Assembly (NCBI RefSeq): GCF_019550915.1
Contig: NZ_JAHWCI010000001.1
Location: 186,001-250,000, forward strand
Reading direction: 5' to 3'
Length of the DNA: 64,000 bases
Origin: Mumia sp. zg.B17
Lineage (GTDB): Bacteria > Actinomycetota > Actinomycetes > Propionibacteriales > Nocardioidaceae
Below, one piece after another: positions 1 to 64,000 of the stretch. The notes under the pieces are model-generated. The model worked only from the letters and a program-made list of their open reading frames with translations. It was not told where the DNA came from and did no database searches. The number at the start of each line of letters is the position of its first letter. Within the stretch, counting starts at the first letter, position 1. The translations under genes and the position numbers were made by a program.

Positions 1-2973
<2,973 letters not shown>

Positions 2974-3030
2974 GGGGCTATCGTGCCGTGCTTGGGGGGT
3001 CGCGCATCGAGCGCGCGCCGGATTGCCCCC

Positions 3031-3036
3031 TACCAT
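3031..3036 (+). promoter_or_regulatory. -10 hexamer TACCAT, leaderless rmlA promoter
   Basis: TACCAT lies 6 nt before the rmlA ATG at 3043. The minus-strand GT61 gene starts at 2973, so this short divergent gap carries promoters for both directions. Confidence 0.6.
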
Positions 3037-3042
3037 GACGGC

Positions 3043-3906
3043 ATGCGAGGCATCATCTTGGCCGGCGGGACCGGATCCCGGCTGCACCCGATCACCTTGG
3101 GGACGAGCAAGCAGCTCGTCCCCGTCTACGACAAGCCGATGATTTACTACCCGTTGTCGACGCTAGTCCTCGCCGGCATCCGGGACATTCTCGTGATCAC
3201 CACACCCGAGGACGCGCCGCAGTTCCAGCGGCTGCTGGGGGACGGCTCCCGTTTCGGCATCTCGCTGTCCTACGTCCAGCAGCCCAGCCCCGACGGACTC
3301 GCTCAGGCCTTCCTCCTCGGCGAGGACCACCTGGACGGCGACGCGGCCGCGCTCATCCTGGGCGACAACATCTTCTACGGGCCTGGCATGGGTGGACAGC
3401 TCACGCGTTTCGACGCGCTCGAGGGCGCGGCGATCTTCGGGTACCAGGTCAGCGACCCGACCGCGTACGGCGTCGTCGAATTCGACGAGTCCGGCAAGGC
3501 GTTGTCGCTGGAGGAGAAGCCTGCCCACCCGCGGAGCAACTTCGCGGTTCCGGGGCTCTACTTCTACGACTCCGACGTGGTCGAGATAGCCAGATCCCTC
3601 AAGCCGTCGCCGCGTGGCGAGTTGGAGATCACTGACCTCAATCGGGTCTACCTTGACGCGGGGCGGCTCCAGGTGGAGATCCTGCCTCGCGGAACTGCCT
3701 GGCTCGATACCGGGACGTTCGACTCGTTGAACGATGCGTCCAACTTCGTGCGGACGATCGAGAGCCGTCAAGCCCTCAAGATCGGATGCCCGGAGGAGGT
3801 CGCCTGGCGTGCCGGGTTCCTCACCGATGACGAGCTGCGCGAGCGCGCCGAGTCGTTGGTCAAGAGCGGATACGGGGCGTATCTGCTCGGGCTCCTCGAC
3901 TTCTGA
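3043..3906 (+). CDS. rmlA: Glucose-1-phosphate thymidylyltransferase
   Basis: 287 aa. It makes dTDP-glucose from glucose-1-phosphate and dTTP, the entry step of dTDP-rhamnose synthesis. The N-terminus carries the nucleotidyltransferase signature [11 protein letters not shown], then [16 protein letters not shown]. Further motifs are [24 protein letters not shown] and [11 protein letters not shown], all typical of RmlA. The start follows from the Met just before RGIILAGG and from the leaderless promoter. It converges on manC, 23 bp apart. Confidence 0.96.
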
Positions 3907-3929
3907 GCACGGTCGCTCTCGGGAGGGGG

Positions 3930-5039
3930 TCAGAGCAGGTCGTCACGACCGGCGTCGCGCCAGTGCGCGACCAGCGACTTGACCTCCTGGGCGTGCGTCG
4001 TCGTCGTGACCAGGACGGCGTCGGGGGTGTCGACGACCACCACGTCCTCGACACCCAGCACCGACACCGTGCGCCGGTCCGTGACCACCAGTCCACTGCT
4101 GCGGACCGAGGCGACCAGGGCGGGGTCGCCGAGCGCCGCCGTCCGGCCCTCCGTGCCGGACAGCACCTCCGCCACGGCGGCAAAGTCGCCGACGTCGGTC
4201 CAGCCGAAGGTGCCGGGGACGATGGCGATGCCACCGACGGCCGCGACCGGTTCGGCGATCGCGTGATCGATCGCGATCTTGGTGAGCGTCGGCCAGACCT
4301 CGTCGAGGGTCGCCGCCCGGGCGGGCCCGTCCCACGCGTCGGCGATCACGTCCAGGCCCTCGCGCATCCGGGGCTGCTGGTGACTCAGGTGCTCCAGGAG
4401 GACGTCGGCGCGAGCGACGAACATCCCCGCGTTCCACCGGAACCGCCCGGAGGCGAGGTACTCGCGCGCGGAGTCGAGGTCCGGCTTCTCCACGAAGCGG
4501 GTCACTACGCTGCCGTCCGGTGCGCCCGGCACCCCCTCGAGGGCGGCACCGCTCTCGATGTAGCCGTAGGCCGTCGAGGGGGCGGTCGGGGCGATCCCGA
4601 TCGTGGTCACGTAGCCCGCGGCGGCCGCGGCGGCCGCCTGGCGGACGGCGTCGGCGAACTCCTCCGCACCTGCGACGAGGTGATCGGCAGCGAACGAGGC
4701 GACGATCGCGTCGGGGTCGCGTCGTGCGATCAGCGCGGTCATCAGACCGATCGCCGGCATCGAGTCGCGGGGTCCGGGCTCGGCGACCAGGTTGGCCTCC
4801 CCAAGCTCGGGCAGCTGGGCGGCCACCGCATCACGGTGTCGCACGCCGGTAACGACGTTCACACCGCCGGGACCGACGAGCGGGACCAAGCGGTCGTACG
4901 TCTGCTGGAGAAGCGAACGGCCGGTTCCGGTCAGGTCGAGCAGAAACTTCGGGTGAGAGGTGCGCGACACGGGCCAGAGCCGTGTTCCCGCGCCGCCCGC
5001 GGGGACGATCGCCTGCAACGACGGGACAGCGTCGGACAT
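3930..5039 (-). CDS. manC: Mannose-1-phosphate guanylyltransferase
   Basis: 369 aa, the short single-domain type without the C-terminal isomerase domain. It makes GDP-mannose from mannose-1-phosphate and GTP. It shows VPAGGAGTRLWPVSR (nucleotide-binding loop), HPKFLLDL, FVEKPDLDSAREYL, RWNAGMFV and FGWTDVGDF. AGAGGAG lies 5 nt before the ATG at 5039, and a minus-strand TACCCT (5077-5072) is a likely -10. In this window GDP-mannose is the substrate for gmd-fcl at 20.6-22.6 kb. No phosphomannomutase gene is present here. Confidence 0.93.
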   Translation of the reverse strand: MSDAVPSLQAIVPAGGAGTRLWPVSRTSHPKFLLDLTGTGRSLLQQTYDRLVPLVGPGGVNVVTGVRHRDAVAAQLPELGEANLVAEPGPRDSMPAIGLMTALIARRDPDAIVASFAADHLVAGAEEFADAVRQAAAAAAAGYVTTIGIAPTAPSTAYGYIESGAALEGVPGAPDGSVVTRFVEKPDLDSAREYLASGRFRWNAGMFVARADVLLEHLSHQQPRMREGLDVIADAWDGPARAATLDEVWPTLTKIAIDHAIAEPVAAVGGIAIVPGTFGWTDVGDFAAVAEVLSGTEGRTAALGDPALVASVRSSGLVVTDRRTVSVLGVEDVVVVDTPDAVLVTTTTHAQEVKSLVAHWRDAGRDDLL

Positions 5040-5146
5040 GGTGCTCCTCTGGGACGGACGGTGATCGGTCCAGGGTAGGGGGGTCAGGCCCTGAGCGTGC
5101 CTGGCCCGGTCTGGACGCGTTCCCCCGGCAGGTACATCGCTTTGCG

Positions 5147-5796
5147 ATGTCCCCGACCACCCCGAGCCCGCGCGCTCGCCCCACGGTCGAGGAGCACCCG
5201 CCCGCAGCAACCCAGATGCGGCGCCCGAGATCCAAGGGCTGCGCGCCGTCGCAGTCGGGCTGGTGGTGATCTTCCACCTGTGGCCGAACCGGTTGCCGGG
5301 CGGTTACCACGGGGTCGACGTCTTCTTCGTCATCTCGGGGTACCTGGTGCTCGCGGCGTCGCTGGTCGCGGTGCTGATCTGGGTGCCGCGGATGCTGTGG
5401 CAGCAGTTCGTCCGGGACGTGTGGAAGCCCGCGATCGACGCCAAGGTCCCGATCGTCGCCCTCCGCGACAATCCCGAAGGCGGCCGGACGCCGGAGTCCG
5501 ACCCGAACATCTGCCTGGTCAAGGTGGGTGCCGAGGGTGTCGACACATGTGCGCTGTCGCGGCAGGAGTCCGTCGACAGCCTCTTCGACCCGTACGAGGA
5601 GGCGGCGAAGAGGGCTGGCCGCAAGCGCGCCTTCCACCTGGACATGACGCGCTGGTACTGCGACGACGAGGTGTGCCCAACTGTGATCGGCGGCGCCAAC
5701 GTCTACCGCGACAGCAACCACGTCACGATCACCTACGCTCGCACCCTGGCCCCTTACTTCAGGCAGGCGCTGACCAGGGCCGGGCTGCTCGACTAG
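5147..5796 (+). pseudogene. Decayed acyltransferase-3/SGNH protein (frameshift plus large internal deletion)
   Basis: This is a shrunken relative of the intact gene at 5857. An ATG at 5147 starts a plausible N-terminus ([17 protein letters not shown]) in one frame. The homologous continuation [19 protein letters not shown] is in another frame, so a frameshift lies near 5200-5235. The frame runs through [13 protein letters not shown] and then jumps to a C-terminal SGNH segment ([29 protein letters not shown]). About nine membrane helices and the SGNH nucleophile region are missing. The last 50 residues match the neighbour's RDEVCEAAVGG...[10 protein letters not shown]. No ATG or GTG start lies in the acyltransferase frame before 5263. 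A short expressed remnant from GTG 5263 cannot be excluded. Confidence 0.8.
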
Positions 5797-5856
5797 TGTC
5801 AACCGCGGCCTACCCTGGCCCGAACGTCATATTTCGACTGAACGAGGTAGTGCAGC

Positions 5857-7983
5857 ATGGCTGTCGACAGTGCTCAGCGGGTCGCTGGCACGGCGAGTGA
5901 GCTGGTGCCGACGCGCGGCACTCGCGCGGACATCCAGGCCCTCCGCGCCGTCGCGGTGACTCTGGTCGTCGTCTACCACGTCTGGCCGTCGTCGTTGAGC
6001 GGCGGCTTTGTCGGAGTCGACGTCTTCTTCGTCATCTCCGGGTTCCTCATCACCTCTCACCTGCTCCGCAGACCCCCGCGCACCGGCCGGGACCTCGCGG
6101 TGTTCTGGTCGCGGCGGATCCGAAGGCTGCTGCCGGCCTCCTTGCTGGTACTGACATGCACGCTCGTCGCGTCCCGACTGGTGGCACCAGAGACGCAGTG
6201 GGAGAACACCGCACGACAGGCAGGTGCTGCCGCCCTGTACCTCGCCAACTGGTTGCTTGCCAGCGATTCCGTCGACTATCTCGCGGCCGAGAATGCGGCG
6301 ACGCCAGTGCAGCACTTCTGGTCACTATCCGTCGAGGAGCAGTTCTACGCCTTCTGGCCCGTGCTCCTCCTCCTCCTGACCGCGCTCGCCGTCCGTCTTC
6401 GCGCTCGCCAGCTGGCGCCGAAGGTGCTGCCCGTTGGCCTCGGTGGGGTCGTTCTGGTCTCGTTCGCGTGGTCCGTCTACGCGACGGCGACCGAACCTGC
6501 GTCGGCGTACTTCGTCACCCCGACGCGGGTCTGGGAGCTGGGCGTCGGCGCGTTGGTCGCGGTCGCCGTCGGGCGGGCACGCACCGGTCGTCTCATCCGC
6601 TCTGCGAGCCTGCGGGTGGTGATTGCCTTCGTCGGCTTGGCAATCGTCGTCGTCGTGGCGATGGTCTACACACGTGAGACGCCGTTCCCTGGCTGGTATG
6701 CCGCGGTGCCCGTCCTCGCGACCGCTTTGGTCATCGTCGCGGACGCGCCCGTGGGCAGCACCCTGGGTTCCGCCCTCGCCAACCGGCCCGTGCAGTGGCT
6801 GGGTGGTATCTCGTACTCGGTCTACTTGTGGCACTGGCCACTCGTGGTGCTGGTCCCGTACGCCACCGGGGCGCGCGAGCTGAATGCACTCACCGCCGTC
6901 ATCGTCGTTCTCACCACCCTGGTTCTTGCCGACCTGACCAAGCGGTATGTGGAGGATCGGTTTCGCGGTGACCGGAAGGGCACCTCGTTGAGGACGACGT
7001 ACCTCATGGCGGTAATCGGGATGGTGGCCGTCGTCGGGCTGGCTGCGGCACAGGTCGCCGAGGTCGATCGCCGCCAGTCGAGTTCGGAGGCTGCGCTCGC
7101 GCGCGCCATGGCCTCGGACCCGGCGTGCTTCGGCGCGGCGGCGCTCGACGATCCTGAACGATGCGGAAGGACAACCTCGACACCCGTCGTGCCGACCCCC
7201 GCGGCAGCGGCTGAGGACAAGTCAAACGCCTACGCGAAGGTGTCGGGCGGCAAGGACTGCTGGTCGTACCTCCCGGACTTCCCGGTCGTCACCTGCACCT
7301 TCGGCGAGCGTGACGCCGACGTCTCCGTCGCGCTTGTCGGCAACTCGCACGCCGGTCAATGGTTGCCCGCTCTCGAGGAGATCGCGGCGGCTCGGGGCTG
7401 GCGGATCACCACCTACTTGGCGTCGCGGTGCGCGTACGCTGACGTCAACCAACGATTCGACACAGAGTCCCAGTCGAGGCGCTGCCGCGAGTGGGGGAAG
7501 AAGGTCACCGATCGGCTCGCGGCCGGGTACGACCTCGTGGTGATGTCGAACCGCATGTCCGCCGGCCTCGCGAACACGGAGGACGACGACGCTCCAGCGG
7601 CATACCGTGAGGGCTACGCCGCGGTCCTGCGGCAGATCAGTCGCTCGGGCGCTCCCACGGTGGTCGTGCGTGATACGCCCGCACCTGGCCGGTCGATCCC
7701 AGACTGCCTCGCGGCATCCCCCGACGACTTCAGAGTGTGCGAGGGGAAGCGTTCCGACTGGTTGCCCGAGGAACCCGCGGTCGACGCAGCGAGCGAGATC
7801 GGCACGGCGTCTGTCGCCGACCTGACCGACCACATCTGTCGCGACGAGGTCTGCGAAGCGGCAGTCGGTGGAGTTCCGGTCTACTTCGACGGCTCACATC
7901 TCACAGCGACTTATGCACGGACGCTCGCGCCGTACCTCGATCCGGTGCTCGTCGCGGCCCTTGCGCAGGGTCGTGCGGACTAG
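5857..7983 (+). CDS. Acyltransferase-3 family O-acetylase with C-terminal SGNH domain (OafA-like)
   Basis: 708 aa. The N-terminal part (about residues 25-390) is a polytopic membrane domain opening with DIQALRAVAVTLVVVYHVWP, then [14 protein letters not shown] and SLSVEEQFYAFWP, typical of acyltransferase-3 proteins that move acetyl groups across the membrane. The C-terminal periplasmic-side SGNH domain (about 470-700) has LVGNSHAGQW, a Cys-rich middle and a closing [16 protein letters not shown]. The likely role is O-acetylation or acylation of a surface polysaccharide. It follows the decayed paralogue by 60 bp. The ATG at 5857 has only a weak upstream GAGG. Confidence 0.88.
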   Translation: MAVDSAQRVAGTASELVPTRGTRADIQALRAVAVTLVVVYHVWPSSLSGGFVGVDVFFVISGFLITSHLLRRPPRTGRDLAVFWSRRIRRLLPASLLVLTCTLVASRLVAPETQWENTARQAGAAALYLANWLLASDSVDYLAAENAATPVQHFWSLSVEEQFYAFWPVLLLLLTALAVRLRARQLAPKVLPVGLGGVVLVSFAWSVYATATEPASAYFVTPTRVWELGVGALVAVAVGRARTGRLIRSASLRVVIAFVGLAIVVVVAMVYTRETPFPGWYAAVPVLATALVIVADAPVGSTLGSALANRPVQWLGGISYSVYLWHWPLVVLVPYATGARELNALTAVIVVLTTLVLADLTKRYVEDRFRGDRKGTSLRTTYLMAVIGMVAVVGLAAAQVAEVDRRQSSSEAALARAMASDPACFGAAALDDPERCGRTTSTPVVPTPAAAAEDKSNAYAKVSGGKDCWSYLPDFPVVTCTFGERDADVSVALVGNSHAGQWLPALEEIAAARGWRITTYLASRCAYADVNQRFDTESQSRRCREWGKKVTDRLAAGYDLVVMSNRMSAGLANTEDDDAPAAYREGYAAVLRQISRSGAPTVVVRDTPAPGRSIPDCLAASPDDFRVCEGKRSDWLPEEPAVDAASEIGTASVADLTDHICRDEVCEAAVGGVPVYFDGSHLTATYARTLAPYLDPVLVAALAQGRAD

Positions 7984-8061
7984 GGTTTCGGTCACTCGCA
8001 TCCGGTGGGCCTGTTAATCTTCGGGGTTGCTTTGTCTACAGGAGAGGGCGGGGAGGGGCCA

Positions 8062-10425
8062 ATGTCGCCGAGGAGCTGCCTCGCCGCCGTCCTGTCATGG
8101 ACCACAGGGCGAGCGCGCCGGAGCGAACCAGGGGTGCCCGGCGGCGCCCGGGCCCGGACGTGCATCGCTTCGGTGACCTGGCTGACCCCCACCGTGCTCG
8201 AGGTTGCCGGTTGGGTGGTCCTCCCAGGTGTAGCGCCCACAACCGATCCGCGCGAACTGGCGATCTGGTTGACGGGCGCGGGCCGGACGAGGATCGAGCC
8301 GACGACCCTGCGACAGGTGCAGGACGCCAGGGTGGCGGAGATCGTCGACGACGTCGCGGCTGACCAGCGTGGGAGCGGGTTTGTTGCCCGGTTCGATCTC
8401 GGCAGGGTGGTGCAGAGTCAGTCGCGCCGAACGTGGCGGCTCGTGTATCGGGTCCGGCGAGGTGGGATCGACCGAACTGGGACGTTCGACGCCCGCGATC
8501 GTGGTTGCCTGTCTCGAGCGGTGGTCAGTGACGTGGTCGGCGGCCGCCGGATAAGGGCGATGTGGAACGACGGGCTCGTCGTCGCGGCGGTCAATGCCCC
8601 GGTGGTGCTCGTGGAGCTGCTCGACCAGGAGCCGCGTGGCGCGGTGCTGCTCCTCGAGACGCAGCGCCGCCTCATCGGTGCCAGCCTGGTTGAAGTCGAC
8701 GGGACCGCACGTCTGGATGCCGCCGTGGTCCCGGGCGATGCACGGACGGCTGTGGTGGTCCCGCGCGACCTTCCTGGCGGCGTGCGCTGGGACGTGCGAG
8801 TGACCACGGAAGGTGGCGACGAGCTCCGTGTGCAGTGGGCACGTCGCGACGGCGCCAGGATTTCCGGCGTCCCGGGTGGTATCTCCGTCGCGAGGGGAGC
8901 ACGCGGTTACGTGGAGCTCGTCCGAGAGCCGGTTCTGGAGGTGGCGAGATGGAGGCTCGAGGGCGACCGTCTGGTCATGGAGTGCTCCTACGCCGACCCG
9001 GTCGATGGCGTCGAGGTGTTCCTGCGCGGGCCACTCGCGACCGCGACCATCGAGCTGTCAGCAGGTGACGGCGACACCTGCGTTGCAGTCGTCGACCTGC
9101 GCCCCTCGCGATGGGGGAGACGGATGCTCCTCGCCCCAGGAAGGTACCTCGTCGTCGCGGAGCGCGAGGGACAGCCGGTCCCGGTGGCGGTTGGCCCGCA
9201 ATTCACCGGAGACCTCGCAGACCGCTGCACTGACGAGCTACGGGTCCGCGCTGAGCAGACGGCGAAGGGTCAGCTGCGCATTGTGCTCGCGGCGCCGCTC
9301 GCCGACGACGAACGTGGCGCCTACGCCCAGCGCCAGCTCCGGCGTGACTACCGTGCCAGGCAGGGGGTGGAGCAGATCGCGTACTTCGAATGCTATGGCG
9401 GGACGAGTGCGACGGACAGTGCTGCTGCCATCCACACTGAGCTGAGGGCGCGCAGATCGCCGCTGCGGTCGTACTTCGGGATTGCTCACCGTGGAGTGCC
9501 GGTGCCTCCCGACGCCACACCGGTGCTGCGTTACACGCGTGAATGGTGGGAGGTGGTGGCCCGCTCCCGCTTCCTCACCTTCAACGCCGGTCTGCCCGCC
9601 GGGCTTGAGAGACGTGACGGGCAGGAGGTCGTCCAGACCTGGCACGGCACTCCGCTGAAGCTGCTTGGCTATCACCGGCCCGCAACCGCGACACGGTCGG
9701 AGTTCCCCGAGCAGATCCGGGCGTACGTCTCACGCTGGGATCACCTGCTAGCTCCGAATCCGCACAGCGCCGCGATCTTCCCCGAGGCGTGGTTCTACGA
9801 AGGCCCGATCCACCAGCTCGGTTACCCGCGTAATGATGCTTTGTGGCAGGCGCCATCAGCGCGCGCGACGATGGTCAGGGACAGGCTCGGCATTGCGGCG
9901 GGCAGTCGCGTCGTTCTTTATGCGCCGACCTGGCGTGATGGATCGCGAACGATGCCTGACCTGCTCGACGTCGAGCGACTGGCCGTTGCTCTCGGGCCGA
10001 ATTACGTTGTTCTGGTCCGTGGGCATATGAACATCAGGCGGTGGAGTCGCCCCGCCGACGGGGGGCAGGTGCGTGATGTCACCGCCTATCCTGAGATCAA
10101 CGACCTGTTTCTGGCGGCGGACGTCCTCATCACCGACTACTCCTCAGTGATGTTCGACTACAGCCGCACCGGGAAGCCGATGGTCTTCTTCGTCCCGGAC
10201 TACGAGCACTATCGGGATGAGCGACGCGGGATGTACTTCGACCTCGCAGAGGTCTCGCCCGGTCCGCTCGTGCGCTCGTTCGACGATGTCGTCGCCGTGC
10301 TGAGGGACGTCGCGTCGGTGCATGCCTCTCACGAGCCGCGGTACGCGGCCTGGATCGAGCGGTTCAATCCGCTCGATGACGGTAACGCCGCGGCTCGCGT
10401 GGTCGATGCCATCTACGAGTACTGA
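8062..10425 (+). CDS. CDP-glycerol:poly(glycerophosphate) glycerophosphotransferase family protein
   Basis: 787 aa from the ATG at 8062, which is preceded by a GGGAGGGG Shine-Dalgarno. The open frame extends to a GTG at 8005 without one. The C-terminal half (about residues 440-787) is a TagF/TagB-type GT-B fold: QTWHGTPLKLLGYH, GYPRNDALW, VVLYAPTWRDGSR, LVRGHMNIRR, DVTAYPEINDLFLAADVLI, TDYSSVMFDY and KPMVFFVPDYE. These enzymes polymerise glycerol or ribitol phosphate in teichoic acids and related capsules. The N-terminal ~430 residues are beta-rich looking and unrecognised. Substrate assignment is by family only. Confidence 0.86.
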   Translation: MSPRSCLAAVLSWTTGRARRSEPGVPGGARARTCIASVTWLTPTVLEVAGWVVLPGVAPTTDPRELAIWLTGAGRTRIEPTTLRQVQDARVAEIVDDVAADQRGSGFVARFDLGRVVQSQSRRTWRLVYRVRRGGIDRTGTFDARDRGCLSRAVVSDVVGGRRIRAMWNDGLVVAAVNAPVVLVELLDQEPRGAVLLLETQRRLIGASLVEVDGTARLDAAVVPGDARTAVVVPRDLPGGVRWDVRVTTEGGDELRVQWARRDGARISGVPGGISVARGARGYVELVREPVLEVARWRLEGDRLVMECSYADPVDGVEVFLRGPLATATIELSAGDGDTCVAVVDLRPSRWGRRMLLAPGRYLVVAEREGQPVPVAVGPQFTGDLADRCTDELRVRAEQTAKGQLRIVLAAPLADDERGAYAQRQLRRDYRARQGVEQIAYFECYGGTSATDSAAAIHTELRARRSPLRSYFGIAHRGVPVPPDATPVLRYTREWWEVVARSRFLTFNAGLPAGLERRDGQEVVQTWHGTPLKLLGYHRPATATRSEFPEQIRAYVSRWDHLLAPNPHSAAIFPEAWFYEGPIHQLGYPRNDALWQAPSARATMVRDRLGIAAGSRVVLYAPTWRDGSRTMPDLLDVERLAVALGPNYVVLVRGHMNIRRWSRPADGGQVRDVTAYPEINDLFLAADVLITDYSSVMFDYSRTGKPMVFFVPDYEHYRDERRGMYFDLAEVSPGPLVRSFDDVVAVLRDVASVHASHEPRYAAWIERFNPLDDGNAAARVVDAIYEY

Positions 10426-10942
10426 CACGGGTTGGCTGGAGGAAGCGACCAGCCGAGCCGTGGGGGTGCCAGCGGTCCGCCACCCGTGTCGACCGTCAGC
10501 CGTCCATACGACGACGGCCGCGACCGGCGCCAGGATCGATCCGGGATCGTCCATCTCTCGGTCGATCCACCCTCGCTCGATCGCGCGCACGGGGGCACGA
10601 GGTGCATCAGGATCTCGACAGGATGGTAGCCGCAAGGTGGATTGCTCCGGCACGGAGGTGAACGGTGCAGGAGGGCGAGCGGCCCCCTGCTCGCGGGCGT
10701 ACCAGCCGGCAACGAAGAACGGGAGGAACACCAGGGTCCGGGAGGCCGCCGCCACGGCCTCCGTTCGTGTCCGAGTAACTGGCCGCTACGGCGACCCCAG
10801 TCGCTCGCCATAACGCCGCAGCCTCGCGAGGAGAGGGAGCACCAGCCGCTACCGGGTCAGTTCGAGCAGGGACCACAACAGACGGTGCGCCGTAACCACG
10901 TCGACGTCTCGGCGCGAAGCGCGATGGCGACGGACATCCTGC
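10426..10942. other. 517-bp gap without a credible gene; possible relic
   Basis: No frame on either strand looks like an intact gene with start, ribosome site and family motifs. One minus-strand stretch starting near 10755 reads RTLVFLPFFVAGWYARE, which resembles a membrane helix of a fucose-4-O-acetylase-like acyltransferase, then loses all sense. It could be the last trace of another decayed acyltransferase. The gap separates two converging genes and may also hold their transcription ends, but no strong hairpin was found. Confidence 0.35.
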
Positions 10943-13900
10943 TCAGGAACCGAAGAAGGCGGCGACGACTCGCTCGGAGGCATGCCCGTCGTGATGGGCG
11001 TTGTACGTCTTGTTGAACAATGCCATCGCCTCAGCGTACTGGCTCGTCACAGACGGGAGATCGGCCAGGAGATCGATGACCTCGTCCGTCGTGCGGGCCC
11101 ATGGCCCCGGTGCGCTCGCCGAGAACTCAAAGAGGGGCGGACGCAGATCGAAGTACTCCTCGAGGTCCGGCACGAAGAAAACCATCGGCTTGCCCGTGAC
11201 TGCCCAGTCGAAGCGCAGGGAGGAGTAGTCGAGCACGGCCACGTCTGCCGCGAGCGTCAGGTCGTTGATCTCTGGGTAGTCGGTGACGTCGATGACCTGC
11301 GCATGTCCCCGAACGCGATCGAGTTCACGGACGTTGTTGTTGTGGCCTCGCAGGAGCACCACCGTCCCCTCACCCAGGCGCTGGCAGAGTCGTTCGATGT
11401 CCAACTCGTCGAATCTCTTTGCTGCGAAGGTGCGCGTGGTGAGCTTGTCGCGGTATGTGGGTGCGTAGAGCACCACGGTCTTGTCCGCGGCGATCCCGAG
11501 CCGGCGACGGGTCTCCGTGCGGACCGCTTGTGCTCCCGGATTGACGAGCGCGTCGGTGCGCGGATAACCGACAGCGAGGATCTCGCCGTCGTAGGCGTAC
11601 TCGTCACGGTAGAAGTCGGCGCAGAATTCAGCTGGGACGAGGATAGCGTCCCACTCGGTGTTGCGGCGTTCACACTCTTCGGCGACCCGGCCCGGGGAGA
11701 AGAGCTTGCCGCGCCAGAAGGAGGCGCCCATCGACTTGAACGGGTAACCGTGGAAGGTCTGGAGGTAGCGCTGGTGGGGCTTCTTGCGGAAGAACGAGTC
11801 GAAGTCGATGTTGTTGCAGAGGTATCGCGACGAGCCGAGCTTGTCGTGCCAAGCTGCCGACCCGATGAGGAGTGGCACACCGCCCTCGGGAACGACCGTG
11901 GCGTAGTCGGCGACGCCCCAGTAGAGGGTCAGGTCTGGCCGGGATCGTCGAAGTTCGTCGTGCAGAGCACGCTGACTGTCGGTGGCGAACTCCCCCCGGT
12001 AGCACTGGAAGAAGACGCTGTTCTCGGGGGCGTGCGCCTCCGTTTGGTAGCGCTGCTGGAGCCGCGTCCGCGCCCATGCACCACGTTCATCGACCGACAG
12101 CGGCGCGAGGAGTGTCAGCCGCAGCTCACCCGACTTCTTGGTTGTCCATCGGGCATCTAGCCGGCTGCTGTGGTCCCGGCGTGGGAGCTCATGGCCGAGA
12201 CCGTCGGCGACCCGGGCGAGGATCGACTGGCCGTCGTCGAGGGTGAGTTCGACCGAGTAGGTTCCATGAACGAGCGGAAGGATCGGTCCACCGAATCGCG
12301 ACTCCGAAACCGGGAAGCGGATTATGACGTCGTCGCCCTCAGGGGTTGCGGCCATGCACGCCACCACGTGTCGTGGACTGGTGAGCGAGGCTGCAGCGAC
12401 GGAGCTCGCCGTGACGCCGTGTAGCTTCACCCGAAGCACGATCTCGTCCTCGAGCGCGGCCTGGTGCACCTCTGCGGCGGGCCCGGGCGCCTTGTCGACG
12501 AAGGGCTTCTCCGCGGGGTCTTCCACGACGATCCCGAATCCGTCTTCGGGGTGCCAGGAAGGGGTCACCACGGTTTCGGAACCCGGAAGCGGGTGCGGTC
12601 GGTGGGGCAGCGCTGCCGAGCTGCTGACGATGGCGCGGTGGAATCCGCCCTGGCGGCGGACCCCGGCGACCTCGACGTCCGCCTCAAGCGTCCAGCGGTC
12701 CGGGGGCAGAGCGTCGAGGTCGGCGGCGTCGACGGTCACCACGAAGCCAGCGGCGTCGTAGTTCTGGTAGCGGTGGGCGACCGCTTCCCGCAGCTCGGGA
12801 TGGAATGCGGGGCGAGGATCCAGCGTGAGGACCGTTCCGGTGCTCGAACCAACGAGGCGCAGGGAGAGCCGAGGGGTTGCGTGCTCCAGGTCGATTCCCT
12901 TGATCAGCGCCCAGCCGTCGACCTCCAGGGTCGTCGGCGTGCTCCAGCGGATCCGCAGGAGCGCGGTGAGGAGGTCGGTCTCGAGCGTTGAAAGCTCGAG
13001 CAGACTGTCTGGAAGCGCGGGATCGAGCCGGTCACAGATTTCGAGGTCGGCCAACACTCGTCCGTCGGTCACGCAGGTGGGCGGAACGTTCCCGTGGTTG
13101 CGGAAGTAGGTGTCCGTGAGGTCGACGGCACCCCAGTCACCCTTGGCGGCATGCCAGCCACGCAGCTTCTTGGAGAGGCTGACACAGCTCCACGCCGAGG
13201 GGGTGGCCATGGCGCAGTACCGGGCATAGGCCGCCGAGAGCGTACGGCGGTACTCGTCGTCGGCGTTGAGCGCGTGCCGCAGGAAGGGGGCGAAGTCGAG
13301 GTTCAGGACCCGGCCGACCCAGGCATCGAATACCTCCGGGCTAGCTTCGTCGACGAGGAGGGCGTGGGCCTCGTCCTTGACCGCGATCCGGTCGACGAGG
13401 TTCTGGAGCTGGTGCTTCTGCTGGCCCGTCGACGTGTTGTCCTCGCGGATGCGCCACCAGTACGTCACCCGCTTGAGGATGTCGAAACGGTCTGCGCGAA
13501 CGTAAGCTGCGACCATCGGGACGTGGTCCTCGTACGCGATACCGCCGCGGAATCCCCCCACCTTCTCGATCCAGAAGTCGCGGCGGATCATCCGGTTGCA
13601 GGCGATGACGTCTTGCAGCGCGTCCGGGAACTCTGCGAGCGTGACGCCGAAACGGTCCCTGGCGTGGATGCTCTCGTCCCACGGAGCAGGGGACTTGCGG
13701 CCGTTCTGCACGCGCTGGACCGAGCCGACGGAGAAATCGGAGCCCGATCTGCGAAGGGAGTCGACCATATACCCGTAGGCCCCGCGCGGGATCGTGTCGT
13801 CGGCGTCGAGGAACGTGATGAACTCGCCACGGGATGCCTCGACGCCGAGGTTGCGGGCTGCGCCCTGTCCCGCGTTCTCCTGTCGAAAGGCCCGGATTCG

Positions 13901-14167
13901 GCTGTCCTTGCGCGCATACTCGGCAATGATGTCAGGGCTGCCGTCGGTGGAACCGTCATCGACGACGATGACCTCGAGCGAGGTCAAGGTCTGGCCAAGC
14001 GTGCTGTCGAGGCACTCGCGCAGGTAGGGCTCGACGTTGTAGACGGGGATGATGACCGAGAGCGCGGGCGTGCGGCGCCCGCGTACGCGGGACGCGAGAC
14101 GGCGGACCGGACGCGGTAGGCGTGACCACGGCGACGGGGCCGGTGGCTGCTGGCGTCGTGCGGTCAT
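10943..14167 (-). CDS. Fused GT2 glycosyltransferase and CDP-glycerol glycerophosphotransferase
   Basis: 1074 aa from the ATG at 14167, which has GAGGAG 11 nt upstream. An in-frame ATG at 14221 is a less likely start. About residues 35-330 are a GT2 domain (ALSVIIPVYNVEPYLRECLD, VVDDGSTDGSPD, ITFLDADDTIP). The middle ~350 residues are unrecognised. About 700-1074 form a TagF-like domain (FFQCYRGEFATDS, QTFHGYPFKSMG, GYPRTDALVNPG, VVLYAPTYRDK, LLRGHNNN, DVTDYPEINDLTLAADVAVL, DYSSLRFDW, GKPMVFFVPDLEEY). One chain could thus add a sugar and a polyol phosphate to the same polymer. It shares the TagF region with the gene at 8062, arranged convergently. Confidence 0.86.
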   Translation of the reverse strand: MTARRQQPPAPSPWSRLPRPVRRLASRVRGRRTPALSVIIPVYNVEPYLRECLDSTLGQTLTSLEVIVVDDGSTDGSPDIIAEYARKDSRIRAFRQENAGQGAARNLGVEASRGEFITFLDADDTIPRGAYGYMVDSLRRSGSDFSVGSVQRVQNGRKSPAPWDESIHARDRFGVTLAEFPDALQDVIACNRMIRRDFWIEKVGGFRGGIAYEDHVPMVAAYVRADRFDILKRVTYWWRIREDNTSTGQQKHQLQNLVDRIAVKDEAHALLVDEASPEVFDAWVGRVLNLDFAPFLRHALNADDEYRRTLSAAYARYCAMATPSAWSCVSLSKKLRGWHAAKGDWGAVDLTDTYFRNHGNVPPTCVTDGRVLADLEICDRLDPALPDSLLELSTLETDLLTALLRIRWSTPTTLEVDGWALIKGIDLEHATPRLSLRLVGSSTGTVLTLDPRPAFHPELREAVAHRYQNYDAAGFVVTVDAADLDALPPDRWTLEADVEVAGVRRQGGFHRAIVSSSAALPHRPHPLPGSETVVTPSWHPEDGFGIVVEDPAEKPFVDKAPGPAAEVHQAALEDEIVLRVKLHGVTASSVAAASLTSPRHVVACMAATPEGDDVIIRFPVSESRFGGPILPLVHGTYSVELTLDDGQSILARVADGLGHELPRRDHSSRLDARWTTKKSGELRLTLLAPLSVDERGAWARTRLQQRYQTEAHAPENSVFFQCYRGEFATDSQRALHDELRRSRPDLTLYWGVADYATVVPEGGVPLLIGSAAWHDKLGSSRYLCNNIDFDSFFRKKPHQRYLQTFHGYPFKSMGASFWRGKLFSPGRVAEECERRNTEWDAILVPAEFCADFYRDEYAYDGEILAVGYPRTDALVNPGAQAVRTETRRRLGIAADKTVVLYAPTYRDKLTTRTFAAKRFDELDIERLCQRLGEGTVVLLRGHNNNVRELDRVRGHAQVIDVTDYPEINDLTLAADVAVLDYSSLRFDWAVTGKPMVFFVPDLEEYFDLRPPLFEFSASAPGPWARTTDEVIDLLADLPSVTSQYAEAMALFNKTYNAHHDGHASERVVAAFFGS

Positions 14168-14330
14168 TTTCTCGATCGCTCCTCGCGCGTCCGACGGCTG
14201 CTGCCGTCTCCAGTACGATGTCATCGCAGACAAGTATGCAGCGCGCCTCATTCACCCCTCACGCTCGGTTGCCCGGAAGCGTCGAGAGGGGAGGGCGTAC
14301 GTGACGGCAGGGCGTCGTGGAGGTGAACTA

Positions 14331-15371
14331 GTGCTGAGCGGCGAAGTTGAGCGGTCCGGCCCGTCGACAGTTGCGATCTTCGGCAGCTGTATTACCCGCG
14401 ATGCCTTCAACTCTCGCTTCAACCCTGACTACAAGCGGCACTACACCTGCGTGCTGATGCAGAATCAGTCGTCTCTCATCAGCCTGATGTCTCAACCGGT
14501 GGATCTGGCGGAGGACGACTACACGCCGGGCTCCTCCGAGTACGACCGCTGGAACGTGCGGACAGATACCAGCAAAGAGTTTCTCGGCGCGCTCTTCGAT
14601 GCCTCCCCGGGCTACCTAGTCCTCGACTTCTTCGGCGACGTGCACTTCGGCATACTCCAGTTGCCCGGTGGCTCGGCGGTGACCAACAACCGCTGGAAGC
14701 TGTGGCCGACCCCGTTCTATCGACGAATGACGGAGTCCGGTGACGCAGTCACGATGAGGGTGCAGGACGACCCGGACGCATACATGTCGCGATGGCGAGA
14801 GGCGTTCGACGCGTTCATGGCGATGGTTCGCCGAGAACTGCCCAACACCGTGGTGGTCCTCCATCGAGGCCGCAACACCGACCGCCTCTGGCTTCCGGAC
14901 AAGGCGCGGACAGTGTCGCTACGCAAGCACCGCAAAGTGACCAAGATTGACGTCGAACTGTATGACGCCTGCTGGCGGATGTTCGACGACTACGCGGCCG
15001 CGGCTCACGGCGTCGAGGTGATCGATCTGACCGAGGAGGACTTTCCCACCTTCGACGATCACCCGTGGGGCCCGTTCTACGTCCACTACTCGATGGACTA
15101 CTACGGACGCTTCCTCGGCGAACTCCACCAGATCCACCTCGCCCGATCCGGCGTCGACCCCGCCAAGCTCGCCGACATCGCCACTTTCGGGGCGGCTACG
15201 GCCGCCCGAAAGGCCGACCAGTTGGAGGCCGCGTTGGAGCGCGAGCAAGAACGCGTACGTGCGTCGGAGAAGCGGGCTGCTCGGGGCACGGTCAGCAACG
15301 CGATACAGCGCCGGGCACTTCGCGGCGTTCGGCGACTGCGGAGCTCCCAGCACCCCGTCCGACGCCCATGA
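14331..15371 (+). CDS. DUF6270-type protein, function unknown
   Basis: 346 aa. It starts VAIFGSCITRDAFNSRF, the GSC(I/V)TRD signature I associate with DUF6270. Other conserved-looking stretches are YLVLDFFGD, VVLHRGRNTDRLW, and a C-terminal HPWGPFYVHYSMDYYGRFL. The short Gly-Ser-Cys nucleophile-like loop and late Asp/His residues suggest an SGNH-like hydrolase fold, but that is inference. These proteins sit in polysaccharide loci. GTG 14331 is chosen because GGAGGTGA ends 4 nt before it. The last ~45 residues are an Arg/Glu/Ala-rich probable coiled coil. It is divergent from the GT2-TagF fusion. A related domain recurs at the N-terminus of the GT11 protein at 18044. Confidence 0.72.
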   Translation: MLSGEVERSGPSTVAIFGSCITRDAFNSRFNPDYKRHYTCVLMQNQSSLISLMSQPVDLAEDDYTPGSSEYDRWNVRTDTSKEFLGALFDASPGYLVLDFFGDVHFGILQLPGGSAVTNNRWKLWPTPFYRRMTESGDAVTMRVQDDPDAYMSRWREAFDAFMAMVRRELPNTVVVLHRGRNTDRLWLPDKARTVSLRKHRKVTKIDVELYDACWRMFDDYAAAAHGVEVIDLTEEDFPTFDDHPWGPFYVHYSMDYYGRFLGELHQIHLARSGVDPAKLADIATFGAATAARKADQLEAALEREQERVRASEKRAARGTVSNAIQRRALRGVRRLRSSQHPVRRP

Positions 15372-15423
15372 CCTCGTAGTGTGATGCGCCGCACAGCTTC
15401 GCCACGGCAACGCTCCAGAGACG

Positions 15424-15429
15424 TACACT
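15424..15429 (+). promoter_or_regulatory. Candidate -10 TACACT for the DUF2520-panC-panD operon
   Basis: TACACT followed by a ~50-nt leader with AAAGG 7 nt before the ATG at 15483. A CCCCGCGGGG palindrome lies in the leader. No good -35 is visible. Confidence 0.4.
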
Positions 15430-15482
15430 GACCAGGTCCGTTTGTCTGGTACCCCGCGGGGACTGGAACGAAAGGCACATCG

Positions 15483-16403
15483 ATGACCTTCCTCCACGCC
15501 GTGGGCGTGGTCGGTGCTGGTCGCGTCGGCGCGGTGCTCGCCGCCCGGCTGCGCGACGCCGGCCATCAGATCGTCGCGGCGAGCGGCCGCTCCGCGGCCT
15601 CCCGCACCCGGATCGACACGCTGCTGCCCGGAGTCCCGCTGCTGATGCCTGCGGACGTCGCCGCACGTGCGAACGTCCTGTTGCTCGCGGTGCCTGACGA
15701 CACCCTTCCGGCCCTCGTGGCCGAGCTCGCCCTCGACGGGCACCTGCGGCCGGGGCAGGTCGTGGTGCACACCAGCGGGCGTCACGGACTCGGCGTCCTC
15801 GCCGCGGCGGCGCACGTCGGTGCGCGGCCGGTCGCCCTGCATCCCGCGATGACCTTCACCGGCACCGACGTCGACCTCAGCCGACTCGACGGCGCCGTTT
15901 TCGGCCTTACCGCAGACGCGGCCGAGCGTGAGATCGCCGAGTGTCTGGTCGCCGACCTCGGCGGGCGGCCAATGTGGATCCGGGACGAGGACCGTACGAG
16001 CTACCACGCAGCGCTCGCGCACGGCTCCAACCACCTGGTCACGATCGTCTCGCAGGCGATGCAGATCCTGCGCCGTACCGGCGCCGAGGACCCGGCAGCC
16101 GTGCTGCGGCCGCTGCTGACCGCGGCGCTCGAGAACGCGTTGCTCTACGAGGACGCCGCGCTGACCGGCCCGGTCGTGCGGGGCGACGTGGAGACGGTGC
16201 GCGCGCACGTGGCGGCGCTGCACGAGCAGCCGGCCCCCATCCTCGACGCCTACGTGGCGATGGCACGCGCGACCTCCACCCACGCCGTCGCCGACGGGCG
16301 CCTCGACGCGGCCCGGGCGGTGGCGATCCGCAAGGTGCTGCGCGAGTCGGAGTGGGACGTGCTGGCGACGCTGGTCTCCGAGGACAGCCGGACCGGCGCA
16401 TGA
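15483..16403 (+). CDS. Rossmann-like / DUF2520 protein (Rv3603c-like)
   Basis: 306 aa. The N-terminal NAD(P)-binding motif is GVVGAGRVGAVLAARL. The C-terminal DUF2520 helical half includes ALHPAMTFTG and AALAHGSNHLVTIV. The architecture resembles ketopantoate reductase and P5C reductase-type dehydrogenases. Its stop overlaps the panC start (ATGA), so it forms one operon with panC and panD. A role linked to pantothenate synthesis, for example ketopantoate reduction, fits the context but is inference. Confidence 0.88.
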   Translation: MTFLHAVGVVGAGRVGAVLAARLRDAGHQIVAASGRSAASRTRIDTLLPGVPLLMPADVAARANVLLLAVPDDTLPALVAELALDGHLRPGQVVVHTSGRHGLGVLAAAAHVGARPVALHPAMTFTGTDVDLSRLDGAVFGLTADAAEREIAECLVADLGGRPMWIRDEDRTSYHAALAHGSNHLVTIVSQAMQILRRTGAEDPAAVLRPLLTAALENALLYEDAALTGPVVRGDVETVRAHVAALHEQPAPILDAYVAMARATSTHAVADGRLDAARAVAIRKVLRESEWDVLATLVSEDSRTGA

Positions 16404-17266
16404 GCCGACCGCTGGTCGCCGCCACGCGAGGCGACCTGGACGCCGCGCTCGCGCCCGCGCGCGCACAGGGACGCTCGCTCGCACTGGTCCCGACGATGGG
16501 GGCGCTGCACGAGGGTCATCTCGCGCTGGTCGCCCGCGCCCGCGAGCTGGCCGACGTGGTCGTCGTGTCGGTCTTCGTCAACCCCACACAGTTCGGGGCG
16601 GGGGAGGACCTGGACCGTTACCCCCGCACCTGGGACGCCGACCTGGCGGCGCTCGCCGGTGCCGGCGTGGACGTCGTCTTTCACCCCGCGGTCAGCGAGA
16701 TGTATCCCGACGGCCCGGAGGCGCGCGGGGTGACGGTCGACGCTGGCCCGCTGGGTGGCGAGCTCGAAGGGGCGGTCCGGCCCACCCACTTCCGTGGCGT
16801 CCTCACGATCGTCACGAAGCTCCTTGGCCTGACCCGCCCCGACGTTGCCGTCTTCGGGGAGAAGGACTACCAGCAGCTGGTCTTGATCCGGCAGGCGACG
16901 CGGACATTGTGCATGCCGGTGCACGTGGTGGGCTGCCCGACGATCCGCGAGGACGACGGGCTCGCCCTCTCGTCGCGCAACCGCTACCTCACCGCCGACG
17001 AGCGCCGGCGCGCGCTCGCCCTGTCCCGGGCGCTGCGTGCCGGTGCGGACGCCGGAGCCGGAGGTGCAGACGCCGTGCTCGACGCGGCCCACACCGTGCT
17101 CGAGGAGACCGGCGACCTGGACGTCGACTACCTCACCCTGCGCTCGCCCGAGCTCGGTGAGCTGGTCGCCGGAAGCGAGGCGCGCCTGCTGGTCGCCGCA
17201 CGGCTCGGCTCCACCCGTCTGATCGACAACATTGCCGTCCGGCTCGGCGCCGGAGAGGATCGCTGA
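16400..17266 (+). CDS. panC: Pantothenate synthetase
   Basis: 288 aa. It joins pantoate and beta-alanine with ATP to give pantothenate. Signatures are [16 protein letters not shown] (the HxGH-type nucleotide-binding loop), [33 protein letters not shown] and the KMSKS-like [10 protein letters not shown]. The start overlaps the upstream stop by 4 bp (ATGA). Its own stop overlaps the panD start (TGATG), giving tight translational coupling. Confidence 0.97.
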
Positions 17267-17688
17267 TGCTGCGGACGATGATGAAGTCCAAGATCCACCG
17301 CGCCACGGTGACACAGGCCGACCTGCACTACGTCGGGTCGGTGACCGTCGACACCGACCTGCTCGAGGCCGCCGACATCCTGCCCGGTGAGCTCGTCCAC
17401 ATCGTCGACATCGACAACGGCGCGCGGCTCGAGACGTACGCGATCGCCGGCGAGCGCGGCTCGGGCGTGATCGGCATCAACGGCGCTGCCGCCCGGCTGG
17501 TGCACCCTGGCGACCTCGTCATCCTGATCGCGTACGCACAGGTGACCGATGCCGAGGCCCGAGACCTCCAGCCCCGCGTGGTGTTCGTCGACACCGAGAA
17601 CCGCATCGTCGGGACCGGTTCCGACCCCGCCGAGCCGGTCCCCGGCACCGCCACCGTGCGCGGAGATCGCACTGCCCCGACCTGCTGA
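17266..17688 (+). CDS. panD: Aspartate 1-decarboxylase proenzyme
   Basis: 140 aa. It makes beta-alanine for PanC. The self-cleavage site Gly24-Ser25 lies in [10 protein letters not shown], where Ser25 becomes the pyruvoyl group. Further family features are [33 protein letters not shown] and [10 protein letters not shown]. Pyruvoyl-dependent PanD has this length in actinobacteria. The usual next gene, coaX, follows only as a decayed copy. A second, decayed panD end is found at 25158-25281. Confidence 0.96.
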
Positions 17689-17699
17689 GTACGCGATTC

Positions 17700-18013
17700 G
17701 TCAGATGGAGCCGTGTCTTCGACGGCGTCGAGCTGACGGCGATCCTGCACGAGATGCCCCAAATGGGCGGCGTGATCTCGGCCGGCATCGAGATCTCGCT
17801 CGAGGCGCTCGCCCGGCGAGGGCCGGAGCTGCGGTCGGTCGAGCTCGTACGGCCTCGGGGTGTGATCGCGAGAACCCCGTCGAGGCCGTCCAGTCCGGGA
17901 TGGTGTTCGGGTTCGCGGGACTCGTCGATGGAAACGTGGCGCGGATGATCCCGGCGCGCGAGCCAGACCTCATGTTCATCGGCCTGCGCACCGTGGCCGA
18001 GCGCACCTCCTGA
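17700..18013 (+). pseudogene. Decayed coaX copy (type III pantothenate kinase)
   Basis: This relic keeps four pieces of CoaX in the right order. A short VFDGVEL piece and ILHEM match the first third. VISAGIEISLEALARRG to LVRPRGVIA matches the middle. QSGMVFGFAGLVDG and EPDLMFIGLRTVA match the end. At least three internal deletions have removed the ATP-binding and pantothenate-binding parts. One base is missing near 17866 compared with the intact gene, so the last two pieces are in another frame. Differences from the intact coaX at 25289 include many synonymous changes, so this is not a recent exact copy. Confidence 0.88.
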
Positions 18014-18043
18014 TGGGCCCGGTCACCGCAGGACGCGCGGCGG

Positions 18044-20368
18044 TCACGCGCGGTGGCTCTCGGCCCCCCAGATGACCCAGGATCGGTCCTCGACCGTCCG
18101 GACGAGCGTGTTCGGGGCGTCGGCCAGCATCGCCGAGGTCGCGGCGAAGCGTCCGACGGAGGCGATCACGACCGGGCACAAGGACATGAGGTAGGAGTCC
18201 CAGACGGCATCGAAGTGCCAGTTCCAATCGATGGTGAGGACCTCCCCGTCGGCCAGGTCGAGCCCGTACTCGTCCGCGTGCAGGCTGACGAACGTCGGGT
18301 CATCGGAGAACACCGCGATGTTCAGGGTCTGGCCCTGCGTCCACACCGTCTCGCGCACGTACTCGATGGCGCGCTTGTACTGCGAGGCGCCCGCGTGCCA
18401 GTCGGGGAAGCCCCCCTGCACGTAGTCCCCGCGGCGCACGTGAACCGCGAGCGTCGGTGAGGACTCGAGGAACCGCCTCACGCGCGCGTTCTCGCCGCTG
18501 AGCTCGTCGGGGCGCAGGTGGGAGTAGCTGAAGCTCTTGCGCAAGGCCTTGCGCCCACGGCCGTCGAACGGGGCGATCATGATCGGGTGGATGAACATCG
18601 GCACGGGCGGAAGGTCACGGGAGATCAGGTCCCGCTGGATTGCGGCCGTCTTCATCATCACCACGGGGAAGTCGGGTTTGGCCTCGACGATCCGCACACC
18701 GGTCGGATAGCCCCACTGGGCGTAGCCCATCAGCTCGTGAAGGCCCAGCTTGATCCACGTCAGCGCGTTGCGGACGGCGTCATCGGGCACGGAGATCTCC
18801 CGGATGGCGGCGACCCACGAGTCGTGGAGCGGTCGTGAGATCAACCGGGTGATGCGGCGCTCCTCAAGCCACGGAGCGAGTTGGGAGGCGACGAACCCGT
18901 TGTGGACTCGGACGTAGGAGTAGTGGAAGTCGTGGAGGTAGATGTTCTTCCCGGCGGAGGCGCAGTCACTGGCGAACCCCGCGATGATCTGGACCTGGTC
19001 CATCATTCCGCCGTTGACCCGGACGACACGTGTCGCGGGGTCGAAGAGGAACGACAGGTCGACCTTGGCCGCCAGCGGCGGCGGCACCGCGCCGTCGGGG
19101 CCCACGACGACCAGGTTCTCGGCGTCGAGGAGCTCCTCCCAGTCCAGCCAAGCGCAACTCGCGACGAGCTCGAGCGGCGACCGTACGGCGACGACCAGCG
19201 CGTCCGTGTGTCCGCGACGGGCCCGTTCCAGATAGAGCGGCCAGGATCCGAGCGCACGGGACACGGTGCCGAGTGAGAGCGTCGTGCTCGCGTCGGCGAC
19301 GCCGTGGGCGTCGAACTCCTCACCTTGGTCGGCGAGGGAACGCGTGATGGTGCCGTCGGCGCCGAACCGTAGGTGCCCCCGGCGATCGACGTAGACGACG
19401 TCGTCGAGGTCGGGAATCCGCCGGGGCAGAGCGACGGCGCACCCCGGGTTCGCGCGCAAGGCCTCCAGGCCCCGCCGGAACAGGTGCGCGGTCTCCCGAG
19501 CGGGTGCGGATCGCTGCTGTCGAGCAGCCGCCGCGACACAGCGCTGTACCTTCTCCGGGTCGCTGCCGGAGGACTGGAGGTAGACGAGTGCGATCAGGTC
19601 GTCCCAGGTGGCATCGGCAGAGCCGCTCAGCCTTTCCGCGACCTCGGCAGCGTCGACGGAAGCTCCTTCGGTCACCCGGGAGACGATCGTGTCGGCGACG
19701 ACCGGCAAGGTGGAGAGAGAGGCTGCGGACCGGTGGAACACCGTGCCCAGGGCGAACGGGCGGCGTCGAGGTTGCGTCGAGCACAGCCGAACGATGTCGC
19801 GCTCGAGGTCGGAGGCCATCGACTTGTCGAACACGAACGCGTCCGGACCGACTGGAAAGTGCCGCAGCGCGACGTCGGAGACCCGGCAGGAGGTCTTCGT
19901 GATGAAGTAGTCGTCCAGCTCGGCGAGGACCCTCGCCTGCTCGGCGGTCGCGACGGTCGGCGCAGGCTCTAGCTTGTCGTCGAGCCAGAGCCGCGACGCG
20001 TGCGAGCGTACGAGGATGATGCGGTCGGCGGGGAAGTGCTCGAGGCAGGTGGCGACGAAGGCGTCGTACCGTCGGCGCCATCGGCGGGACGACTCCATCT
20101 CGCCGATGCTCGCGAGCGCCGTGGTGTTGTCGACGACGAGGTAGTCGGCGTGCGCGTCGGCGAGCTGCGCCGACAGCCGGAGCTGCCGCTTCTTGCCGAA
20201 CCTGACGGGGGAGAACCCCCGGATCACCGGCAGCGCTTTGAACCAGTCGTGCGTGAGCATGTCGATGGTCCCGGCAAACTTGTCGCCGACCGGCAGCAGG
20301 ACAGTGCCTCTCGGGATGACCGGCAGGTCGGCACCGTCCGTCCGCTTGGAAGCTGCCAGCGCACCCAC
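18044..20368 (-). CDS. DUF6270-like domain fused to a GT11-like (alpha-1,2-fucosyltransferase family) domain
   Basis: 774 aa from a GTG at 20368 with AAGGAG 6 nt upstream (an upstream TTG at 20392 has no ribosome site). Residues ~20-220 resemble the DUF6270 protein at 14331: [32 protein letters not shown] and [12 protein letters not shown]. The GSC motif itself is not seen. The C-terminal ~300 residues look like GT11: [15 protein letters not shown] in place of the usual GGLGNQ start, and [11 protein letters not shown] (the HxRRxD-type motif) near residue 645, then [10 protein letters not shown]. The usual terminal SxSWW region is replaced. It is divergent from gmd-fcl, which would make the donor GDP-L-fucose. 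Fucosyl transfer is inferred from motif and context. Confidence 0.72.
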
Positions 20369-20568
20369 AGACCTCTCCTTCACATCGTCCAAACGGCGGC
20401 ACGAGGCGCGCCTGGCGACAGGACTCGCCGTGGGTCGAAGACTACAGAGGCGGCCGTCAAAGCGCGGAGATCGCGCGGAACATCTTGATCGCGACTCTCA
20501 GCGATGTAGTCTGTGCTGCTCTGGTAGGTGCCAGGGATGCCTGGCGCCGCGCGAGGCAAGGAACCCCA
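20369..20568. promoter_or_regulatory. 200-bp divergent control region between the GT11 fusion and gmd
   Basis: It holds start signals in both directions. On the right, AAGGA sits 7 nt before the gmd TTG start. On the left, the GT11 start has AAGGAG. Its sequence is less GC-rich than its surroundings (around 20480-20530), fitting promoters, but no clear -35/-10 pair could be assigned. Confidence 0.4.
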
Positions 20569-21600
20569 TTGAGCAAGCGCGCATTCATCACCGGCATTAC
20601 CGGCCAGGACGGGTCGTATCTCGCCGAGCTCCTGCTCGCCAAGGGATACGAGGTGCATGGCCTGATCCGTCGCGCGTCGACCTTCAACACGGCGCGGATC
20701 GACCACCTCTACGTCGATCCCCACGACCCGGACGCCAAGCTCTTCCTCCACTACGGCGATCTCGGTGACGGAGCCCGCCTGGTGACGCTGCTGAGCGAGG
20801 TGGACCCCGACGAGGTCTACAACCTGGCCGCACAGTCCCACGTACGGGTCTCGTTCGACGAGCCGGAGCACACCGCAGACACCACAGGGACCGGCACCAT
20901 CCGGCTGCTGGAGGCCGTGCGCATGGCCGGCATCGACACCCGCTTCTACCAGGCCTCCTCCTCGGAGCTGTACGGCTCGACTCCGCCCCCGCAGAACGAG
21001 GACACGCCGTTCCACCCGCGCTCCCCGTACGCCGCGGCCAAGCTCTACAGCTACTGGATCACCAAGAACTACCGCGAGGCGTACGACATGTACGCGGTGA
21101 ACGGGATCCTGTTCAACCACGAGTCGCCTCGTCGAGGTGAGACCTTTGTGACGCGCAAGATCACCCGGGCCGTCGCCGCGATCAAGGCCGGCAAGCAGGA
21201 GCACCTCTACATGGGCAACCTGGACGCCATCCGCGACTGGGGCTACGCGGCGGAGTACGTCGAGGGGATGTGGCGGATGCTGCAGGTCGACGAGCCCGAC
21301 GACTACGTGCTCGCCACCGGCACCGGCCTGACTGTGCGGGAGTTCCTCGAGATCTCCTTCTCCCACGCCGGGCTGACCTGGACGGACCACGTCCGCTTCG
21401 ACGAGCGCTACCTGCGTCCCTCCGAGGTCGACGCCCTCATCGGTGACGGGTCAAAGGCGGCCGAGAAGCTGGGCTGGAAGCCGACGATCGACGGGTATGC
21501 TCTGGCCAAGCTCATGGTGGATGCAGACATCGAGGCGTTGGAGTGCGCTGGAACACCGTGGATCGACAAGGTCGACCTGCCGTCCTGGAGGATCGCATGA
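20569..21600 (+). CDS. gmd: GDP-mannose 4,6-dehydratase
   Basis: 343 aa, starting at TTG with AAGGA 7 nt upstream. It converts GDP-mannose to GDP-4-keto-6-deoxymannose. Signatures are [18 protein letters not shown] (NADP-binding), [50 protein letters not shown] (Tyr-Lys pair) and [13 protein letters not shown]. Its stop overlaps the fcl ATG (ATGA). manC at 3930 supplies the substrate. Confidence 0.97.
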
Positions 21601-22619
21601 GCAGCGCGACGAGCGAGCGGGCCGCCCTGCAGAGGGTTGTCGACGACAGGGACCAGGTCGCGTACACGCCAGGACCGCTGGACCGCGACGCGACCTTCTA
21701 CGTGGCGGGCCACCGGGGTCTCGTGGGCTCGGCGATCTGGCGCAAGCTCGAGTCGGAGGGGTTCACAAACCTCGTCGGCAGGAGCTCGTCCGAGCTCGAT
21801 CTGCTGGACCGCGACGCGACGTTCAGGGTCATCGACGTGATGAAACCGAGATACCTCGTGCTGGCCGCCGCCAAGGTGGGAGGGATCCTGGCCAATTCCA
21901 CCTACCCCGTGGACTTCCTCAGCGACAACCTGCGGATCCAGGGCAACGTGCTCGATGCGGCGCTCGCCCATGGTGTCGAGCGGGTCCTCTTCCTCGGGTC
22001 GTCGTGCATATACCCCAAGTACGCCGAGCAGCCGATCATCGAGGACGCACTGCTGACCGGCCACCTCGAGCCGACCAACGACGCCTACGCGATCGCGAAG
22101 ATCGCCGGCATCCTTCAGATCCAGGCCGTACGCCGACAATACGGACTACCGTGGATCTCGGCGATGCCGACGAACTTGTACGGCCCGAACGACAACTTCT
22201 CGCCGACCGGCTCCCACGTGCTGCCCGCCCTGATCCGGCGCTACGACGAGGCCGTCCAGGCAGGGCGGGACACCGTGACCAACTGGGGCACGGGCAACCC
22301 GCGGCGCGAGTTCCTCCACTCCGACGACATGGCCGACGCCTGCCTCCACCTGCTCGAGCACTATGACGGGCCTCAGCAGGTCAACGTCGGCACGGGATCG
22401 GACGTCACGATCCGCGAGATCGCCGACACGATCGCGGAGGTCGTCGGGTTCGAGGGCACGACGGAGTGGGACACCACCAAGCCCGACGGGACCCCTCAGA
22501 AGCTGCTCGACGTCTCCAAGCTCGCGGCGGCCGGCTGGACCTCGAAGATCGGTCTTCAGGAAGGCCTTGAACGTACCGTTGCGTGGTATCGGGAGCACGT
22601 CCTCGACCTCAGGCGCTGA
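21597..22619 (+). CDS. fcl: GDP-L-fucose synthase
   Basis: 340 aa. It epimerises and reduces the Gmd product to GDP-L-fucose. The N-terminus has [17 protein letters not shown] (NADP-binding), then [37 protein letters not shown] (catalytic Tyr-Lys) and [19 protein letters not shown]. The first ~35 residues before the Rossmann motif are longer than usual. An internal start is possible, but the ATGA overlap with gmd supports this one. The pair gmd-fcl forms a complete GDP-mannose to GDP-fucose path. Confidence 0.96.
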
Positions 22620-22672
22620 CGCCGGGCTGACCCAGGGTCCGGACCTCAGATACGAGAGGGGATTCTGCTCCC

Positions 22673-24907
22673 TCACCCCTTGCTGCGGGTGTAGAGCGCC
22701 TCGCCCCAGCCCTTGGACGTCATCACGGCATCGCGGAAGACGAGACCTGCCTCGGCGAGCAGGTTGGTGACCTCGAGGAAGGTGCAACCTCCCTCGTAGA
22801 GGGGTTCTGGCGCGACCTCGGCGAGGACGGCGTCGACCTGGGTCAGGAGGTCCGGCGCGCCCTGGAGGACCTTGAACTCTGCTCCCTGGACGTCGAGCAG
22901 GATGACGTTGTAATCGGCGGCCTCGGGACGCTCGGAGACGATGTCGTCGAGCCGCTCGGTCACCAGCTCCACCTTCTCCTCGAAGGTGACGCTCGGGTAC
23001 TCGGTGGCGTGGCGTCCCGCCTCGAACATGCTCGAGGAAGCACCGCCGTTCGACGAGACGTGGAAGGTCACCGCATCGCCGGTAGTGTCGGACAGCAGCG
23101 CCTGCCGGATGACGTGAGGACGATGGGGATCGAGCCGCTGGCGCACGCGTTCGGCGAGGGCGGGGATCGCCTCGACGTAGAGCAGCGGGCCCGTCGTCCG
23201 TGCTTGGTATTCCGGATACTCCTGGCCGGAGTTGGCGCCGACATGGATGAGTCCCCGGATCGGGACGCCGAACCTGGCGCAGCCGTCGATGACGTTCAGC
23301 TCCGTCCCCGGCGAGGTCGTCACGGGAGCGGGCGGCATGGCCTCGGTGGGAGGCGCGGGTCGCGTTGCCAGAGGCCGGGTCGAGCCGGATGACGCTGAGC
23401 CCCTCCGTGCCTTCCGCCTGAGCCGACGCCTCACGCCACGCGCGATCCGGCGGGATGCGCGCGTGACACGGGTGGCCTGCGGCGTCGGGGCGGAGGGGAT
23501 CGCCGGGCCGTCTCCGACGACGGCGAACACCCGCAGGTCGGCGAGGTGCAGCGCGGTGTTGAGGGGGTTGATGATCCGGACGTAGCGCGCGGCGATGTCC
23601 GGGACCTCGAGCGATGCCTCCTGCCAGCTGCCACCGGGGAGCTTGCCGTCCTTGAAGAGGGGGAAGACCCGCTTTGTCCCCCGAGGCCCGGTGAGCTCGA
23701 CGAAGATGTGGCGTGCGCGGTCCTGACGCATGTCGCGGCGGTTGGTCAGCTCGATGCGGCGCACCGTCTTCGCAGTGCCGAGGTCCACGCGGATCGACTG
23801 TCCCGGACCGAAGCCGGTGTGGAAGAAGTAGTTGTCCCGTGGCTCAATGGTCCCGATCCGGCTGGTCCGGTCGTACGCCGAGCTCAGCGTGTAGGGCCGG
23901 CCTGCCGCGACCTCGACCAGCTCGCCAAGACTTCCGGGCTTGCGTCCTCCGAGCCTGCTGAGCGTCTGGAGGCTCCGCATGGTGAGAGCGAGGACCGACT
24001 TCAGCTCGTCCTCGGTGGCGGTCGTCGTGGACTCGTACTCCTCGTGGTAGCGCTGGGCGTCCTCGAGCATCTTGACGCGCGACTCGAGCGGCCGCTGGTA
24101 GTCGCACCAGGCGTCGGAGAGGAACATCGGCGGGACGCGCGGCACGTTCCGGCCCACGTCGAGCGGGTGCGGGAGCAGCGGGGTGCCGGCTCTCGGGGTG
24201 AACCGGTCGTTCCGGACCAGGGTGAGCTCGAGGACCTGGGGGATCCGGATGTCGGTCCCGGGTACCTCAAAGTCGCCGCAGCAGTTGTTGGGGTGGGCGT
24301 GCACCGTGGTGAAGCTCTTCGCGAGCTTCCTGAAGAACGGCGCGATGGCTCCGCTGAGGATCGGCTCGTCGAGCATCTTGCCGAGGTTGTGGACCTCGAG
24401 GACGATCATCCGGAACCGGGCGAGCGTCTCGTCGGAGGTGCCGAGGAGGTTGCGGTACTCGGCACCCTCGATGTCGATCTGCAGGAGCAGGTCGCCCTCC
24501 GAGCCGTGCTCGTCGACCCAGTCGTCCAGGCTGATGTTGTCGGTTCCGGGCACGACGTCCAGCCACTTCTTGGCGAACGTCTGCTTGCCCTCGCGCAGCG
24601 GGGTCACGAACTCGTCGACGTCGCACGAGAAGTCGACCATGTGGGCTGCGATGCCGTAGTTGTCGGTCAGGTAGTCCTCGAAGTACTTGATCCGGTTCAC
24701 GCCCGGCGAGAAGCAGGCGGCGATCCCGTCGAGATCGTCCGGCACGAGATAGGCGCCGTCGATCTCGCCGCCGACTCGGATCAGCGGTGTCGCCGACGCC
24801 TTCGGCTTGAGGATCTCGAAGACCTCGAGGATCTCGCTGGTGGATGCGGGCCGTGGGGCGAGCTTCCTGTCGAGCTCGACGCCGAAGAAGCTTGCAGTCG
24901 TGACCAT
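22673..24907 (-). CDS. FkbM-like methyltransferase - discoidin-like domain - FkbM methyltransferase
   Basis: 744 aa in three parts. Residues ~40-260 look like a divergent FkbM-type domain (LLLQIDIEGAEYRNLLG near 140, then VLEVHNLG). Residues ~335-470 read like an F5/8 type C (discoidin) carbohydrate-binding fold (IRVDLGTAKTVRRIELTNRR, ARYVRIINPLNTALHLADL). A basic Arg/Ala/Pro linker follows. About 535-744 form a classic FkbM methyltransferase (LIHVGANSGQEYPEYQ, LLYVEAIPALAERV, ILLDVQGAEFKVLQGAPDLL). It probably O-methylates a surface sugar and may hold the glycan through the middle domain. AAGGG lies before the ATG. It converges on fcl. Confidence 0.8.
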   Translation of the reverse strand: MVTTASFFGVELDRKLAPRPASTSEILEVFEILKPKASATPLIRVGGEIDGAYLVPDDLDGIAACFSPGVNRIKYFEDYLTDNYGIAAHMVDFSCDVDEFVTPLREGKQTFAKKWLDVVPGTDNISLDDWVDEHGSEGDLLLQIDIEGAEYRNLLGTSDETLARFRMIVLEVHNLGKMLDEPILSGAIAPFFRKLAKSFTTVHAHPNNCCGDFEVPGTDIRIPQVLELTLVRNDRFTPRAGTPLLPHPLDVGRNVPRVPPMFLSDAWCDYQRPLESRVKMLEDAQRYHEEYESTTTATEDELKSVLALTMRSLQTLSRLGGRKPGSLGELVEVAAGRPYTLSSAYDRTSRIGTIEPRDNYFFHTGFGPGQSIRVDLGTAKTVRRIELTNRRDMRQDRARHIFVELTGPRGTKRVFPLFKDGKLPGGSWQEASLEVPDIAARYVRIINPLNTALHLADLRVFAVVGDGPAIPSAPTPQATRVTRASRRIARGVRRRLRRKARRGSASSGSTRPLATRPAPPTEAMPPAPVTTSPGTELNVIDGCARFGVPIRGLIHVGANSGQEYPEYQARTTGPLLYVEAIPALAERVRQRLDPHRPHVIRQALLSDTTGDAVTFHVSSNGGASSSMFEAGRHATEYPSVTFEEKVELVTERLDDIVSERPEAADYNVILLDVQGAEFKVLQGAPDLLTQVDAVLAEVAPEPLYEGGCTFLEVTNLLAEAGLVFRDAVMTSKGWGEALYTRSKG

Positions 24908-25064
24908 CAGTGTCCCTTCCGAGGTCTGCTGACCCTAACCAATGGCCGACATTCGCCGCAAGGATTCCGGCGCCGAATCCTCAGGTGTGGTGAACGCCAG
25001 GAGGTCGACGGTGATCAGTGAGCAGGGACGCTCGTCCCGCCTGCCCGGATGATGTCGCGCGCGG

Positions 25065-25157
25065 TCAGTGAGCCGCCTCGTACGCGGCGCGCACGTCCTC
25101 CGAGACGCGACCACGCTCGGACACCTCGTCGCCGTTCTCGCGGGCCTACTCGCGCAC
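25065..25157 (-). pseudogene. Inverted C-terminal relic of lsr2
   Basis: Read on the minus strand, this stretch gives VRE, a TAG stop, then ARENGDEVSERGRVSEDV and RAAYEAAH followed by TGA. That is the DNA-binding end of Lsr2. The intact copy at 27656 has IREWARENGYEVSERGRV and ends AAFEAAH. The stop replaces the conserved Trp codon (TGG to TAG). Upstream residues and the dimerisation domain are absent. It abuts the panD relic directly, in opposite orientation to both panD and the living lsr2. Confidence 0.85.
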
Positions 25158-25281
25158 GTCCGACGACACCGGCAACCGCATCGTCGGCATCGGGTCCGAA
25201 CCCGCAGAGCCGGTGCCCGGCAGCGGCACGGTGCGCGGCGATGTCCTCGCCGACGCAAATGCCGGGCGCGCTGCGCCATGA
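25158..25281 (+). pseudogene. C-terminal relic of panD
   Basis: The frame DTGNRIVGIGSEPAEPVP then GSGTVRGDV matches the end of PanD ([26 protein letters not shown]), with different synonymous codons. About 100 upstream codons, including the Gly-Ser cleavage site, are gone. It ends at TGA 25279-25281, 7 bp before the intact coaX start, which is where panD is expected to sit. It is therefore the right-hand counterpart of the decayed coaX at 17700. Confidence 0.87.
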
Positions 25282-25288
25282 TGAGCAC

Positions 25289-26059
25289 GTGAGTCTCCTC
25301 TGCCTGGACGTCCGCAACAACCACACGGTCGTCGGCGCGTTCGACGGCGACCGTCTGGTGGGGAGCTGGCGGGTCGCCTCCCTCGACACGCGGACCGCGG
25401 ACGAGTGGCAGCTCCTGCTCCGCGGGCTGCTCGAGCAGTGCGACGCCGGCCCTGTGGAGGCCGTGGCGCTGTCCTGCACGGTCCCGGCGGTGCTGCACGA
25501 GATGCGCCTGCTGCTGGAGCGGCACTACGACGACTGCGTGGTGTCCATCGTGGAGCCCGGGACGCGCACCGGGGTGGCGATCCTGATGGACAACCCCCGC
25601 GAGGTCGGAGCCGACAGGATCGTCAACGCCGCGGCCGTGGGAGTGTTGTATGCCGGTCGGCCGTGCGTCGTCGTCGACGTCGGGACCGCCACCACCTTCG
25701 ACGTGGTCGACGCTCAGGGACGCTACGTCGGCGGCGCGATCTCGGCTGGCATCGAGATCTCGCTCGAGGCGCTGGCCCGCCGCGGCGCACAGCTGCGGTC
25801 GGTCGAGCTGGTGCGCCCGCGCGGCGTGATCGCGAAGAACACCGTCGAGGCGATCCAGTCGGGGATGGTGTTCGGGTTTGCCGGTCTCGTCGACGGCATC
25901 GTGACGCGGATGATCCGCGCGCTCGGCGGCGACGACGTTGCCGTGGTGGCCACCGGGAGGAACGCCGACGTGGTTCTCGGCGAGTGCACCACGGTCACCG
26001 CGCACGAACCCGACCTGACCCTGATCGGGCTGCGGATCGTCGCGTCCCGGAACGCCTGA
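25289..26059 (+). CDS. coaX: Type III pantothenate kinase
   Basis: 256 aa. It phosphorylates pantothenate, the first step of CoA synthesis. Features are the N-terminal phosphate-loop region CLDVRNNHTVVGAFDGD, the GADRIVNAAA motif with its catalytic Asp, VVDVGTATTFDVV and GGAISAGIEISLEAL. The usual Thr in DVxNT is Asn here (Asn11), the one notable deviation. GTG 25289 fits the family N-terminus. Its normal operon partner panD is 7.6 kb away, with only a panD relic directly upstream. Which promoter drives it is unclear. Confidence 0.93.
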   Translation: MSLLCLDVRNNHTVVGAFDGDRLVGSWRVASLDTRTADEWQLLLRGLLEQCDAGPVEAVALSCTVPAVLHEMRLLLERHYDDCVVSIVEPGTRTGVAILMDNPREVGADRIVNAAAVGVLYAGRPCVVVDVGTATTFDVVDAQGRYVGGAISAGIEISLEALARRGAQLRSVELVRPRGVIAKNTVEAIQSGMVFGFAGLVDGIVTRMIRALGGDDVAVVATGRNADVVLGECTTVTAHEPDLTLIGLRIVASRNA

Positions 26060-26081
26060 TCCTGCCGGCTCGGGCCCCCAC

Positions 26082-26087
26082 TACCCT
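26082..26087 (+). promoter_or_regulatory. -10 hexamer TACCCT, leaderless lysS promoter
   Basis: TACCCT followed by 7 nt and the lysS ATG. lysS can thus be transcribed independently of coaX, which ends 35 bp upstream. Confidence 0.6.
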
Positions 26088-26094
26088 GGGGCGT

Positions 26095-27600
26095 ATGACC
26101 GACGCCGCCCCCACCGTGCCCGCAGACGACCTCCCGGAGCAGATGCGGGTCCGGCGCGAGAAGCGTCAGCGAATGCTCGACGCGGGCGTACCGCCGTACC
26201 CGCTGAACGTGCCCTACACGCACTCGATCCGGGAGATCGTGGCTGCCCACGACGCCGAGGCACTGGGCGCCGACGCGCACACGGGCGAGCGCGTCGCCAC
26301 CGCCGGTCGGGTGATCTTCCTGCGCAACACAGGCAAGCTCTGCTTCGTCCGTCTGCGCGAGGGGGACGGCTCTGAGATCCAGGGCATGATATCGCTCGCC
26401 GACGTCGGCGCGGAGTCGCTGGCGGACTTCAAAGCGCTCGTCGACATCGGCGACCACCTCGCCGTCGAGGGTGAGGTCGTCACCAGCCGGCGCGGCGAGC
26501 TGTCGGTCCAGGTGAGCGTCTGGCAGATCGCCGCGAAGGCGCTGCGCCCGCTGCCCAACGAGCACAACCCGCTCTCGGAGGAGCTGCGCGCGACCCAGCG
26601 CTACGTCGACCTCGTGGTTCGTCCGCAAGCGCGCGAGGTCGTCCGCGCGAAGGCGGCGATCCTGCGGTCGCTGCGGCGCACTCTGGACGAGAAGGGATTC
26701 GTCGAGGTCGACACCCCGGTGCTGCAGTTCACCAACGGCGGTGCCGCCGCTCGTCCTTTTGCCACCCACATGAATGCGTTCGACCAGGAGATGCTTCTAC
26801 GCATCGCTCTGGAGCTGCACCTGAAGCGCGCTCTGGTTGGCGGTGTGGACCGCGTTTACGAGATCGCGAAGACTTTCCGCAACGAGGGCGTGGACAACAC
26901 CCACAACGTGGAGTTCCTGATGCTCGAGGCATATCAGGCCTACGGCGACTACCACACGATGGCCGACCTTCTCCGCGACCTCGTCCGCGACGCCGCCCGG
27001 GCGCTCGGGCGGACGGTGGTGCCCGGCCGTGACGGCAGCGACATCGATCTCGAGGCGGACTGGCGCTGGGCCAGCATCCACGAGCTGGTCGCCGAGGCCG
27101 TCGGCGCCGACGTCACGCACGACACCGACGCCGATACGCTGCGGGCGCTCGCGGCCACGCACGAGGTGGCGCTGCGCGACGGCTGGGGCGCCGGCGAGAT
27201 CGTGCTCGAGCTCTTCGAGAAGCTCGTCGAGCACACGTTGATCCAGCCCACCTTCGTCGCCGACTATCCGCAGTCGGTACGGCCGCTGGCCAAGCCCCAC
27301 CGCAGCAAGCCGGGGCTCGCCGAGGCGTTCGACCTGATCATCAACGGCGTCGAGCTCGCCCCTGCGTACTCCGAGCTCAACGACCCGGTGCTCCAGCGCA
27401 AGCTGCTCACCGAGCAGGCCGCCCTGGCAGCGGCCGGGGATCCCGAGGCGATGGACGTCGACGAGGACTTCCTGCGGGCGCTGGAGTTCGGGATGCCGCC
27501 GGCCGGCGGGATGGGTCTGGGCGTCGACCGGCTGGTGATGCTTCTGATGGGCGTCGGAATTCGCGAGGCAATTCTGTTTCCCGCTGCACGCGAAGGCTGA
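26095..27600 (+). CDS. lysS: Lysyl-tRNA synthetase (class II)
   Basis: 501 aa. It charges tRNA-Lys. The N-terminal OB fold (about residues 65-170) includes VATAGRVIFLRNTGKLCFV. Class II motifs follow: motif 2 around FRNEGVDNTHNVEFLMLEAY and motif 3 GLGVDRLVMLLMG at the C-terminus. KPHRSKPGLAEAFDLIING and ELAPAYSELNDP are LysRS-typical. It lacks the MprF-like membrane extension of the LysX type. Confidence 0.97.
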   Translation: MTDAAPTVPADDLPEQMRVRREKRQRMLDAGVPPYPLNVPYTHSIREIVAAHDAEALGADAHTGERVATAGRVIFLRNTGKLCFVRLREGDGSEIQGMISLADVGAESLADFKALVDIGDHLAVEGEVVTSRRGELSVQVSVWQIAAKALRPLPNEHNPLSEELRATQRYVDLVVRPQAREVVRAKAAILRSLRRTLDEKGFVEVDTPVLQFTNGGAAARPFATHMNAFDQEMLLRIALELHLKRALVGGVDRVYEIAKTFRNEGVDNTHNVEFLMLEAYQAYGDYHTMADLLRDLVRDAARALGRTVVPGRDGSDIDLEADWRWASIHELVAEAVGADVTHDTDADTLRALAATHEVALRDGWGAGEIVLELFEKLVEHTLIQPTFVADYPQSVRPLAKPHRSKPGLAEAFDLIINGVELAPAYSELNDPVLQRKLLTEQAALAAAGDPEAMDVDEDFLRALEFGMPPAGGMGLGVDRLVMLLMGVGIREAILFPAAREG

Positions 27601-27643
27601 GTCCCGCGGGCAATAGGAATTGTGACCCATTCGGTGGAGCGCG

Positions 27644-27649
27644 TATGTT
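27644..27649 (+). promoter_or_regulatory. -10 hexamer TATGTT, leaderless lsr2 promoter
   Basis: TATGTT lies 6 nt before the lsr2 ATG. The 45 bases before the gene are clearly poorer in GC than the flanks (GCAATAGGAATTGTG). This would suit a strong promoter and possibly Lsr2 autobinding. Confidence 0.55.
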
Positions 27650-27655
27650 GCCACC

Positions 27656-27994
27656 ATGGCACAGAAGATTCAAGTGATACTCATCGACGACATCGACGGC
27701 GGAGATGCCGACGAGACGGTTTCCTTCGGTCTCGACGGAGTGATGTACGAAATCGATCTCTCCGCCAAGAATGCACAGAAGCTGCGGGACGCTTTTGCTC
27801 CGTATGTCGCGGAGGCGCGCAAGTCCCGCGGGCGCGGTCGGTCGTCAGCGGGCGGCTCGCGCCGTCGCGCGACCAGCGCGGGCGGTTCCTCGGCGTCGCA
27901 GATCCGTGAGTGGGCGCGCGAGAACGGCTACGAGGTCTCGGAGCGGGGACGCGTCAGTGGAGAGGTCCGCGCAGCATTCGAGGCTGCGCACTGA
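27656..27994 (+). CDS. lsr2: Lsr2 nucleoid-associated protein (xenogeneic silencer family)
   Basis: 112 aa. Lsr2 bridges AT-rich DNA and silences acquired genes in actinobacteria. The N-terminal dimerisation half is QKIQVILIDDIDGGDADETV to EIDLSAKNAQKLRDAF. A basic Gly/Ser/Arg linker follows. The C-terminal DNA-binding helices carry IREWARENGYEVSERGRV, where RGR is the minor-groove hook. It sits in the expected place after lysS, but clpC, the usual next gene, is 11 kb away behind a polysaccharide island. An inverted relic of a second lsr2 lies at 25065-25157. Confidence 0.96.
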   Translation: MAQKIQVILIDDIDGGDADETVSFGLDGVMYEIDLSAKNAQKLRDAFAPYVAEARKSRGRGRSSAGGSRRRATSAGGSSASQIREWARENGYEVSERGRVSGEVRAAFEAAH

Positions 27995-28032
27995 CCACGG
28001 TGTGATGCCCCCCCTGGGGCAGGGGACCGTGG
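27995..28032. terminator. Bidirectional hairpin between convergent lsr2 and ugd
   Basis: CCACGGT (27995-28001) pairs with ACCGTGG (28026-28032), and an inner GCCCC/GGGGC stem lies between them. No U-run follows. The position directly after the lsr2 stop suits a terminator for both genes. Confidence 0.5.
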
Positions 28033-28047
28033 CCATGCCCAGCTGGA

Positions 28048-29355
28048 TCAGGGTCGCCCTAGCGCTTCATATGTCCATCCAGCAGCACGCCAGACGTGCG
28101 GATCCAGGGCGTTACGCCCATCGAAGACGCGCGGATGCCGGACCTGTGCAGCGAGCCGGACCGGATCCAGCGCGACGTACTCACGCCATTCGGTGAGCAG
28201 CATGACGAGGTCAGCGTCCTGGACCGCCGAGTCGACAGTTGTCACGATCTGAAGATCGGGCTGGGTAGCTCGTGCCGTCGCAACCGCAGCAGGGTCGGTC
28301 ACGCGCACCCGGGCGCCGCGCGCTTGCAGGCGTACGGCCACGTCGAGTGCCGGTGAGTCGCGGACGTCATCACTGTCAGGCTTGAACGCGGCGCCGAGGA
28401 CGGCGATCCGTGCGCCGTCAAGATTGCCCCCGAGAAGGGCAGCAGCCGACGAGACGGCACGGTCACGGCGACGCATGTTGATGGCGTCGACGTCTCGCAG
28501 GAAGCCGACGGAGTCGGTGGCACCCAGCTCCTCGGCGCGAGCACGAAACGCCCGAATGTCCTTCGGGAGGCAGCCACCCCCGAAACCGAGTCCCGCGTTC
28601 AGGAAACGGCGCCCGATCCGGGCATCATGACCGATAGCGTCGGCGAGGGCAGTGACATCGGCCCCAGCCACGTCGCAGACGTCCGCCATAGCATTGATGA
28701 AGGAGATTTTCGTGGCGAGGAATGCGTTCGCGGCGACCTTCACCAACTCGGCGGTGGCCAGATCGGTGACGAGCCGGGGAACTCCGGCGTCGAGGGCGGG
28801 CGCGTAGACCTCATCGATCGTGGCGACTGCGGATGGCGACTGTCCGTCGACGCCGTACACGATCCGGTCAGGCTTAAGGGTGTCGGCTACGGCGAATCCT
28901 TCACGCAGGAACTCGGGGTTCCAGACGAGGCTAGCCGTCGGCTCGACAGTGGCGAGGTGGGAGGCGAGTCGCTGAGCGGTACCCACCGGGACCGTCGACT
29001 TGCCAACGATGGTGTCGCCCGGCTTGACGACCTCCAGGAGGCTGGCGAAGGCTGCCTGAACGTGGGAGAGGTCAGCGGCCAGCTCACCCGTCCGCTGTGG
29101 CGTGCCGACGCAGATGAAATGAACCGTGGCATCGGCCGCCTCTGCCGGTTTCGTCGTGAAGGTGAGGCGACCCGATGCAAGGGCATCTGACAACAGCTTG
29201 GGGAAACTCGGTTCGTGGAAGGGCGGCTCGCCGGCGGCGAGCTGCGCCACCTTTGGCTCGTCAACATCGATCGCGACGACATCGTGGCCGATGGACGCCA
29301 TGCACGCGGCATGGACAGCGCCGAGGTAGCCGCAGCCGATTACAGAGATCTTCAC
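28048..29355 (-). CDS. ugd: UDP-glucose/GDP-mannose 6-dehydrogenase family protein (probable UDP-glucose 6-dehydrogenase)
   Basis: 435 aa. It oxidises UDP-glucose to UDP-glucuronate for polysaccharide synthesis. Motifs are ISVIGCGYLGAVHAACMA (NAD-binding), FICVGTP, GKSTVPVGTAQRL, NPEFLREGFA, ELVKVAANAFLATKISFINA and GLGFGGGCLPKDI with the catalytic Cys. The GTG start at 29355 has a minus-strand TACCCT 6 nt upstream, so it is leaderless. The GDP-mannose specificity of relatives cannot be ruled out from sequence alone, but LGFGGGCLPKD and length favour Ugd. Confidence 0.9.
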   Translation of the reverse strand: MKISVIGCGYLGAVHAACMASIGHDVVAIDVDEPKVAQLAAGEPPFHEPSFPKLLSDALASGRLTFTTKPAEAADATVHFICVGTPQRTGELAADLSHVQAAFASLLEVVKPGDTIVGKSTVPVGTAQRLASHLATVEPTASLVWNPEFLREGFAVADTLKPDRIVYGVDGQSPSAVATIDEVYAPALDAGVPRLVTDLATAELVKVAANAFLATKISFINAMADVCDVAGADVTALADAIGHDARIGRRFLNAGLGFGGGCLPKDIRAFRARAEELGATDSVGFLRDVDAINMRRRDRAVSSAAALLGGNLDGARIAVLGAAFKPDSDDVRDSPALDVAVRLQARGARVRVTDPAAVATARATQPDLQIVTTVDSAVQDADLVMLLTEWREYVALDPVRLAAQVRHPRVFDGRNALDPHVWRAAGWTYEALGRP

Positions 29356-29361
29356 GCCGGA

Positions 29362-29367
29362 AGGGTA
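29362..29367 (-). promoter_or_regulatory. -10 hexamer TACCCT, leaderless ugd promoter
   Basis: Minus-strand TACCCT, 6 nt, then the GTG start of ugd at 29355. Confidence 0.6.
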
Positions 29368-29477
29368 GCAACCACAGATCGCGCCCGGGCGGGACCCAGG
29401 CGAGCGTGCGCGCCGTATCATGCACTGGGCGGCCGCCACGGCCGCTCGAGGACCCGACGCGGTTGATGGAGGTCAAC

Positions 29478-30674
29478 GTGAAGCTCGTGATGACCCTGAT
29501 GGTGAGGGACGAGGCTGACATCGTGGCAGCGATGGTCGAGCACCATCTCGCGCAGGGTGTGGACCTGATCATCGCCACGGATAACGCCTCGGTTGACGGA
29601 ACCAGGGAGATCCTGTCGGAGTACGCGGCACACGGCGTGGTCGAGCTGCACGACGACCCGCGCCATGCCAAGCAGCAGTCTGAGGTCGTCACAGCGATGG
29701 CGCGGCGTGCTTATGAGGTTCACGATGCAACGTGGGTCCTTAATGCGGACGCCGACGAGTTCTGGCTGCCCGTCGATCGAAGCCTCTCGCTGCGTGACGC
29801 GTTCGAGCGCATCCCACCAAGCCTCGGGGCCTTCGCTGTTCCTGTGACGAACCTGACGGGGACTCCGGCCCGTCGCGGACCAGGGCTACGCCGATTGGTG
29901 TGGAGAGATGAGCGCGACGCTGCCGACCTCATGGATCTTGCAGGGCTCCACGCGCAGCCGACGCCGAACGCCGTGCACGTCGGCTCGTCGGACGTCACGG
30001 TCGCCCAAGGCAATCACTTCGTCAGTATTCCGAGCAACGGCGCGCCTGATGAGGCATTCCGGCTCGAGGTGCTGCATCTTCCGTGGAGGTCGCTCGATCA
30101 GCACCGGGCAAAGGTTGAGATGTCGGGCCGTGCCTATGAGGCTAGCCCGACGCTGCGGCCGAGCCCGAACCACCACGGAATGCGGGACTACCGGCGTCTG
30201 CAGGCGGGGTTTGTCGAGGAGTTCTATCTCTATCGACACCCCGTCGATCCGCAGGGGGACCCAGCCTTCTCCCGCGACACTTCGCTCCTCGAGGCGCTGA
30301 GCGGAGTGCTCGCCGACGGAAGGGCTATAGTGCCCTCCCGCCTAGAGCAGGCGCTCGACGACGTCTCGGATGAGGAGTTCGGACCAGACGAAGTCAAGGC
30401 GAGCGCACAGGTGGCGCGGATCATCATCCCTCTGGAACGGGTTCACCTTGCTGTCAGCGAGCGTGCGCGCGACGACCTCCGCGCGTCGGAGGCACGGGCG
30501 AAGAAGGCGGCTGCGGCAGCGGCTCAGCGCGAGAAGGAGCTGAAGAAGCGGCTGAGGGCGACGAAGCAGAATCTTGCGCAGGCCCGCAGTGAGCTGGCTG
30601 CTGTCCGAGAGAGCAGGAGCTACCGCGTCGCGCGTGCTGTCGCGCGGCCGTTGCAACGCCTACGTCGTCGCTAG
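29478..30674 (+). CDS. Glycosyltransferase family 2-like protein with C-terminal coiled coil
   Basis: 398 aa. The N-terminus LVMTLMVRDEADIVAAMVEH and IIATDNASVDGTREIL, then VLNADADEFWLP (DxD metal site), mark the Glyco_tranf_2_4 type seen in surface polysaccharide loci. Residues ~320-398 are Ala/Lys/Arg/Glu-rich and predict a coiled coil, ending in SYRVARAVARPLQRLRRR, a tail frequent in such transferases. GTG 29478 follows GGAGG by 5 nt; ATG 29466 lies in the same frame. It converges on the gene at 30908 across 233 bp in which I see nothing recognisable. Confidence 0.82.
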   Translation: MKLVMTLMVRDEADIVAAMVEHHLAQGVDLIIATDNASVDGTREILSEYAAHGVVELHDDPRHAKQQSEVVTAMARRAYEVHDATWVLNADADEFWLPVDRSLSLRDAFERIPPSLGAFAVPVTNLTGTPARRGPGLRRLVWRDERDAADLMDLAGLHAQPTPNAVHVGSSDVTVAQGNHFVSIPSNGAPDEAFRLEVLHLPWRSLDQHRAKVEMSGRAYEASPTLRPSPNHHGMRDYRRLQAGFVEEFYLYRHPVDPQGDPAFSRDTSLLEALSGVLADGRAIVPSRLEQALDDVSDEEFGPDEVKASAQVARIIIPLERVHLAVSERARDDLRASEARAKKAAAAAAQREKELKKRLRATKQNLAQARSELAAVRESRSYRVARAVARPLQRLRRR

Positions 30675-30907
30675 GTCCGCCGCGCGCAAGACGAGACGTT
30701 GGCACCGCGGCTCCGTTCGCGCATAGTCTTCCGAGATCGACAGGGAGACTGCGCAGTGACGTGGCCGCGAGGAGTACTTCCTCCCGACCGCCGGGAATGA
30801 GTTCTTCCTCAAGCTCAGCCCTGCGTCGACCAGCCCGTTGGCTCCACGTGAGCGATCGTTCCGTCGCGCTGACGCCGAGCGGGCGGCGCCCGGAGTGCCT
30901 CGATTCG

Positions 30908-32536
30908 TCACCGTGCAGGCTTCTTCCCCGCTCCCGCGGAGAACACCTCGCACACGGCGTCGATGGCGTCAGACAGCTTCCCACCGAGGTCGATGCGTTG
31001 CTCGCCGGGCTCGCGGCCCTTCGATCGGAGGGCAGTCGCCTCGCTGAGGGCGATGTCGAGTGCGGCCGCAAGCGCCCCGGCGGCCGGATGGGTTGAGACG
31101 GTCAGGCCGTCGAACCAGGCATCGCGATAGTCGCCGAACGGATTGGTGACGGTCGGGATCCCAGCCATCGGGAGTTCGATCGCCAGGTGCCCCGGGTGAG
31201 GGCTCGACATCAGCGCGAGTCCGAGGTCGGTCTGGGCGAGGACCTCGTAGTACTGCTCGTACGTCAACTTCCCGACCGGATCGGCCAAGACGCGCGGTCC
31301 CAGGTCGACACCGTCAAGCTCCTCGCCGGCGAGCGTGACGTGAACCGTGACATCGTCGGGCAGTCTCTCCGCCCAGATCCGGATGGCTTGAAGGCCGAGC
31401 GCGAACATGTTCCGTGGCTTGGATGGGCGTGCATAGTAGAGCAGACGCACAGCGCCCTCTGAGCCCGGCTTCCAGTTCGCGGCGGCCCGCTGGAGCGGCT
31501 CCACGTCGAGCTCCGGTGCGAATACGTAGCGCGGATCGATCGGTCGTCCGGTCTGGTCGCTGACGTAGCGGGCGAGGGGCAGGGAGTTCACGAGCATCGC
31601 GAAGTTCTCGTCGTAGGTCCCGGCTGCCTTGAGCTGGAGGTCACCTCCAGGGTAGAAGCTCGGTTCCCAGTCCTGGACAAGGTAGACGCACCGATCAGCT
31701 CGGACACGGCCCGCGCGCACGAGCTCGGCGACCGCGTACGCAGTCGTCCAGAACGTAGCGATCCACACGTCGTCGGGGTGGTGACCGTGTTGGTCCGGCC
31801 AGTTGGGTGCACTCAACCGGAGTTCCTCGGCGACTGCCGGCGACGAGGACTCGCTGACGACGCGGCGCAACGTCTCGAGCGAGGCAGCCGGTTCGCCAGG
31901 GAGGTCCGTGCACACGACGACGCGGAGCGGTAGGCCGAGACGGACAGCGAACCCTGCGGCCGCCACCACCGCCGTGCGGATGCCCGCGAATACCGCAGTC
32001 GGGCCGAAGGTCTGCAGCACCAGGACGACGTGTGGCCGGGAACCGTCGCAGACGGTGGCGCTGAGCGTCGCAGATGCCGCGGTCGTCAGGTCAGCGCCGG
32101 TGTGGAGACGTTGCGGCGCTGGAGGTCGCAGCTCGCGGACCTCCCGCAGCAGCCGGTCAGCGGATCTCTCGAGGGCGGGTAACCGTTGACCGAGCACGAC
32201 GGTCGTGCGAGCTGACGCCTTCTCAACCCGGGAGGTGTGTTCGCCGAGAGTGGACAGCCGACGCTGAATCGCAGCGGTCCTGCCCCGCTGTCGGCGCGTA
32301 TGGCGGTCGATGCGCCCGACTATTCGCGCTTGGCGGCGAACGTCGCGTTGGATCGCGGCCGCGGTCCGGACGAGTGCAGCTGCCATCAACGTGACGACGA
32401 CAAGCAGCATGGCCGAGGCGCCGGCCACCGCGAGCAGCCCAGTTGACACGGGTGAGGCACCCGCGAGGAGCCCGATGAGGGCACCTGCGACGCCTGCGAC
32501 GACAACCAGACCACCGACTACCCACGGTTTGTGCAT
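30908..32536 (-). CDS. WsaF-like rhamnosyltransferase-type glycosyltransferase, membrane anchored
   Basis: 542 aa. Two N-terminal membrane helices (about residues 5-55) are followed by an Arg-rich probable coiled coil to ~140. The GT-B part has VVLVLQTFGPTAVFAGI, YLVQDWEPSFYPGG, RLLYYARPSKPRNMFALG, LGLALMSSPHPGHLAIELPM and GIPTVTNPFGDY, which match the WsaF family. The probable activity is rhamnosyl or similar transfer on a surface glycan. ATG 32536 is used, with GGAGAGG upstream. The longer frame would start at TTG 32566. It lies 89 bp after the large GT upstream on the same strand. Confidence 0.8.
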   Translation of the reverse strand: MHKPWVVGGLVVVAGVAGALIGLLAGASPVSTGLLAVAGASAMLLVVVTLMAAALVRTAAAIQRDVRRQARIVGRIDRHTRRQRGRTAAIQRRLSTLGEHTSRVEKASARTTVVLGQRLPALERSADRLLREVRELRPPAPQRLHTGADLTTAASATLSATVCDGSRPHVVLVLQTFGPTAVFAGIRTAVVAAAGFAVRLGLPLRVVVCTDLPGEPAASLETLRRVVSESSSPAVAEELRLSAPNWPDQHGHHPDDVWIATFWTTAYAVAELVRAGRVRADRCVYLVQDWEPSFYPGGDLQLKAAGTYDENFAMLVNSLPLARYVSDQTGRPIDPRYVFAPELDVEPLQRAAANWKPGSEGAVRLLYYARPSKPRNMFALGLQAIRIWAERLPDDVTVHVTLAGEELDGVDLGPRVLADPVGKLTYEQYYEVLAQTDLGLALMSSPHPGHLAIELPMAGIPTVTNPFGDYRDAWFDGLTVSTHPAAGALAAALDIALSEATALRSKGREPGEQRIDLGGKLSDAIDAVCEVFSAGAGKKPAR

Positions 32537-32625
32537 CTGCAGTGACCTCTCCAAGCGACGCACCAACTCTAGTCATGCTGACCGGCTGACCGCGACGGTC
32601 GGGCCCGCACGGTTTCACATGATGC

Positions 32626-35600
32626 TCAGCGCAGCGTGTGCGCGACGCCGCGAAGATCGAGAACGTCGGCGAGCAAGACCCGTGCGCGTTCGACGAAGGA
32701 GTGTTCCTGCGCGATGCGTGCTGCGTTCCGGGCGATCTCCGCGTCGCTCGCCCACCCGTCCCCCGCGGGGTCAAGAAGGGAGGCGAGCTCCTCGACGGAT
32801 CGATAGACCTGGACAGAGGGGCCGAACAGGTCTTCCAGCCCGGGAACCGCGTCGGACACAACCCGTGCCCCGCTCGCCGCCGCATCGAAGAGGCGATTGG
32901 AGAAGAACCCGAGTCGCGCCATGTCGTCCCAGTGATCGTTCAGGACGATCCGAGCTCCTCGGTACGCGTCAGGGACCAGAATGTTGTCGAGCTGCTCCGC
33001 CCGGACATGGCGCATGTCGATGAACTGTTCCCAACCGTTCCCGAAGATGGCAAGGTCGGCGCCCGCCCGAATGGCGTCACGGACGATTGGGCGAAACACA
33101 TTGCGTGTGCGCCCGACGAACAGCACCTCGAGCCCGTCCATGACTGGCCCATTGGTCGTGAATCGGTCGGTGTTGGTCGCCTGGAGCAGGGTACGGACCT
33201 CGCGGCCTGAACGAGCCGTCGCAATCTCGGCCCACGGCGCCCCGGCGGAGTAGACCAGGTCGAACGAGTCTCCGAGCTCGTCATCCTGAACGAGGTCCGG
33301 GTGACTGATGACCCAGAGCAGGTTGGTGGCACCGGGCTGGGCCGCAACGCGCTCAAGCCCGCGAAGTGTGAGCGTCACGTCGTCGAGGTAGTCCGACGGC
33401 GGCCGCTGGTGGGCATGCCGCCGGTCGACGACAACCTCCTGTCCCCAGGATCGCAATGCACGCGCGAGGTCGTCGGCGAAGGCCACGTCACCCCAGCCGT
33501 TTCCCCTCGGGCCTCCGGGGGCGGCGATCTTGATCGCCCACCGCAGACGTGGCAGTCCGGCTGCGTTGCCGGCGGACACGGACGTCCGGAGACGTCGAAG
33601 GATTGGAGTCACTGCGGTGCGGCAGCTTGTTTTCGGGACCGCGCCGGTGAGCGGGGCGGCAACGACCTCGAAGCCTGCCGAGGTCCACGGTTCCTTCTCC
33701 GGTCCTGGAAGCCGTGCGCCCCAGCGCGCGAGCAGGAGAAGGCGGTTGGATCCGTTTCGCGTGGACCGGCCCAGGGATTTGCTCTCGTGGTGGGCGACCT
33801 GGGAGTCCGTCACGGTCACGAACACCTTGTCGTTGATTCCTCCGAGACGCAGGCACAGGTCGACGTCCTCCATGCCGTTGACGAAGTGGGGGTCGAACCC
33901 GCGCGCGGCGGCTACGGTGTCGGCGCGCATTGCCAGGCAGGCGGCCGTGACGGCATGAAACCGGAGCTTTTGCGCCGAGGGCACGTCCTCGCGGGGGTGC
34001 GACGTCAGGAAGTGGCTCGGCACCAGGTGGGGACCGTGAAAGACGGTCCCGGCGGTCTGGACGGAATCGTCCGGGTAGAGGAGCAACGGCTGGGCGCCGC
34101 GGACCGTGGGGTCGTCGAGTGCGCTGACGAGTGGCTCGAGCCAACCCTCACGAGGGTCCGTGTCGTTGTTCAGGAACACGACACGTGCCCCGGTCGAGGC
34201 TGCGAAAGCGAGGTTCGAGCCAGTGGCGAAATTCGTGTTGCACGCGACCCGGCGCACCTGGACTCGCCTATCGGCTGCGGTGAGCGCTGTGAGGATACGG
34301 CTCACGTTGCGGCTCGATCCATTGTCGAGAACGACGACTTCCATGTCGCCTGAGCCGGTATTGAGCGCGGTGGCGACCGCGGTGGCGGTGTACCGCCAGT
34401 CGCGGAACGTGGGAACGAGAAGCGAAACCCGCGACTCGATCCGTTCGGTCGCCCGTTCCCTCAGCAAGTCCCAGTCGATGATCCGTTCCGCGCGGATGAC
34501 GTGTTCGTACGACGTCATGACGCCGGGTGGGAGCGGTGCCGAGCTGGCGTGTGTGTCTCGCGCCGCAATGAAAGGGACGAAGTTGCGTGGGAACGAACTC
34601 CGAAGCAGGTGATCCCAACCGTACTGATCACCGGCCTCGACGCGGAAGGGAACCTCTTGCAGCGCGCTCCTGCTGACGAGCATGCCGGCCAGCCCGCGAG
34701 CCGGGCGCCAGATCAAAGTCTCCTGCGGACCGAGTTCGGTGCGGACGAGATCTGACTCTGCCTCGACAACGGCTCCGTAGGCCCCCGAGCCGTCGTTCAC
34801 GGCCGCGAGCAGGCTGTCGAGGAAGCGTGGTGACCACGTCTCGTGCGGCCGCCAGAACGCGATCCGCTCTTCTTCCGCGGAGGCGACGAGGGCGTTGGCG
34901 CGGTCTGCCCATGCATCACCGTCGACGCCGACCGGCAAGACCCGAGGGTCCGCCGCGGCAGCCTCGGCCACTGCCGGCGGGACTGGGGCGCCCGAGTCGA
35001 CCGCGACCCGCAGCACCCAGTCGCGGTACCGCTGCGACTCCAGCGAGGCAAGCCGGCCAGCGGTTGTACTGTCCCACTCGCGACCGTCGGAGAGGACGCC
35101 GACCGTCGGCCCTCGGGTGGGGCCATCGGCAGGATTTCCGGTGACGATCGACCAGCGTGCCCAGGTTCGAGCCTGGCGCGTGGCGCTCGACTGGTCCGCC
35201 GCCATCTGTGCGACCTCGGCGAGCGTATCGCGCAACTTGTCGAGCGTGACGGCCTGAACGTCGCGGGACTGGTCGGGAACGGTCAGTGTGTCGGCACCGG
35301 CGTTCTGAAAATAGTGCCCCAGCGGGCCGCCGGGATGCGCGCCGGCCTCGGGGTGGCCGGCGAGGTAAGCCGGGGCGTCGAAGTGTGGACCCGCGGCACC
35401 CAGGGTCTGGCCGGTTCGCAGAAAGTGGGCGAACGCCATCCCGCCACCGAACGATGAGCTTCGCCTGTACCAGGAGCGCTCGAACAGCGGGTTGGGCGAC
35501 AGGTCCGACGGCTCGCCGACCTCGAGGAAGTGCCAGATCGCCGCCGTCTGGCTGTTGAACGTTCGACCGGCCTGTTGCTCGTAGTAGAGGCGATCGAAGA

Positions 35601-36111
35601 GGCCCGACTGCACGATCTGCTTGAGGATTCGTCCCTGACGGGTCCTGAGCCTGACGAAGGCCTCCCACGAACGGGTTCCCAGAACGGGAACGGGAGCCCC
35701 GGAATGCGCGTTCTCGAGGAAGTAGCCGACGGGCCCGCCAGCGTGCTCGACAGCCGTCGGGAACGCCTCGACGAGCGCGACGTCGTCGAGAAGGTTGCGT
35801 ACCGGGCGGAGGCGGGCCGACCCGTCGAGCAGTTCGGTAAGAATCGTCTCCGGGCTCGGGTCCCCGCTGAGAAAATCCGTCAGCGGGTTGGCGAGCAACC
35901 CGTCGTGCACGCCATGCAGGATGAAGTGATCGGCCGCCTGCGCAGCGGAGAGGGGTCTACCCGCCTGCAGCCCGTAGTACCAGGGGTCGAAGAGTTCGGA
36001 TGCAAGCAGCAGGCGGCCGTCTTTGGATCCTTCGTGGGCACGTTGTCGCCTGGCCTTCCGCCCGATGCGGCCCGCCGCACGACGAGCACGGCTGCTGAGG
36101 CTAGTTGGCAT
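32626..36111 (-). CDS. Very large multidomain glycosyltransferase (repeats, GT2, GT4-like)
   Basis: 1161 aa. The N-terminal ~280 residues hold repeats of a type common in surface-glycan enzymes: FDPWYYGLQAGRP...HFILHG, FDRLYYEQQAGR...HFLEVG and FDAPAYLAGHPEA...HYFQNA. Residues ~330-540 are another transferase-like stretch without clear motifs. About 560-800 is a GT2 domain (VSLLVPTFRDWRYTATAV, VVVLDNGSSRNVSR, VVFLNNDTDPREGWLEPLV, GMEDVDLCLRL). About 850-1161 is a CgeB/GT4-like domain (AIKIAAPGGPRGNGWGDVAF, NRLFDAAASGARVVSDAVPG). GGGAG precedes the ATG by 5 nt. At least two catalytic centres in one chain suggest stepwise extension of a repeat unit. Confidence 0.83.
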   Translation of the reverse strand: MPTSLSSRARRAAGRIGRKARRQRAHEGSKDGRLLLASELFDPWYYGLQAGRPLSAAQAADHFILHGVHDGLLANPLTDFLSGDPSPETILTELLDGSARLRPVRNLLDDVALVEAFPTAVEHAGGPVGYFLENAHSGAPVPVLGTRSWEAFVRLRTRQGRILKQIVQSGLFDRLYYEQQAGRTFNSQTAAIWHFLEVGEPSDLSPNPLFERSWYRRSSSFGGGMAFAHFLRTGQTLGAAGPHFDAPAYLAGHPEAGAHPGGPLGHYFQNAGADTLTVPDQSRDVQAVTLDKLRDTLAEVAQMAADQSSATRQARTWARWSIVTGNPADGPTRGPTVGVLSDGREWDSTTAGRLASLESQRYRDWVLRVAVDSGAPVPPAVAEAAAADPRVLPVGVDGDAWADRANALVASAEEERIAFWRPHETWSPRFLDSLLAAVNDGSGAYGAVVEAESDLVRTELGPQETLIWRPARGLAGMLVSRSALQEVPFRVEAGDQYGWDHLLRSSFPRNFVPFIAARDTHASSAPLPPGVMTSYEHVIRAERIIDWDLLRERATERIESRVSLLVPTFRDWRYTATAVATALNTGSGDMEVVVLDNGSSRNVSRILTALTAADRRVQVRRVACNTNFATGSNLAFAASTGARVVFLNNDTDPREGWLEPLVSALDDPTVRGAQPLLLYPDDSVQTAGTVFHGPHLVPSHFLTSHPREDVPSAQKLRFHAVTAACLAMRADTVAAARGFDPHFVNGMEDVDLCLRLGGINDKVFVTVTDSQVAHHESKSLGRSTRNGSNRLLLLARWGARLPGPEKEPWTSAGFEVVAAPLTGAVPKTSCRTAVTPILRRLRTSVSAGNAAGLPRLRWAIKIAAPGGPRGNGWGDVAFADDLARALRSWGQEVVVDRRHAHQRPPSDYLDDVTLTLRGLERVAAQPGATNLLWVISHPDLVQDDELGDSFDLVYSAGAPWAEIATARSGREVRTLLQATNTDRFTTNGPVMDGLEVLFVGRTRNVFRPIVRDAIRAGADLAIFGNGWEQFIDMRHVRAEQLDNILVPDAYRGARIVLNDHWDDMARLGFFSNRLFDAAASGARVVSDAVPGLEDLFGPSVQVYRSVEELASLLDPAGDGWASDAEIARNAARIAQEHSFVERARVLLADVLDLRGVAHTLR

Positions 36112-36190
36112 CTGTCTCCCTGACTACATGAGCTGCTTCCCGGGGAAGGATAGACGTCTCGTGTGCGATCGCTGCAGGGACGCCAGCGAG

Positions 36191-37186
36191 TCAGCCCACT
36201 TCGACGACCTCGAAGACGACTGTGCGGCCTTGGCTGAAGACCCGGCGCAGCAGGTGCCCATCACGGACGACCGTCTGCCAGTTGCGCGCGAGACTGTCCG
36301 AGGAGAGCGACCCCGCGTCGTCGAGGATGATTCGTGCGCCGACGCCGAGACGGTCTGCCAACACGGGAAACGCCGGGAGGCGCCCGTCCGCCGTCACGCT
36401 GGGCGCAGGACCGCCGACGACCAGGAGGTCGATGGACGCGGGCAGTTCGAGCCCGCTCGTGTCGTACCAGGTGGCAGATTCCGAATCGACCTCAACATGG
36501 CGCAATGGGGCGTCATGAACGGTGGCGTACTTCTCGAGGCTGTGCTGGCGTAGGTGCTCCCGCGTACGCGCAGCGAAAGCGGGCTCGTGCTCGAGTACGT
36601 GAACATGGCCCTCGCCACCCCTGGCGACCGCGTAGGCCAGCCACACGGTGGAGCCGCCGGATCCGCATTCGACGATCGACGTCTTCGACGGCGCGCGACG
36701 GAGCTCGTCGACCGCGGCGAGCACCGTGGAGGGGGCGACGGACGGAGACCCGATGGCCGGGACCGCGCCAGGTGTCTCGACCAGCTCGGCGTGGAGCGTG
36801 TTCAGCTCCGCGGCCTCGTAGGGCATTTGCTCGAGGGTGTCGCGCAGGTCACGGAGGCTGAGGCCACCCAGTGCCCGAGTCAGCTCGGCACGCAGTGCCC
36901 GACCTTCGCGGCTGGTCCGCTCGGCGCCGTCCGCGGCGCGCGAGGTGAGCTCGCGGGTGCGGCTGGTCTCCTTGGCATGTGCTGCTCTGAGCGCCTCAAC
37001 CTTGTGGCCGAGCGCGTGCACCCGCCGCATGAGCTCCCGGGCAGTGAGTGCGACGCTCACGACGGCGAGAGCGAGGGAGCCGGAGATCAGCACGCCGAAG
37101 GTGGTGCGCGAGCCTAGTGTCGCGGCCACGGAAGCAGCCAACGCGGCAAGTGTTGCGCCCGCGTAGGGCAGCAATAGTTTCCTCAC
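36191..37186 (-). CDS. Membrane-tethered class I SAM-dependent methyltransferase (Methyltransf_24 type)
   Basis: 331 aa, GTG start with GGGAGG 4 nt upstream. Two membrane helices (about residues 5-50) lead into a charged coiled-coil stretch to ~110. The catalytic domain has IVECGSGGSTVWLAYAVA (SAM motif I), HVHVLEHEPAFAARTREHL, DLLVVGGPAP and ARIILDDAGS. The likely job is methylation of a surface sugar or lipid-linked glycan at the inner membrane face. It lies 79 bp upstream of the 1161-aa GT on the same strand, so the three minus-strand genes 30908-37186 may be one operon. Confidence 0.8.
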   Translation of the reverse strand: MRKLLLPYAGATLAALAASVAATLGSRTTFGVLISGSLALAVVSVALTARELMRRVHALGHKVEALRAAHAKETSRTRELTSRAADGAERTSREGRALRAELTRALGGLSLRDLRDTLEQMPYEAAELNTLHAELVETPGAVPAIGSPSVAPSTVLAAVDELRRAPSKTSIVECGSGGSTVWLAYAVARGGEGHVHVLEHEPAFAARTREHLRQHSLEKYATVHDAPLRHVEVDSESATWYDTSGLELPASIDLLVVGGPAPSVTADGRLPAFPVLADRLGVGARIILDDAGSLSSDSLARNWQTVVRDGHLLRRVFSQGRTVVFEVVEVG

Positions 37187-37344
37187 GTAGCCTCCCGGAT
37201 GACGGCGCTTGCCGTAGCGTTTCGGCCAGGGTATCCACCTACGCGGTCACATGACTGTAGTGGTGTGAACCCACAACAAGCCTCGAAGGGTAATGACAGA
37301 GACCACGTGCGTACCCCCGGTGCGCTCCTGCAGGAGTGAACGAC

Positions 37345-39021
37345 GTGACGGTGGAGATCCATGTAGACGAGCGTGCAGCTCTCGGCCGGGCCGCCGCAGG
37401 TGTATGCGGCGCCCAGATGGCCCTCGAGGTGACCCTGACGATCGCGGGGTGGGCACCGCCGCGTCCCGGGTGGACGGGGCGCTTGGGACACCTCCCGCAT
37501 CTCGCCGAGCTGTCGGTCCAGATCTCTCAGGGCGAGGCGCACGTCGCAGTCCGGACCAGTGAGCCCGTTGCCGTCGCCGAGGTGATCCGAGCGGTCGAAC
37601 CGCTGTTCTACCCTGAGGTGCAGCGGACCACTCCGCTGTCGGCGCGTGTGGTGCTCTCCGGTGCGGTCGGCGATGACCCGGACATCCAGGCGTGGAGCGG
37701 CCAGTTCGTCGCACCCATGGCCGCAGTTGAGCCTGAAGGCTCAAACATGGTCCCGAATGACGTCGCGGTTGCAGCGAGCGCCGACGACGTGGAGCCGATT
37801 CAGGCGACGGCGCACGTCGTGCGGGCGGAGGAGGCAGCGTGGCTCGACAGCCGAGGTCGTCCGATCGCCCGCATCGATCCGCGGGTTCACCATCCGATCG
37901 ACAGGATTGACGGGGCCGGCGTTGATGCGGTCGCTTGGGGGACCGAGGCAGGGCTGGTTGTCGAGCGCCCCAAGGGTCGCCGCCGCGAGCTCGCCTGGCA
38001 TGCGCCGATCGCGGCCGGCGACGTCGCGTACCTGCGCTCTCTTGCCAGTCTGGACCTCTCCGACCTCCAGGTCCCGCCAACGGTCGGACTGAACGCCTCG
38101 GCCCGCCTCGCGGAGGTCGCCGCCACCGGCGTCCTGCTGCACAGCGGTCGTGACCTGCATCGCGGCGGTGGCCTCGTCGACCCAGTGGTCGACCTGTTCC
38201 GCGCGCCGCTCGCCGAGCGCACCGTCATCGAAAGAACGTTGCGCTCCGTCCGGCAGCGCCGCCTGGTGATCCGCGAGCATGGAATCCTGCCGCGGCCAGC
38301 TGCTGGCGGGATGCTCGACCTGTCGCGTCCGCCGACGGTCACCGCGATCATGGCGACGCGGCGTGGAGAGCGTGCCCGAGATGTCGTCAGGCAATTGGCT
38401 CGTCAGTCGTATCCGTGCCTCGAGGTCATCGTCGCGTGCCACGGTGTGGCCCCGCCCGATCTGAGTGACACTGCCGGGATCGAGGTGCACGTGGTCGAGG
38501 CAAGTGCCGGCGCCACGCTCGGTGAGGTGCTGGCTGCAGCCACGCGGCGCGCCAGCGGCGAGCTGATCACGAAGGTCGACGATGACGACTTCTACGGCCC
38601 GGATCATGTCTGGGATCTCGTGATCGGGCGCCACTACTCGGGCGGAACGCTGGTCGCCAAGCAGCACGAGTTCACGTACGTGGAAAACTTGGACGTCACC
38701 ATCCGCCGCCCCCTGCGTGGCGAGCGCTACGTCGAGGCTGCCGCCGGTGGAACCTTGATGATCTCGCGCGCGGACCTTGGTGCCGTCGGCGGCTGGCGAC
38801 CCCTCCCGCGAGGGGTGGACCGGGGACTCATCCTCGAGGTCATCCGGTCCGGTGGGCTCATGTACGTCACTGCCTCCGTCGGTTTCGTCTACGCCCGCCA
38901 CTCGCATGGGCACACCTGGGCGAAGCCCGACGCTCACTTCCTCACCTCGGCGACCGATCAGTGGGCGGGTCTGTACGCCCCCGCTCTCGGCACCCCGACG
39001 GCCCGCCGCGGCGGTTACTGA
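37345..39021 (+). CDS. Glycosyltransferase family 2-like protein with unrecognised N-terminal half
   Basis: 558 aa from GTG 37345, which lies 8 nt after AGGAG (GTG 37336 is in frame but too close to that site). The C-terminal ~240 residues are a GT2 core: VTAIMATRRGERARDVVRQL, YPCLEVIVACHG, ELITKVDDDDFYGPDH (DDD metal site) and VGGWRPLPRGVDRGLI, in the style of proteins reading YRTHGFGFVYARH-like ends. The N-terminal ~300 residues, Val/Ala/Asp-rich, match no family I know. It is divergent from the methyltransferase and is the last island gene before clpC. Confidence 0.72.
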   Translation: MTVEIHVDERAALGRAAAGVCGAQMALEVTLTIAGWAPPRPGWTGRLGHLPHLAELSVQISQGEAHVAVRTSEPVAVAEVIRAVEPLFYPEVQRTTPLSARVVLSGAVGDDPDIQAWSGQFVAPMAAVEPEGSNMVPNDVAVAASADDVEPIQATAHVVRAEEAAWLDSRGRPIARIDPRVHHPIDRIDGAGVDAVAWGTEAGLVVERPKGRRRELAWHAPIAAGDVAYLRSLASLDLSDLQVPPTVGLNASARLAEVAATGVLLHSGRDLHRGGGLVDPVVDLFRAPLAERTVIERTLRSVRQRRLVIREHGILPRPAAGGMLDLSRPPTVTAIMATRRGERARDVVRQLARQSYPCLEVIVACHGVAPPDLSDTAGIEVHVVEASAGATLGEVLAAATRRASGELITKVDDDDFYGPDHVWDLVIGRHYSGGTLVAKQHEFTYVENLDVTIRRPLRGERYVEAAAGGTLMISRADLGAVGGWRPLPRGVDRGLILEVIRSGGLMYVTASVGFVYARHSHGHTWAKPDAHFLTSATDQWAGLYAPALGTPTARRGGY

Positions 39022-39032
39022 ATCCTGCCGCC

Positions 39033-39049
39033 GTTCGCTCTGGGTGAAC
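39033..39049. promoter_or_regulatory. ClgR-like operator 1 upstream of clpC
   Basis: GTTCGCTCTGGGTGAAC, a palindrome of GTTC...GAAC with GTTCGC followed by 5 nt and GTG. ClgR activates clp genes in actinobacteria through GTTCGC-N5-GCG-type sites. This one differs by one base in the right half. Confidence 0.6.
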
Positions 39050-39064
39050 ATCGCTGCGTCGGGT

Positions 39065-39081
39065 GTTCGCCCTGCGTGAAC
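39065..39081. promoter_or_regulatory. ClgR-like operator 2 upstream of clpC
   Basis: GTTCGCCCTGCGTGAAC, the same palindrome as operator 1 with two changed bases, 32 bp (about three helical turns) downstream. Candidate -10 elements follow at about 39110 (TGTATT) and 39166 (TAGCAT), without a good -35, as expected for an activated promoter. Confidence 0.6.
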
Positions 39082-39223
39082 ACGGGAAGCCCGAAGGCCC
39101 CGAATCCCTTGTATTCAGGCGTCACCGCCGCTTTCAGGCGGTCCACTGCCGTTGTCCTCTCCCACTAGCATGGAGTGGACAGAGACCCGACTTTGCACAA
39201 GGTCTCGGATCAAGGGGAGTTGC

Positions 39224-41761
39224 ATGTTCGAGAGGTTCACCGACCGCGCCCGTCGTGTTGTCGTGCTCGCCCAGGAAGAGGCGCGCATGCTCAGCCACAA
39301 CTACATCGGCACCGAGCACATCCTTCTTGGTCTCATCCACGAGGGTGAGGGAGTCGCCGCCAAGGCGCTCGAGAACCTCGGCATCTCGCTCGAGGCCGTG
39401 CGCGAGCAGGTCGAGGAGATCATCGGTCAGGGCCAGCAGGCCCCGAGCGGACACATCCCCTTCACCCCGCGCGCCAAGAAGGTCCTCGAGCTCAGCCTCC
39501 GCGAGGCGCTCCAGCTCGGGCACAGCTACATCGGCACCGAGCACATCCTGCTCGGCCTGATCCGCGAGGGCGAGGGTGTCGCCGCGCAGGTCCTGGTCAA
39601 GCTCGGCGCCGACCTCAACCGCGTGCGTCAGCAGGTCATCCAGCTGCTGAGCGGCTACCAGGGCAAGGAGACGGCGGCGTCCGGCGCACCGGCGGGGGAG
39701 TCTGCCCCGAGCAGCTCGCTGGTCCTCGACCAGTTCGGCCGCAACCTCACGCAGGCTGCCCGCGAGGGCAAGCTCGACCCGGTCATCGGGCGTGAGAAGG
39801 AGATCGAGCGCGTGATGCAGGTCCTCTCGCGCCGCACCAAGAACAATCCGGTGCTCATCGGCGAGCCCGGCGTCGGCAAGACCACCGTCGTCGAGGGTCT
39901 GGCGCAGGACATCGTCCGCGGCGACGTCCCCGAGACGCTGCGCGACAAGCAGATCTACACGCTCGACCTGGGCGCGCTCGTCGCCGGCTCCCGCTACCGC
40001 GGTGACTTCGAGGAGCGCCTCAAGAAGGTTCTCAAGGAGATCCGCACCCGCGGCGACATCATCCTGTTCATCGACGAGATCCACACCCTCGTCGGCGCAG
40101 GCGCGGCCGAGGGCGCGATCGACGCGGCGAGCATCCTCAAGCCGATGCTGGCCCGTGGCGAGCTGCAGACGGTCGGTGCCACGACGCTCGACGAGTACCG
40201 CAAGCACTTCGAGAAGGACGCCGCCCTCGAGCGGCGCTTCCAGCCGATCCAGGTCGCGGAGCCGTCGATCGCGCACACGATCGAGATGCTCAAGGGCCTG
40301 CGTGACCGCTACGAGGCCCACCACCGCGTGACGATCACCGACGAGGCTCTCGTCTCGGCGGCGACGCTCGCCGACCGCTACGTCTCCGACCGGTTCCTCC
40401 CCGACAAGGCCATCGACCTGGTCGACGAGGCCGGCTCCCGGCTGCGGATCCGTCGGATGACTGCTCCGCCGGACCTGCGCGACTTCGACGAGAAGATCGT
40501 CGACGTCCGCCGTCGCAAGGAGAACGCCATCGACGTCCAGGACTTCGAGTCCGCCGCGTCGCTGCGCAACGAGGAGCGGGAGCTCCTGACGGCCAAGACC
40601 GAGCGCGAGAAGCAGTGGCGTGCCGGTGACATGGACGAGGTCGCCGAGGTCGACGAGGAGCTCATCGCCGAGGTGCTCGCCCTGGCGACGGGCATCCCGA
40701 TCGTGAAGCTCTCCGAGGAGGAGTCGACCCGACTGCTCAACATGGAGGACGAGCTCCACAAGCGGGTCATCGGTCAGGAAGAGGCCATCAAGGCGCTCTC
40801 CCGGGCGATCCGGCGCACGCGTGCGGGCCTCAAGGACCCGCGCCGTCCCGGTGGGTCGTTCATCTTCGCCGGACCCTCGGGTGTCGGCAAGACGTGGCTG
40901 TCCAAGGCGCTCGCCAACTTCCTATTCGGCGACGACGACGCGCTCATCCAGCTCGACATGAGCGAGTTCTCGGAGAAGCACACCGTCTCGCGGCTGTTCG
41001 GCTCGCCTCCGGGCTACGTCGGCTACGAGGAGGGTGGCCAGCTCACCGAGAAGGTGCGGCGCAAGCCGTTCTCGGTGGTGCTCTTCGACGAGGTCGAGAA
41101 GGCCCACCCGGACATCTTCAACTCGCTGCTGCAGATCCTCGAGGAAGGTCGCCTGACCGACTCGCAGGGCCGGATGATCGACTTCAAGAACACCGTCATC
41201 ATCATGACGACCAACCTGGGCACGCGTGACATCGCGAAGGGCGTCAACCTCGGCTTCAGCCAGGCCAGCGACGTCCAGGGCTCGTACGACAAGATGAAGG
41301 CCAAGGTGTCGGAGGAGCTCAAGCAGCACTTCCGTCCCGAGTTCCTCAACCGTGTCGACGAGATCGTCGTCTTCCCGCCGCTGACCCAGAACGAGATCAT
41401 CGACATGGTCGACATGATGCTCGACTCCGTCGAGAAGCGGCTCAAGGACAAGGACATGGCGCTCGAGCTCACGCCTGCCGCCAAGGAGCTGCTCGCGAGG
41501 CGTGGTTTCGACCCGGTCCTCGGTGCTCGACCGCTGCGTCGTACGGTCCAGCGCGAGATCGAGGACACGCTCGCCGAGAAGCTCCTCTTCGGTGAGGTCC
41601 GTCCGGGTCAGATCGTCCTGGTCGACGTCGAGGGCGAGGGTCCGACCGCGACCTTCACCTTCAAGGGCGAGCCGAAGGCCGAGCTGCCGGACACGCCGTT
41701 CGAGGCGACGGCCGGCAGCGGCAACGCCGGCACGGAGGGTGGCACCGCCACCGCCAGCTGA
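39224..41761 (+). CDS. clpC: ATP-dependent Clp protease ATPase subunit ClpC
   Basis: 845 aa, full length. It unfolds substrates for ClpP. The double Clp_N repeat opens with [20 protein letters not shown] and [13 protein letters not shown]. The first AAA+ module has [16 protein letters not shown] and [12 protein letters not shown]. The UVR region lies near [20 protein letters not shown]. The second AAA+ module has [35 protein letters not shown] and the C-terminal D2-small domain. GGGGAG precedes the ATG. Two ClgR-like palindromes lie 143-191 bp upstream. It would normally adjoin lsr2. Confidence 0.98.
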
Positions 41762-41777
41762 TCCCGGCGACGTACGC

Positions 41778-41819
41778 ACGACGAAGGGCCCGCGACGACC
41801 GTCGCGGGCCCTTCGTCGT
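41778..41819. terminator. Strong bidirectional terminator hairpin after clpC
   Basis: A perfect 19-bp stem (41778-41796 with 41801-41819) around the 4-nt loop GACC, lying between the clpC stop and the end of convergent mutY. It lacks a T-run, usual for high-GC actinobacteria. Confidence 0.85.
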
Positions 41820-41856
41820 CCCCGCACCCGGCGGGAGCGGGCGGAGCAGCTCCGCC

Positions 41857-42768
41857 TCAGCCAGGGAGGGCGTACGTGTCGGGCCCGGCGGTGACCACGA
41901 GCCCGTCGTCGAGGAGGCCGTCGAGGGCGCGCTCGCGCTGCGTGGTGTCGTCCCAGACCGCACGGAGTGCTGCGCCCGCGACGGCGCCTTCGGCCTCACG
42001 GAGCACGGCCAGCAGCCGTCCGCGGCACTGTCGGTCGGTGCCGGCCCAGGGCTGCCCGCGGCGTGCGGGACCCTCGTACGGCGGCCGCCCGGCCGCGTAC
42101 CACCGGCACGCCCCGCGCACGGGGCACGCGGCGCACGACGGCGTACGGGCGGTGCAGACGAGTGCGCCGAGCTCCATCAGCCCGATCGACCACACCGCGG
42201 CGGTCTCGTCGTCCGGCGGGAGGACGGAGGCGGCGAGCAGCCGCTCGGGCCTGGTCAGGGACGGCGCCGGCTGGCCCGCGCCCTCGAGGAGCCGGGCGAG
42301 GACGCGCCGGACGTTGGTGTCCAGAACGGCGTGCCGGCGACCGTAGGCGAACACGGCGACGGCCGCCGCGGTGTACTCACCGACTCCGGGCAGCGCGCGG
42401 AGCTGCTCGAGGTCGTCGGGGACCACCCCGTCGTGGCGCTCGCCGATCGCGACCGCTGCGGCGTGGAGTCGGAGCGCCCGGCGGGGATAGCCCAGGCGCC
42501 CCCAGGCACGCACCGCCTCGCCGCTCGCCTCGGCTGCCAGCGCCCCAGGCGTCGGCCAGCGGGCGATCCAGGCCTCGTAGACGGGGACCACCCGCTCCAC
42601 CGGTGTCTGCTGGAGCATGATCTCCGAGACGAGCACGTGCCAGGCCGTGGCGGTCTCGCGCCGCCAGGGCAGGTCACGGGCGTGCGCGGCGTACCAGGTC
42701 GTGACGGCGTCGTGCACGGCGTCGGGCTCCGCGACGGCGGACCCAGTCAAGGAGGTGGGAGAGACCAT
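41857..42768 (-). CDS. mutY: A/G-specific adenine glycosylase
   Basis: 303 aa. It removes adenine opposite 8-oxoguanine. The HhH-GPD core has LPWRRETATAWHVLVSEIML, QQTPVERV, LPGVGEYTAAAVAVFAYG and AVLDTNVRR with the catalytic Asp. The 4Fe-4S ligands are C-x6-C-x2-C-x5-C in CTARTPSCAACPVRGAC. The C-terminal NUDIX-type recognition domain is short or missing, as in many actinobacterial MutY. The ATG at 42768 faces the divergent gene at 42816. Confidence 0.95.
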   Translation of the reverse strand: MVSPTSLTGSAVAEPDAVHDAVTTWYAAHARDLPWRRETATAWHVLVSEIMLQQTPVERVVPVYEAWIARWPTPGALAAEASGEAVRAWGRLGYPRRALRLHAAAVAIGERHDGVVPDDLEQLRALPGVGEYTAAAVAVFAYGRRHAVLDTNVRRVLARLLEGAGQPAPSLTRPERLLAASVLPPDDETAAVWSIGLMELGALVCTARTPSCAACPVRGACRWYAAGRPPYEGPARRGQPWAGTDRQCRGRLLAVLREAEGAVAGAALRAVWDDTTQRERALDGLLDDGLVVTAGPDTYALPG

Positions 42769-42802
42769 GGCGAGTCGATCCTGCCACGGCGGGCGCGACG
42801 GT

Positions 42803-42808
42803 TAGTTT
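42803..42808 (+). promoter_or_regulatory. -10 hexamer TAGTTT, leaderless start of the downstream membrane protein
   Basis: TAGTTT, then 7 nt, then GTG 42816. This favours GTG 42816 over the ATG at 42828 as the start. Confidence 0.5.
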
Positions 42809-42815
42809 GGTGGGC

Positions 42816-43595
42816 GTGAGCTCGGTGATGCGCCCTTCGGGCAAGCTGCCCCCCGGTGTCTACTGGCGCCGGCGGCTCGTCGTCCTGACGGCCGTCCTCC
42901 TGCTGGGCTGGCTCGCCCTCCGCGTGATCGGCGGGGGAGACGACCAGAAGGCGGGCGGAGAGCCGCCAGCGACGTCGACGTCCGTCGCCAGGCCGGAGCC
43001 CTCTGCCACCACGGCTCCGACCCGGGCACACAAGCCCCGCAAGGCCAAGGACGTCGCGGTGGACGTCCGCCTCGCCGCCGTCGACGGTGTGTGTCCGCCC
43101 GAGACGGTCTTCGTGACGCCGTCGGTCGTCGAGGGCGCCCGTGCCGGCGGCACGGTGCCGGTGACGTTGCGCGTGTCGAGCACCGCCACGAAGCCGTGCA
43201 CGGTGCGCATCGACCCCTCGACGTTCGTGCTGAGCGTGAGGTCGAAGGACACCACGGTCTGGGACACCCAGGCCTGCGGCGAGATCCAGGGCCGTACGGT
43301 CGACGTCCACCCGACGTGGGCCACCGTGATCGATGTGACGTGGGACGGGCGTGCGAACGCCGACACGTGCGACGAGGAGGGCGCCTTCGCGAAGCCGGCG
43401 CCCTACAGCGCATACGCGGCGATCCTCGGGGGAGAGCCGGCGGTCGCACGGTTCACGCTCGTGGCGCCCCCGACTCCCACGCCGACTCCTGCCCCCACGA
43501 CGTCGCCGGCCGCGAAGCCGGCGCCGAACCCGGGTGCGACGCCGGCGACACCGCCGAAGCCTGGGAGCGCTCCCGCCACGTCTCGCACCCCGTGA
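42816..43595 (+). CDS. Membrane-anchored proline-rich extracytoplasmic protein (Rv3587c-like position)
   Basis: 259 aa. One N-terminal membrane helix (RRLVVLTAVLLLGWLALRVI, about residues 20-42) leads to a Thr/Pro/Ala linker. Next comes a ~150-residue domain with four Cys (DGVCPPE, KPCTVRI, QACGEI, ADTCDEE), probably two disulfides outside the cell. The last ~45 residues are a Pro/Thr/Ala tail suited to the cell wall. Function is unknown. It lies between mutY and disA, where M. tuberculosis has the membrane protein Rv3587c. I infer orthology from position only. Confidence 0.75.
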   Translation: MSSVMRPSGKLPPGVYWRRRLVVLTAVLLLGWLALRVIGGGDDQKAGGEPPATSTSVARPEPSATTAPTRAHKPRKAKDVAVDVRLAAVDGVCPPETVFVTPSVVEGARAGGTVPVTLRVSSTATKPCTVRIDPSTFVLSVRSKDTTVWDTQACGEIQGRTVDVHPTWATVIDVTWDGRANADTCDEEGAFAKPAPYSAYAAILGGEPAVARFTLVAPPTPTPTPAPTTSPAAKPAPNPGATPATPPKPGSAPATSRTP

Positions 43596-43605
43596 GGCGC
43601 AGGCG

Positions 43606-44694
43606 TCAGACGTAGCGTTCGAGGATGCTGGACTCGGCGAGCCGGGACAGGCCCTCGCGGACGCTGCGGGCTCGCAGCTCGCCGACGCCGTCGACGGTCT
43701 GGAGGTCCTCGATGCTCGCCGCGAGAAGCTTCTGCAGCGTGCCGAAGTGGTCGACGAGGCGTTCGATGACGGTGTTGGGCAGACGGGGAATCTTGGCGAG
43801 CAGTCGATAGCCGCGGGGTGACACGGCCGACTCGAGGTGCTCACCCGTGCCGAGGCCGAGGGCCCGGGCCACGGCGCCGAGGTCGACCAGGTCGCCCGCG
43901 ACGATGTGAGAGAGGTCCTCGAGGATCTCGGCGGGAGGCTTGCCGCGCCGGCCGCCTGGCGCGTAGTCGCGCACGATCAGCTCACGCTCGCTCTCGACTC
44001 CGGTCACGAGCTCGTCGAGCTGGAGCGACAGCAGACGCCCGTCGGTGCCGAGCTCGAGCACGTAGTCCTCGATCTCGGCGGCGATCCGGGTCACCATCTC
44101 GAGGCGCTGAGCGACCGCGGCGACGTCGCGTACGGTCACCAGGTCCTCGATCTCGAGGGCCGACAGCGCACCGGAGACCTCGTCGAGCCGCAGCTTGTAG
44201 CGCTCGAGGGTGGCGAGCGCCTGGTTGGCGCGACCGAGGATGGCGCCGGCCTCCTCGAGCACGCGGCGGGTGCCGTCGACGTAGAGGGCGATGATGTGCA
44301 TCGAGGCGGAGACCGAGATCACCGGGACGTTGGTCTGGCGCGCGACACGGTCGGCGGTGCGGTGCCGGGTGCCCGTCTCGTGCGTGGGGATGGACGGGTC
44401 GGGCATCAGGTGCACGCCTGCCCGGAGGATCCGGGTGGCGCCCCTGTCGAGGATGATCGCGCCGTCCATCTTGGCCAGCTCGCGCAGGGCGGTGGGCGTG
44501 AAGGGGACGTCGAGAACGAAGCCGCCGGTCGAGAGGGCGTCGATGTCCTTGTCCTGGCCGAAGACGATCAGCGCGCCGGTGCGGCCGCGCAGGATGCGCT
44601 CGAGGCCTTCGCGCAGGGCGGTCCCGGGCGCGACGGAGGCGAGCGTCGCCCGGAGGATCGAGGGCGTCCCGCTCGCGCGATCGTTGATCGACAC
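43606..44694 (-). CDS. disA: DNA integrity scanning diadenylate cyclase
   Basis: 362 aa from GTG 44694 with GGGGGAG 4 nt upstream (a TTG at 44721 is in frame). It makes c-di-AMP and scans DNA. The DAC domain has LIVFGQDKDIDALSTGGF, KMDGAIILDRG (DGA) and ETGTRHRTADRVA (RHR). A helical spine follows, and the C-terminal HhH region (VIERLVDHFGTLQKLLAASI, LQTVDGVGELRA) binds DNA. It follows radA by 77 bp on the same strand, a known regulatory pairing. Confidence 0.97.
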   Translation of the reverse strand: MSINDRASGTPSILRATLASVAPGTALREGLERILRGRTGALIVFGQDKDIDALSTGGFVLDVPFTPTALRELAKMDGAIILDRGATRILRAGVHLMPDPSIPTHETGTRHRTADRVARQTNVPVISVSASMHIIALYVDGTRRVLEEAGAILGRANQALATLERYKLRLDEVSGALSALEIEDLVTVRDVAAVAQRLEMVTRIAAEIEDYVLELGTDGRLLSLQLDELVTGVESERELIVRDYAPGGRRGKPPAEILEDLSHIVAGDLVDLGAVARALGLGTGEHLESAVSPRGYRLLAKIPRLPNTVIERLVDHFGTLQKLLAASIEDLQTVDGVGELRARSVREGLSRLAESSILERYV

Positions 44695-44771
44695 CTGGCT
44701 CCCCCGCGAGATCTGATTCAATGACTTCCGTCAGTGTAATGGCAGGCCCCTGAGGCCGAGGCCGCCGCGCG

Positions 44772-46154
44772 TCAACCGTCGCGAGAGCCGATGCCGAGAG
44801 CGCGGAGCGCGCCGGCCAGGTCATCGACCGGCAGGGCCGTGAGGCCCGGGACGTCCGTGGTGCCCGGAGTCACGTCGGAGCCGTCTCGCGGGACCACGGC
44901 ACGACGGAATCCGAGCCGGGCTGCCTCGCGGAGGCGTTGCCCCAGGTGGGTCACGCGCCGCACCTCTCCGGCGAGGCCGACCTCGCCGAGCGCGACCAGG
45001 TCGGTCGGGACGAGGGTGTCCGTCGCGGCCGACGCGACGGCGACGGCGGCCGCGAGGTCGACCGACGGCTCGCTCAGGCGGGCTCCGCCGACCGTCGCGG
45101 CGTAGACGTCGGCGCGACCGAGAGCCAGCCCGCATCGTCGCGAGAGGACGGCCAGGATCATCGCCATCCGCGAGCTGTCGAGACCGCTGGTCGCTCGGCG
45201 TGGCTGCGGCAGCTCCGTCGGCGACACCAGCGCCTGGACCTCCGCGAGCAGAGGGCGACGGCCCTCCATCGTCACGGTGATGCAGGTGCCGGAGACCGGT
45301 TGGTGGTGACGCGACACGAAGAGCCCGGTCGGGTCGGGCACCTCGACGATGCCGGACTCGGAGAGGTCGAAGCACCCGATCTCGTCGACCGGGCCGTAGC
45401 GGTTCTTGACGGCCCGGACCAGGCGCAGCCGCGAGTTGCGGTCTCCCTCGAAGTGCAGGACGACGTCGACGAGGTGCTCGAGGACGCGCGGACCCGCGAT
45501 CGATCCGTCCTTGGTGACGTGGCCGACGAGGATCGTCGGGATGTCGCGGGACTTGGCCACCTGGATGAGCGTCGAGGTGACCTCACGGACCTGCGTCACC
45601 CCACCCGGCGTGCCGTCGACCGAGGACGAGCCGATGGTCTGGACGGAGTCGACCACGAGGAGGGACGGCTTGACCTCGTCGACGTGGGCGAGGACGGCAC
45701 CGAGGTCGGTCTCGCTCGCGAGGTAGAGGCTGTCGTGGACCGCGCCGGTGCGGTCGGCGCGCAGCCGGACCTGCGCGACCGACTCCTCGCCGGAGACGTA
45801 GAGGGTCGTGGCCAGACCGCGGGCCCAGCGTGCGGCCACCTCGAGCAGCAGCGTCGACTTGCCGACTCCGGGCTCGCCGGCGAGCAGCACCACGGCGCCG
45901 GGGACGAAACCGCCGCCGAGGACCCGGTCGAGCTCGGCGACGCCGGTCGGCTGTGAGCGAGAGCTCTCGACGTCGACCTGACCGATCGGCAGGGCGCTGC
46001 GCGTCACCGTCGTCGCGGCCGTGCGGGTGGCGGGGGAGGGGGCACCGACCTCCTGGACCGTGCCCCAGGCCTGGCACTCGCCGCACCTGCCGACCCACTT
46101 GGTGCTCGTCCAGCCGCACTCCGTGCACCGCACCGGGGTCGTGGTCTTGGCCAT
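44772..46154 (-). CDS. radA: DNA repair ATPase RadA
   Basis: 460 aa. It promotes branch migration in recombination and restrains DisA in relatives. The N-terminal zinc finger is CTECGW...CGEC. The ATPase core has LLAGEPGVGKSTLLLEVAAR, VSGEESVAQV, LLVVDSVQTIGS and the RadA-specific KNRYGPVDE. A Lon-like C-terminal domain follows (SVDLAAAVAVASA). The start at 46154 is supported by the leaderless hexamer. Confidence 0.97.
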   Translation of the reverse strand: MAKTTTPVRCTECGWTSTKWVGRCGECQAWGTVQEVGAPSPATRTAATTVTRSALPIGQVDVESSRSQPTGVAELDRVLGGGFVPGAVVLLAGEPGVGKSTLLLEVAARWARGLATTLYVSGEESVAQVRLRADRTGAVHDSLYLASETDLGAVLAHVDEVKPSLLVVDSVQTIGSSSVDGTPGGVTQVREVTSTLIQVAKSRDIPTILVGHVTKDGSIAGPRVLEHLVDVVLHFEGDRNSRLRLVRAVKNRYGPVDEIGCFDLSESGIVEVPDPTGLFVSRHHQPVSGTCITVTMEGRRPLLAEVQALVSPTELPQPRRATSGLDSSRMAMILAVLSRRCGLALGRADVYAATVGGARLSEPSVDLAAAVAVASAATDTLVPTDLVALGEVGLAGEVRRVTHLGQRLREAARLGFRRAVVPRDGSDVTPGTTDVPGLTALPVDDLAGALRALGIGSRDG

Positions 46155-46161
46155 GACGGAC

Positions 46162-46167
46162 ACGTTA
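46162..46167 (-). promoter_or_regulatory. -10 hexamer TAACGT, leaderless radA promoter
   Basis: Minus-strand TAACGT, 7 nt, then the radA ATG at 46154. It probably drives radA-disA. Confidence 0.55.
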
Positions 46168-46230
46168 GGTGAGAGCACCGACAGTCCTGCACGGACGCGC
46201 CCGTAGCGGTGCGGGCGGTGACCGAGCTGC

Positions 46231-46677
46231 TCAGATCCGGCCGCGCCACGAGCGCGCGGCAGCATCCTCCCGGCGCGTGTCGAGATGGGCGCGCACGGCC
46301 CCGTAGATCGGGACCCAGGTGCTCGGGAGCACGAGGATCAGGGCGCCGAGCAGGGGCGACACGGCGCCCTCGGCCGCCCGAGTGCTGCCCTCGCTGAGCA
46401 GCAGACCGGTGGCGAGGACGGCGACCAGACCGGGCAGGTAGCCCCACAGCGCCGGACGGAGCCTGCCCGTCAGACGCATCAGGGCCAGGGCGCCGGCGAA
46501 GCAGCTGAGGGCCACGAGCGCCGACATCACGGCCGCGGCCTCGAAGCCGGCGGCGTCGAGGTTGCGGAGGATGAGGAGGTGCGCTCCGACTGCGCCGAGC
46601 ACGGCCGTCACGGCGATGCTGGTCACGACGGTGGCCGTGTCACCCAGGTGCCCGGAGATCCGTAGAACGCTGCTCAT
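46231..46677 (-). CDS. Small polytopic membrane protein, unknown function
   Basis: 148 aa with four likely membrane helices (around residues 17-37, 45-65, 75-95 and 105-125) and a short basic C-terminal tail (HLDTRREDAAARSW). No family recognised. It lies 76 bp upstream of radA on the same strand, but radA has its own promoter. The ATG at 46677 is the first start; no Shine-Dalgarno stands out. Confidence 0.6.
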   Translation of the reverse strand: MSSVLRISGHLGDTATVVTSIAVTAVLGAVGAHLLILRNLDAAGFEAAAVMSALVALSCFAGALALMRLTGRLRPALWGYLPGLVAVLATGLLLSEGSTRAAEGAVSPLLGALILVLPSTWVPIYGAVRAHLDTRREDAAARSWRGRI

Positions 46678-46757
46678 GGATCAAGGGTGTAGTCCGGAAT
46701 CACTACGGACATCCGTTGTCGTACTCAGTTCAACCACACGAACCGAGGCGCACGGTC

Positions 46758-47396
46758 CTAGATGCGGACCTCACCGCGGGCCGTCGCGAAGGTCGCCGCC
46801 ACGATGCCCGGCAACCCGTTCGGGGCCACCCAGCGCACGTCGACGTCGGTGAGCGCGTGGAGGACCGACTCCCCGAGGTACTGGGTGACGCGGTCGGGCG
46901 ACCCGGCGATCTCGAGAGAGCGCAGCTGCACGCTCGCCGGACCCGAGCGCGACGGGTGCTCGGAGTCGGGGACGTCCCACGACACCACGAACGGCAGCTG
47001 GGGGTCGGCCTGGGTCCCGCGGACCCCGATCTGCCGCCACTCGAGGTTGAAGCCGTCGGGTCGACGCCGGTTGCCCGGCACCGCGTGGCGGCCCATGCGG
47101 TGCTCGACGGGGCCCATGTCGTCGACACGGACGACCCATCCCAGCCAGCCGCCACCGAGGTCGGTGCGGGCGCGTACGGCCTGCCCGAAGGGCGCCTTGT
47201 CAGACGCCGGGTGGTCCAGAGCCGCCACGACCTCGAGGTACTGGTCGCCGAGGAGGGGGAGAACCATGTTGCGGGTCCCGAAGCGGGGGTGGTTGCCGCC
47301 GTCCACGAACGACGCACCGAGCGCCTCGCCGAGCCGCGACGTGGTGGCGGCCAGCCCGTCAGGGCCGGCGGCGAACGAGAGATGGTCCAGGCGCAT
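46758..47396 (-). CDS. VOC/glyoxalase-like domain protein
   Basis: 212 aa. It opens MRLDHLSFAAGPDGL and has GTRNMVLPLLGDQYLEVVA, then GWVVRVDDM and LGGGWLG, a pattern of the Glyoxalase_3-like vicinal oxygen chelate proteins. His4 of DHLSF and Glu of QYLEV could be metal ligands. The substrate is unknown. It lies 69 bp from the Cys-rich protein on the same strand. Confidence 0.75.
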   Translation of the reverse strand: MRLDHLSFAAGPDGLAATTSRLGEALGASFVDGGNHPRFGTRNMVLPLLGDQYLEVVAALDHPASDKAPFGQAVRARTDLGGGWLGWVVRVDDMGPVEHRMGRHAVPGNRRRPDGFNLEWRQIGVRGTQADPQLPFVVSWDVPDSEHPSRSGPASVQLRSLEIAGSPDRVTQYLGESVLHALTDVDVRWVAPNGLPGIVAATFATARGEVRI

Positions 47397-47465
47397 GGGT
47401 CATTGTGGCCCCCGGCACATCGTCGTCGGGCCACCGGGGTGCGTCCTCCGGACGGTGGTCGTCGC

Positions 47466-48212
47466 TCAGGCGCCCGGGTCGGCGCGGTGCCGGGTCCTGC
47501 GGTGCTCGCCGGCGAGGTGCTCCTCGCACAGCGAGACGAGAGCGGTGTACCCGTCCAGGCCCATCAGCGCGGTCAGCTCGTCGGCGTTGGAGAGATAGAC
47601 CGGCTCCAGGCCGACGTGGGCCTCGGTGTTGGCCGAGCAGTACCAGTCGAGGTCGTGGCCTCCCGGACCCCACGCGGCCCGCGTGTACTCACCGATGGAC
47701 ACCTCCGTGTACGAGGTGCCGTCGCCGCGCTCCACGTCCCGGAACTGCCGGCGGATCGGAAGCTGCCAGCACACGTCCGGCTTGGTCCGCACCGGTGACA
47801 CCTCGTGGTCGAGCGCCCACTTGTGGAGGGCGCACCCGACGCCACCGGCGAAGCCCTCGCGGTTGTGGAAGATGCACGCACCCTCGTAAGCCCGGGTCTT
47901 GAGGTCGCCCTCCTCGTCGGTCTCGGTCCACCCCTGCGCGGTGCCCTCGGCGTGGTGCTGCCAGTCGTCGGGACCGAGCTTCTTCACGTACTTCTTGACG
48001 CGCCGGTAGTCGGCGTCGTCGGCGAAGTGCGCACCGAGCGTGCAGCAGCCCACGTCGGGTGCGTCGGCATAGATGCCGCGGCACCCGCGTCCGAAGATGC
48101 AGGTCCAGCGCGACGTGAGCCAGGTGAGGTCGCACCGGAACACCTGCGTGTCGTCGGCAGGGTCGGGGAACTCCGCCCACGCGCGGGGAAAGTCGAGCAG
48201 CACCTCGGGCAC
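47466..48212 (-). CDS. Conserved cysteine-rich protein (Rv0495c-like)
   Basis: 248 aa from the leaderless GTG at 48212. It has many Cys in motifs that suggest metal or Fe-S binding: [62 protein letters not shown] and DWYCSANT. Function is unknown. Its position divergent from a Ppx/GppA gene matches Rv0495c/Rv0496 in mycobacteria. The frame runs upstream to 48296, but that would overlap the divergent gene. Confidence 0.78.
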
Positions 48213-48218
48213 GACTTC

Positions 48219-48224
48219 ACTGTA
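48219..48224 (-). promoter_or_regulatory. -10 hexamer TACAGT, leaderless promoter of the Cys-rich protein
   Basis: Minus-strand TACAGT, 6 nt, GTG 48212. It lies 24 bp from the oppositely directed -10 at 48249, so the two promoters overlap in their upstream parts. Confidence 0.55.
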
Positions 48225-48248
48225 GACCGGCGAGACGAGGCCGCTCGG

Positions 48249-48254
48249 TACGCT
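48249..48254 (+). promoter_or_regulatory. -10 hexamer TACGCT, leaderless ppx/gppA promoter
   Basis: TACGCT, 7 nt, then ATG 48262. Confidence 0.55.
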
Positions 48255-48261
48255 CACCACC

Positions 48262-49185
48262 ATGCGCATCGGAGTCCTGGACATCGGCTCGAACACCGGG
48301 CACCTCCTGGTGGTCGACGCCTACCGGGGCGCTCCGCCGTTGCCGGCCTTCACCTACAAGGAGCCGCTGCGGCTGGCCGAGCACCTCGACGCCGAGGGCG
48401 CGGTGGAGCCGCGAGGGGTTAAGGCGCTGGTCCGCTTCGTCGACGAGGCACGTGCCGTGGCGGCCGACAAGGGGTGCTCGGAGGTGATCGCCTTCGCGAC
48501 CTCCGCAGTCCGCGACGCCGTCAACGCCGACGCCGTGCTCGCCAAGGTCGAGGCGCAGACCGGGGTCCGGCTCGAGGTGCTGCCGGGGGAGGACGAGGCC
48601 CGGCTCACGTTCCTCGCCGTCCGCCGATGGTTCGGGTGGTCGTCCGGCCGGCTCGGCGTGTTCGACATCGGTGGCGGCTCGCTCGAGATCGCGGCCGGCC
48701 GCGACGAGACTCCCGACGTCTGCGCATCCCTGCCGCTGGGCGCGGGTCGCCTCACCCGCGACCGCTTCCCCGACGGGGTGCCCTCCGACGCGCAGTACGA
48801 GGAGACACGCCTGTTCGTCCGTCAGCAGATCGCCGCCAGCGTCGGTCCGCTCCGTCGAGGAGGAGGGTTCGACCACGCGGTCGCGACGAGCAAGACGTTC
48901 CGCTCGCTCGCCAGGCTGTGCGGCGCGGCACCGTCCCAGGAAGGGACGTACGTGCGCCGCGTCCTCGAGCGCGACCTGCTGGCCGCCCACCTCGAGGAGC
49001 TGCGGACCTTGCCGGTGAGCGCGATCGCCCAGCGTCCCGGTGTCTCGGCCAACCGCGCGCACCAGATGGTCGCCGGCGCCGTCATCGCCGACGCCGTGAT
49101 GGACCTCTTCGACCTGCCGGCTCTCGAGATCTGCCCGTGGGCGCTGCGCGAGGGTGTCCTGCTCGAGCGCCATGACCACATGTGA
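48262..49185 (+). CDS. Ppx/GppA family phosphatase (exopolyphosphatase type)
   Basis: 307 aa, the short actinobacterial form without the HD domain. Family enzymes degrade polyphosphate or pppGpp. The two phosphate-binding motifs of the actin-like fold are [17 protein letters not shown] and [27 protein letters not shown] is the ADP-ribosylation-like loop of the family. The C-terminal [17 protein letters not shown] is also conserved. Which substrate is used cannot be told. Confidence 0.9.
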
Positions 49186-49224
49186 CCCCCTTCGCCTCCG
49201 ACGGGGCCCGTGGGCCTCGGCGCG

Positions 49225-49230
49225 TAACCT
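49225..49230 (+). promoter_or_regulatory. -10 hexamer TAACCT, leaderless promoter
   Basis: TAACCT, 6 nt, then GTG 49237. Confidence 0.55.
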
Positions 49231-49236
49231 GGTCCC

Positions 49237-50070
49237 GTGACCGACGACCCCGCTCACCCCGTCTCCGTCCCCGCCGCCCGCGTGGCGCTGTCGACGTCGT
49301 CGGTCTATCCGGAGTCGACGGAGGTGGGATTCGAGATCGCCAAGCGCCTCGGCTACGACGGCGTCGAGGTGATGGTCGGCACCGACGCCACGAGCGCCGA
49401 CATCGACGCGATCGTCGAGCTTCAGGAGCGGCACGGGATCGACGTGCTCTCGGTGCACGCTCCGTGCCTGCTCATCACCCAGCGGGTCTGGGGCACCGAC
49501 CACTGGGTCAAGCTGGAGAAGAGCGCGGAGATGGCGCGCGCCTGCGGCGCCGGACTGGTCGTGGTGCATCCGCCGTTCCGCTGGCAGCGCGAGTACGGAC
49601 GCGCGTTCGAGGACGGTGTCGCCGAGCTCGAGGAGAGCACCGGGGTCGTCTTCGCCGTCGAGAACATGTACCCGTGGCGTACGGGCAAGCGCGAGTTCCA
49701 GGCGTACGCGCCCGGCTGGGACCCGGTGGTCTTCGGCTACGAGCACGTCACCCTGGACGTCTCCCACTGTGCGACGTCGGGCAGCGACCCGGTGGAGATG
49801 GCGAGCGAGCTCGGGCGGCGGCTGGCGCACGTCCACCTCGGCGACGGCACGGGGTCGGCACGCGACGAGCACCTGGTCCCCGGGCGGGGCGAGCAGCCGG
49901 TGGGCGAGCTCCTCGGTGTGCTGGCCGAGCGGGGTTACGCCGGTGACGTGGTGGTCGAGGTGACGACGCGCAAGGCCGCCGACCGGGCGGAGCGCGAGGC
50001 CGATCTGGCCGAAGCGCTGGCGTTCACCCGTCTCCACCTCGCCTCGATCGTCCCCTCCGGCGACCACTGA
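49237..50070 (+). CDS. Sugar phosphate isomerase/epimerase-like TIM-barrel protein (Rv0498-like)
   Basis: 277 aa. An AP-endonuclease-2-type TIM barrel: [64 protein letters not shown] and HVHLGDGTG supply the His/Glu/Asp metal ligands usual for the fold. The substrate is unknown. It lies between ppx and proC as in mycobacteria. Confidence 0.87.
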
Positions 50071-50140
50071 CCCGGCGGACACCCGACGACGCGAGGGCCG
50101 CGAGTGTGAACAAGAGCGCCTCGCGACCCCCTCTCGGCCT

Positions 50141-50146
50141 TACGCT
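50141..50146 (+). promoter_or_regulatory. -10 hexamer TACGCT, leaderless tetR promoter
   Basis: TACGCT, 6 nt, then ATG 50153. Confidence 0.55.
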
Positions 50147-50152
50147 GCCGCC

Positions 50153-50764
50153 ATGGCAGGAAGACGCCCGGGCGCACCCGACACGCGGGGCGAGATCGTC
50201 GTCGCCGCACGGGCCGAGCTCGCGCAGCGCGGCTACGACGGCACGTCCATCCGCGCGGTCGCACGGCGGGCCCGCGTCGATCCGGCGCTCGTCCACCACT
50301 ACTTCAAGGACAAGCAGCGACTCGTCCGCGCCGCACTCGCGCTTCCCGTGGACCCGGTCGTCGCCCTCGGCCCGGTCCTGGTGGCCTCGACCGACGACGC
50401 CGGCAGCGCCTTCGTCCGGGCGATGCTGACGGCGTGGGACGATCCGGCCAACCGGGAGGCCGTGGTCGCGATGGCTCGCAGCGGGCTCGGCAGCGCCGAC
50501 CAGGGAGCGATCGTCCGCGACGCCATCCTCGACGGTCCCGTGAGGGAGCTGCTGCGGCGCCACCGGCCGGATGCGCCACCTGCGGTGCCGGCACTCCTGC
50601 TCGCGGAGATGGTGGGCCTCGTCGCCGCGCGCTACCTCCTCGAGGTGGAGCCGCTCGCCACGATGACGGTCGACGAGCTCGTCGCCGTGGTCGGCCCGAC
50701 AGTGCAGAGCTACCTCGGCCTCGACGCCCTCGCCACCTCGCCGGCACGCGACCACAGCGCCTGA
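50153..50764 (+). CDS. TetR family transcriptional regulator
   Basis: 203 aa. The N-terminal helix-turn-helix (about residues 12-58) reads DTRGEIVVAARAELAQRGYD, GTSIRAVARRARVDPALVHH, YFKDKQRLVRAAL. The C-terminal part suits the TetR_C_17-like ligand-binding fold. The ligand is unknown. It is inserted between the TIM-barrel gene and proC. No palindromic operator was found near its own promoter. Confidence 0.9.
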   Translation: MAGRRPGAPDTRGEIVVAARAELAQRGYDGTSIRAVARRARVDPALVHHYFKDKQRLVRAALALPVDPVVALGPVLVASTDDAGSAFVRAMLTAWDDPANREAVVAMARSGLGSADQGAIVRDAILDGPVRELLRRHRPDAPPAVPALLLAEMVGLVAARYLLEVEPLATMTVDELVAVVGPTVQSYLGLDALATSPARDHSA

Positions 50765-50780
50765 CGGAGACCGTCACCCC

Positions 50781-50786
50781 TATCCT
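50781..50786 (+). promoter_or_regulatory. -10 hexamer TATCCT, leaderless proC promoter
   Basis: TATCCT, 6 nt, then ATG 50793. Confidence 0.6.
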
Positions 50787-50792
50787 CAGACC

Positions 50793-51593
50793 ATGGGCAG
50801 CAGAGTTGCGGTCGTCGGTGCCGGCGCGATGGGAGAGGCGATCGTCTCGGGGATGCTCGCGCACGGCTGGCGTCCTGCCGACCTCGTGCTGGCGGTACGC
50901 CGTGAGGAGCACGCCGCCGCGCTGCGCGCCTCGTACGGGGTCGAGGTGACCGACGCGCTCTCGGCGGCGGCGGAGGCCGACGTCGTCCTCGTGGGCGTCA
51001 AGCCGTACGACGTCGCCGGCGTCCTGGCTCAGATCGGTCCCCGCCTGCGCCCCGGCACGCTCGTCGCGTCTCTCGCCGTCGGGATCACGACGACGGCGCT
51101 CGAGGCGGCGCTCCCCGAGGGCACGCCGGTCGTCCGCGTCATGCCCAACACGCCGTCGCAGGTCGGGGCGGGCGTCGCCGTGATCTCCGCGGGGACGCAC
51201 TGCGACGACGCGCAGCTCGCCGTCGTGGACGAGATCATGAGCGCCGTGGGCATCGTCGTCCGCGTCCCCGAGCGGCTCCAGGACGCCGCCGGAGCGATCT
51301 CCGGGTCCGGTCCGGCGTACGTGTTCCTCGTGATCGAGGCGCTGGTCGAGGCCGGGGTCCATCTCGGACTTCCGCGGGCGACCGCCACGGATCTCGCCGT
51401 TCAGACGTTCGTGGGAGCGTCCCGGCTGGCCGCCGAGACCGGCGAGCACCCGGCGGTGCTCCGCGAGCGCGTCACCTCGCCGGGCGGGACCACTGCGGCG
51501 GCGTTGAGCGAGCTGGAGGAGCGCGGGCTGCGCGCTGCCTTCATCGCCGCCACCCGGGCCGCCCGGGACCGCTCCCGCGAGATCGGCGACTGA
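50793..51593 (+). CDS. proC: Pyrroline-5-carboxylate reductase
   Basis: 266 aa. The last step of proline synthesis, using NAD(P)H. The N-terminal Rossmann motif is VAVVGAGAMGEAIVSGML. Further signatures are VRVMPNTPSQVGAGVAVI, AISGSGPAYVFLVIEALVEA, the helical dimer domain and LRERVTSPGGTTAAAL. Confidence 0.97.
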   Translation: MGSRVAVVGAGAMGEAIVSGMLAHGWRPADLVLAVRREEHAAALRASYGVEVTDALSAAAEADVVLVGVKPYDVAGVLAQIGPRLRPGTLVASLAVGITTTALEAALPEGTPVVRVMPNTPSQVGAGVAVISAGTHCDDAQLAVVDEIMSAVGIVVRVPERLQDAAGAISGSGPAYVFLVIEALVEAGVHLGLPRATATDLAVQTFVGASRLAAETGEHPAVLRERVTSPGGTTAAALSELEERGLRAAFIAATRAARDRSREIGD

Positions 51594-51645
51594 CGCGGTC
51601 GTGAAGGGGACGCGACAGGGCAGAGACCCACGTCACGCCCGGGGC

Positions 51646-51651
51646 TAGGCT
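51646..51651 (+). promoter_or_regulatory. -10 hexamer TAGGCT, leaderless acuC promoter
   Basis: TAGGCT, 6 nt, then ATG 51658. Confidence 0.55.
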
Positions 51652-51657
51652 GACGGT

Positions 51658-52848
51658 ATGGATGACCGACCCGGGACCGCATGCGTCGTCTCCGACGACC
51701 GACTGACCGGCTACAACTTCGGTCCGTCCCATCCGATGGCGCCGATCCGGGTCGACCTGGCCATGGAGCTGGCGACCGAGCTCGGGGTGGTCGGCGACGA
51801 CCTTCGGCGGGTGGGGTCGAAGGCTGCCGACGATGATCTGATCGCGACCGTCCACACCCCGGCCTACATCGAGGCGGTCCGCGCGGTGAGCGCGGACCCG
51901 TCCGTCCCGAACCTCGCCGCCGGGCTCGGCACCGACGACAACCCGACCTTTGCCGACATGCACACCGCGGGCGCCCTGATCGTCGGCGCGTCCGTGGAGG
52001 CGGCGCGGCGGGTCTGGACCGGTCAGAGCCTGCGCGCGCTCAACGTGTGCGGCGGCCTTCACCACGCCATGCCGGACCGCGCGAGCGGCTTCTGCGTCTA
52101 CAACGACGTGGCTGTCGCGATCCGGTGGCTGCTCGACAACGGGGCGCAGCGGGTCGCCTACGTCGACGTCGACGCCCACCACGGCGACGGCGTCCAGCAG
52201 ATCTTCTACGACGACCCTCGCGTCCTGACCGTCTCGCTCCACGAGACTCCGCAGACGCTCTTTCCCGGCACCGGGGTCGCGACCGAGATCGGCACCGACG
52301 ACGGCATCGGCACCGCGGTCAACGTCGCGCTCCCTCCGGGCACCTCCGACGCCGGGTGGCTGCGCGCCTACCACGCGGTCGTCCCGCAGCTCGTCGGAGA
52401 GTTCAAGCCCGACGTGCTCGTGACCCAGCAGGGGTGCGACTCCCACATGGACGACCCGCTGACCAACCTGATGCTGAGCGTCGACGGTCAGCGTGCGTCG
52501 TACCTCGCGCTGCGGGACCTCGCCGAGGAGGTGTGCGCAGGACGCTGGGTCGGCTTCGGAGGCGGCGGCTACGCGGTGCTCGACGTGGTGCCGCGCTCGT
52601 GGGCGCACCTGATGGCGATCGTCGCCGGACGTCCGATCGAGCTCGACACCCCCACACCCCCGGCATGGCGTGAGCACGTCGTCGCGCTCAAGAGCGGGGG
52701 CATGGCCCCCCAGCGGATGACCGACGGACGGTCCACGTCCTACCGCGACTGGCGCGAGGGGTACGACCCGGCGAGCTGGCTGGACCGGCAGATCCTCGCC
52801 ACCCGCAACGCGCTCTTCCCTCTGTACGGGCTCGACCCGATGCCGTGA
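51658..52848 (+). CDS. acuC: AcuC-type histone deacetylase family protein
   Basis: 396 aa. Class I HDAC fold; bacterial AcuC deacetylates acetyl-CoA synthetase in relatives. Active-site stretches are GGLHHAMPDRASGFCVYNDV (tandem His), VAYVDVDAHHGDGVQQIFYD (zinc-binding Asp and His), SLHETPQTLFPGTG and LVTQQGCDSHMDDPLTNL. The C-terminal GFGGGGYAV is typical. It lies between proC and the bS22 gene, a place where mycobacteria have no AcuC. Confidence 0.93.
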   Translation: MDDRPGTACVVSDDRLTGYNFGPSHPMAPIRVDLAMELATELGVVGDDLRRVGSKAADDDLIATVHTPAYIEAVRAVSADPSVPNLAAGLGTDDNPTFADMHTAGALIVGASVEAARRVWTGQSLRALNVCGGLHHAMPDRASGFCVYNDVAVAIRWLLDNGAQRVAYVDVDAHHGDGVQQIFYDDPRVLTVSLHETPQTLFPGTGVATEIGTDDGIGTAVNVALPPGTSDAGWLRAYHAVVPQLVGEFKPDVLVTQQGCDSHMDDPLTNLMLSVDGQRASYLALRDLAEEVCAGRWVGFGGGGYAVLDVVPRSWAHLMAIVAGRPIELDTPTPPAWREHVVALKSGGMAPQRMTDGRSTSYRDWREGYDPASWLDRQILATRNALFPLYGLDPMP

Positions 52849-52870
52849 TCGCGGCCTAACCCGGGTCCGC

Positions 52871-52901
52871 TTGACCCCGATGCCCGCCGAACCCGTACCC
52901 T
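52871..52901 (+). promoter_or_regulatory. Candidate promoter of the bS22-SDR-acyltransferase operon
   Basis: TTGACC (52871-52876) and TACCCT (52896-52901) with a 19-nt spacer. The leader of about 60 nt ends with AAGGTGA before the GTG at 52966. Confidence 0.45.
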
Positions 52902-52965
52902 TGGCTGGGTCGTCCCACGTCCGGGACGCCTCGTGTGTGGCCGTGTGAAGCAGAGAAGGTGAACC

Positions 52966-53067
52966 GTGGGTTCTGTCATCAAGAAGCGCCGCAAGCGCAT
53001 GTCGAAGAAGAAGCACCGCAAGATGCTCAAGCGCACACGCGTCCAGCGTCGTCGTCTCGGCAAGTAG
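52966..53067 (+). CDS. Ribosomal protein bS22-like (AURKAIP1/COX24 domain), 33 aa
   Basis: [20 protein letters not shown] then [13 protein letters not shown]: a very basic 33-residue protein identical in type to the small subunit protein found in mycobacterial ribosomes (Rv0500B). GTG start, AAGGTGA 3 nt upstream. The SDR gene follows after 16 bp. Confidence 0.93.
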
Positions 53068-53083
53068 CCCCCGGGTCACCACG

Positions 53084-54067
53084 ATGGGTCGCGTCGTCCT
53101 GGTGACCGGCGTCGCGCGCGACCTCGGGTCGAGGCTCGCGCGTCGTCTGGCGGTCACGCCAGGCATCGACAAGGTGGTCGGGCTCGACGTCCAGCCGCCG
53201 CCCGGCGACATTCACGGGATCAAGTACGTGCGTGCCGACATCCGCACGCCGGTGGTCGGCAAGGTCCTGGCCGTCGAGGACGTCGACACCGTGGTGCACA
53301 TGAACGTCGGGGCCCCGCAGCGCCAGCTCGGCTCGCGCAGCGCGGTCAAGGAGATCAACGTCATCGGCACGATGCAGCTCCTCGCTGCGTGCCAGAACTC
53401 CCGGACGGTCGAGCGGCTCGTCGTCCAGTCCTCGACCGCCGTCTACGGGACGTCGGCGCGCAACCCGGCGATGTTCACCGAGCACACCCCCTCCCGGTCG
53501 GTCGCCGGCAGCGGCTTCCCGAAGGACGCCGTCGACATCGAGGCGTACGTCCGCGGCTTCGGCCGCCGTCGGCCCGACGTGACGATCGCGACCTTCCGGC
53601 TCGGCAACGTCCTGGCGGCCGACGTGCTCGGCCCCTTCAGCGAGTACCTCCAGCTCCCGGTCCTGCCGGCGATGCTCGGTTACGACCCGCGGCTGCAGTT
53701 CCTGCACCCGTTCGACGCGCTCAACGTCCTCTCGCTGGCCGCGACCGGAGACGTCACCGGCACCTACAACGTCGTCGGACCCCAGGTCCTCGCGCTGAGC
53801 CAGGCGGCACGTCGGCTCGGACGTCCGCTGCTGCGCCTGCCGTCGGTGGGGTTCAACAGCGTCACCCAGCGCATGGTGCGGATGATGAGCTCCGACTTCA
53901 CGCCGGAGCTGGCACGACTGTTCAAGTACGGCCGGGTGTGCGACGGCTCCAAGCTGGAGCGTGAGCTCGGCTACGAGATGCTCTACTCCACTCCGCAGAC
54001 CCTGGACGCGTTCGCCGAGACCATCGAGCCCGGTGTGCTGTCCGCGATGGGAGGCACCCGTGTCTGA
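53084..54067 (+). CDS. NAD-dependent epimerase/dehydratase (SDR; Rv0501/galE2-like)
   Basis: 327 aa, extended SDR fold. It begins [19 protein letters not shown] in place of the usual GxxGxx[10 protein letters not shown] supplies the catalytic Ser region. The YxxxK pair is not obvious (FPKDAVDIE stands there), which could mean a non-catalytic or atypical member. The product is unknown; the mycobacterial counterpart is annotated as a UDP-glucose epimerase by similarity. Its stop overlaps the acyltransferase GTG by 8 bp. Confidence 0.82.
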
Positions 54068-55430
54068 CGCCCCGCAGGAGCACCCTCCGATCGGCTCGCC
54101 GGAGGTGACGAAGACCGCTGCGAAGAAGGCCTCGGCCAAGAAGGCGCCGGCCAAGAAGGCCTCGGCCAAGAAGGCGTCCGCCGCCAAGAAGACAGCCACC
54201 GCGAAGGCTCCGGCTGCGAAGAAAGCGCCGGCCAAGAAGGCACCCGCCGCCAAGAAGGCGTCCGTGAAGAAGGCGGCCCCTGCCGCGAAGGCGCCCTCCT
54301 CCCGGCCCGCACCCGTCGAGAAGCCGGCCGTGCAGATCGCGCCGAAGGCGGACGTGCCCGCGATCGGCAGCCCGGTCGAGGTCATCACGGTGACTCCCGC
54401 GCGGGTCGAGCCGGAGCCCCTCCACGTCGCACCGGAGCCGGACCGGGAGACGCCCACTCCGGAGGCGACCACCCACGAGCGGCCCACGTTCTCGCTCGTC
54501 GTGGACAACGAGCAGGAGCCCGCCGCAGAGGCGGCCCCGGGCATCCCGCTCGCCGAGCTGGTGTCTGCGCTGGTCGAAGGCGCACGCTCGGTCCTCGGCG
54601 AGGACTGGGAGGCGAAGGCTGCCGAGCTGCTCGCCCTGGTGCGCCGGCGGATCGCCGGTGACTACGAGGTCGACGAGTTCGGGCTGGACTCCCAGCTGCA
54701 CGCCATCGGCATGGCGGCGATCCGTCCACTGGCCGAGAAGTGGTTCCGCATCGAGGTTCGCGGGGCGGAGCACATCCCTTCCGACGGCGGCGCCCTCGTC
54801 GTCGCGAACCACTCCGGCACCATCCCGGTCGACGCCGCGATGACGACGCTGATCGTCAACGACCACGCGCAGCGCACGCTCCGGCTGCTCGGCGCCGACC
54901 TGGTCTTCGAGCTGCCGTTCGCCGGTGAGCTCGCCCGCAAGATGGGCGCGACGCTGGCCTGCAACGAGGATGCCGAGCGTCTGCTCGGCGACGGGCACAT
55001 CGTCGGCGTCTGGCCAGAGGGGTTCAAGGGGATCGGCAAGCCGTACAGCGAGCGCTACAAGCTCCAGCGGTTCGGACGCGGCGGTTTCGTGTCTGCGGCG
55101 ATGCGCGCCGGTGTGCCGATCGTGCCGGTGTCGATCGTGGGCGCCGAGGAGATCTACCCGATGATCGGCAACGTCCCCTCGCTCGCGCGTCTGCTCGGGC
55201 TGCCGTACCTCCCGATCACGCCGTTCTTCCCCTGGCTCGGCCCGCTCGGGCTGATCCCGTTGCCCAGCAAGTGGATCATCGAGTTCGGGGAGCCGGTCCG
55301 CACCGACGCCTATCCCCCCGAGGCCGCCGACGACCCGATGCTCGTCTTCAACGTCACCGACCAGGTGCGCGAGACCATCCAGCAGACGCTCTATGCGCTG
55401 CTGGTGGACCGCGGGCACCCGTTCGTCTGA
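54060..55430 (+). CDS. Lysophospholipid acyltransferase family protein with histone H1-like N-terminal tail
   Basis: 456 aa from GTG 54060, with GGGAGG 5 nt upstream. Residues ~18-82 are an Ala/Lys-rich run of AKKA/PAKKA units like histone H1 tails. About 85-170 is a Pro/Glu linker. About 170-456 is the acyltransferase: [15 protein letters not shown] (catalytic His), [19 protein letters not shown] and [17 protein letters not shown], matching Rv0502-type proteins. It probably acylates a lipid precursor at the membrane. The basic tail is unusual and might bind acidic lipid or nucleic acid. Confidence 0.87.
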
Positions 55431-55471
55431 GTCGTCGACCTCGGCCGGGCGGCGGTCTCAGGCGGCGGGTC

Positions 55472-56347
55472 TCAGTGTCGACGGGCGCGCGCTGCGCCGA
55501 GGGCGGCACCTGTCACCGCTCCGGCGGCCGCCACGCCGAGGAGACCGACCTTGGCCGCCTTGCGCCCCGTCCGGTAGTCGACGACGTCCCATCCGTGCTT
55601 GCGTGCGTGGTAGCGCAGGTGCGAGTCAGGGTTGACCGCGTACGGGTGGCCGACGAGCGAGAGCATCGGCAGGTCGTTGAACGAGTCGGAGTACGCGGAG
55701 CAGCGATCGAGGTCGAGACCCTCCTCTCGAGCGAGCGCCAGCACCGCGTCGGCCTTGGCACGACCGTGGAGCATGTCGCCGACCAGGCGACCGGTGTAGA
55801 CGCCGTCGATGGACTCCGCGACCGTCCCGAGCGCTCCCGTGAGCCCCAGCCGACGGGCGATGATCCGGGCGATCTCGACGGGGGCCGCCGTGACGAGCCA
55901 CACCCGCTGCCCGTCGTCCAGGTGCCGCTGCGCCAGGGCGCGGGTGCCCGGCCAGATCCTGCTCGCCATCGTCTCGTCGAAGATCTCGTTGCCGACCAGC
56001 TCCAGCTCGCTGACCGCATGGCCGGCGATGAAGGCGAGCGCCGCCGCGCGCGCCGACTCGACGTGCTCGGGATCCTCGACCCCCGCGAAGCGGAAGTAGG
56101 CCTGCTTCCAGGCGGCGTCCGCGATCTCACGGGTGGTGAAGAACTTGCGCTTGTAGAGGCCACGGGCGAGATGGAACAGCGACGCGCCCTGCATGATCGT
56201 GTTGTCGACGTCGAAGAACGCCGCTGCCGTCGAGTCAGGAGGGACGGTGAAGCTGGTCTCCACCTCCGCCGCGGCCGCCGAGGCTTCCCCGGCCAGCATC
56301 GATCGAGCACGGAGGTTCTGCGGTCGTCTGTGCCCCTTCGCATCCAC
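55472..56347 (-). CDS. HAD-IB family phosphatase (SerB1/Rv0505c-like)
   Basis: 291 aa from the leaderless GTG 56347 (the frame continues to 56398). HAD motifs: FFDVDNTIMQGAS (DxDxT nucleophile), WLVTAAPVEIARIIA (motif II), and SDSFNDLPMLSLVG (motif III/IV). The last ~35 residues, RKAAKVGLLGVAAAGAVTGA onward, form a membrane helix with an Arg tail, so the enzyme is probably membrane-bound. Substrates of this group may be lipid phosphates or phosphoserine. It is convergent with the acyltransferase gene, 41 bp apart. Confidence 0.88.
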   Translation of the reverse strand: MDAKGHRRPQNLRARSMLAGEASAAAAEVETSFTVPPDSTAAAFFDVDNTIMQGASLFHLARGLYKRKFFTTREIADAAWKQAYFRFAGVEDPEHVESARAAALAFIAGHAVSELELVGNEIFDETMASRIWPGTRALAQRHLDDGQRVWLVTAAPVEIARIIARRLGLTGALGTVAESIDGVYTGRLVGDMLHGRAKADAVLALAREEGLDLDRCSAYSDSFNDLPMLSLVGHPYAVNPDSHLRYHARKHGWDVVDYRTGRKAAKVGLLGVAAAGAVTGAALGAARARRH

Positions 56348-56353
56348 GGCACG

Positions 56354-56359
56354 AGCGTA
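56354..56359 (-). promoter_or_regulatory. -10 hexamer TACGCT, leaderless HAD phosphatase promoter
   Basis: Minus-strand TACGCT, 6 nt, then GTG 56347. It decides the start against upstream ATG 56380. Confidence 0.5.
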
Positions 56360-56409
56360 CAGATCGGGGCAGGGGGGCATGGTGATCGTGCTGTGCAAGA
56401 CTCGACGCC

Positions 56410-57963
56410 ATGACGGTGAACGTCGCGGAGCTCGTCCGGCAGCAGGCGGAGCAGGACCCCGACGGGATGGCGCTCGTCGAGGGCTACGGACCCGGCCGGT
56501 CGGTCACGTGGGAGGGTCTCGACGACCGGGTCTCGGCGGTGGCCGCCTGGATCTCCGCCCAAGGACTCGTCGCAGGGCAGCGGATCGCGATCGTGATGAC
56601 CAACCGCCTCGAGCTGCCGATCTCCTATCTCGCCGCGCTGCGTCTCGGGTTGGTCGTCGTGCCCGTCAACCCCCGTGCTCCGGGCGACGAGGTGACGGCG
56701 CTGTGCGCCATCACCGGCGTACGGCTCGTCCTGTGCGACCCCGACTGGGCGTCGGTGTTCGCCCGCGCAGGCCTGCTGACCGTCGTCGCCGGCGAGAGTG
56801 ACCCTGATCCCCAGGTCCGTCCTTTCGCGGACCTGCTCCAGATCCATCCTGGTCCACGTGGGCTCCCGCCGGCGCCTGCGGACCCGGAGGCGACCGCCCT
56901 GCTGATGCCGACCTCCGGCACGTCGAGCGAGCAGCGCATCGTCGTGCTGAGCCATCGCGCTCTCCTCGCCAACCTCGACCAGGTCGCCGCCGTGGAGCCG
57001 CCGCCGGTCCGACGTGACGACGTCGTGCTCGCCGTGCTGCCGCTGTTCCACGTCTTCGCGCTGAACGCGGTCCTGGGACAGGCGCTGCGGCAGGGGGCGA
57101 CGACGGTCCTCCTCGACCGGTTCGACCCACAGGGATGCCTCGACGCGATCGTGCGTCACCAGGTCACGGTCGTCCCCGTGGCGCCTCCGGTGGTCGCCGC
57201 GTGGAGCGGCCGGCCGGGCGTCGCGGCGGCGCTCGCCGGGGTGCGGACGGTGCTCAGCGGCGCCGCGCCGATCGGGCCCGACCTCGTCGAGGAGTTCGCC
57301 GCGACGACGGGGCACACGCTGCAGCAGGGGTACGGGCTCACGGAGGCGGCCCCGGTCGTCACGACGACGCTCGGGCGGCCCGTCGACAAGCCTGGGTCGG
57401 TCGGCGCGCCCTTGCAGGGCCTCGAGCTGCGCCTGGTCGAGAAGGACGGCGCGGACGCCGAGCTCGGCGACCCGGGTGAGATCTGGCTCCGCGGTCCCAA
57501 CCTCCTGAGCGGGTTCTGGCCGGACGGCTCGGGCGGGCCGGACGGGGACGGATGGTTCGCGACCGGCGACGTCGGCATCCTGGACGCCGACGGTGACCTG
57601 ACCCTCGTCGACCGGCTGCGAGAGCTCGTGATCGTCTCGGGCTTCAACGTGTTCCCCCGCGAGGTCGAGGAGGTGCTCGCCGACGCGCCGGGGGTTGCGG
57701 AGGTGGCCGTGGTCGGAGTCGAGGACCGCGAGACCGGCGAAGCCGTCCGCGCCTACGTCGTGCCGTCACACCGTCTCGACGACACCGACGGTTTCGCCGA
57801 GGCGCTCCGCGAGCGTGCCCGCGGTCGGCTGGCGCGCTTCAAGGTGCCGCGTGAGATCGTGGTGACCGACTCGCTGCCGCACACCACGACCGGCGAGATC
57901 TCCAAGAGCCGCCTGAGGGCGGCCGAGGCGCGAGGAGTCCTGGGGTTGCAGAGTGAGCGCTGA
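56410..57963 (+). CDS. AMP-binding acyl-CoA ligase-like protein with altered catalytic motifs
   Basis: 517 aa, full length for the ANL superfamily. The P-loop reads LMPTSGTSSEQRIVVLSHRA, where the usual TSGTTGxPKG lysine is absent. LSGAAPIGPDLVEEF, GYGLTEAAPVV, WFATGDVG and DRLRELVIVSGFNVFPREVE are normal. The A10 loop reads HTTTGEISKSRLR: the adenylation lysine of TGK is Glu496, one base from Lys. The next Lys two residues on may or may not replace it. It may be a weak, half-reaction or non-catalytic ligase. The glutaredoxin gene overlaps its end by 11 bp. Confidence 0.86.
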   Translation: MTVNVAELVRQQAEQDPDGMALVEGYGPGRSVTWEGLDDRVSAVAAWISAQGLVAGQRIAIVMTNRLELPISYLAALRLGLVVVPVNPRAPGDEVTALCAITGVRLVLCDPDWASVFARAGLLTVVAGESDPDPQVRPFADLLQIHPGPRGLPPAPADPEATALLMPTSGTSSEQRIVVLSHRALLANLDQVAAVEPPPVRRDDVVLAVLPLFHVFALNAVLGQALRQGATTVLLDRFDPQGCLDAIVRHQVTVVPVAPPVVAAWSGRPGVAAALAGVRTVLSGAAPIGPDLVEEFAATTGHTLQQGYGLTEAAPVVTTTLGRPVDKPGSVGAPLQGLELRLVEKDGADAELGDPGEIWLRGPNLLSGFWPDGSGGPDGDGWFATGDVGILDADGDLTLVDRLRELVIVSGFNVFPREVEEVLADAPGVAEVAVVGVEDRETGEAVRAYVVPSHRLDDTDGFAEALRERARGRLARFKVPREIVVTDSLPHTTTGEISKSRLRAAEARGVLGLQSER

Positions 57964-58210
57964 TCCGACGGAGCCGGCCCGGGTGGTCGTCTACGCCAAG
58001 CCCGGGTGTCACCTCTGCGAGGACGCGATCGCCCTCGTGGCGCAGGTGTGCGCGGAGACCGGGACGTCCTGGCGCGAGGTCGACATCAGCGGAGACGCGG
58101 AGCTGATGCGCACCTACGGCGAGCAGATCCCGGTCACCTTCGTCGACGGCCGCCAGCACGACTTCTGGCGGGTCGACCCCGAGCGGCTGCGGGCGGCGTT
58201 GGGGGCCTGA
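57953..58210 (+). CDS. Glutaredoxin-like protein (Rv0508-like)
   Basis: 85 aa. A thioredoxin-fold protein with an N-terminal CHLC active site in VVVYAKPGCHLCEDAIALV, and the cis-Pro IPVTFVDG. GTG start inside the end of the ligase gene. A small redox gene also sits at this place before hemA in mycobacteria. It probably reduces disulfides or glutathione/mycothiol adducts; the partner is unknown. Confidence 0.9.
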   Translation: MSADPTEPARVVVYAKPGCHLCEDAIALVAQVCAETGTSWREVDISGDAELMRTYGEQIPVTFVDGRQHDFWRVDPERLRAALGA

Positions 58211-58291
58211 GCGCTTCCGTGCGCTGACGCGCGCACGCCGGAGGCCCCGGCGCAGGTGACCCGAGTCACCCGACCCAGACCGCGCTCGATT

Positions 58292-58320
58292 TTGTTCTCA
58301 CGTTCACAAACTCTTACAGT
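58292..58320 (+). promoter_or_regulatory. rex-hem promoter with overlapping Rex operator
   Basis: TTGTTC (58292-58297) and TACAGT (58315-58320), spacer 17 nt, a near-ideal promoter. TTGTTCTCACGTTCACAA (58292-58309) resembles the Rex site TTGTGAA-N4-TTCACAA: the right half is perfect, the left half differs in three bases. Rex bound here would block the -35, so rex is probably autoregulated and controls the hem operon by NADH/NAD+. Confidence 0.65.
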
Positions 58321-58392
58321 GGGTTTGCCGGTGTTCGCCGGTATCCGACCCCCCAGCGACACCCGGAATCCGTACCGCGGTCCAGGAGCGAC

Positions 58393-59079
58393 GTGAACCA
58401 GCTGCGAGCGCAGGCCAACGGCCGTCCCGCCTCGTCGGGCATCCCCGAGGCGACGGTTGCTCGGCTCCCGGTGTATCTCCGGGCGCTCACCGGGCTCGGT
58501 GAGTCAGGTCTGCGGACCGTCTCGTCCGAGCAGCTCGCCACGGCCGCGGGGGTGAACTCCGCGAAGCTCCGCAAGGACCTCTCGTACCTCGGATCCTATG
58601 GCACCCGCGGCGTGGGCTACGACGTGGAGTACCTCCGCTACCAGATCGCCCGCGAGATCGGCGTGAACCAGGACTGGAGCGTCGTCATCGTCGGCATCGG
58701 CAACCTGGGTCAGGCGCTGTCGAACTACGGTGGCTTCCGTTCCCGCGGCTTCAGCATCGTCGCCCTGGTCGACGGCGACCGCTCGCGCGTCGGTGAGAGG
58801 CACGGCGAGCTCTCGATCGCCCACATCGACGACCTCGCCGACGTGGTCGCCGAGCACGGATGCTCGATCGGCGTGATCGCGACCCCTGGCGAGGCCGCAC
58901 AGGAGGTCGCGGACCGCCTCGTCGCCGTGGGCGTCACGAGCATCCTCAACTTCGCCCCTGCCGTCCTCGTCGTCCCCGACGGCGTGGACGTCCGCAAGGT
59001 CGACCTCTCGATCGAGCTGCAGATCCTCGCGTACCACGAGCAGCGCAAGCGCACGCCCGCGCAGGAGGTCCAGGCATGA
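58393..59079 (+). CDS. rex: Redox-sensing transcriptional repressor Rex
   Basis: 228 aa. The N-terminal winged helix (IPEATVARLPVYLRAL, SSEQLATAAGVNSAKLRKDL, SYLGSYGTRGVGYDVEYL) and the Rossmann domain (VVIVGIGNLGQALSNYGGF) that senses NADH are both complete, as is the C-terminal swap helix (VDLSIELQILAYHEQ). GTG start at 58393. Its ATGA overlap with hemA puts it first in the hem operon. Confidence 0.97.
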   Translation: MNQLRAQANGRPASSGIPEATVARLPVYLRALTGLGESGLRTVSSEQLATAAGVNSAKLRKDLSYLGSYGTRGVGYDVEYLRYQIAREIGVNQDWSVVIVGIGNLGQALSNYGGFRSRGFSIVALVDGDRSRVGERHGELSIAHIDDLADVVAEHGCSIGVIATPGEAAQEVADRLVAVGVTSILNFAPAVLVVPDGVDVRKVDLSIELQILAYHEQRKRTPAQEVQA

Positions 59080-60434
59080 GCGTCCTCGTCGTGGGCGTCT
59101 CCCACCGGAGCGCGCCGGTCTCGGTCCTTGAGCGGGTCGCGCTCGACGGCGACGCGGTTGCGAAGGTCGCGCAGCAGGCACTCGACGCCCATCACGTGAG
59201 CGAGTCGCTGGTCGTCTCGACCTGCAACCGGGTCGAGATCTACGTCGAGGCCGAGCGCTTCCACGGCTCGGTGGAGGACATCTCCGACCTGCTCGTCGAG
59301 CAGTCCGGACTCACCCGCAACGACCTGCTCCGCCACATCTACGTGCACTACGACGACGCGGCCGTCGCGCACCTCTTCTCGGTCGCCTCCGGGTTGGACT
59401 CGATGGTGGTCGGCGAGAGCCAGATCCTGGGCCAGGTCCGGGCCGCGCTGCAGCGCGGACAGGACGACGCCACGGTGGGGCCGGCGCTGAACGTCCTCTT
59501 CCAGCAGGCGCTGCGGATCGCCAAGCGAGGTCACGCGGAGACCGACATCGACCGGGCCGGTCCGTCTCTGGTGATGGCCTCGCTCGAGCTCGTCGCCAAG
59601 GCGGGCCACCGCCTGGAGGACATGCGCGTCCTCGTCGTCGGAGCGGGTGCCATGGCGGCGCTGTCGGCGACCACCGCCGCACGTCGGGGTGTCGCGAGCG
59701 TGACCATCGCCAACCGCACCCACGCCGGCGCCGAGCGGCTCGCCGCCACGGTCGGGGGGACGGCCGTGCCGTGGGGCGAGCTCGACGCCGCCCTCGCCGA
59801 GGCCGACCTCGTCGTGTCGTGCACCGGGGCGACCGGTTCGGTCATCACGGCCGAGCAGGTCCGTGCGGCGACCACGGCGCGCACCAGCCCGTACGTCCTG
59901 ATCGACCTCGCGCTGCCGCGCGACATCGACGAGGACGTCGCCGCCCTCCCGGGCGTGATGGTCCTCGGCCTGGCCCAGCTGCAGGAGATGCTGGCCGACG
60001 AGAAGGGCGCCGCCGACATCGACGCGGTGCGCGGGATCGTCGCCGGTGAGGTCGCGGCGTTCCTCGCCGCTCGTCACGCGGCGAAGGTGACCCCGACCGT
60101 CGTCGCGCTGCGCTCGATGGCGACCGCGGTCGTCGACGCGGAGCTCGTCCGGCTCGAGGGGCGGCTCCACGACGTCGATCCGGAGGTCGTCGACGAGCTG
60201 CGTCAGGCCGTCCGCCGGGTCGCCGACAAGCTCCTCCACCAGCCCACCGTCCGGATCAAGGCGATGGCGGGACGGCCGGACGCACTCACCTACGCCAACG
60301 CGCTCGCGGACCTGTTCGCCCTCGACCCGGCCGTGATCAACGCGGTCAGCGCAGTCGAGCCGACTCGTTCCACGCCTGCTGCCGAGGCACCCGAGGGGTT
60401 CTCGCCAGGTTCGCCGAAGGAGGACCGCGCATGA
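59076..60434 (+). CDS. hemA: Glutamyl-tRNA reductase
   Basis: 452 aa. It reduces glutamyl-tRNA to glutamate semialdehyde, the first committed step of the C5 haem route. Motifs are VVGVSHRSAPVSVLE, VVSTCNRVEIYVE with the catalytic Cys, GLDSMVVGESQILGQV and the NADPH site VLVVGAGAMAALSA. A C-terminal dimer domain and a ~35-residue tail follow. AGGAGGT precedes the ATG inside the end of rex. Its stop overlaps hemC by 4 bp. Confidence 0.97.
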   Translation: MSVLVVGVSHRSAPVSVLERVALDGDAVAKVAQQALDAHHVSESLVVSTCNRVEIYVEAERFHGSVEDISDLLVEQSGLTRNDLLRHIYVHYDDAAVAHLFSVASGLDSMVVGESQILGQVRAALQRGQDDATVGPALNVLFQQALRIAKRGHAETDIDRAGPSLVMASLELVAKAGHRLEDMRVLVVGAGAMAALSATTAARRGVASVTIANRTHAGAERLAATVGGTAVPWGELDAALAEADLVVSCTGATGSVITAEQVRAATTARTSPYVLIDLALPRDIDEDVAALPGVMVLGLAQLQEMLADEKGAADIDAVRGIVAGEVAAFLAARHAAKVTPTVVALRSMATAVVDAELVRLEGRLHDVDPEVVDELRQAVRRVADKLLHQPTVRIKAMAGRPDALTYANALADLFALDPAVINAVSAVEPTRSTPAAEAPEGFSPGSPKEDRA

Positions 60435-61354
60435 CGTTGCGCGTCGGGACCCGCGCGAGCGCGCTCGCAACCACCCAGTCGGCCCAGGTCGCCGAGCGGC
60501 TCGGTGAGCTGACCGGTGTCGAGACCGAGCTCGTCACCGTCTCGACTCACGGCGACCGGAGCTCGCGACCCCTCACCGAGATCGGTGGCACCGGCGTCTT
60601 CGTGTCCGCCCTGCGCGACGCGCTGCTCGCCCGCGAGGTGGACGTCGCCGTCCACTCGCTCAAGGATCTGCCGACGTCGTCGGCCGACGGGATCCTCCTC
60701 GCGGCCACCCCGCCGCGCGTGGACCCCCGCGACGCGGTCGTCGCCCGCGACGGCATGACGCTCGGTGAGCTCCCGCCCGGCGCCCGCGTCGGGACCGGGT
60801 CCCCGCGGCGAGCCGCCCAGATCAACGCGCTCGGCCTCGGCATCGAGGTCGTCGGCCTTCGCGGCAACGTCGACACGCGGATCGGCAAGGTCCGCACCGG
60901 TGAGCTCGACGCGGTCGTGCTGGCCGCCGCCGGCCTCCGCCGGCTCGGCAGGATCGAGGAGGCGACCGAGCTGCTCGACCCGCTGCAGGTCCTTCCGGCA
61001 CCAGGCCAGGGTGCCCTGGCGTGCGAGTGCCGCGCCGACGACCACGAGGTCGCCGGCCTGCTCGCCCGCCTCGACGACGGCGCGACCCGCGCCGCCGTCA
61101 CCGCAGAACGCAGCCTGCTCGCCTCGCTCGAGGCGGGATGCTCGGCACCCGTGGGGGCGTGGGCCGAGGTCGTCGACGACGACGGCACTGCCCGGCTGTG
61201 GCTGCGGGCCTTCGTCGGAGATCCCTCCGGCGCACCGTCCATCCGACTGTCATCGACCGGATCCGTGCAGGACCCGGTCGGGATCGGAGAGCGTCTGGCT
61301 GCCGAGATGCTCGCCGAGGGTGCCGACTCGCTGATGCGGGTCGTGACCCCATGA
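60431..61354 (+). CDS. hemC: Porphobilinogen deaminase
   Basis: 307 aa. It builds hydroxymethylbilane from four porphobilinogens. It begins LRVGTRASALATTQSAQVAE. SLKDLPT, GTGSPRRAAQI, LRGNVDTRIGKV and the cofactor Cys in LASLEAGCSAPVGAWAEV are all present. ATGA overlap with hemA. Confidence 0.97.
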   Translation: MTLRVGTRASALATTQSAQVAERLGELTGVETELVTVSTHGDRSSRPLTEIGGTGVFVSALRDALLAREVDVAVHSLKDLPTSSADGILLAATPPRVDPRDAVVARDGMTLGELPPGARVGTGSPRRAAQINALGLGIEVVGLRGNVDTRIGKVRTGELDAVVLAAAGLRRLGRIEEATELLDPLQVLPAPGQGALACECRADDHEVAGLLARLDDGATRAAVTAERSLLASLEAGCSAPVGAWAEVVDDDGTARLWLRAFVGDPSGAPSIRLSSTGSVQDPVGIGERLAAEMLAEGADSLMRVVTP

Positions 61355-61406
61355 CCACCGACCCCCGTGGGCCAGTCAACCCAGAGGCAGACGAGGAATG
61401 AGAAAC

Positions 61407-63074
61407 GTGAGCACCACCACCGCCACCCGCAAGCGCAAGGCGACCGAGGAGCAGGCCGCCGTGCCTGAGGTGACAGCCGACGACACCGCCACGAGCGCCG
61501 TCAAGCGACCCGTCGGCCACGTGAGCTTCGTCGGAGCCGGCCCGGGTGATGCCGGCCTGCTCACCCTCCGCGCCAAGGAGCTGCTCGACGCCGCCGACAT
61601 CGTCATCACCGAGTCTCCCGACCAGGCGGCCCTGGTGCCCGAGGGGGCCCAGGTCGTCGACGGAGGACACGGCGAGGACGGCGGCGTCCTGACCCCCGCG
61701 GCCCGTGGCCGGCTCGTCGTCAAGCACGCGAAGGGCGGCAAGAACGTCGTCCGCCTGCTGGTCGGCGACCCGTTCACCTTCGCGACCGGGCCCGAGGAGG
61801 CCCAGGCGTGCGACAAGGCCAACATCTCCTTCGAGATCGTCCCCGGCGTGTCCTCGGCCTCGGCCGTCCCCGCCTACGCCGGCGTGCCGCTGACCAACCG
61901 CACGCACCGCGAGGTGTCGATCATCCGGATGGGGGAGACCAAGGTCGACTGGACGCCGTACGCCGGTGACCAGACCCTGGTCCTGCTGAGCGCGGTGAAC
62001 ACCATCAAGGACGTCGCCAACGGTCTCATCGAGGCCGGGAGGGCTCCCGGGACCCCGGTGGCCATGACACGGGTGGGCACGACGACCGAGCAGACGACCA
62101 TCGTCTCCACGCTGGAGAAGATCGCCGCCGACGCCAAGGCCGCCAAGATGGCCCCGCCGGCGGTCACCGTCATCGGTGACGTCGTCGACCTGCGCGAGAC
62201 GCTCTCGTGGTTCGAGACCAAGCCGCTCTTCGGCTGGCGCGTGCTCGTTCCTCGTACCAAGGAGCAGGCGGCCACGCTCGCCAACCGCCTCCGCAGCTAT
62301 GGCGCCGTCTCGGAAGAGGTCCCCACGATCTCCGTCGAGCCGCCTCGCAACCCGCAGCAGATGGACAAGGCTGTGCGCGGCCTCGTCGAGGGCCGCTACG
62401 AGTGGGTGGCCTTCACCAGCGTCAACGCCGTGAAGGCCGTCCGCGAGAAGTTCGACGAGTACGGCCTCGACGCGCGGGCGTTCTCCGGACTCAAGGTCGC
62501 CGCCGTCGGCGAGAAGACCGCCGAGGCGATCGCTGCCTGGGGCATCCGTCCCGACCTGATCCCCAGCGGCGAGCAGTCCGCACGGGGCCTCCTCGAGGAC
62601 TGGCCCCCGTACGACGAGCTGCTCGACCCGATCAACCGCGTGTTCCTGCCGCGTGCCGACATCGCCACCGAGGCGCTGGTCGCCGGGCTCGTCGAGATCG
62701 GGTGGGAGGTCGACGACGTGACCGCCTACCGCACCGTCCGTGCGGCGCCGCCGCCGGCGCCGACCCGCGAGGCGATCAAGAGCGGCAAGTTCGACGCGGT
62801 CGTCTTCACGTCGAGCTCGACGGTCCGCAACCTCGTCGGCATCGCAGGCAAGCCGCACGCGACGACCGTGATCGCCTGCATCGGCCCGGCCACCGCACAG
62901 ACCGCCGAGGAGCACGGCCTGCGCGTCGACGTCGTGGCACCCACGCCGTCGGCCGAGGTCCTGGCCGACGCTCTCGCCGACTTCGGCGCCAAGCGCCGGC
63001 AGGCGATGGTGGAGGCCGGTGACCCGGTCACGAAGCCGTCGCAGCGCACCAAGGGCTCGCGCCGCCGGAGCTGA
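61407..63074 (+). CDS. hemD: Uroporphyrinogen-III C-methyltransferase / uroporphyrinogen-III synthase fusion
   Basis: 555 aa from GTG 61407, which is 9 nt after AGGA (an ATG at 61398 is too close). Residues ~30-275 form a SUMT-type SAM methyltransferase ([49 protein letters not shown]). Residues ~280-535 form the HemD domain that closes and inverts ring D ([45 protein letters not shown]). The Lys-rich start and basic end are low complexity. This fusion is usual in actinobacteria. Confidence 0.95.
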
Positions 63075-63076
63075 CG

Positions 63077-64000
63077 ATGGTCGATCGCGACGGCTCGTTC
63101 CCTGACGTCCGGCCCCGACGTCTCCGCACCACGCCGGCCATGCGCCGGCTGGTCTCGGAGACGTCGGTCGAGGCGCGACAGCTGGTGCTGCCGATGTTCG
63201 TGGCGGAAGGGCTCACCGAGCCGCGAGCCATCTCGAGCATGCCGGGGGTCGTCCAGCACACGCGCGACTCGGCACGCAAGGCGGTCGCCGAAGCCGCGGA
63301 GCTGGGTCTCGGGGGAGTCATGCTGTTCGGGGTGCCCACCCGCAAGGACGCCACCGGCTCGGGCGCGACCGACGAGGACGGGATCCTCAACGTGGCGATC
63401 CGCGACGCGCGCTCCGAGGTGGGGGACGAGCTCGTGGTGATGTCGGACCTGTGCCTCGACGAATTCACCGACCACGGGCACTGCGGTGTGCTCGACGCCG
63501 AGGGGCGCGTGGACAACGACGCGACCCTGGAGATCTATGCCGAGATGGCGCTCGCCCAGGCTCGGGCGGGCGCCCACCTGCTCGGACCCAGCGGGATGAT
63601 GGACGGACAGGTCGGGGTCGTACGGCGGGCGCTGGACGCCGAAGGCTTCACCGACACCGGCGTGCTCGCCTACGCAGCGAAGTACGCGTCGGCCTTCTAC
63701 GGGCCGTTCCGCGAGGCCGTCGACTCGACGCTGGTCGGCGACCGGCGTACGTACCAGCAGGACCCGGCCAACGGTCGCGAGGCCCTGCGCGAGGTCGCCC
63801 TCGACGTCGCGGAGGGTGCGGACCTGGTGATGGTGAAGCCGGCGATGGGCTTCCTCGACGTCGTCGCCTCGGTGCGCGCCTCCGTCGACGTGCCCGTGGC
63901 GGCGTACAACATCTCTGGCGAGTACGCGATGGTCGAAGCGGCCGCCGCGCAGGGCTGGATCGACCGTGAGGCGGCGATCGCCGAGACCCTCGTGTCGATC
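63077..64000 (+). CDS. hemB: Delta-aminolevulinic acid dehydratase (3' end outside the window)
   Basis: 308 residues are visible without a stop. It joins two aminolevulinates to porphobilinogen. The metal site reads [14 protein letters not shown]: Asp replaces one of the zinc Cys, which marks the Mg-dependent type. The Schiff-base lysines lie in [14 protein letters not shown] and [14 protein letters not shown]. The ATG is 3 nt after the hemD stop. The missing part should be about 20 residues. Confidence 0.95.

Follow-up and report, generated by a model that had tools for sequence, protein, structure and literature searches.

The locus examined here raises the question of why a DUF6270-like domain should be fused to a GT11-like fucosyltransferase domain beside genes for GDP-L-fucose synthesis, and of what the resulting protein does. 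The window, i.e. the whole stretch of DNA that was analyzed, comprised 64,000 nucleotides of Mumia sp. zg.B17 (contig NZ_JAHWCI010000001.1, positions 186,001 to 250,000), and positions are counted from its first letter. The features are collected in Table 1.

The open reading frame as listed spanned 18044-20392 on the minus strand and began with TTG at 20392 (782 aa). A GTG at 20368 is immediately preceded by the Shine-Dalgarno sequence AAGGAGAGG and opens a frame of 774 codons; the boundaries (18044-20368) and the length (774 aa) given in a preliminary description of this DNA were retained. Residues are numbered according to the 774-aa form, and computed outputs for the 782-aa form run 8 higher. 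Third-position GC was 0.78-0.95 in each of eight eighths of the frame. There was thus no sign of a frameshift or a dead segment, and all three segments of the protein look coding; the gene is intact. A search for transmembrane segments in the protein yielded no clear one. Neither the N- nor the C-terminal domain passes its Pfam cut-off, the middle region had no Pfam or NCBIfam matches, and AlphaFold2 confidence was low in the N-terminal and middle regions.

Table 1. Features of the fusion gene and its surroundings (window positions; residues in the 774-aa numbering)
Feature	Coordinates	Strand	Residues	Basis
Gene for the 774-aa fusion protein	18044..20368	minus		Single frame, Shine-Dalgarno AAGGAGAGG, high third-position GC
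Degenerate DUF6270/SGNH-like domain	19748..20329	minus	ca. 14-207	HHalign, collinear secondary structure; catalytic motifs lost
Middle region: predicted helices, then a small alpha/beta stretch	19043..19747	minus	ca. 208-442	AlphaFold2 secondary structure, low pLDDT
GT11-like GT-B fucosyltransferase domain	18047..19042	minus	ca. 443-774	61-GT11 alignment, GT11 HMM, fold match
GGMMDQ, equivalent to GT11 GGLGNQ	18995..19012	minus		GT11 alignment
HVRRGDY	18422..18442	minus	643-649	H, R, R, G, D in 61/61 aligned GT11s, Y in 97%
VGRFAAT, replacing conserved GT11 NSSFSWW	18137..18157	minus		GT11 alignment
Free DUF6270 protein, predicted SGNH/GDSL fold	14337..15371	plus		PF19786 E 1e-22; AlphaFold2 pLDDT 87; PDB fold matches
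gmd, GDP-mannose 4,6-dehydratase	20569..21600	plus		PF16363 E 1e-138
fcl, GDP-L-fucose synthase	21600..22619	plus		Epimerase E 1.5e-59; gmd-fcl pairs annotated in plasmid matches
FkbM methyltransferase protein with F5/8 type C domain	22673..24907	minus		PF05050 E 1e-21, two stretches; PF00754 E 1.9e-6
Left direct-repeat block: panD 3' end and decayed coaX remnant	17583..17959	plus		83.5%/85% identity to right block
Right direct-repeat block: panD 3' remnant and part of intact coaX	25158..25922	plus		Direct repeat; panD-coaX contiguous in four genus-mates
manC-like GDP-mannose pyrophosphorylase, precursor supply	3930..5210	minus		PF00483 E 2e-34 and PF22640

The C-terminal third of the protein is a complete, very divergent GT11-type domain with a GT-B fucosyltransferase fold. 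With Pfam PF01531 (Glyco_transf_11) it scored 16.6 bits (E 0.005), below the gathering cut-off of 23.9, and a custom HMM built from the GT11s of relatives matched it at E 4e-19 over 78 positions. Sixty-one GT11 proteins, with alignment identities to the fusion of 18-26%, were collected by an alignment-guided genome scan. In all 61, GG..Q and HxRRGD fell in register with the fusion, also when the full-length protein was the query; the C-terminal HxRRxD fucosyltransferase motif that had been reported for this gene was thereby confirmed as HVRRGDY. Motifs were compared at positions that were at least 85% conserved among the 61 proteins, and the fusion retains GG..Q, HVRRGDY, FSDD, Asp724, Leu727-Met728, Cys731, and Phe741. 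In GGMMDQ, the GG and the Q of GGLGNQ are retained, whereas the invariant G and N are altered. The SxSWW end is indeed replaced, as had been noted earlier (VGRFAAT for NSSFSWW).

Residues 443-502 and 603-752 were for the most part modelled by AlphaFold2 at a pLDDT of ca. 81-91 and 75-96, respectively, with weaker values between. A GT-B fold in the C-terminal half had been set beforehand as a test by the preliminary description, and the best 12 matches in a fold search of the PDB were all GT-B fucosyltransferases (FUT8, AtFUT1, or POFUT1; best E 5e-5), with POFUT2 lower down. The TM-scores of these matches were modest because the query was the whole 782-residue model. A profile search of PDB sequences was discarded; its matches were mostly meaningless, and FUT8 appeared at E 0.18 only.

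With the GT11 alpha-1,2-fucosyltransferases of CAZy (FutC, WbsJ, WbiQ), the fusion shares the GG..Q start, HxRRGDY, FSDD, the D..LM..C core, and the GT-B fold; unlike them, it lies below the Pfam cut-off, has both NSSFSWW and GGLGN replaced, and carries ca. 440 added N-terminal residues. FUT8 (GT23), AtFUT1 (GT37), and POFUT1/2 (GT65/68) provide the best PDB folds and carry the GDP-fucose-site His and Arg in the corresponding motif, whereas the fusion is only 11-15% identical to them and is devoid of their extra domains.

The state of the donor pocket was considered in the light of published work. FUT8 binds the guanosine through His363 and Asp453; its pyrophosphate contacts are Arg365, Lys369, and Ser469, together with the backbone of Gly221/Cys222 (PMC7033129). 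WbsJ, an enzyme of GT11, depends critically on the first Arg of HxRRxD (PMC4202792). The HxR of the fusion is the counterpart of FUT8 His363 and Arg365, both of which are retained, and Asp724 is probably the counterpart of Asp453, the two being equated by motif order. The counterpart of Ser469 has been replaced by a Gly-Arg pair. From the GDP-fucose contact residues kept and lost, the simplest reading suggested is a donor pocket that works but is altered. Because NSSFSWW, with the pyrophosphate contact of FUT8 Ser469, is replaced and GGLGNQ is altered, the fusion could be inactive or take another donor; a specificity new to GT11 is possible.

The genomic setting bears on the choice of donor. 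The fusion gene, gmd, fcl, and the FkbM gene are a recently acquired cassette. In the four genus-mates examined, panD is adjacent to coaX, with no fusion, gmd, fcl, or FkbM gene at the site; a search of four whole genus-mate genomes gave no match to gmd. The gmd in the window was the only copy found in its own genome. Two direct repeats (17583-17667 vs. 25158-25242, 83.5% identity; 17766-17959 vs. 25730-25922, 85% identity) are consistent with acquisition of the cassette by recombination next to the housekeeping pair panD/coaX. As previously described, gmd-fcl is divergent from and adjacent to the fusion gene, and manC lies ca. 13 kb upstream. Since the cassette combines the synthesis of GDP-fucose with a single glycosyltransferase and a single FkbM methyltransferase, fucose is the expected donor by parsimony. 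The product of the FkbM gene (22673-24907), in which two FkbM stretches are combined with a discoidin (F5/8 type C) domain, has an unusual build for a sugar O-methyltransferase.

Two other views of the C-terminal domain were weighed against this background. It is unlikely that the domain, as a member of the GT11 clan, takes a GDP-sugar different from GDP-fucose or transfers fucose in an unusual linkage or to an unusual acceptor class. The replaced residues of NSSFSWW and GGLGNQ would suit such an enzyme, as would GT11 domain swaps that put acceptor specificity in C-terminal motifs (PMC4202792); however, the sole gmd-fcl pair adjoins the gene within the acquired cassette, and the GDP-fucose-binding arginine and histidine are retained. 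It is improbable that the protein is a non-catalytic scaffold, i.e. two pseudo-enzyme domains that organize a glycan assembly complex. An intact HxRRGDY, FSDD, and Asp/Leu-Met/Cys core would hardly be expected once donor binding had been lost, and the genome yielded no further GT11-type gene to serve the fucose pathway in a search confined to that type; the scaffold would nevertheless account for the loss of conserved motifs in both halves and for a singleton that has diverged fast.

The N-terminal ca. 200 residues are a remote homologue of DUF6270. When the fusion was used to search its own genome, the sole other match was the free DUF6270 protein encoded at 14331 (40% over 46 residues, E 0.016). 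Pfam PF19786 returned nothing for the fusion at E ≤ 1, hence below the gathering cut-off, and DUF6270 profiles applied with HMMER gave marginal values (E 0.08-0.13). These were too weak for a homology call, and HHalign with controls was used instead. A 17-sequence DUF6270 profile (A7) matched the fusion N-terminus with a probability of 87%, an E of 3.8e-6, and a score of 44.9 over 109 columns, the core of the match being residues 66-174. The fusion N-terminus ranked 1/120; the best scores among the controls were 26 for 80 shuffles and 29 for 39 real protein segments. A second DUF6270 profile (A2) likewise placed the fusion N-terminus first, and the C-terminal part of the fusion was not matched by the DUF6270 profile. 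The AlphaFold2 model of residues 1-207 was of low confidence; its strands and helices, predicted without DUF6270 sequences in the input, follow the same order as those of the SGNH-type free protein. The homology is well supported by the controlled HHalign comparison and this independent secondary-structure order, and the earlier remark that the N-terminal ca. 200 residues resemble the 14331 protein stands on the same two results rather than on two confidently predicted structures set side by side. When the fusion was aligned by MAFFT with GT11 and DUF6270 proteins together, the DUF6270 part was misplaced, and this alignment was set aside.

That this region is unrelated to DUF6270 and resembles it by chance is very improbable. 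Such a view can draw on the HMMER values and on the weak model of this region, but the rank of the fusion among the HHalign controls and the strand/helix order recovered in an independent prediction argue against it.

The free DUF6270 protein was modelled using 17 sequences (mean pLDDT 87) and is confidently predicted to have an SGNH/GDSL esterase-acyltransferase fold. Its best 50 PDB matches were nearly all SGNH esterases or acyltransferases, and its matches included Est2A (an acetyl xylan esterase), PAF acetylhydrolase, sialate O-acetylesterase, and PatB, along with the periplasmic domain of an LPS acetyltransferase and CE2 enzymes. Matches to viral structures agree with the SGNH/GDSL fold. 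The invariants of DUF6270 are Gly-Ser-Cys, Arg, Asp, two more Asp, His, Trp, and His, with the motifs GSCxxRD and HxWG...HY. The predicted fold and the invariant Ser/His motifs suggest that the family is an esterase/acyltransferase-like acyl-ester enzyme. A search of the literature collection available retrieved no paper on DUF6270.

GDKFAGT stands in the fusion where DUF6270 has GSCxxRD, and the HPWGPFYVHY of the free protein is altered such that the tryptophan and the second (HY) histidine are missing. Most of the ten DUF6270 invariants are absent (the serine, cysteine, arginine, tryptophan, and second histidine among them); the first histidine may be retained, one residue out of register. 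With the serine motif and the HY histidine gone, the fused copy probably serves in binding or docking and not in catalysis. Three roles had been proposed for DUF6270 proteins, namely esterase, acyltransferase, and acceptor-binding module. For the free protein, the predicted SGNH fold and Ser/His motifs favor the first two; the fused copy, for the reasons just given, fits only the third.

The likeness of the fused copy to DUF6270 (PF19786, e.g. the 14331 protein) thus extends to remote homology over ca. 110 residues and the order of secondary structure, whereas the fused copy is without GSCxxRD and HY, is shorter, and is joined to another domain. SGNH/GDSL enzymes such as Est2A, sialate O-acetylesterase, PatB, and CE2 have their fold in common with the free DUF6270 protein; unlike them, the fused copy is without Ser and His. 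For CE2, PDB entry 2w9x indicates by its title that such a pocket can bind carbohydrate non-catalytically too.

It could be argued that both domains are catalytic and that the N-terminal one, by means of a rearranged active site, still acylates or deacylates the transferred or accepting sugar. Two observations point in that direction: the SGNH fold predicted for free DUF6270, which is close to that of O-acetylesterases and O-acetyltransferases (e.g. PatB and the periplasmic domain of an LPS acetyltransferase), and a histidine near the H242 position of DUF6270 in the fused copy. The change of GSCxxRD to GDKFAGT, the loss of the HY histidine and the conserved tryptophan, and the reduced length of the fused domain oppose it, and the proposal is regarded as quite improbable.

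The preferred explanation as a whole, to which a probability of roughly 0.6 was assigned, is a GDP-fucose-dependent fucosyltransferase fused to a dead SGNH-type binding or docking module. The protein would be a cytoplasmic, metal-independent, inverting fucosyltransferase of the GT11/GT23/GT37/GT65/GT68 superfamily. Its donor would be GDP-L-fucose, made by the neighboring gmd and fcl from manC-derived GDP-mannose, and the fucose would be added to a surface-glycan precursor of the cell. The cassette's FkbM protein may afterwards O-methylate the fucosylated product. The N-terminal domain would be descended from a DUF6270 acyl enzyme of SGNH fold, would have lost the catalytic serine motif and histidine, and would now bind the acceptor glycan or dock to the assembly machinery non-catalytically. 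A bolder version is tentative and, on balance, doubtful: a retired SGNH acyl enzyme turned acceptor-recognition module, with a donor pocket re-worked (Gly and Arg for phosphate-binding serines) toward a specificity undescribed in GT11.

The full-length architecture is known from one genome. No relative of the full-length protein was found among the contigs of 84,980 species genomes or in plasmids, and phages gave one weak match, to the GT part only. Among 299 genomes of the family and 248 of the order, weak matches only were found besides the gene itself; one of these (L003) was checked and proved to be a flavoprotein region. The absence of full-length relatives from these collections, and with it of any sign of conservation, counts against the preferred explanation, as do the low AlphaFold2 confidence in the N-terminal and middle regions and the Pfam scores of both domains. 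None of 80 GT11 loci from elsewhere (flanks up to 6 kb) had a DUF6270 gene. With the fusion confined to one genome and no such gene at these loci, the earlier suggestion that DUF6270 proteins share an acceptor with the glycosyltransferase is conjectural. A DUF1796-GT11 fusion from an uncultured bacterium (L104:3804-5492) is a second case of a hydrolase-like domain joined in front of GT11; unlike the fusion, its N-terminal domain has no detectable profile similarity to DUF6270, and it was rejected as a relative of that family.

The free DUF6270 gene is common to the genus, in which it adjoins manC and pan genes. In the window, it and the cassette stand in separate blocks with DUF2520-like, panC, and panD genes between them. 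Since the free gene is genus-wide and the cassette was acquired, the fusion and the 14331 protein are not of one acquired unit. On a Rossellomorea plasmid, a DUF6270 gene lies between a GT4 gene and an exporter/LCP block. In a Listeria record (L170:7995-9446), the DUF6270 protein gene adjoins ethanolamine utilisation genes and a tie to glycans is not obvious, so DUF6270 is not always tied to them.

With a predicted SGNH fold, clear Ser/His motifs, and a genus-fixed place by the manC and pan genes, DUF6270 lends itself to direct tests as a glycan acyl-modifying enzyme. By joining an SGNH-type fold to a fucosyltransferase, the fusion amounts to a natural experiment; it suggests that a glycosyltransferase may take over its acceptor recognition from a dead esterase. 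This idea has a limited practical reach, because the architecture occurs in a single genome.

The window as a whole is a surface-glycan region. It encodes a GT61 protein, manC, an AT3-SGNH acyltransferase, and CDP-glycerol glycerophosphotransferase-type proteins, and further a UDP-glucose/GDP-mannose dehydrogenase family protein and a WsaF-like protein. The start of the AT3 acyltransferase is partly duplicated upstream of the intact AT3-SGNH gene (5227-5345 vs. 5929-6047, 73% identity), and this partial duplicate is perhaps the remnant of a second copy.

Follow-up and report, generated by a model that had tools for sequence, protein, structure and literature searches.

The core gene lsr2 of Actinobacteria lies in the order lysS-lsr2-clpC and encodes a protein with a dimerization domain (PF11774) and a DNA-binding domain (PF23359). 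At polysaccharide loci, homology-facilitated illegitimate recombination and the exchange of gene cassettes leave behind remnants of core genes. Homologs of xenogeneic silencers are also known to be borne on islands, plasmids and phages, reviewed in PMC7074111.

Here we describe a decayed 3'-end of lsr2 located at the edge of a glycan gene cluster, island A, within a window of 64,000 nucleotides, the whole stretch of DNA that was analysed. The original prediction for this site was of a dead, inverted C-terminal lsr2 fragment that touches a relic of panD and has its key Trp codon changed to TAG, and a regulatory role was proposed for its loss.

The panD-coaX-lysS-lsr2-clpC region in the genus

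Much of the gene order panD-coaX-lysS-lsr2-clpC recurs across Actinobacteria, and a literature search on lsr2-lysS-clpC synteny yielded nothing. Six genomes were sampled for the genus and in three of the genus-mates, G001, G004 and G005, panC-panD-coaX-lysS-lsr2 is uninterrupted. In other genera of the family (G010 and G027) clpC follows lsr2 within about 0.2–0.3 kb. Within the genus this gap is filled with differing glycan genes. They span about 5 kb in G004, about 11 kb in G002 as well as in the host, and about 21 kb and 23 kb in G005 and G003, respectively, so that lsr2 forms the natural boundary of a variable glycan locus. The coaX-lysS gap is a further site of insertion in G002 and G003, whose inserts of about 4.1 kb (L058/L059) and 2.3 kb (L062), respectively, carry differing glycan-type genes. 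For G001, the lsr2 region was matched on two contigs, C1 (26825) and C8 (59050) (L054, L056), reflecting a large duplication or else contigs that overlap in the assembly.

In the host, the order reads panC, panD, dead coaX, island A, dead lsr2 tail (minus strand), dead panD tail (plus strand) and coaX, and continues to the right of the joint with lysS, lsr2, a second glycan locus and clpC (Table 1). Parts of the panD-coaX block consequently occur twice, as the dead coaX at 17689–18037 and as the panD tail at 25158. Island A itself comprises a GT11-like gene (minus), gmd and fcl (both plus) and an FkbM gene (minus).

Table 1. Features of the window in the vicinity of the lsr2 relic
Feature	Coordinates	Strand	Remarks
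Intact panD	17266..17688	+	End of panC-panD block
Decayed coaX copy	17689..18037	+	Left edge of island A, after intact panD; 5' half gone, frameshift
Large GT11-like protein, probable fucosyltransferase	18044..20368	-	Island A; weak C-terminal match below Pfam cut-off; HVRRGDY motif
gmd, GDP-mannose 4,6-dehydratase	20569..21600	+	Island A
fcl-type epimerase/reductase	21597..22619	+	Island A; Pfam Epimerase and place after gmd
744-aa FkbM-methyltransferase-domain protein	22673..24907	-	Island A; directly downstream of lsr2 relic, same orientation
lsr2 3'-end relic	25051..25163	-	About codons 80–112; TAG for Trp86; about 14 bases past stop matching downstream of G005 lsr2
panD 3'-end relic	25158..25250	+	From about codon 109; directly before intact coaX; few-base overlap with start of lsr2 homology
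Intact coaX (type III pantothenate kinase)	25289..26059	+	Second copy of panD-coaX block
Intact lysS	26095..27600	+	
Intact resident lsr2	27656..27994	+	Dimerization and DNA-binding domains
Resident variable glycan locus	28048..39021	.	lsr2 to clpC; UDP-sugar dehydrogenase, glycosyltransferases, methyltransferase

Several of the gene products in the region merit comment in their own right. The GT11-like protein has 774–782 aa, and its C-terminal GT11-like piece had no counterpart among the other 57 relatives searched, nor among the remaining 292 order genomes covered by the search; the protein may therefore represent a new fucosyltransferase architecture. The FkbM protein combines FkbM methyltransferase stretches with an F5/8 type C-like part and went unmatched in the five remaining genomes of the genus. 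Beyond the second glycan locus, the start of clpC carries a 135-base direct repeat (39278–39412 and 39503–39637, 76%) which is probably a duplicated Clp N-terminal motif, Pfam Clp_N matching it twice.

A decayed and inverted 3'-end of lsr2

The minus strand of 25065–25157 translates to VRE*ARENGDEVSERGRVSEDVRAAYEAAH*, while the resident Lsr2 protein ends in IREWARENGYEVSERGRVSGEVRAAFEAAH*; TAG at 25148–25146 stands in the relic for the conserved Trp86 codon. When the window was compared with itself, 25060–25165 matched the resident lsr2 DNA at 76% (E 7.6e-15), and a protein search of the whole genome yielded just two lsr2-like places, the intact gene and the relic (E 8e-9, one TAG). The relic peptide, with X at the stop, scored 42.6 bits against PF23359 (Lsr2_DNA-bd), for which the Pfam cut-off is 26.9 bits. 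The translation, the DNA match and the Pfam score together confirm the predicted inverted fragment, with its TAG for Trp and its contact with the panD relic.

Similarity beyond chance had been set beforehand as the test of this assignment, and the claim stands: the ungapped BLOSUM62 score of the peptide is 118, compared with at most 30 in 153 other segments of the window and at most 29 in 400 shuffles. High G+C DNA does generate spurious reading frames, but a chance resemblance is refuted by these controls and by a Pfam score above cut-off. An assembly chimera would be expected to leave undecayed copies identical to host genes, whereas the relics differ from those genes by about 15–24%, and we regard an artefact of this kind as extremely improbable.

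Only the C-terminal 31–33 codons, about 100 bases, are kept and the reading frame is interrupted by the TAG. No dimerization domain (PF11774) is detectable in the relic, its homology starting around codon 80, at the point of transition to panD. Showing both significant homology and a disabling change, the relic is an lsr2 pseudogene fragment. It encodes nothing now, and is a young, non-functional scar or passenger pseudogene, well kept and ordinary in kind.

The relic lies between two divergently oriented genes, the FkbM gene on the minus strand and coaX on the plus strand. With coaX-lysS-lsr2 now severed from panC-panD, transcription of these genes must either start within the relic-filled stretch of about 380 bases (24908–25288) or enter from outside it, and that stretch showed no sigma-70-like site. 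Placement in the intergenic stretch that most likely drives coaX-lysS-lsr2 speaks for the idea that the relic was kept for a function, whether as a small ORF, an antisense RNA, a terminator, or a promoter of either neighbouring gene. We consider that very improbable, given the in-frame stop, the absence from the relic region of any sigma-70-like promoter or terminator-like site above background in a simple scan, RNA folding that is no better than for shuffled sequences (z -0.12), and the lack of a separate copy of the relic in the relatives.

The joint with panD and the edges of island A

Homology to lsr2 gives way to homology to panD within a few shared bases, at about 25157–25165. In the self-comparison of the window, the panD relic (about 25158–25242) matched the intact gene (17583–17667) at 84% in direct orientation. 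At the opposite edge of island A, the 3'-end of the dead coaX and about 20 bases past its stop are still recognisable, the copy (about 17766–18013) matching intact coaX at 85% over 195 bases. On this left side the island begins some 20 bases beyond the coaX stop, a position that corresponds to the coaX-lysS gap. The panD-tail and coaX copies, about 15% apart from their intact counterparts, are in direct orientation, unlike the lsr2 tail, which runs opposite to the resident gene. The repeats flanking island A are tails of core genes and not att sites; no tRNA target occurs in the window, and no integrase or transposase was seen among the Pfam-scanned genes in and around the island, which are a part of the window's genes.

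It had also been proposed that the junction saw at least one inversion. Inversion is indeed implied when the joint is compared with the ancestral order, but a separate inversion event is a weaker conclusion because the same joint could be produced by end-joining of two fragments or by template switching.

Source of the relic

Alignment with lsr2 sequences of relatives placed the core lsr2 of genus-mate G005 closest to the relic. Over 96 coding bases the relic is identical to G005 lsr2 at 84, to the next best sequence, from another genus, at 76, and to the resident lsr2 at 72. The similarity extends past the stop codon, where 12 of 14 bases match G005 and 5 match the resident, and the homology to G005 stops 14 bases beyond the lsr2 stop. 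Sites that decide between the two alleles favour G005 by 15 to 3 (p 0.0075), and G005 was nearest to the relic in 98% of site bootstraps, or 94.5% when coding sites alone were used. G005 carries a single lsr2, a core gene in the order panD-coaX-lysS-lsr2.

Two other candidate sources were considered. The resident lsr2, as a simple source, was ruled out by the deciding sites and by its lower identity. A phage or plasmid source was rejected too: phage and plasmid Lsr2 proteins have the domain in common with the relic, but reach just 57–69% at the protein level among the best listed matches, the core lsr2 of G005 being closer.

Differences between the relic and G005 fall at codon positions 1, 2 and 3 in the numbers 2, 2 and 8. 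Such a predominance of third positions indicates that most of the divergence probably arose while the gene was functional, and that its death was recent. Of the five residues at which the relic departs from G005, two (Ala and His) are also seen in other intact lsr2 copies.

The relic is, therefore, the 3'-end of a core-type lsr2 that is closer to the genus-mate than to the resident gene. The actual donor may belong to a species outside those sampled, and the informative stretch of about 110 bases is short enough to limit certainty on this point. Since it does not derive from the resident allele, the relic was supplied either by incoming DNA or by an earlier allele of the locus. In this respect the original prediction, that incoming DNA or an earlier rearrangement had carried its own lsr2, holds for a non-resident allele; it does not hold for a second silencer belonging to the island.

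A probable exchange of a glycan cassette with a sister lineage

We favour, with a probability of roughly 60%, the interpretation that the relic is the scar of a DNA exchange with a sister lineage, in which a glycan cassette brought along an lsr2 flank that became inverted and joined to panD-coaX. In the sister lineage, a gmd-fcl glycan cassette would have been located directly downstream of lsr2, inside the variable lsr2-clpC locus. It would have moved together with the last 110 bases or so of the donor lsr2 flank, and have become established the other way round, with the coaX stop to its left and panD-coaX to its right. One side may have been secured by homologous pairing in shared core genes and the other by illegitimate joining at a short overlap, as occurs in homology-facilitated illegitimate recombination. 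A joint with few overlapping bases is observed, while a homologous crossover is locatable only with the parents at hand. The relic shares its strand with the FkbM gene and precedes it, an order which fits a cassette that had followed lsr2 in the donor; their orientation and adjacency are what suggest such a link. No donor genome with lsr2 followed by this cassette was found: the genus genomes lacked the FkbM protein, the relatives and order genomes searched lacked the GT11-like piece, and plasmids gave distant partial matches only.

A local origin is less probable, though it deserves serious consideration. An older lsr2 allele of the host itself might have undergone partial duplication and inversion along with panD-coaX, by a fold-back or template switch, the resident lsr2 being replaced later from another species. 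The lsr2 and panD tails at the joint both derive from a single core block of 3 kb, the outcome expected if the template switch took place within one locus, and the resident LysS and Lsr2 proteins lean towards G002 whereas panC, panD and coaX lean towards G001/G005. However, the additional replacement is needed to account for the relic's greater distance from the resident (72/96) than from G005 (84/96), and rearrangement alone leaves unexplained how a fucose cassette came to separate the duplicated blocks. Neighbouring genes are of little help here: in a nearest-relative contrast of 32 genes the G001/G005 pair and the G002/G004 pair lay at about the same distance from the host, so that mosaic ancestry is unreadable from them.

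The proposal that the island brought a complete second lsr2 as silencer, whose death unlocked the glycan genes, found no support, and we judge it quite unlikely. Silencer homologs on mobile elements do exist (PMC7074111), and Lsr2 proteins of phages and plasmids contain the same domain. Against this, the relic retains just the end of the gene, has no dimerization domain and meets panD in a sharp joint; its best match, including the bases past the stop, is a core allele and not one of the more distant phage or plasmid copies; and the intact resident lsr2, 2.5 kb away, is able to act in trans. Moreover, when lsr2 neighbourhoods were searched for gmd/fcl, with flanks of about 0.5 to 20 kb, the two were adjacent nowhere in the genus, in several members of the family, or at 38 further loci. 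The relic gives no ground for inferring a changed silencing of the glycan genes.

More speculatively, cassettes are present in several gaps of the core block, and in this genus DUF2520-panC-panD-coaX-lysS-lsr2-clpC could be a hub for the interspecies exchange of wall-glycan cassettes, with core genes serving as homology handles; the inverted lsr2 tail would then be the direct scar of one transfer that took a cassette out of the lsr2-clpC gap and into the one on the coaX side. This broader scheme we put forward tentatively, at somewhat less than even odds.

The value of the relic lies in providing both evidence for, and the orientation of, a gene-cassette exchange. It suggests that the fucose-type glycan block arrived with a piece of the core lsr2 locus of another species, or else that an older allele was displaced, and, given more genomes of the genus, it could help in reconstructing how surface-glycan loci move through housekeeping flanks in Actinobacteria with no evident integrase.

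Comparison with known systems

With the core lsr2 of Actinobacteria the relic agrees in its DNA-binding domain, in the end of the gene and in the bases past the stop; it differs in consisting of the last codons only, with a stop for Trp86 and no dimerization domain, and in being inverted and detached from lysS. Like the silencer homologs of islands, plasmids and phages, it is an lsr2-related sequence at the edge of seemingly acquired genes, but it is a fragment of a core allele, fused to core panD sequence, rather than an accessory gene. In layout it resembles the remnants left at polysaccharide loci by illegitimate recombination and cassette exchange: duplicated and partly dead core flanks surround a glycan cassette and one joint has a few-base overlap, whereas here one of the flanks is inverted and the donor and mechanism are those that we infer.
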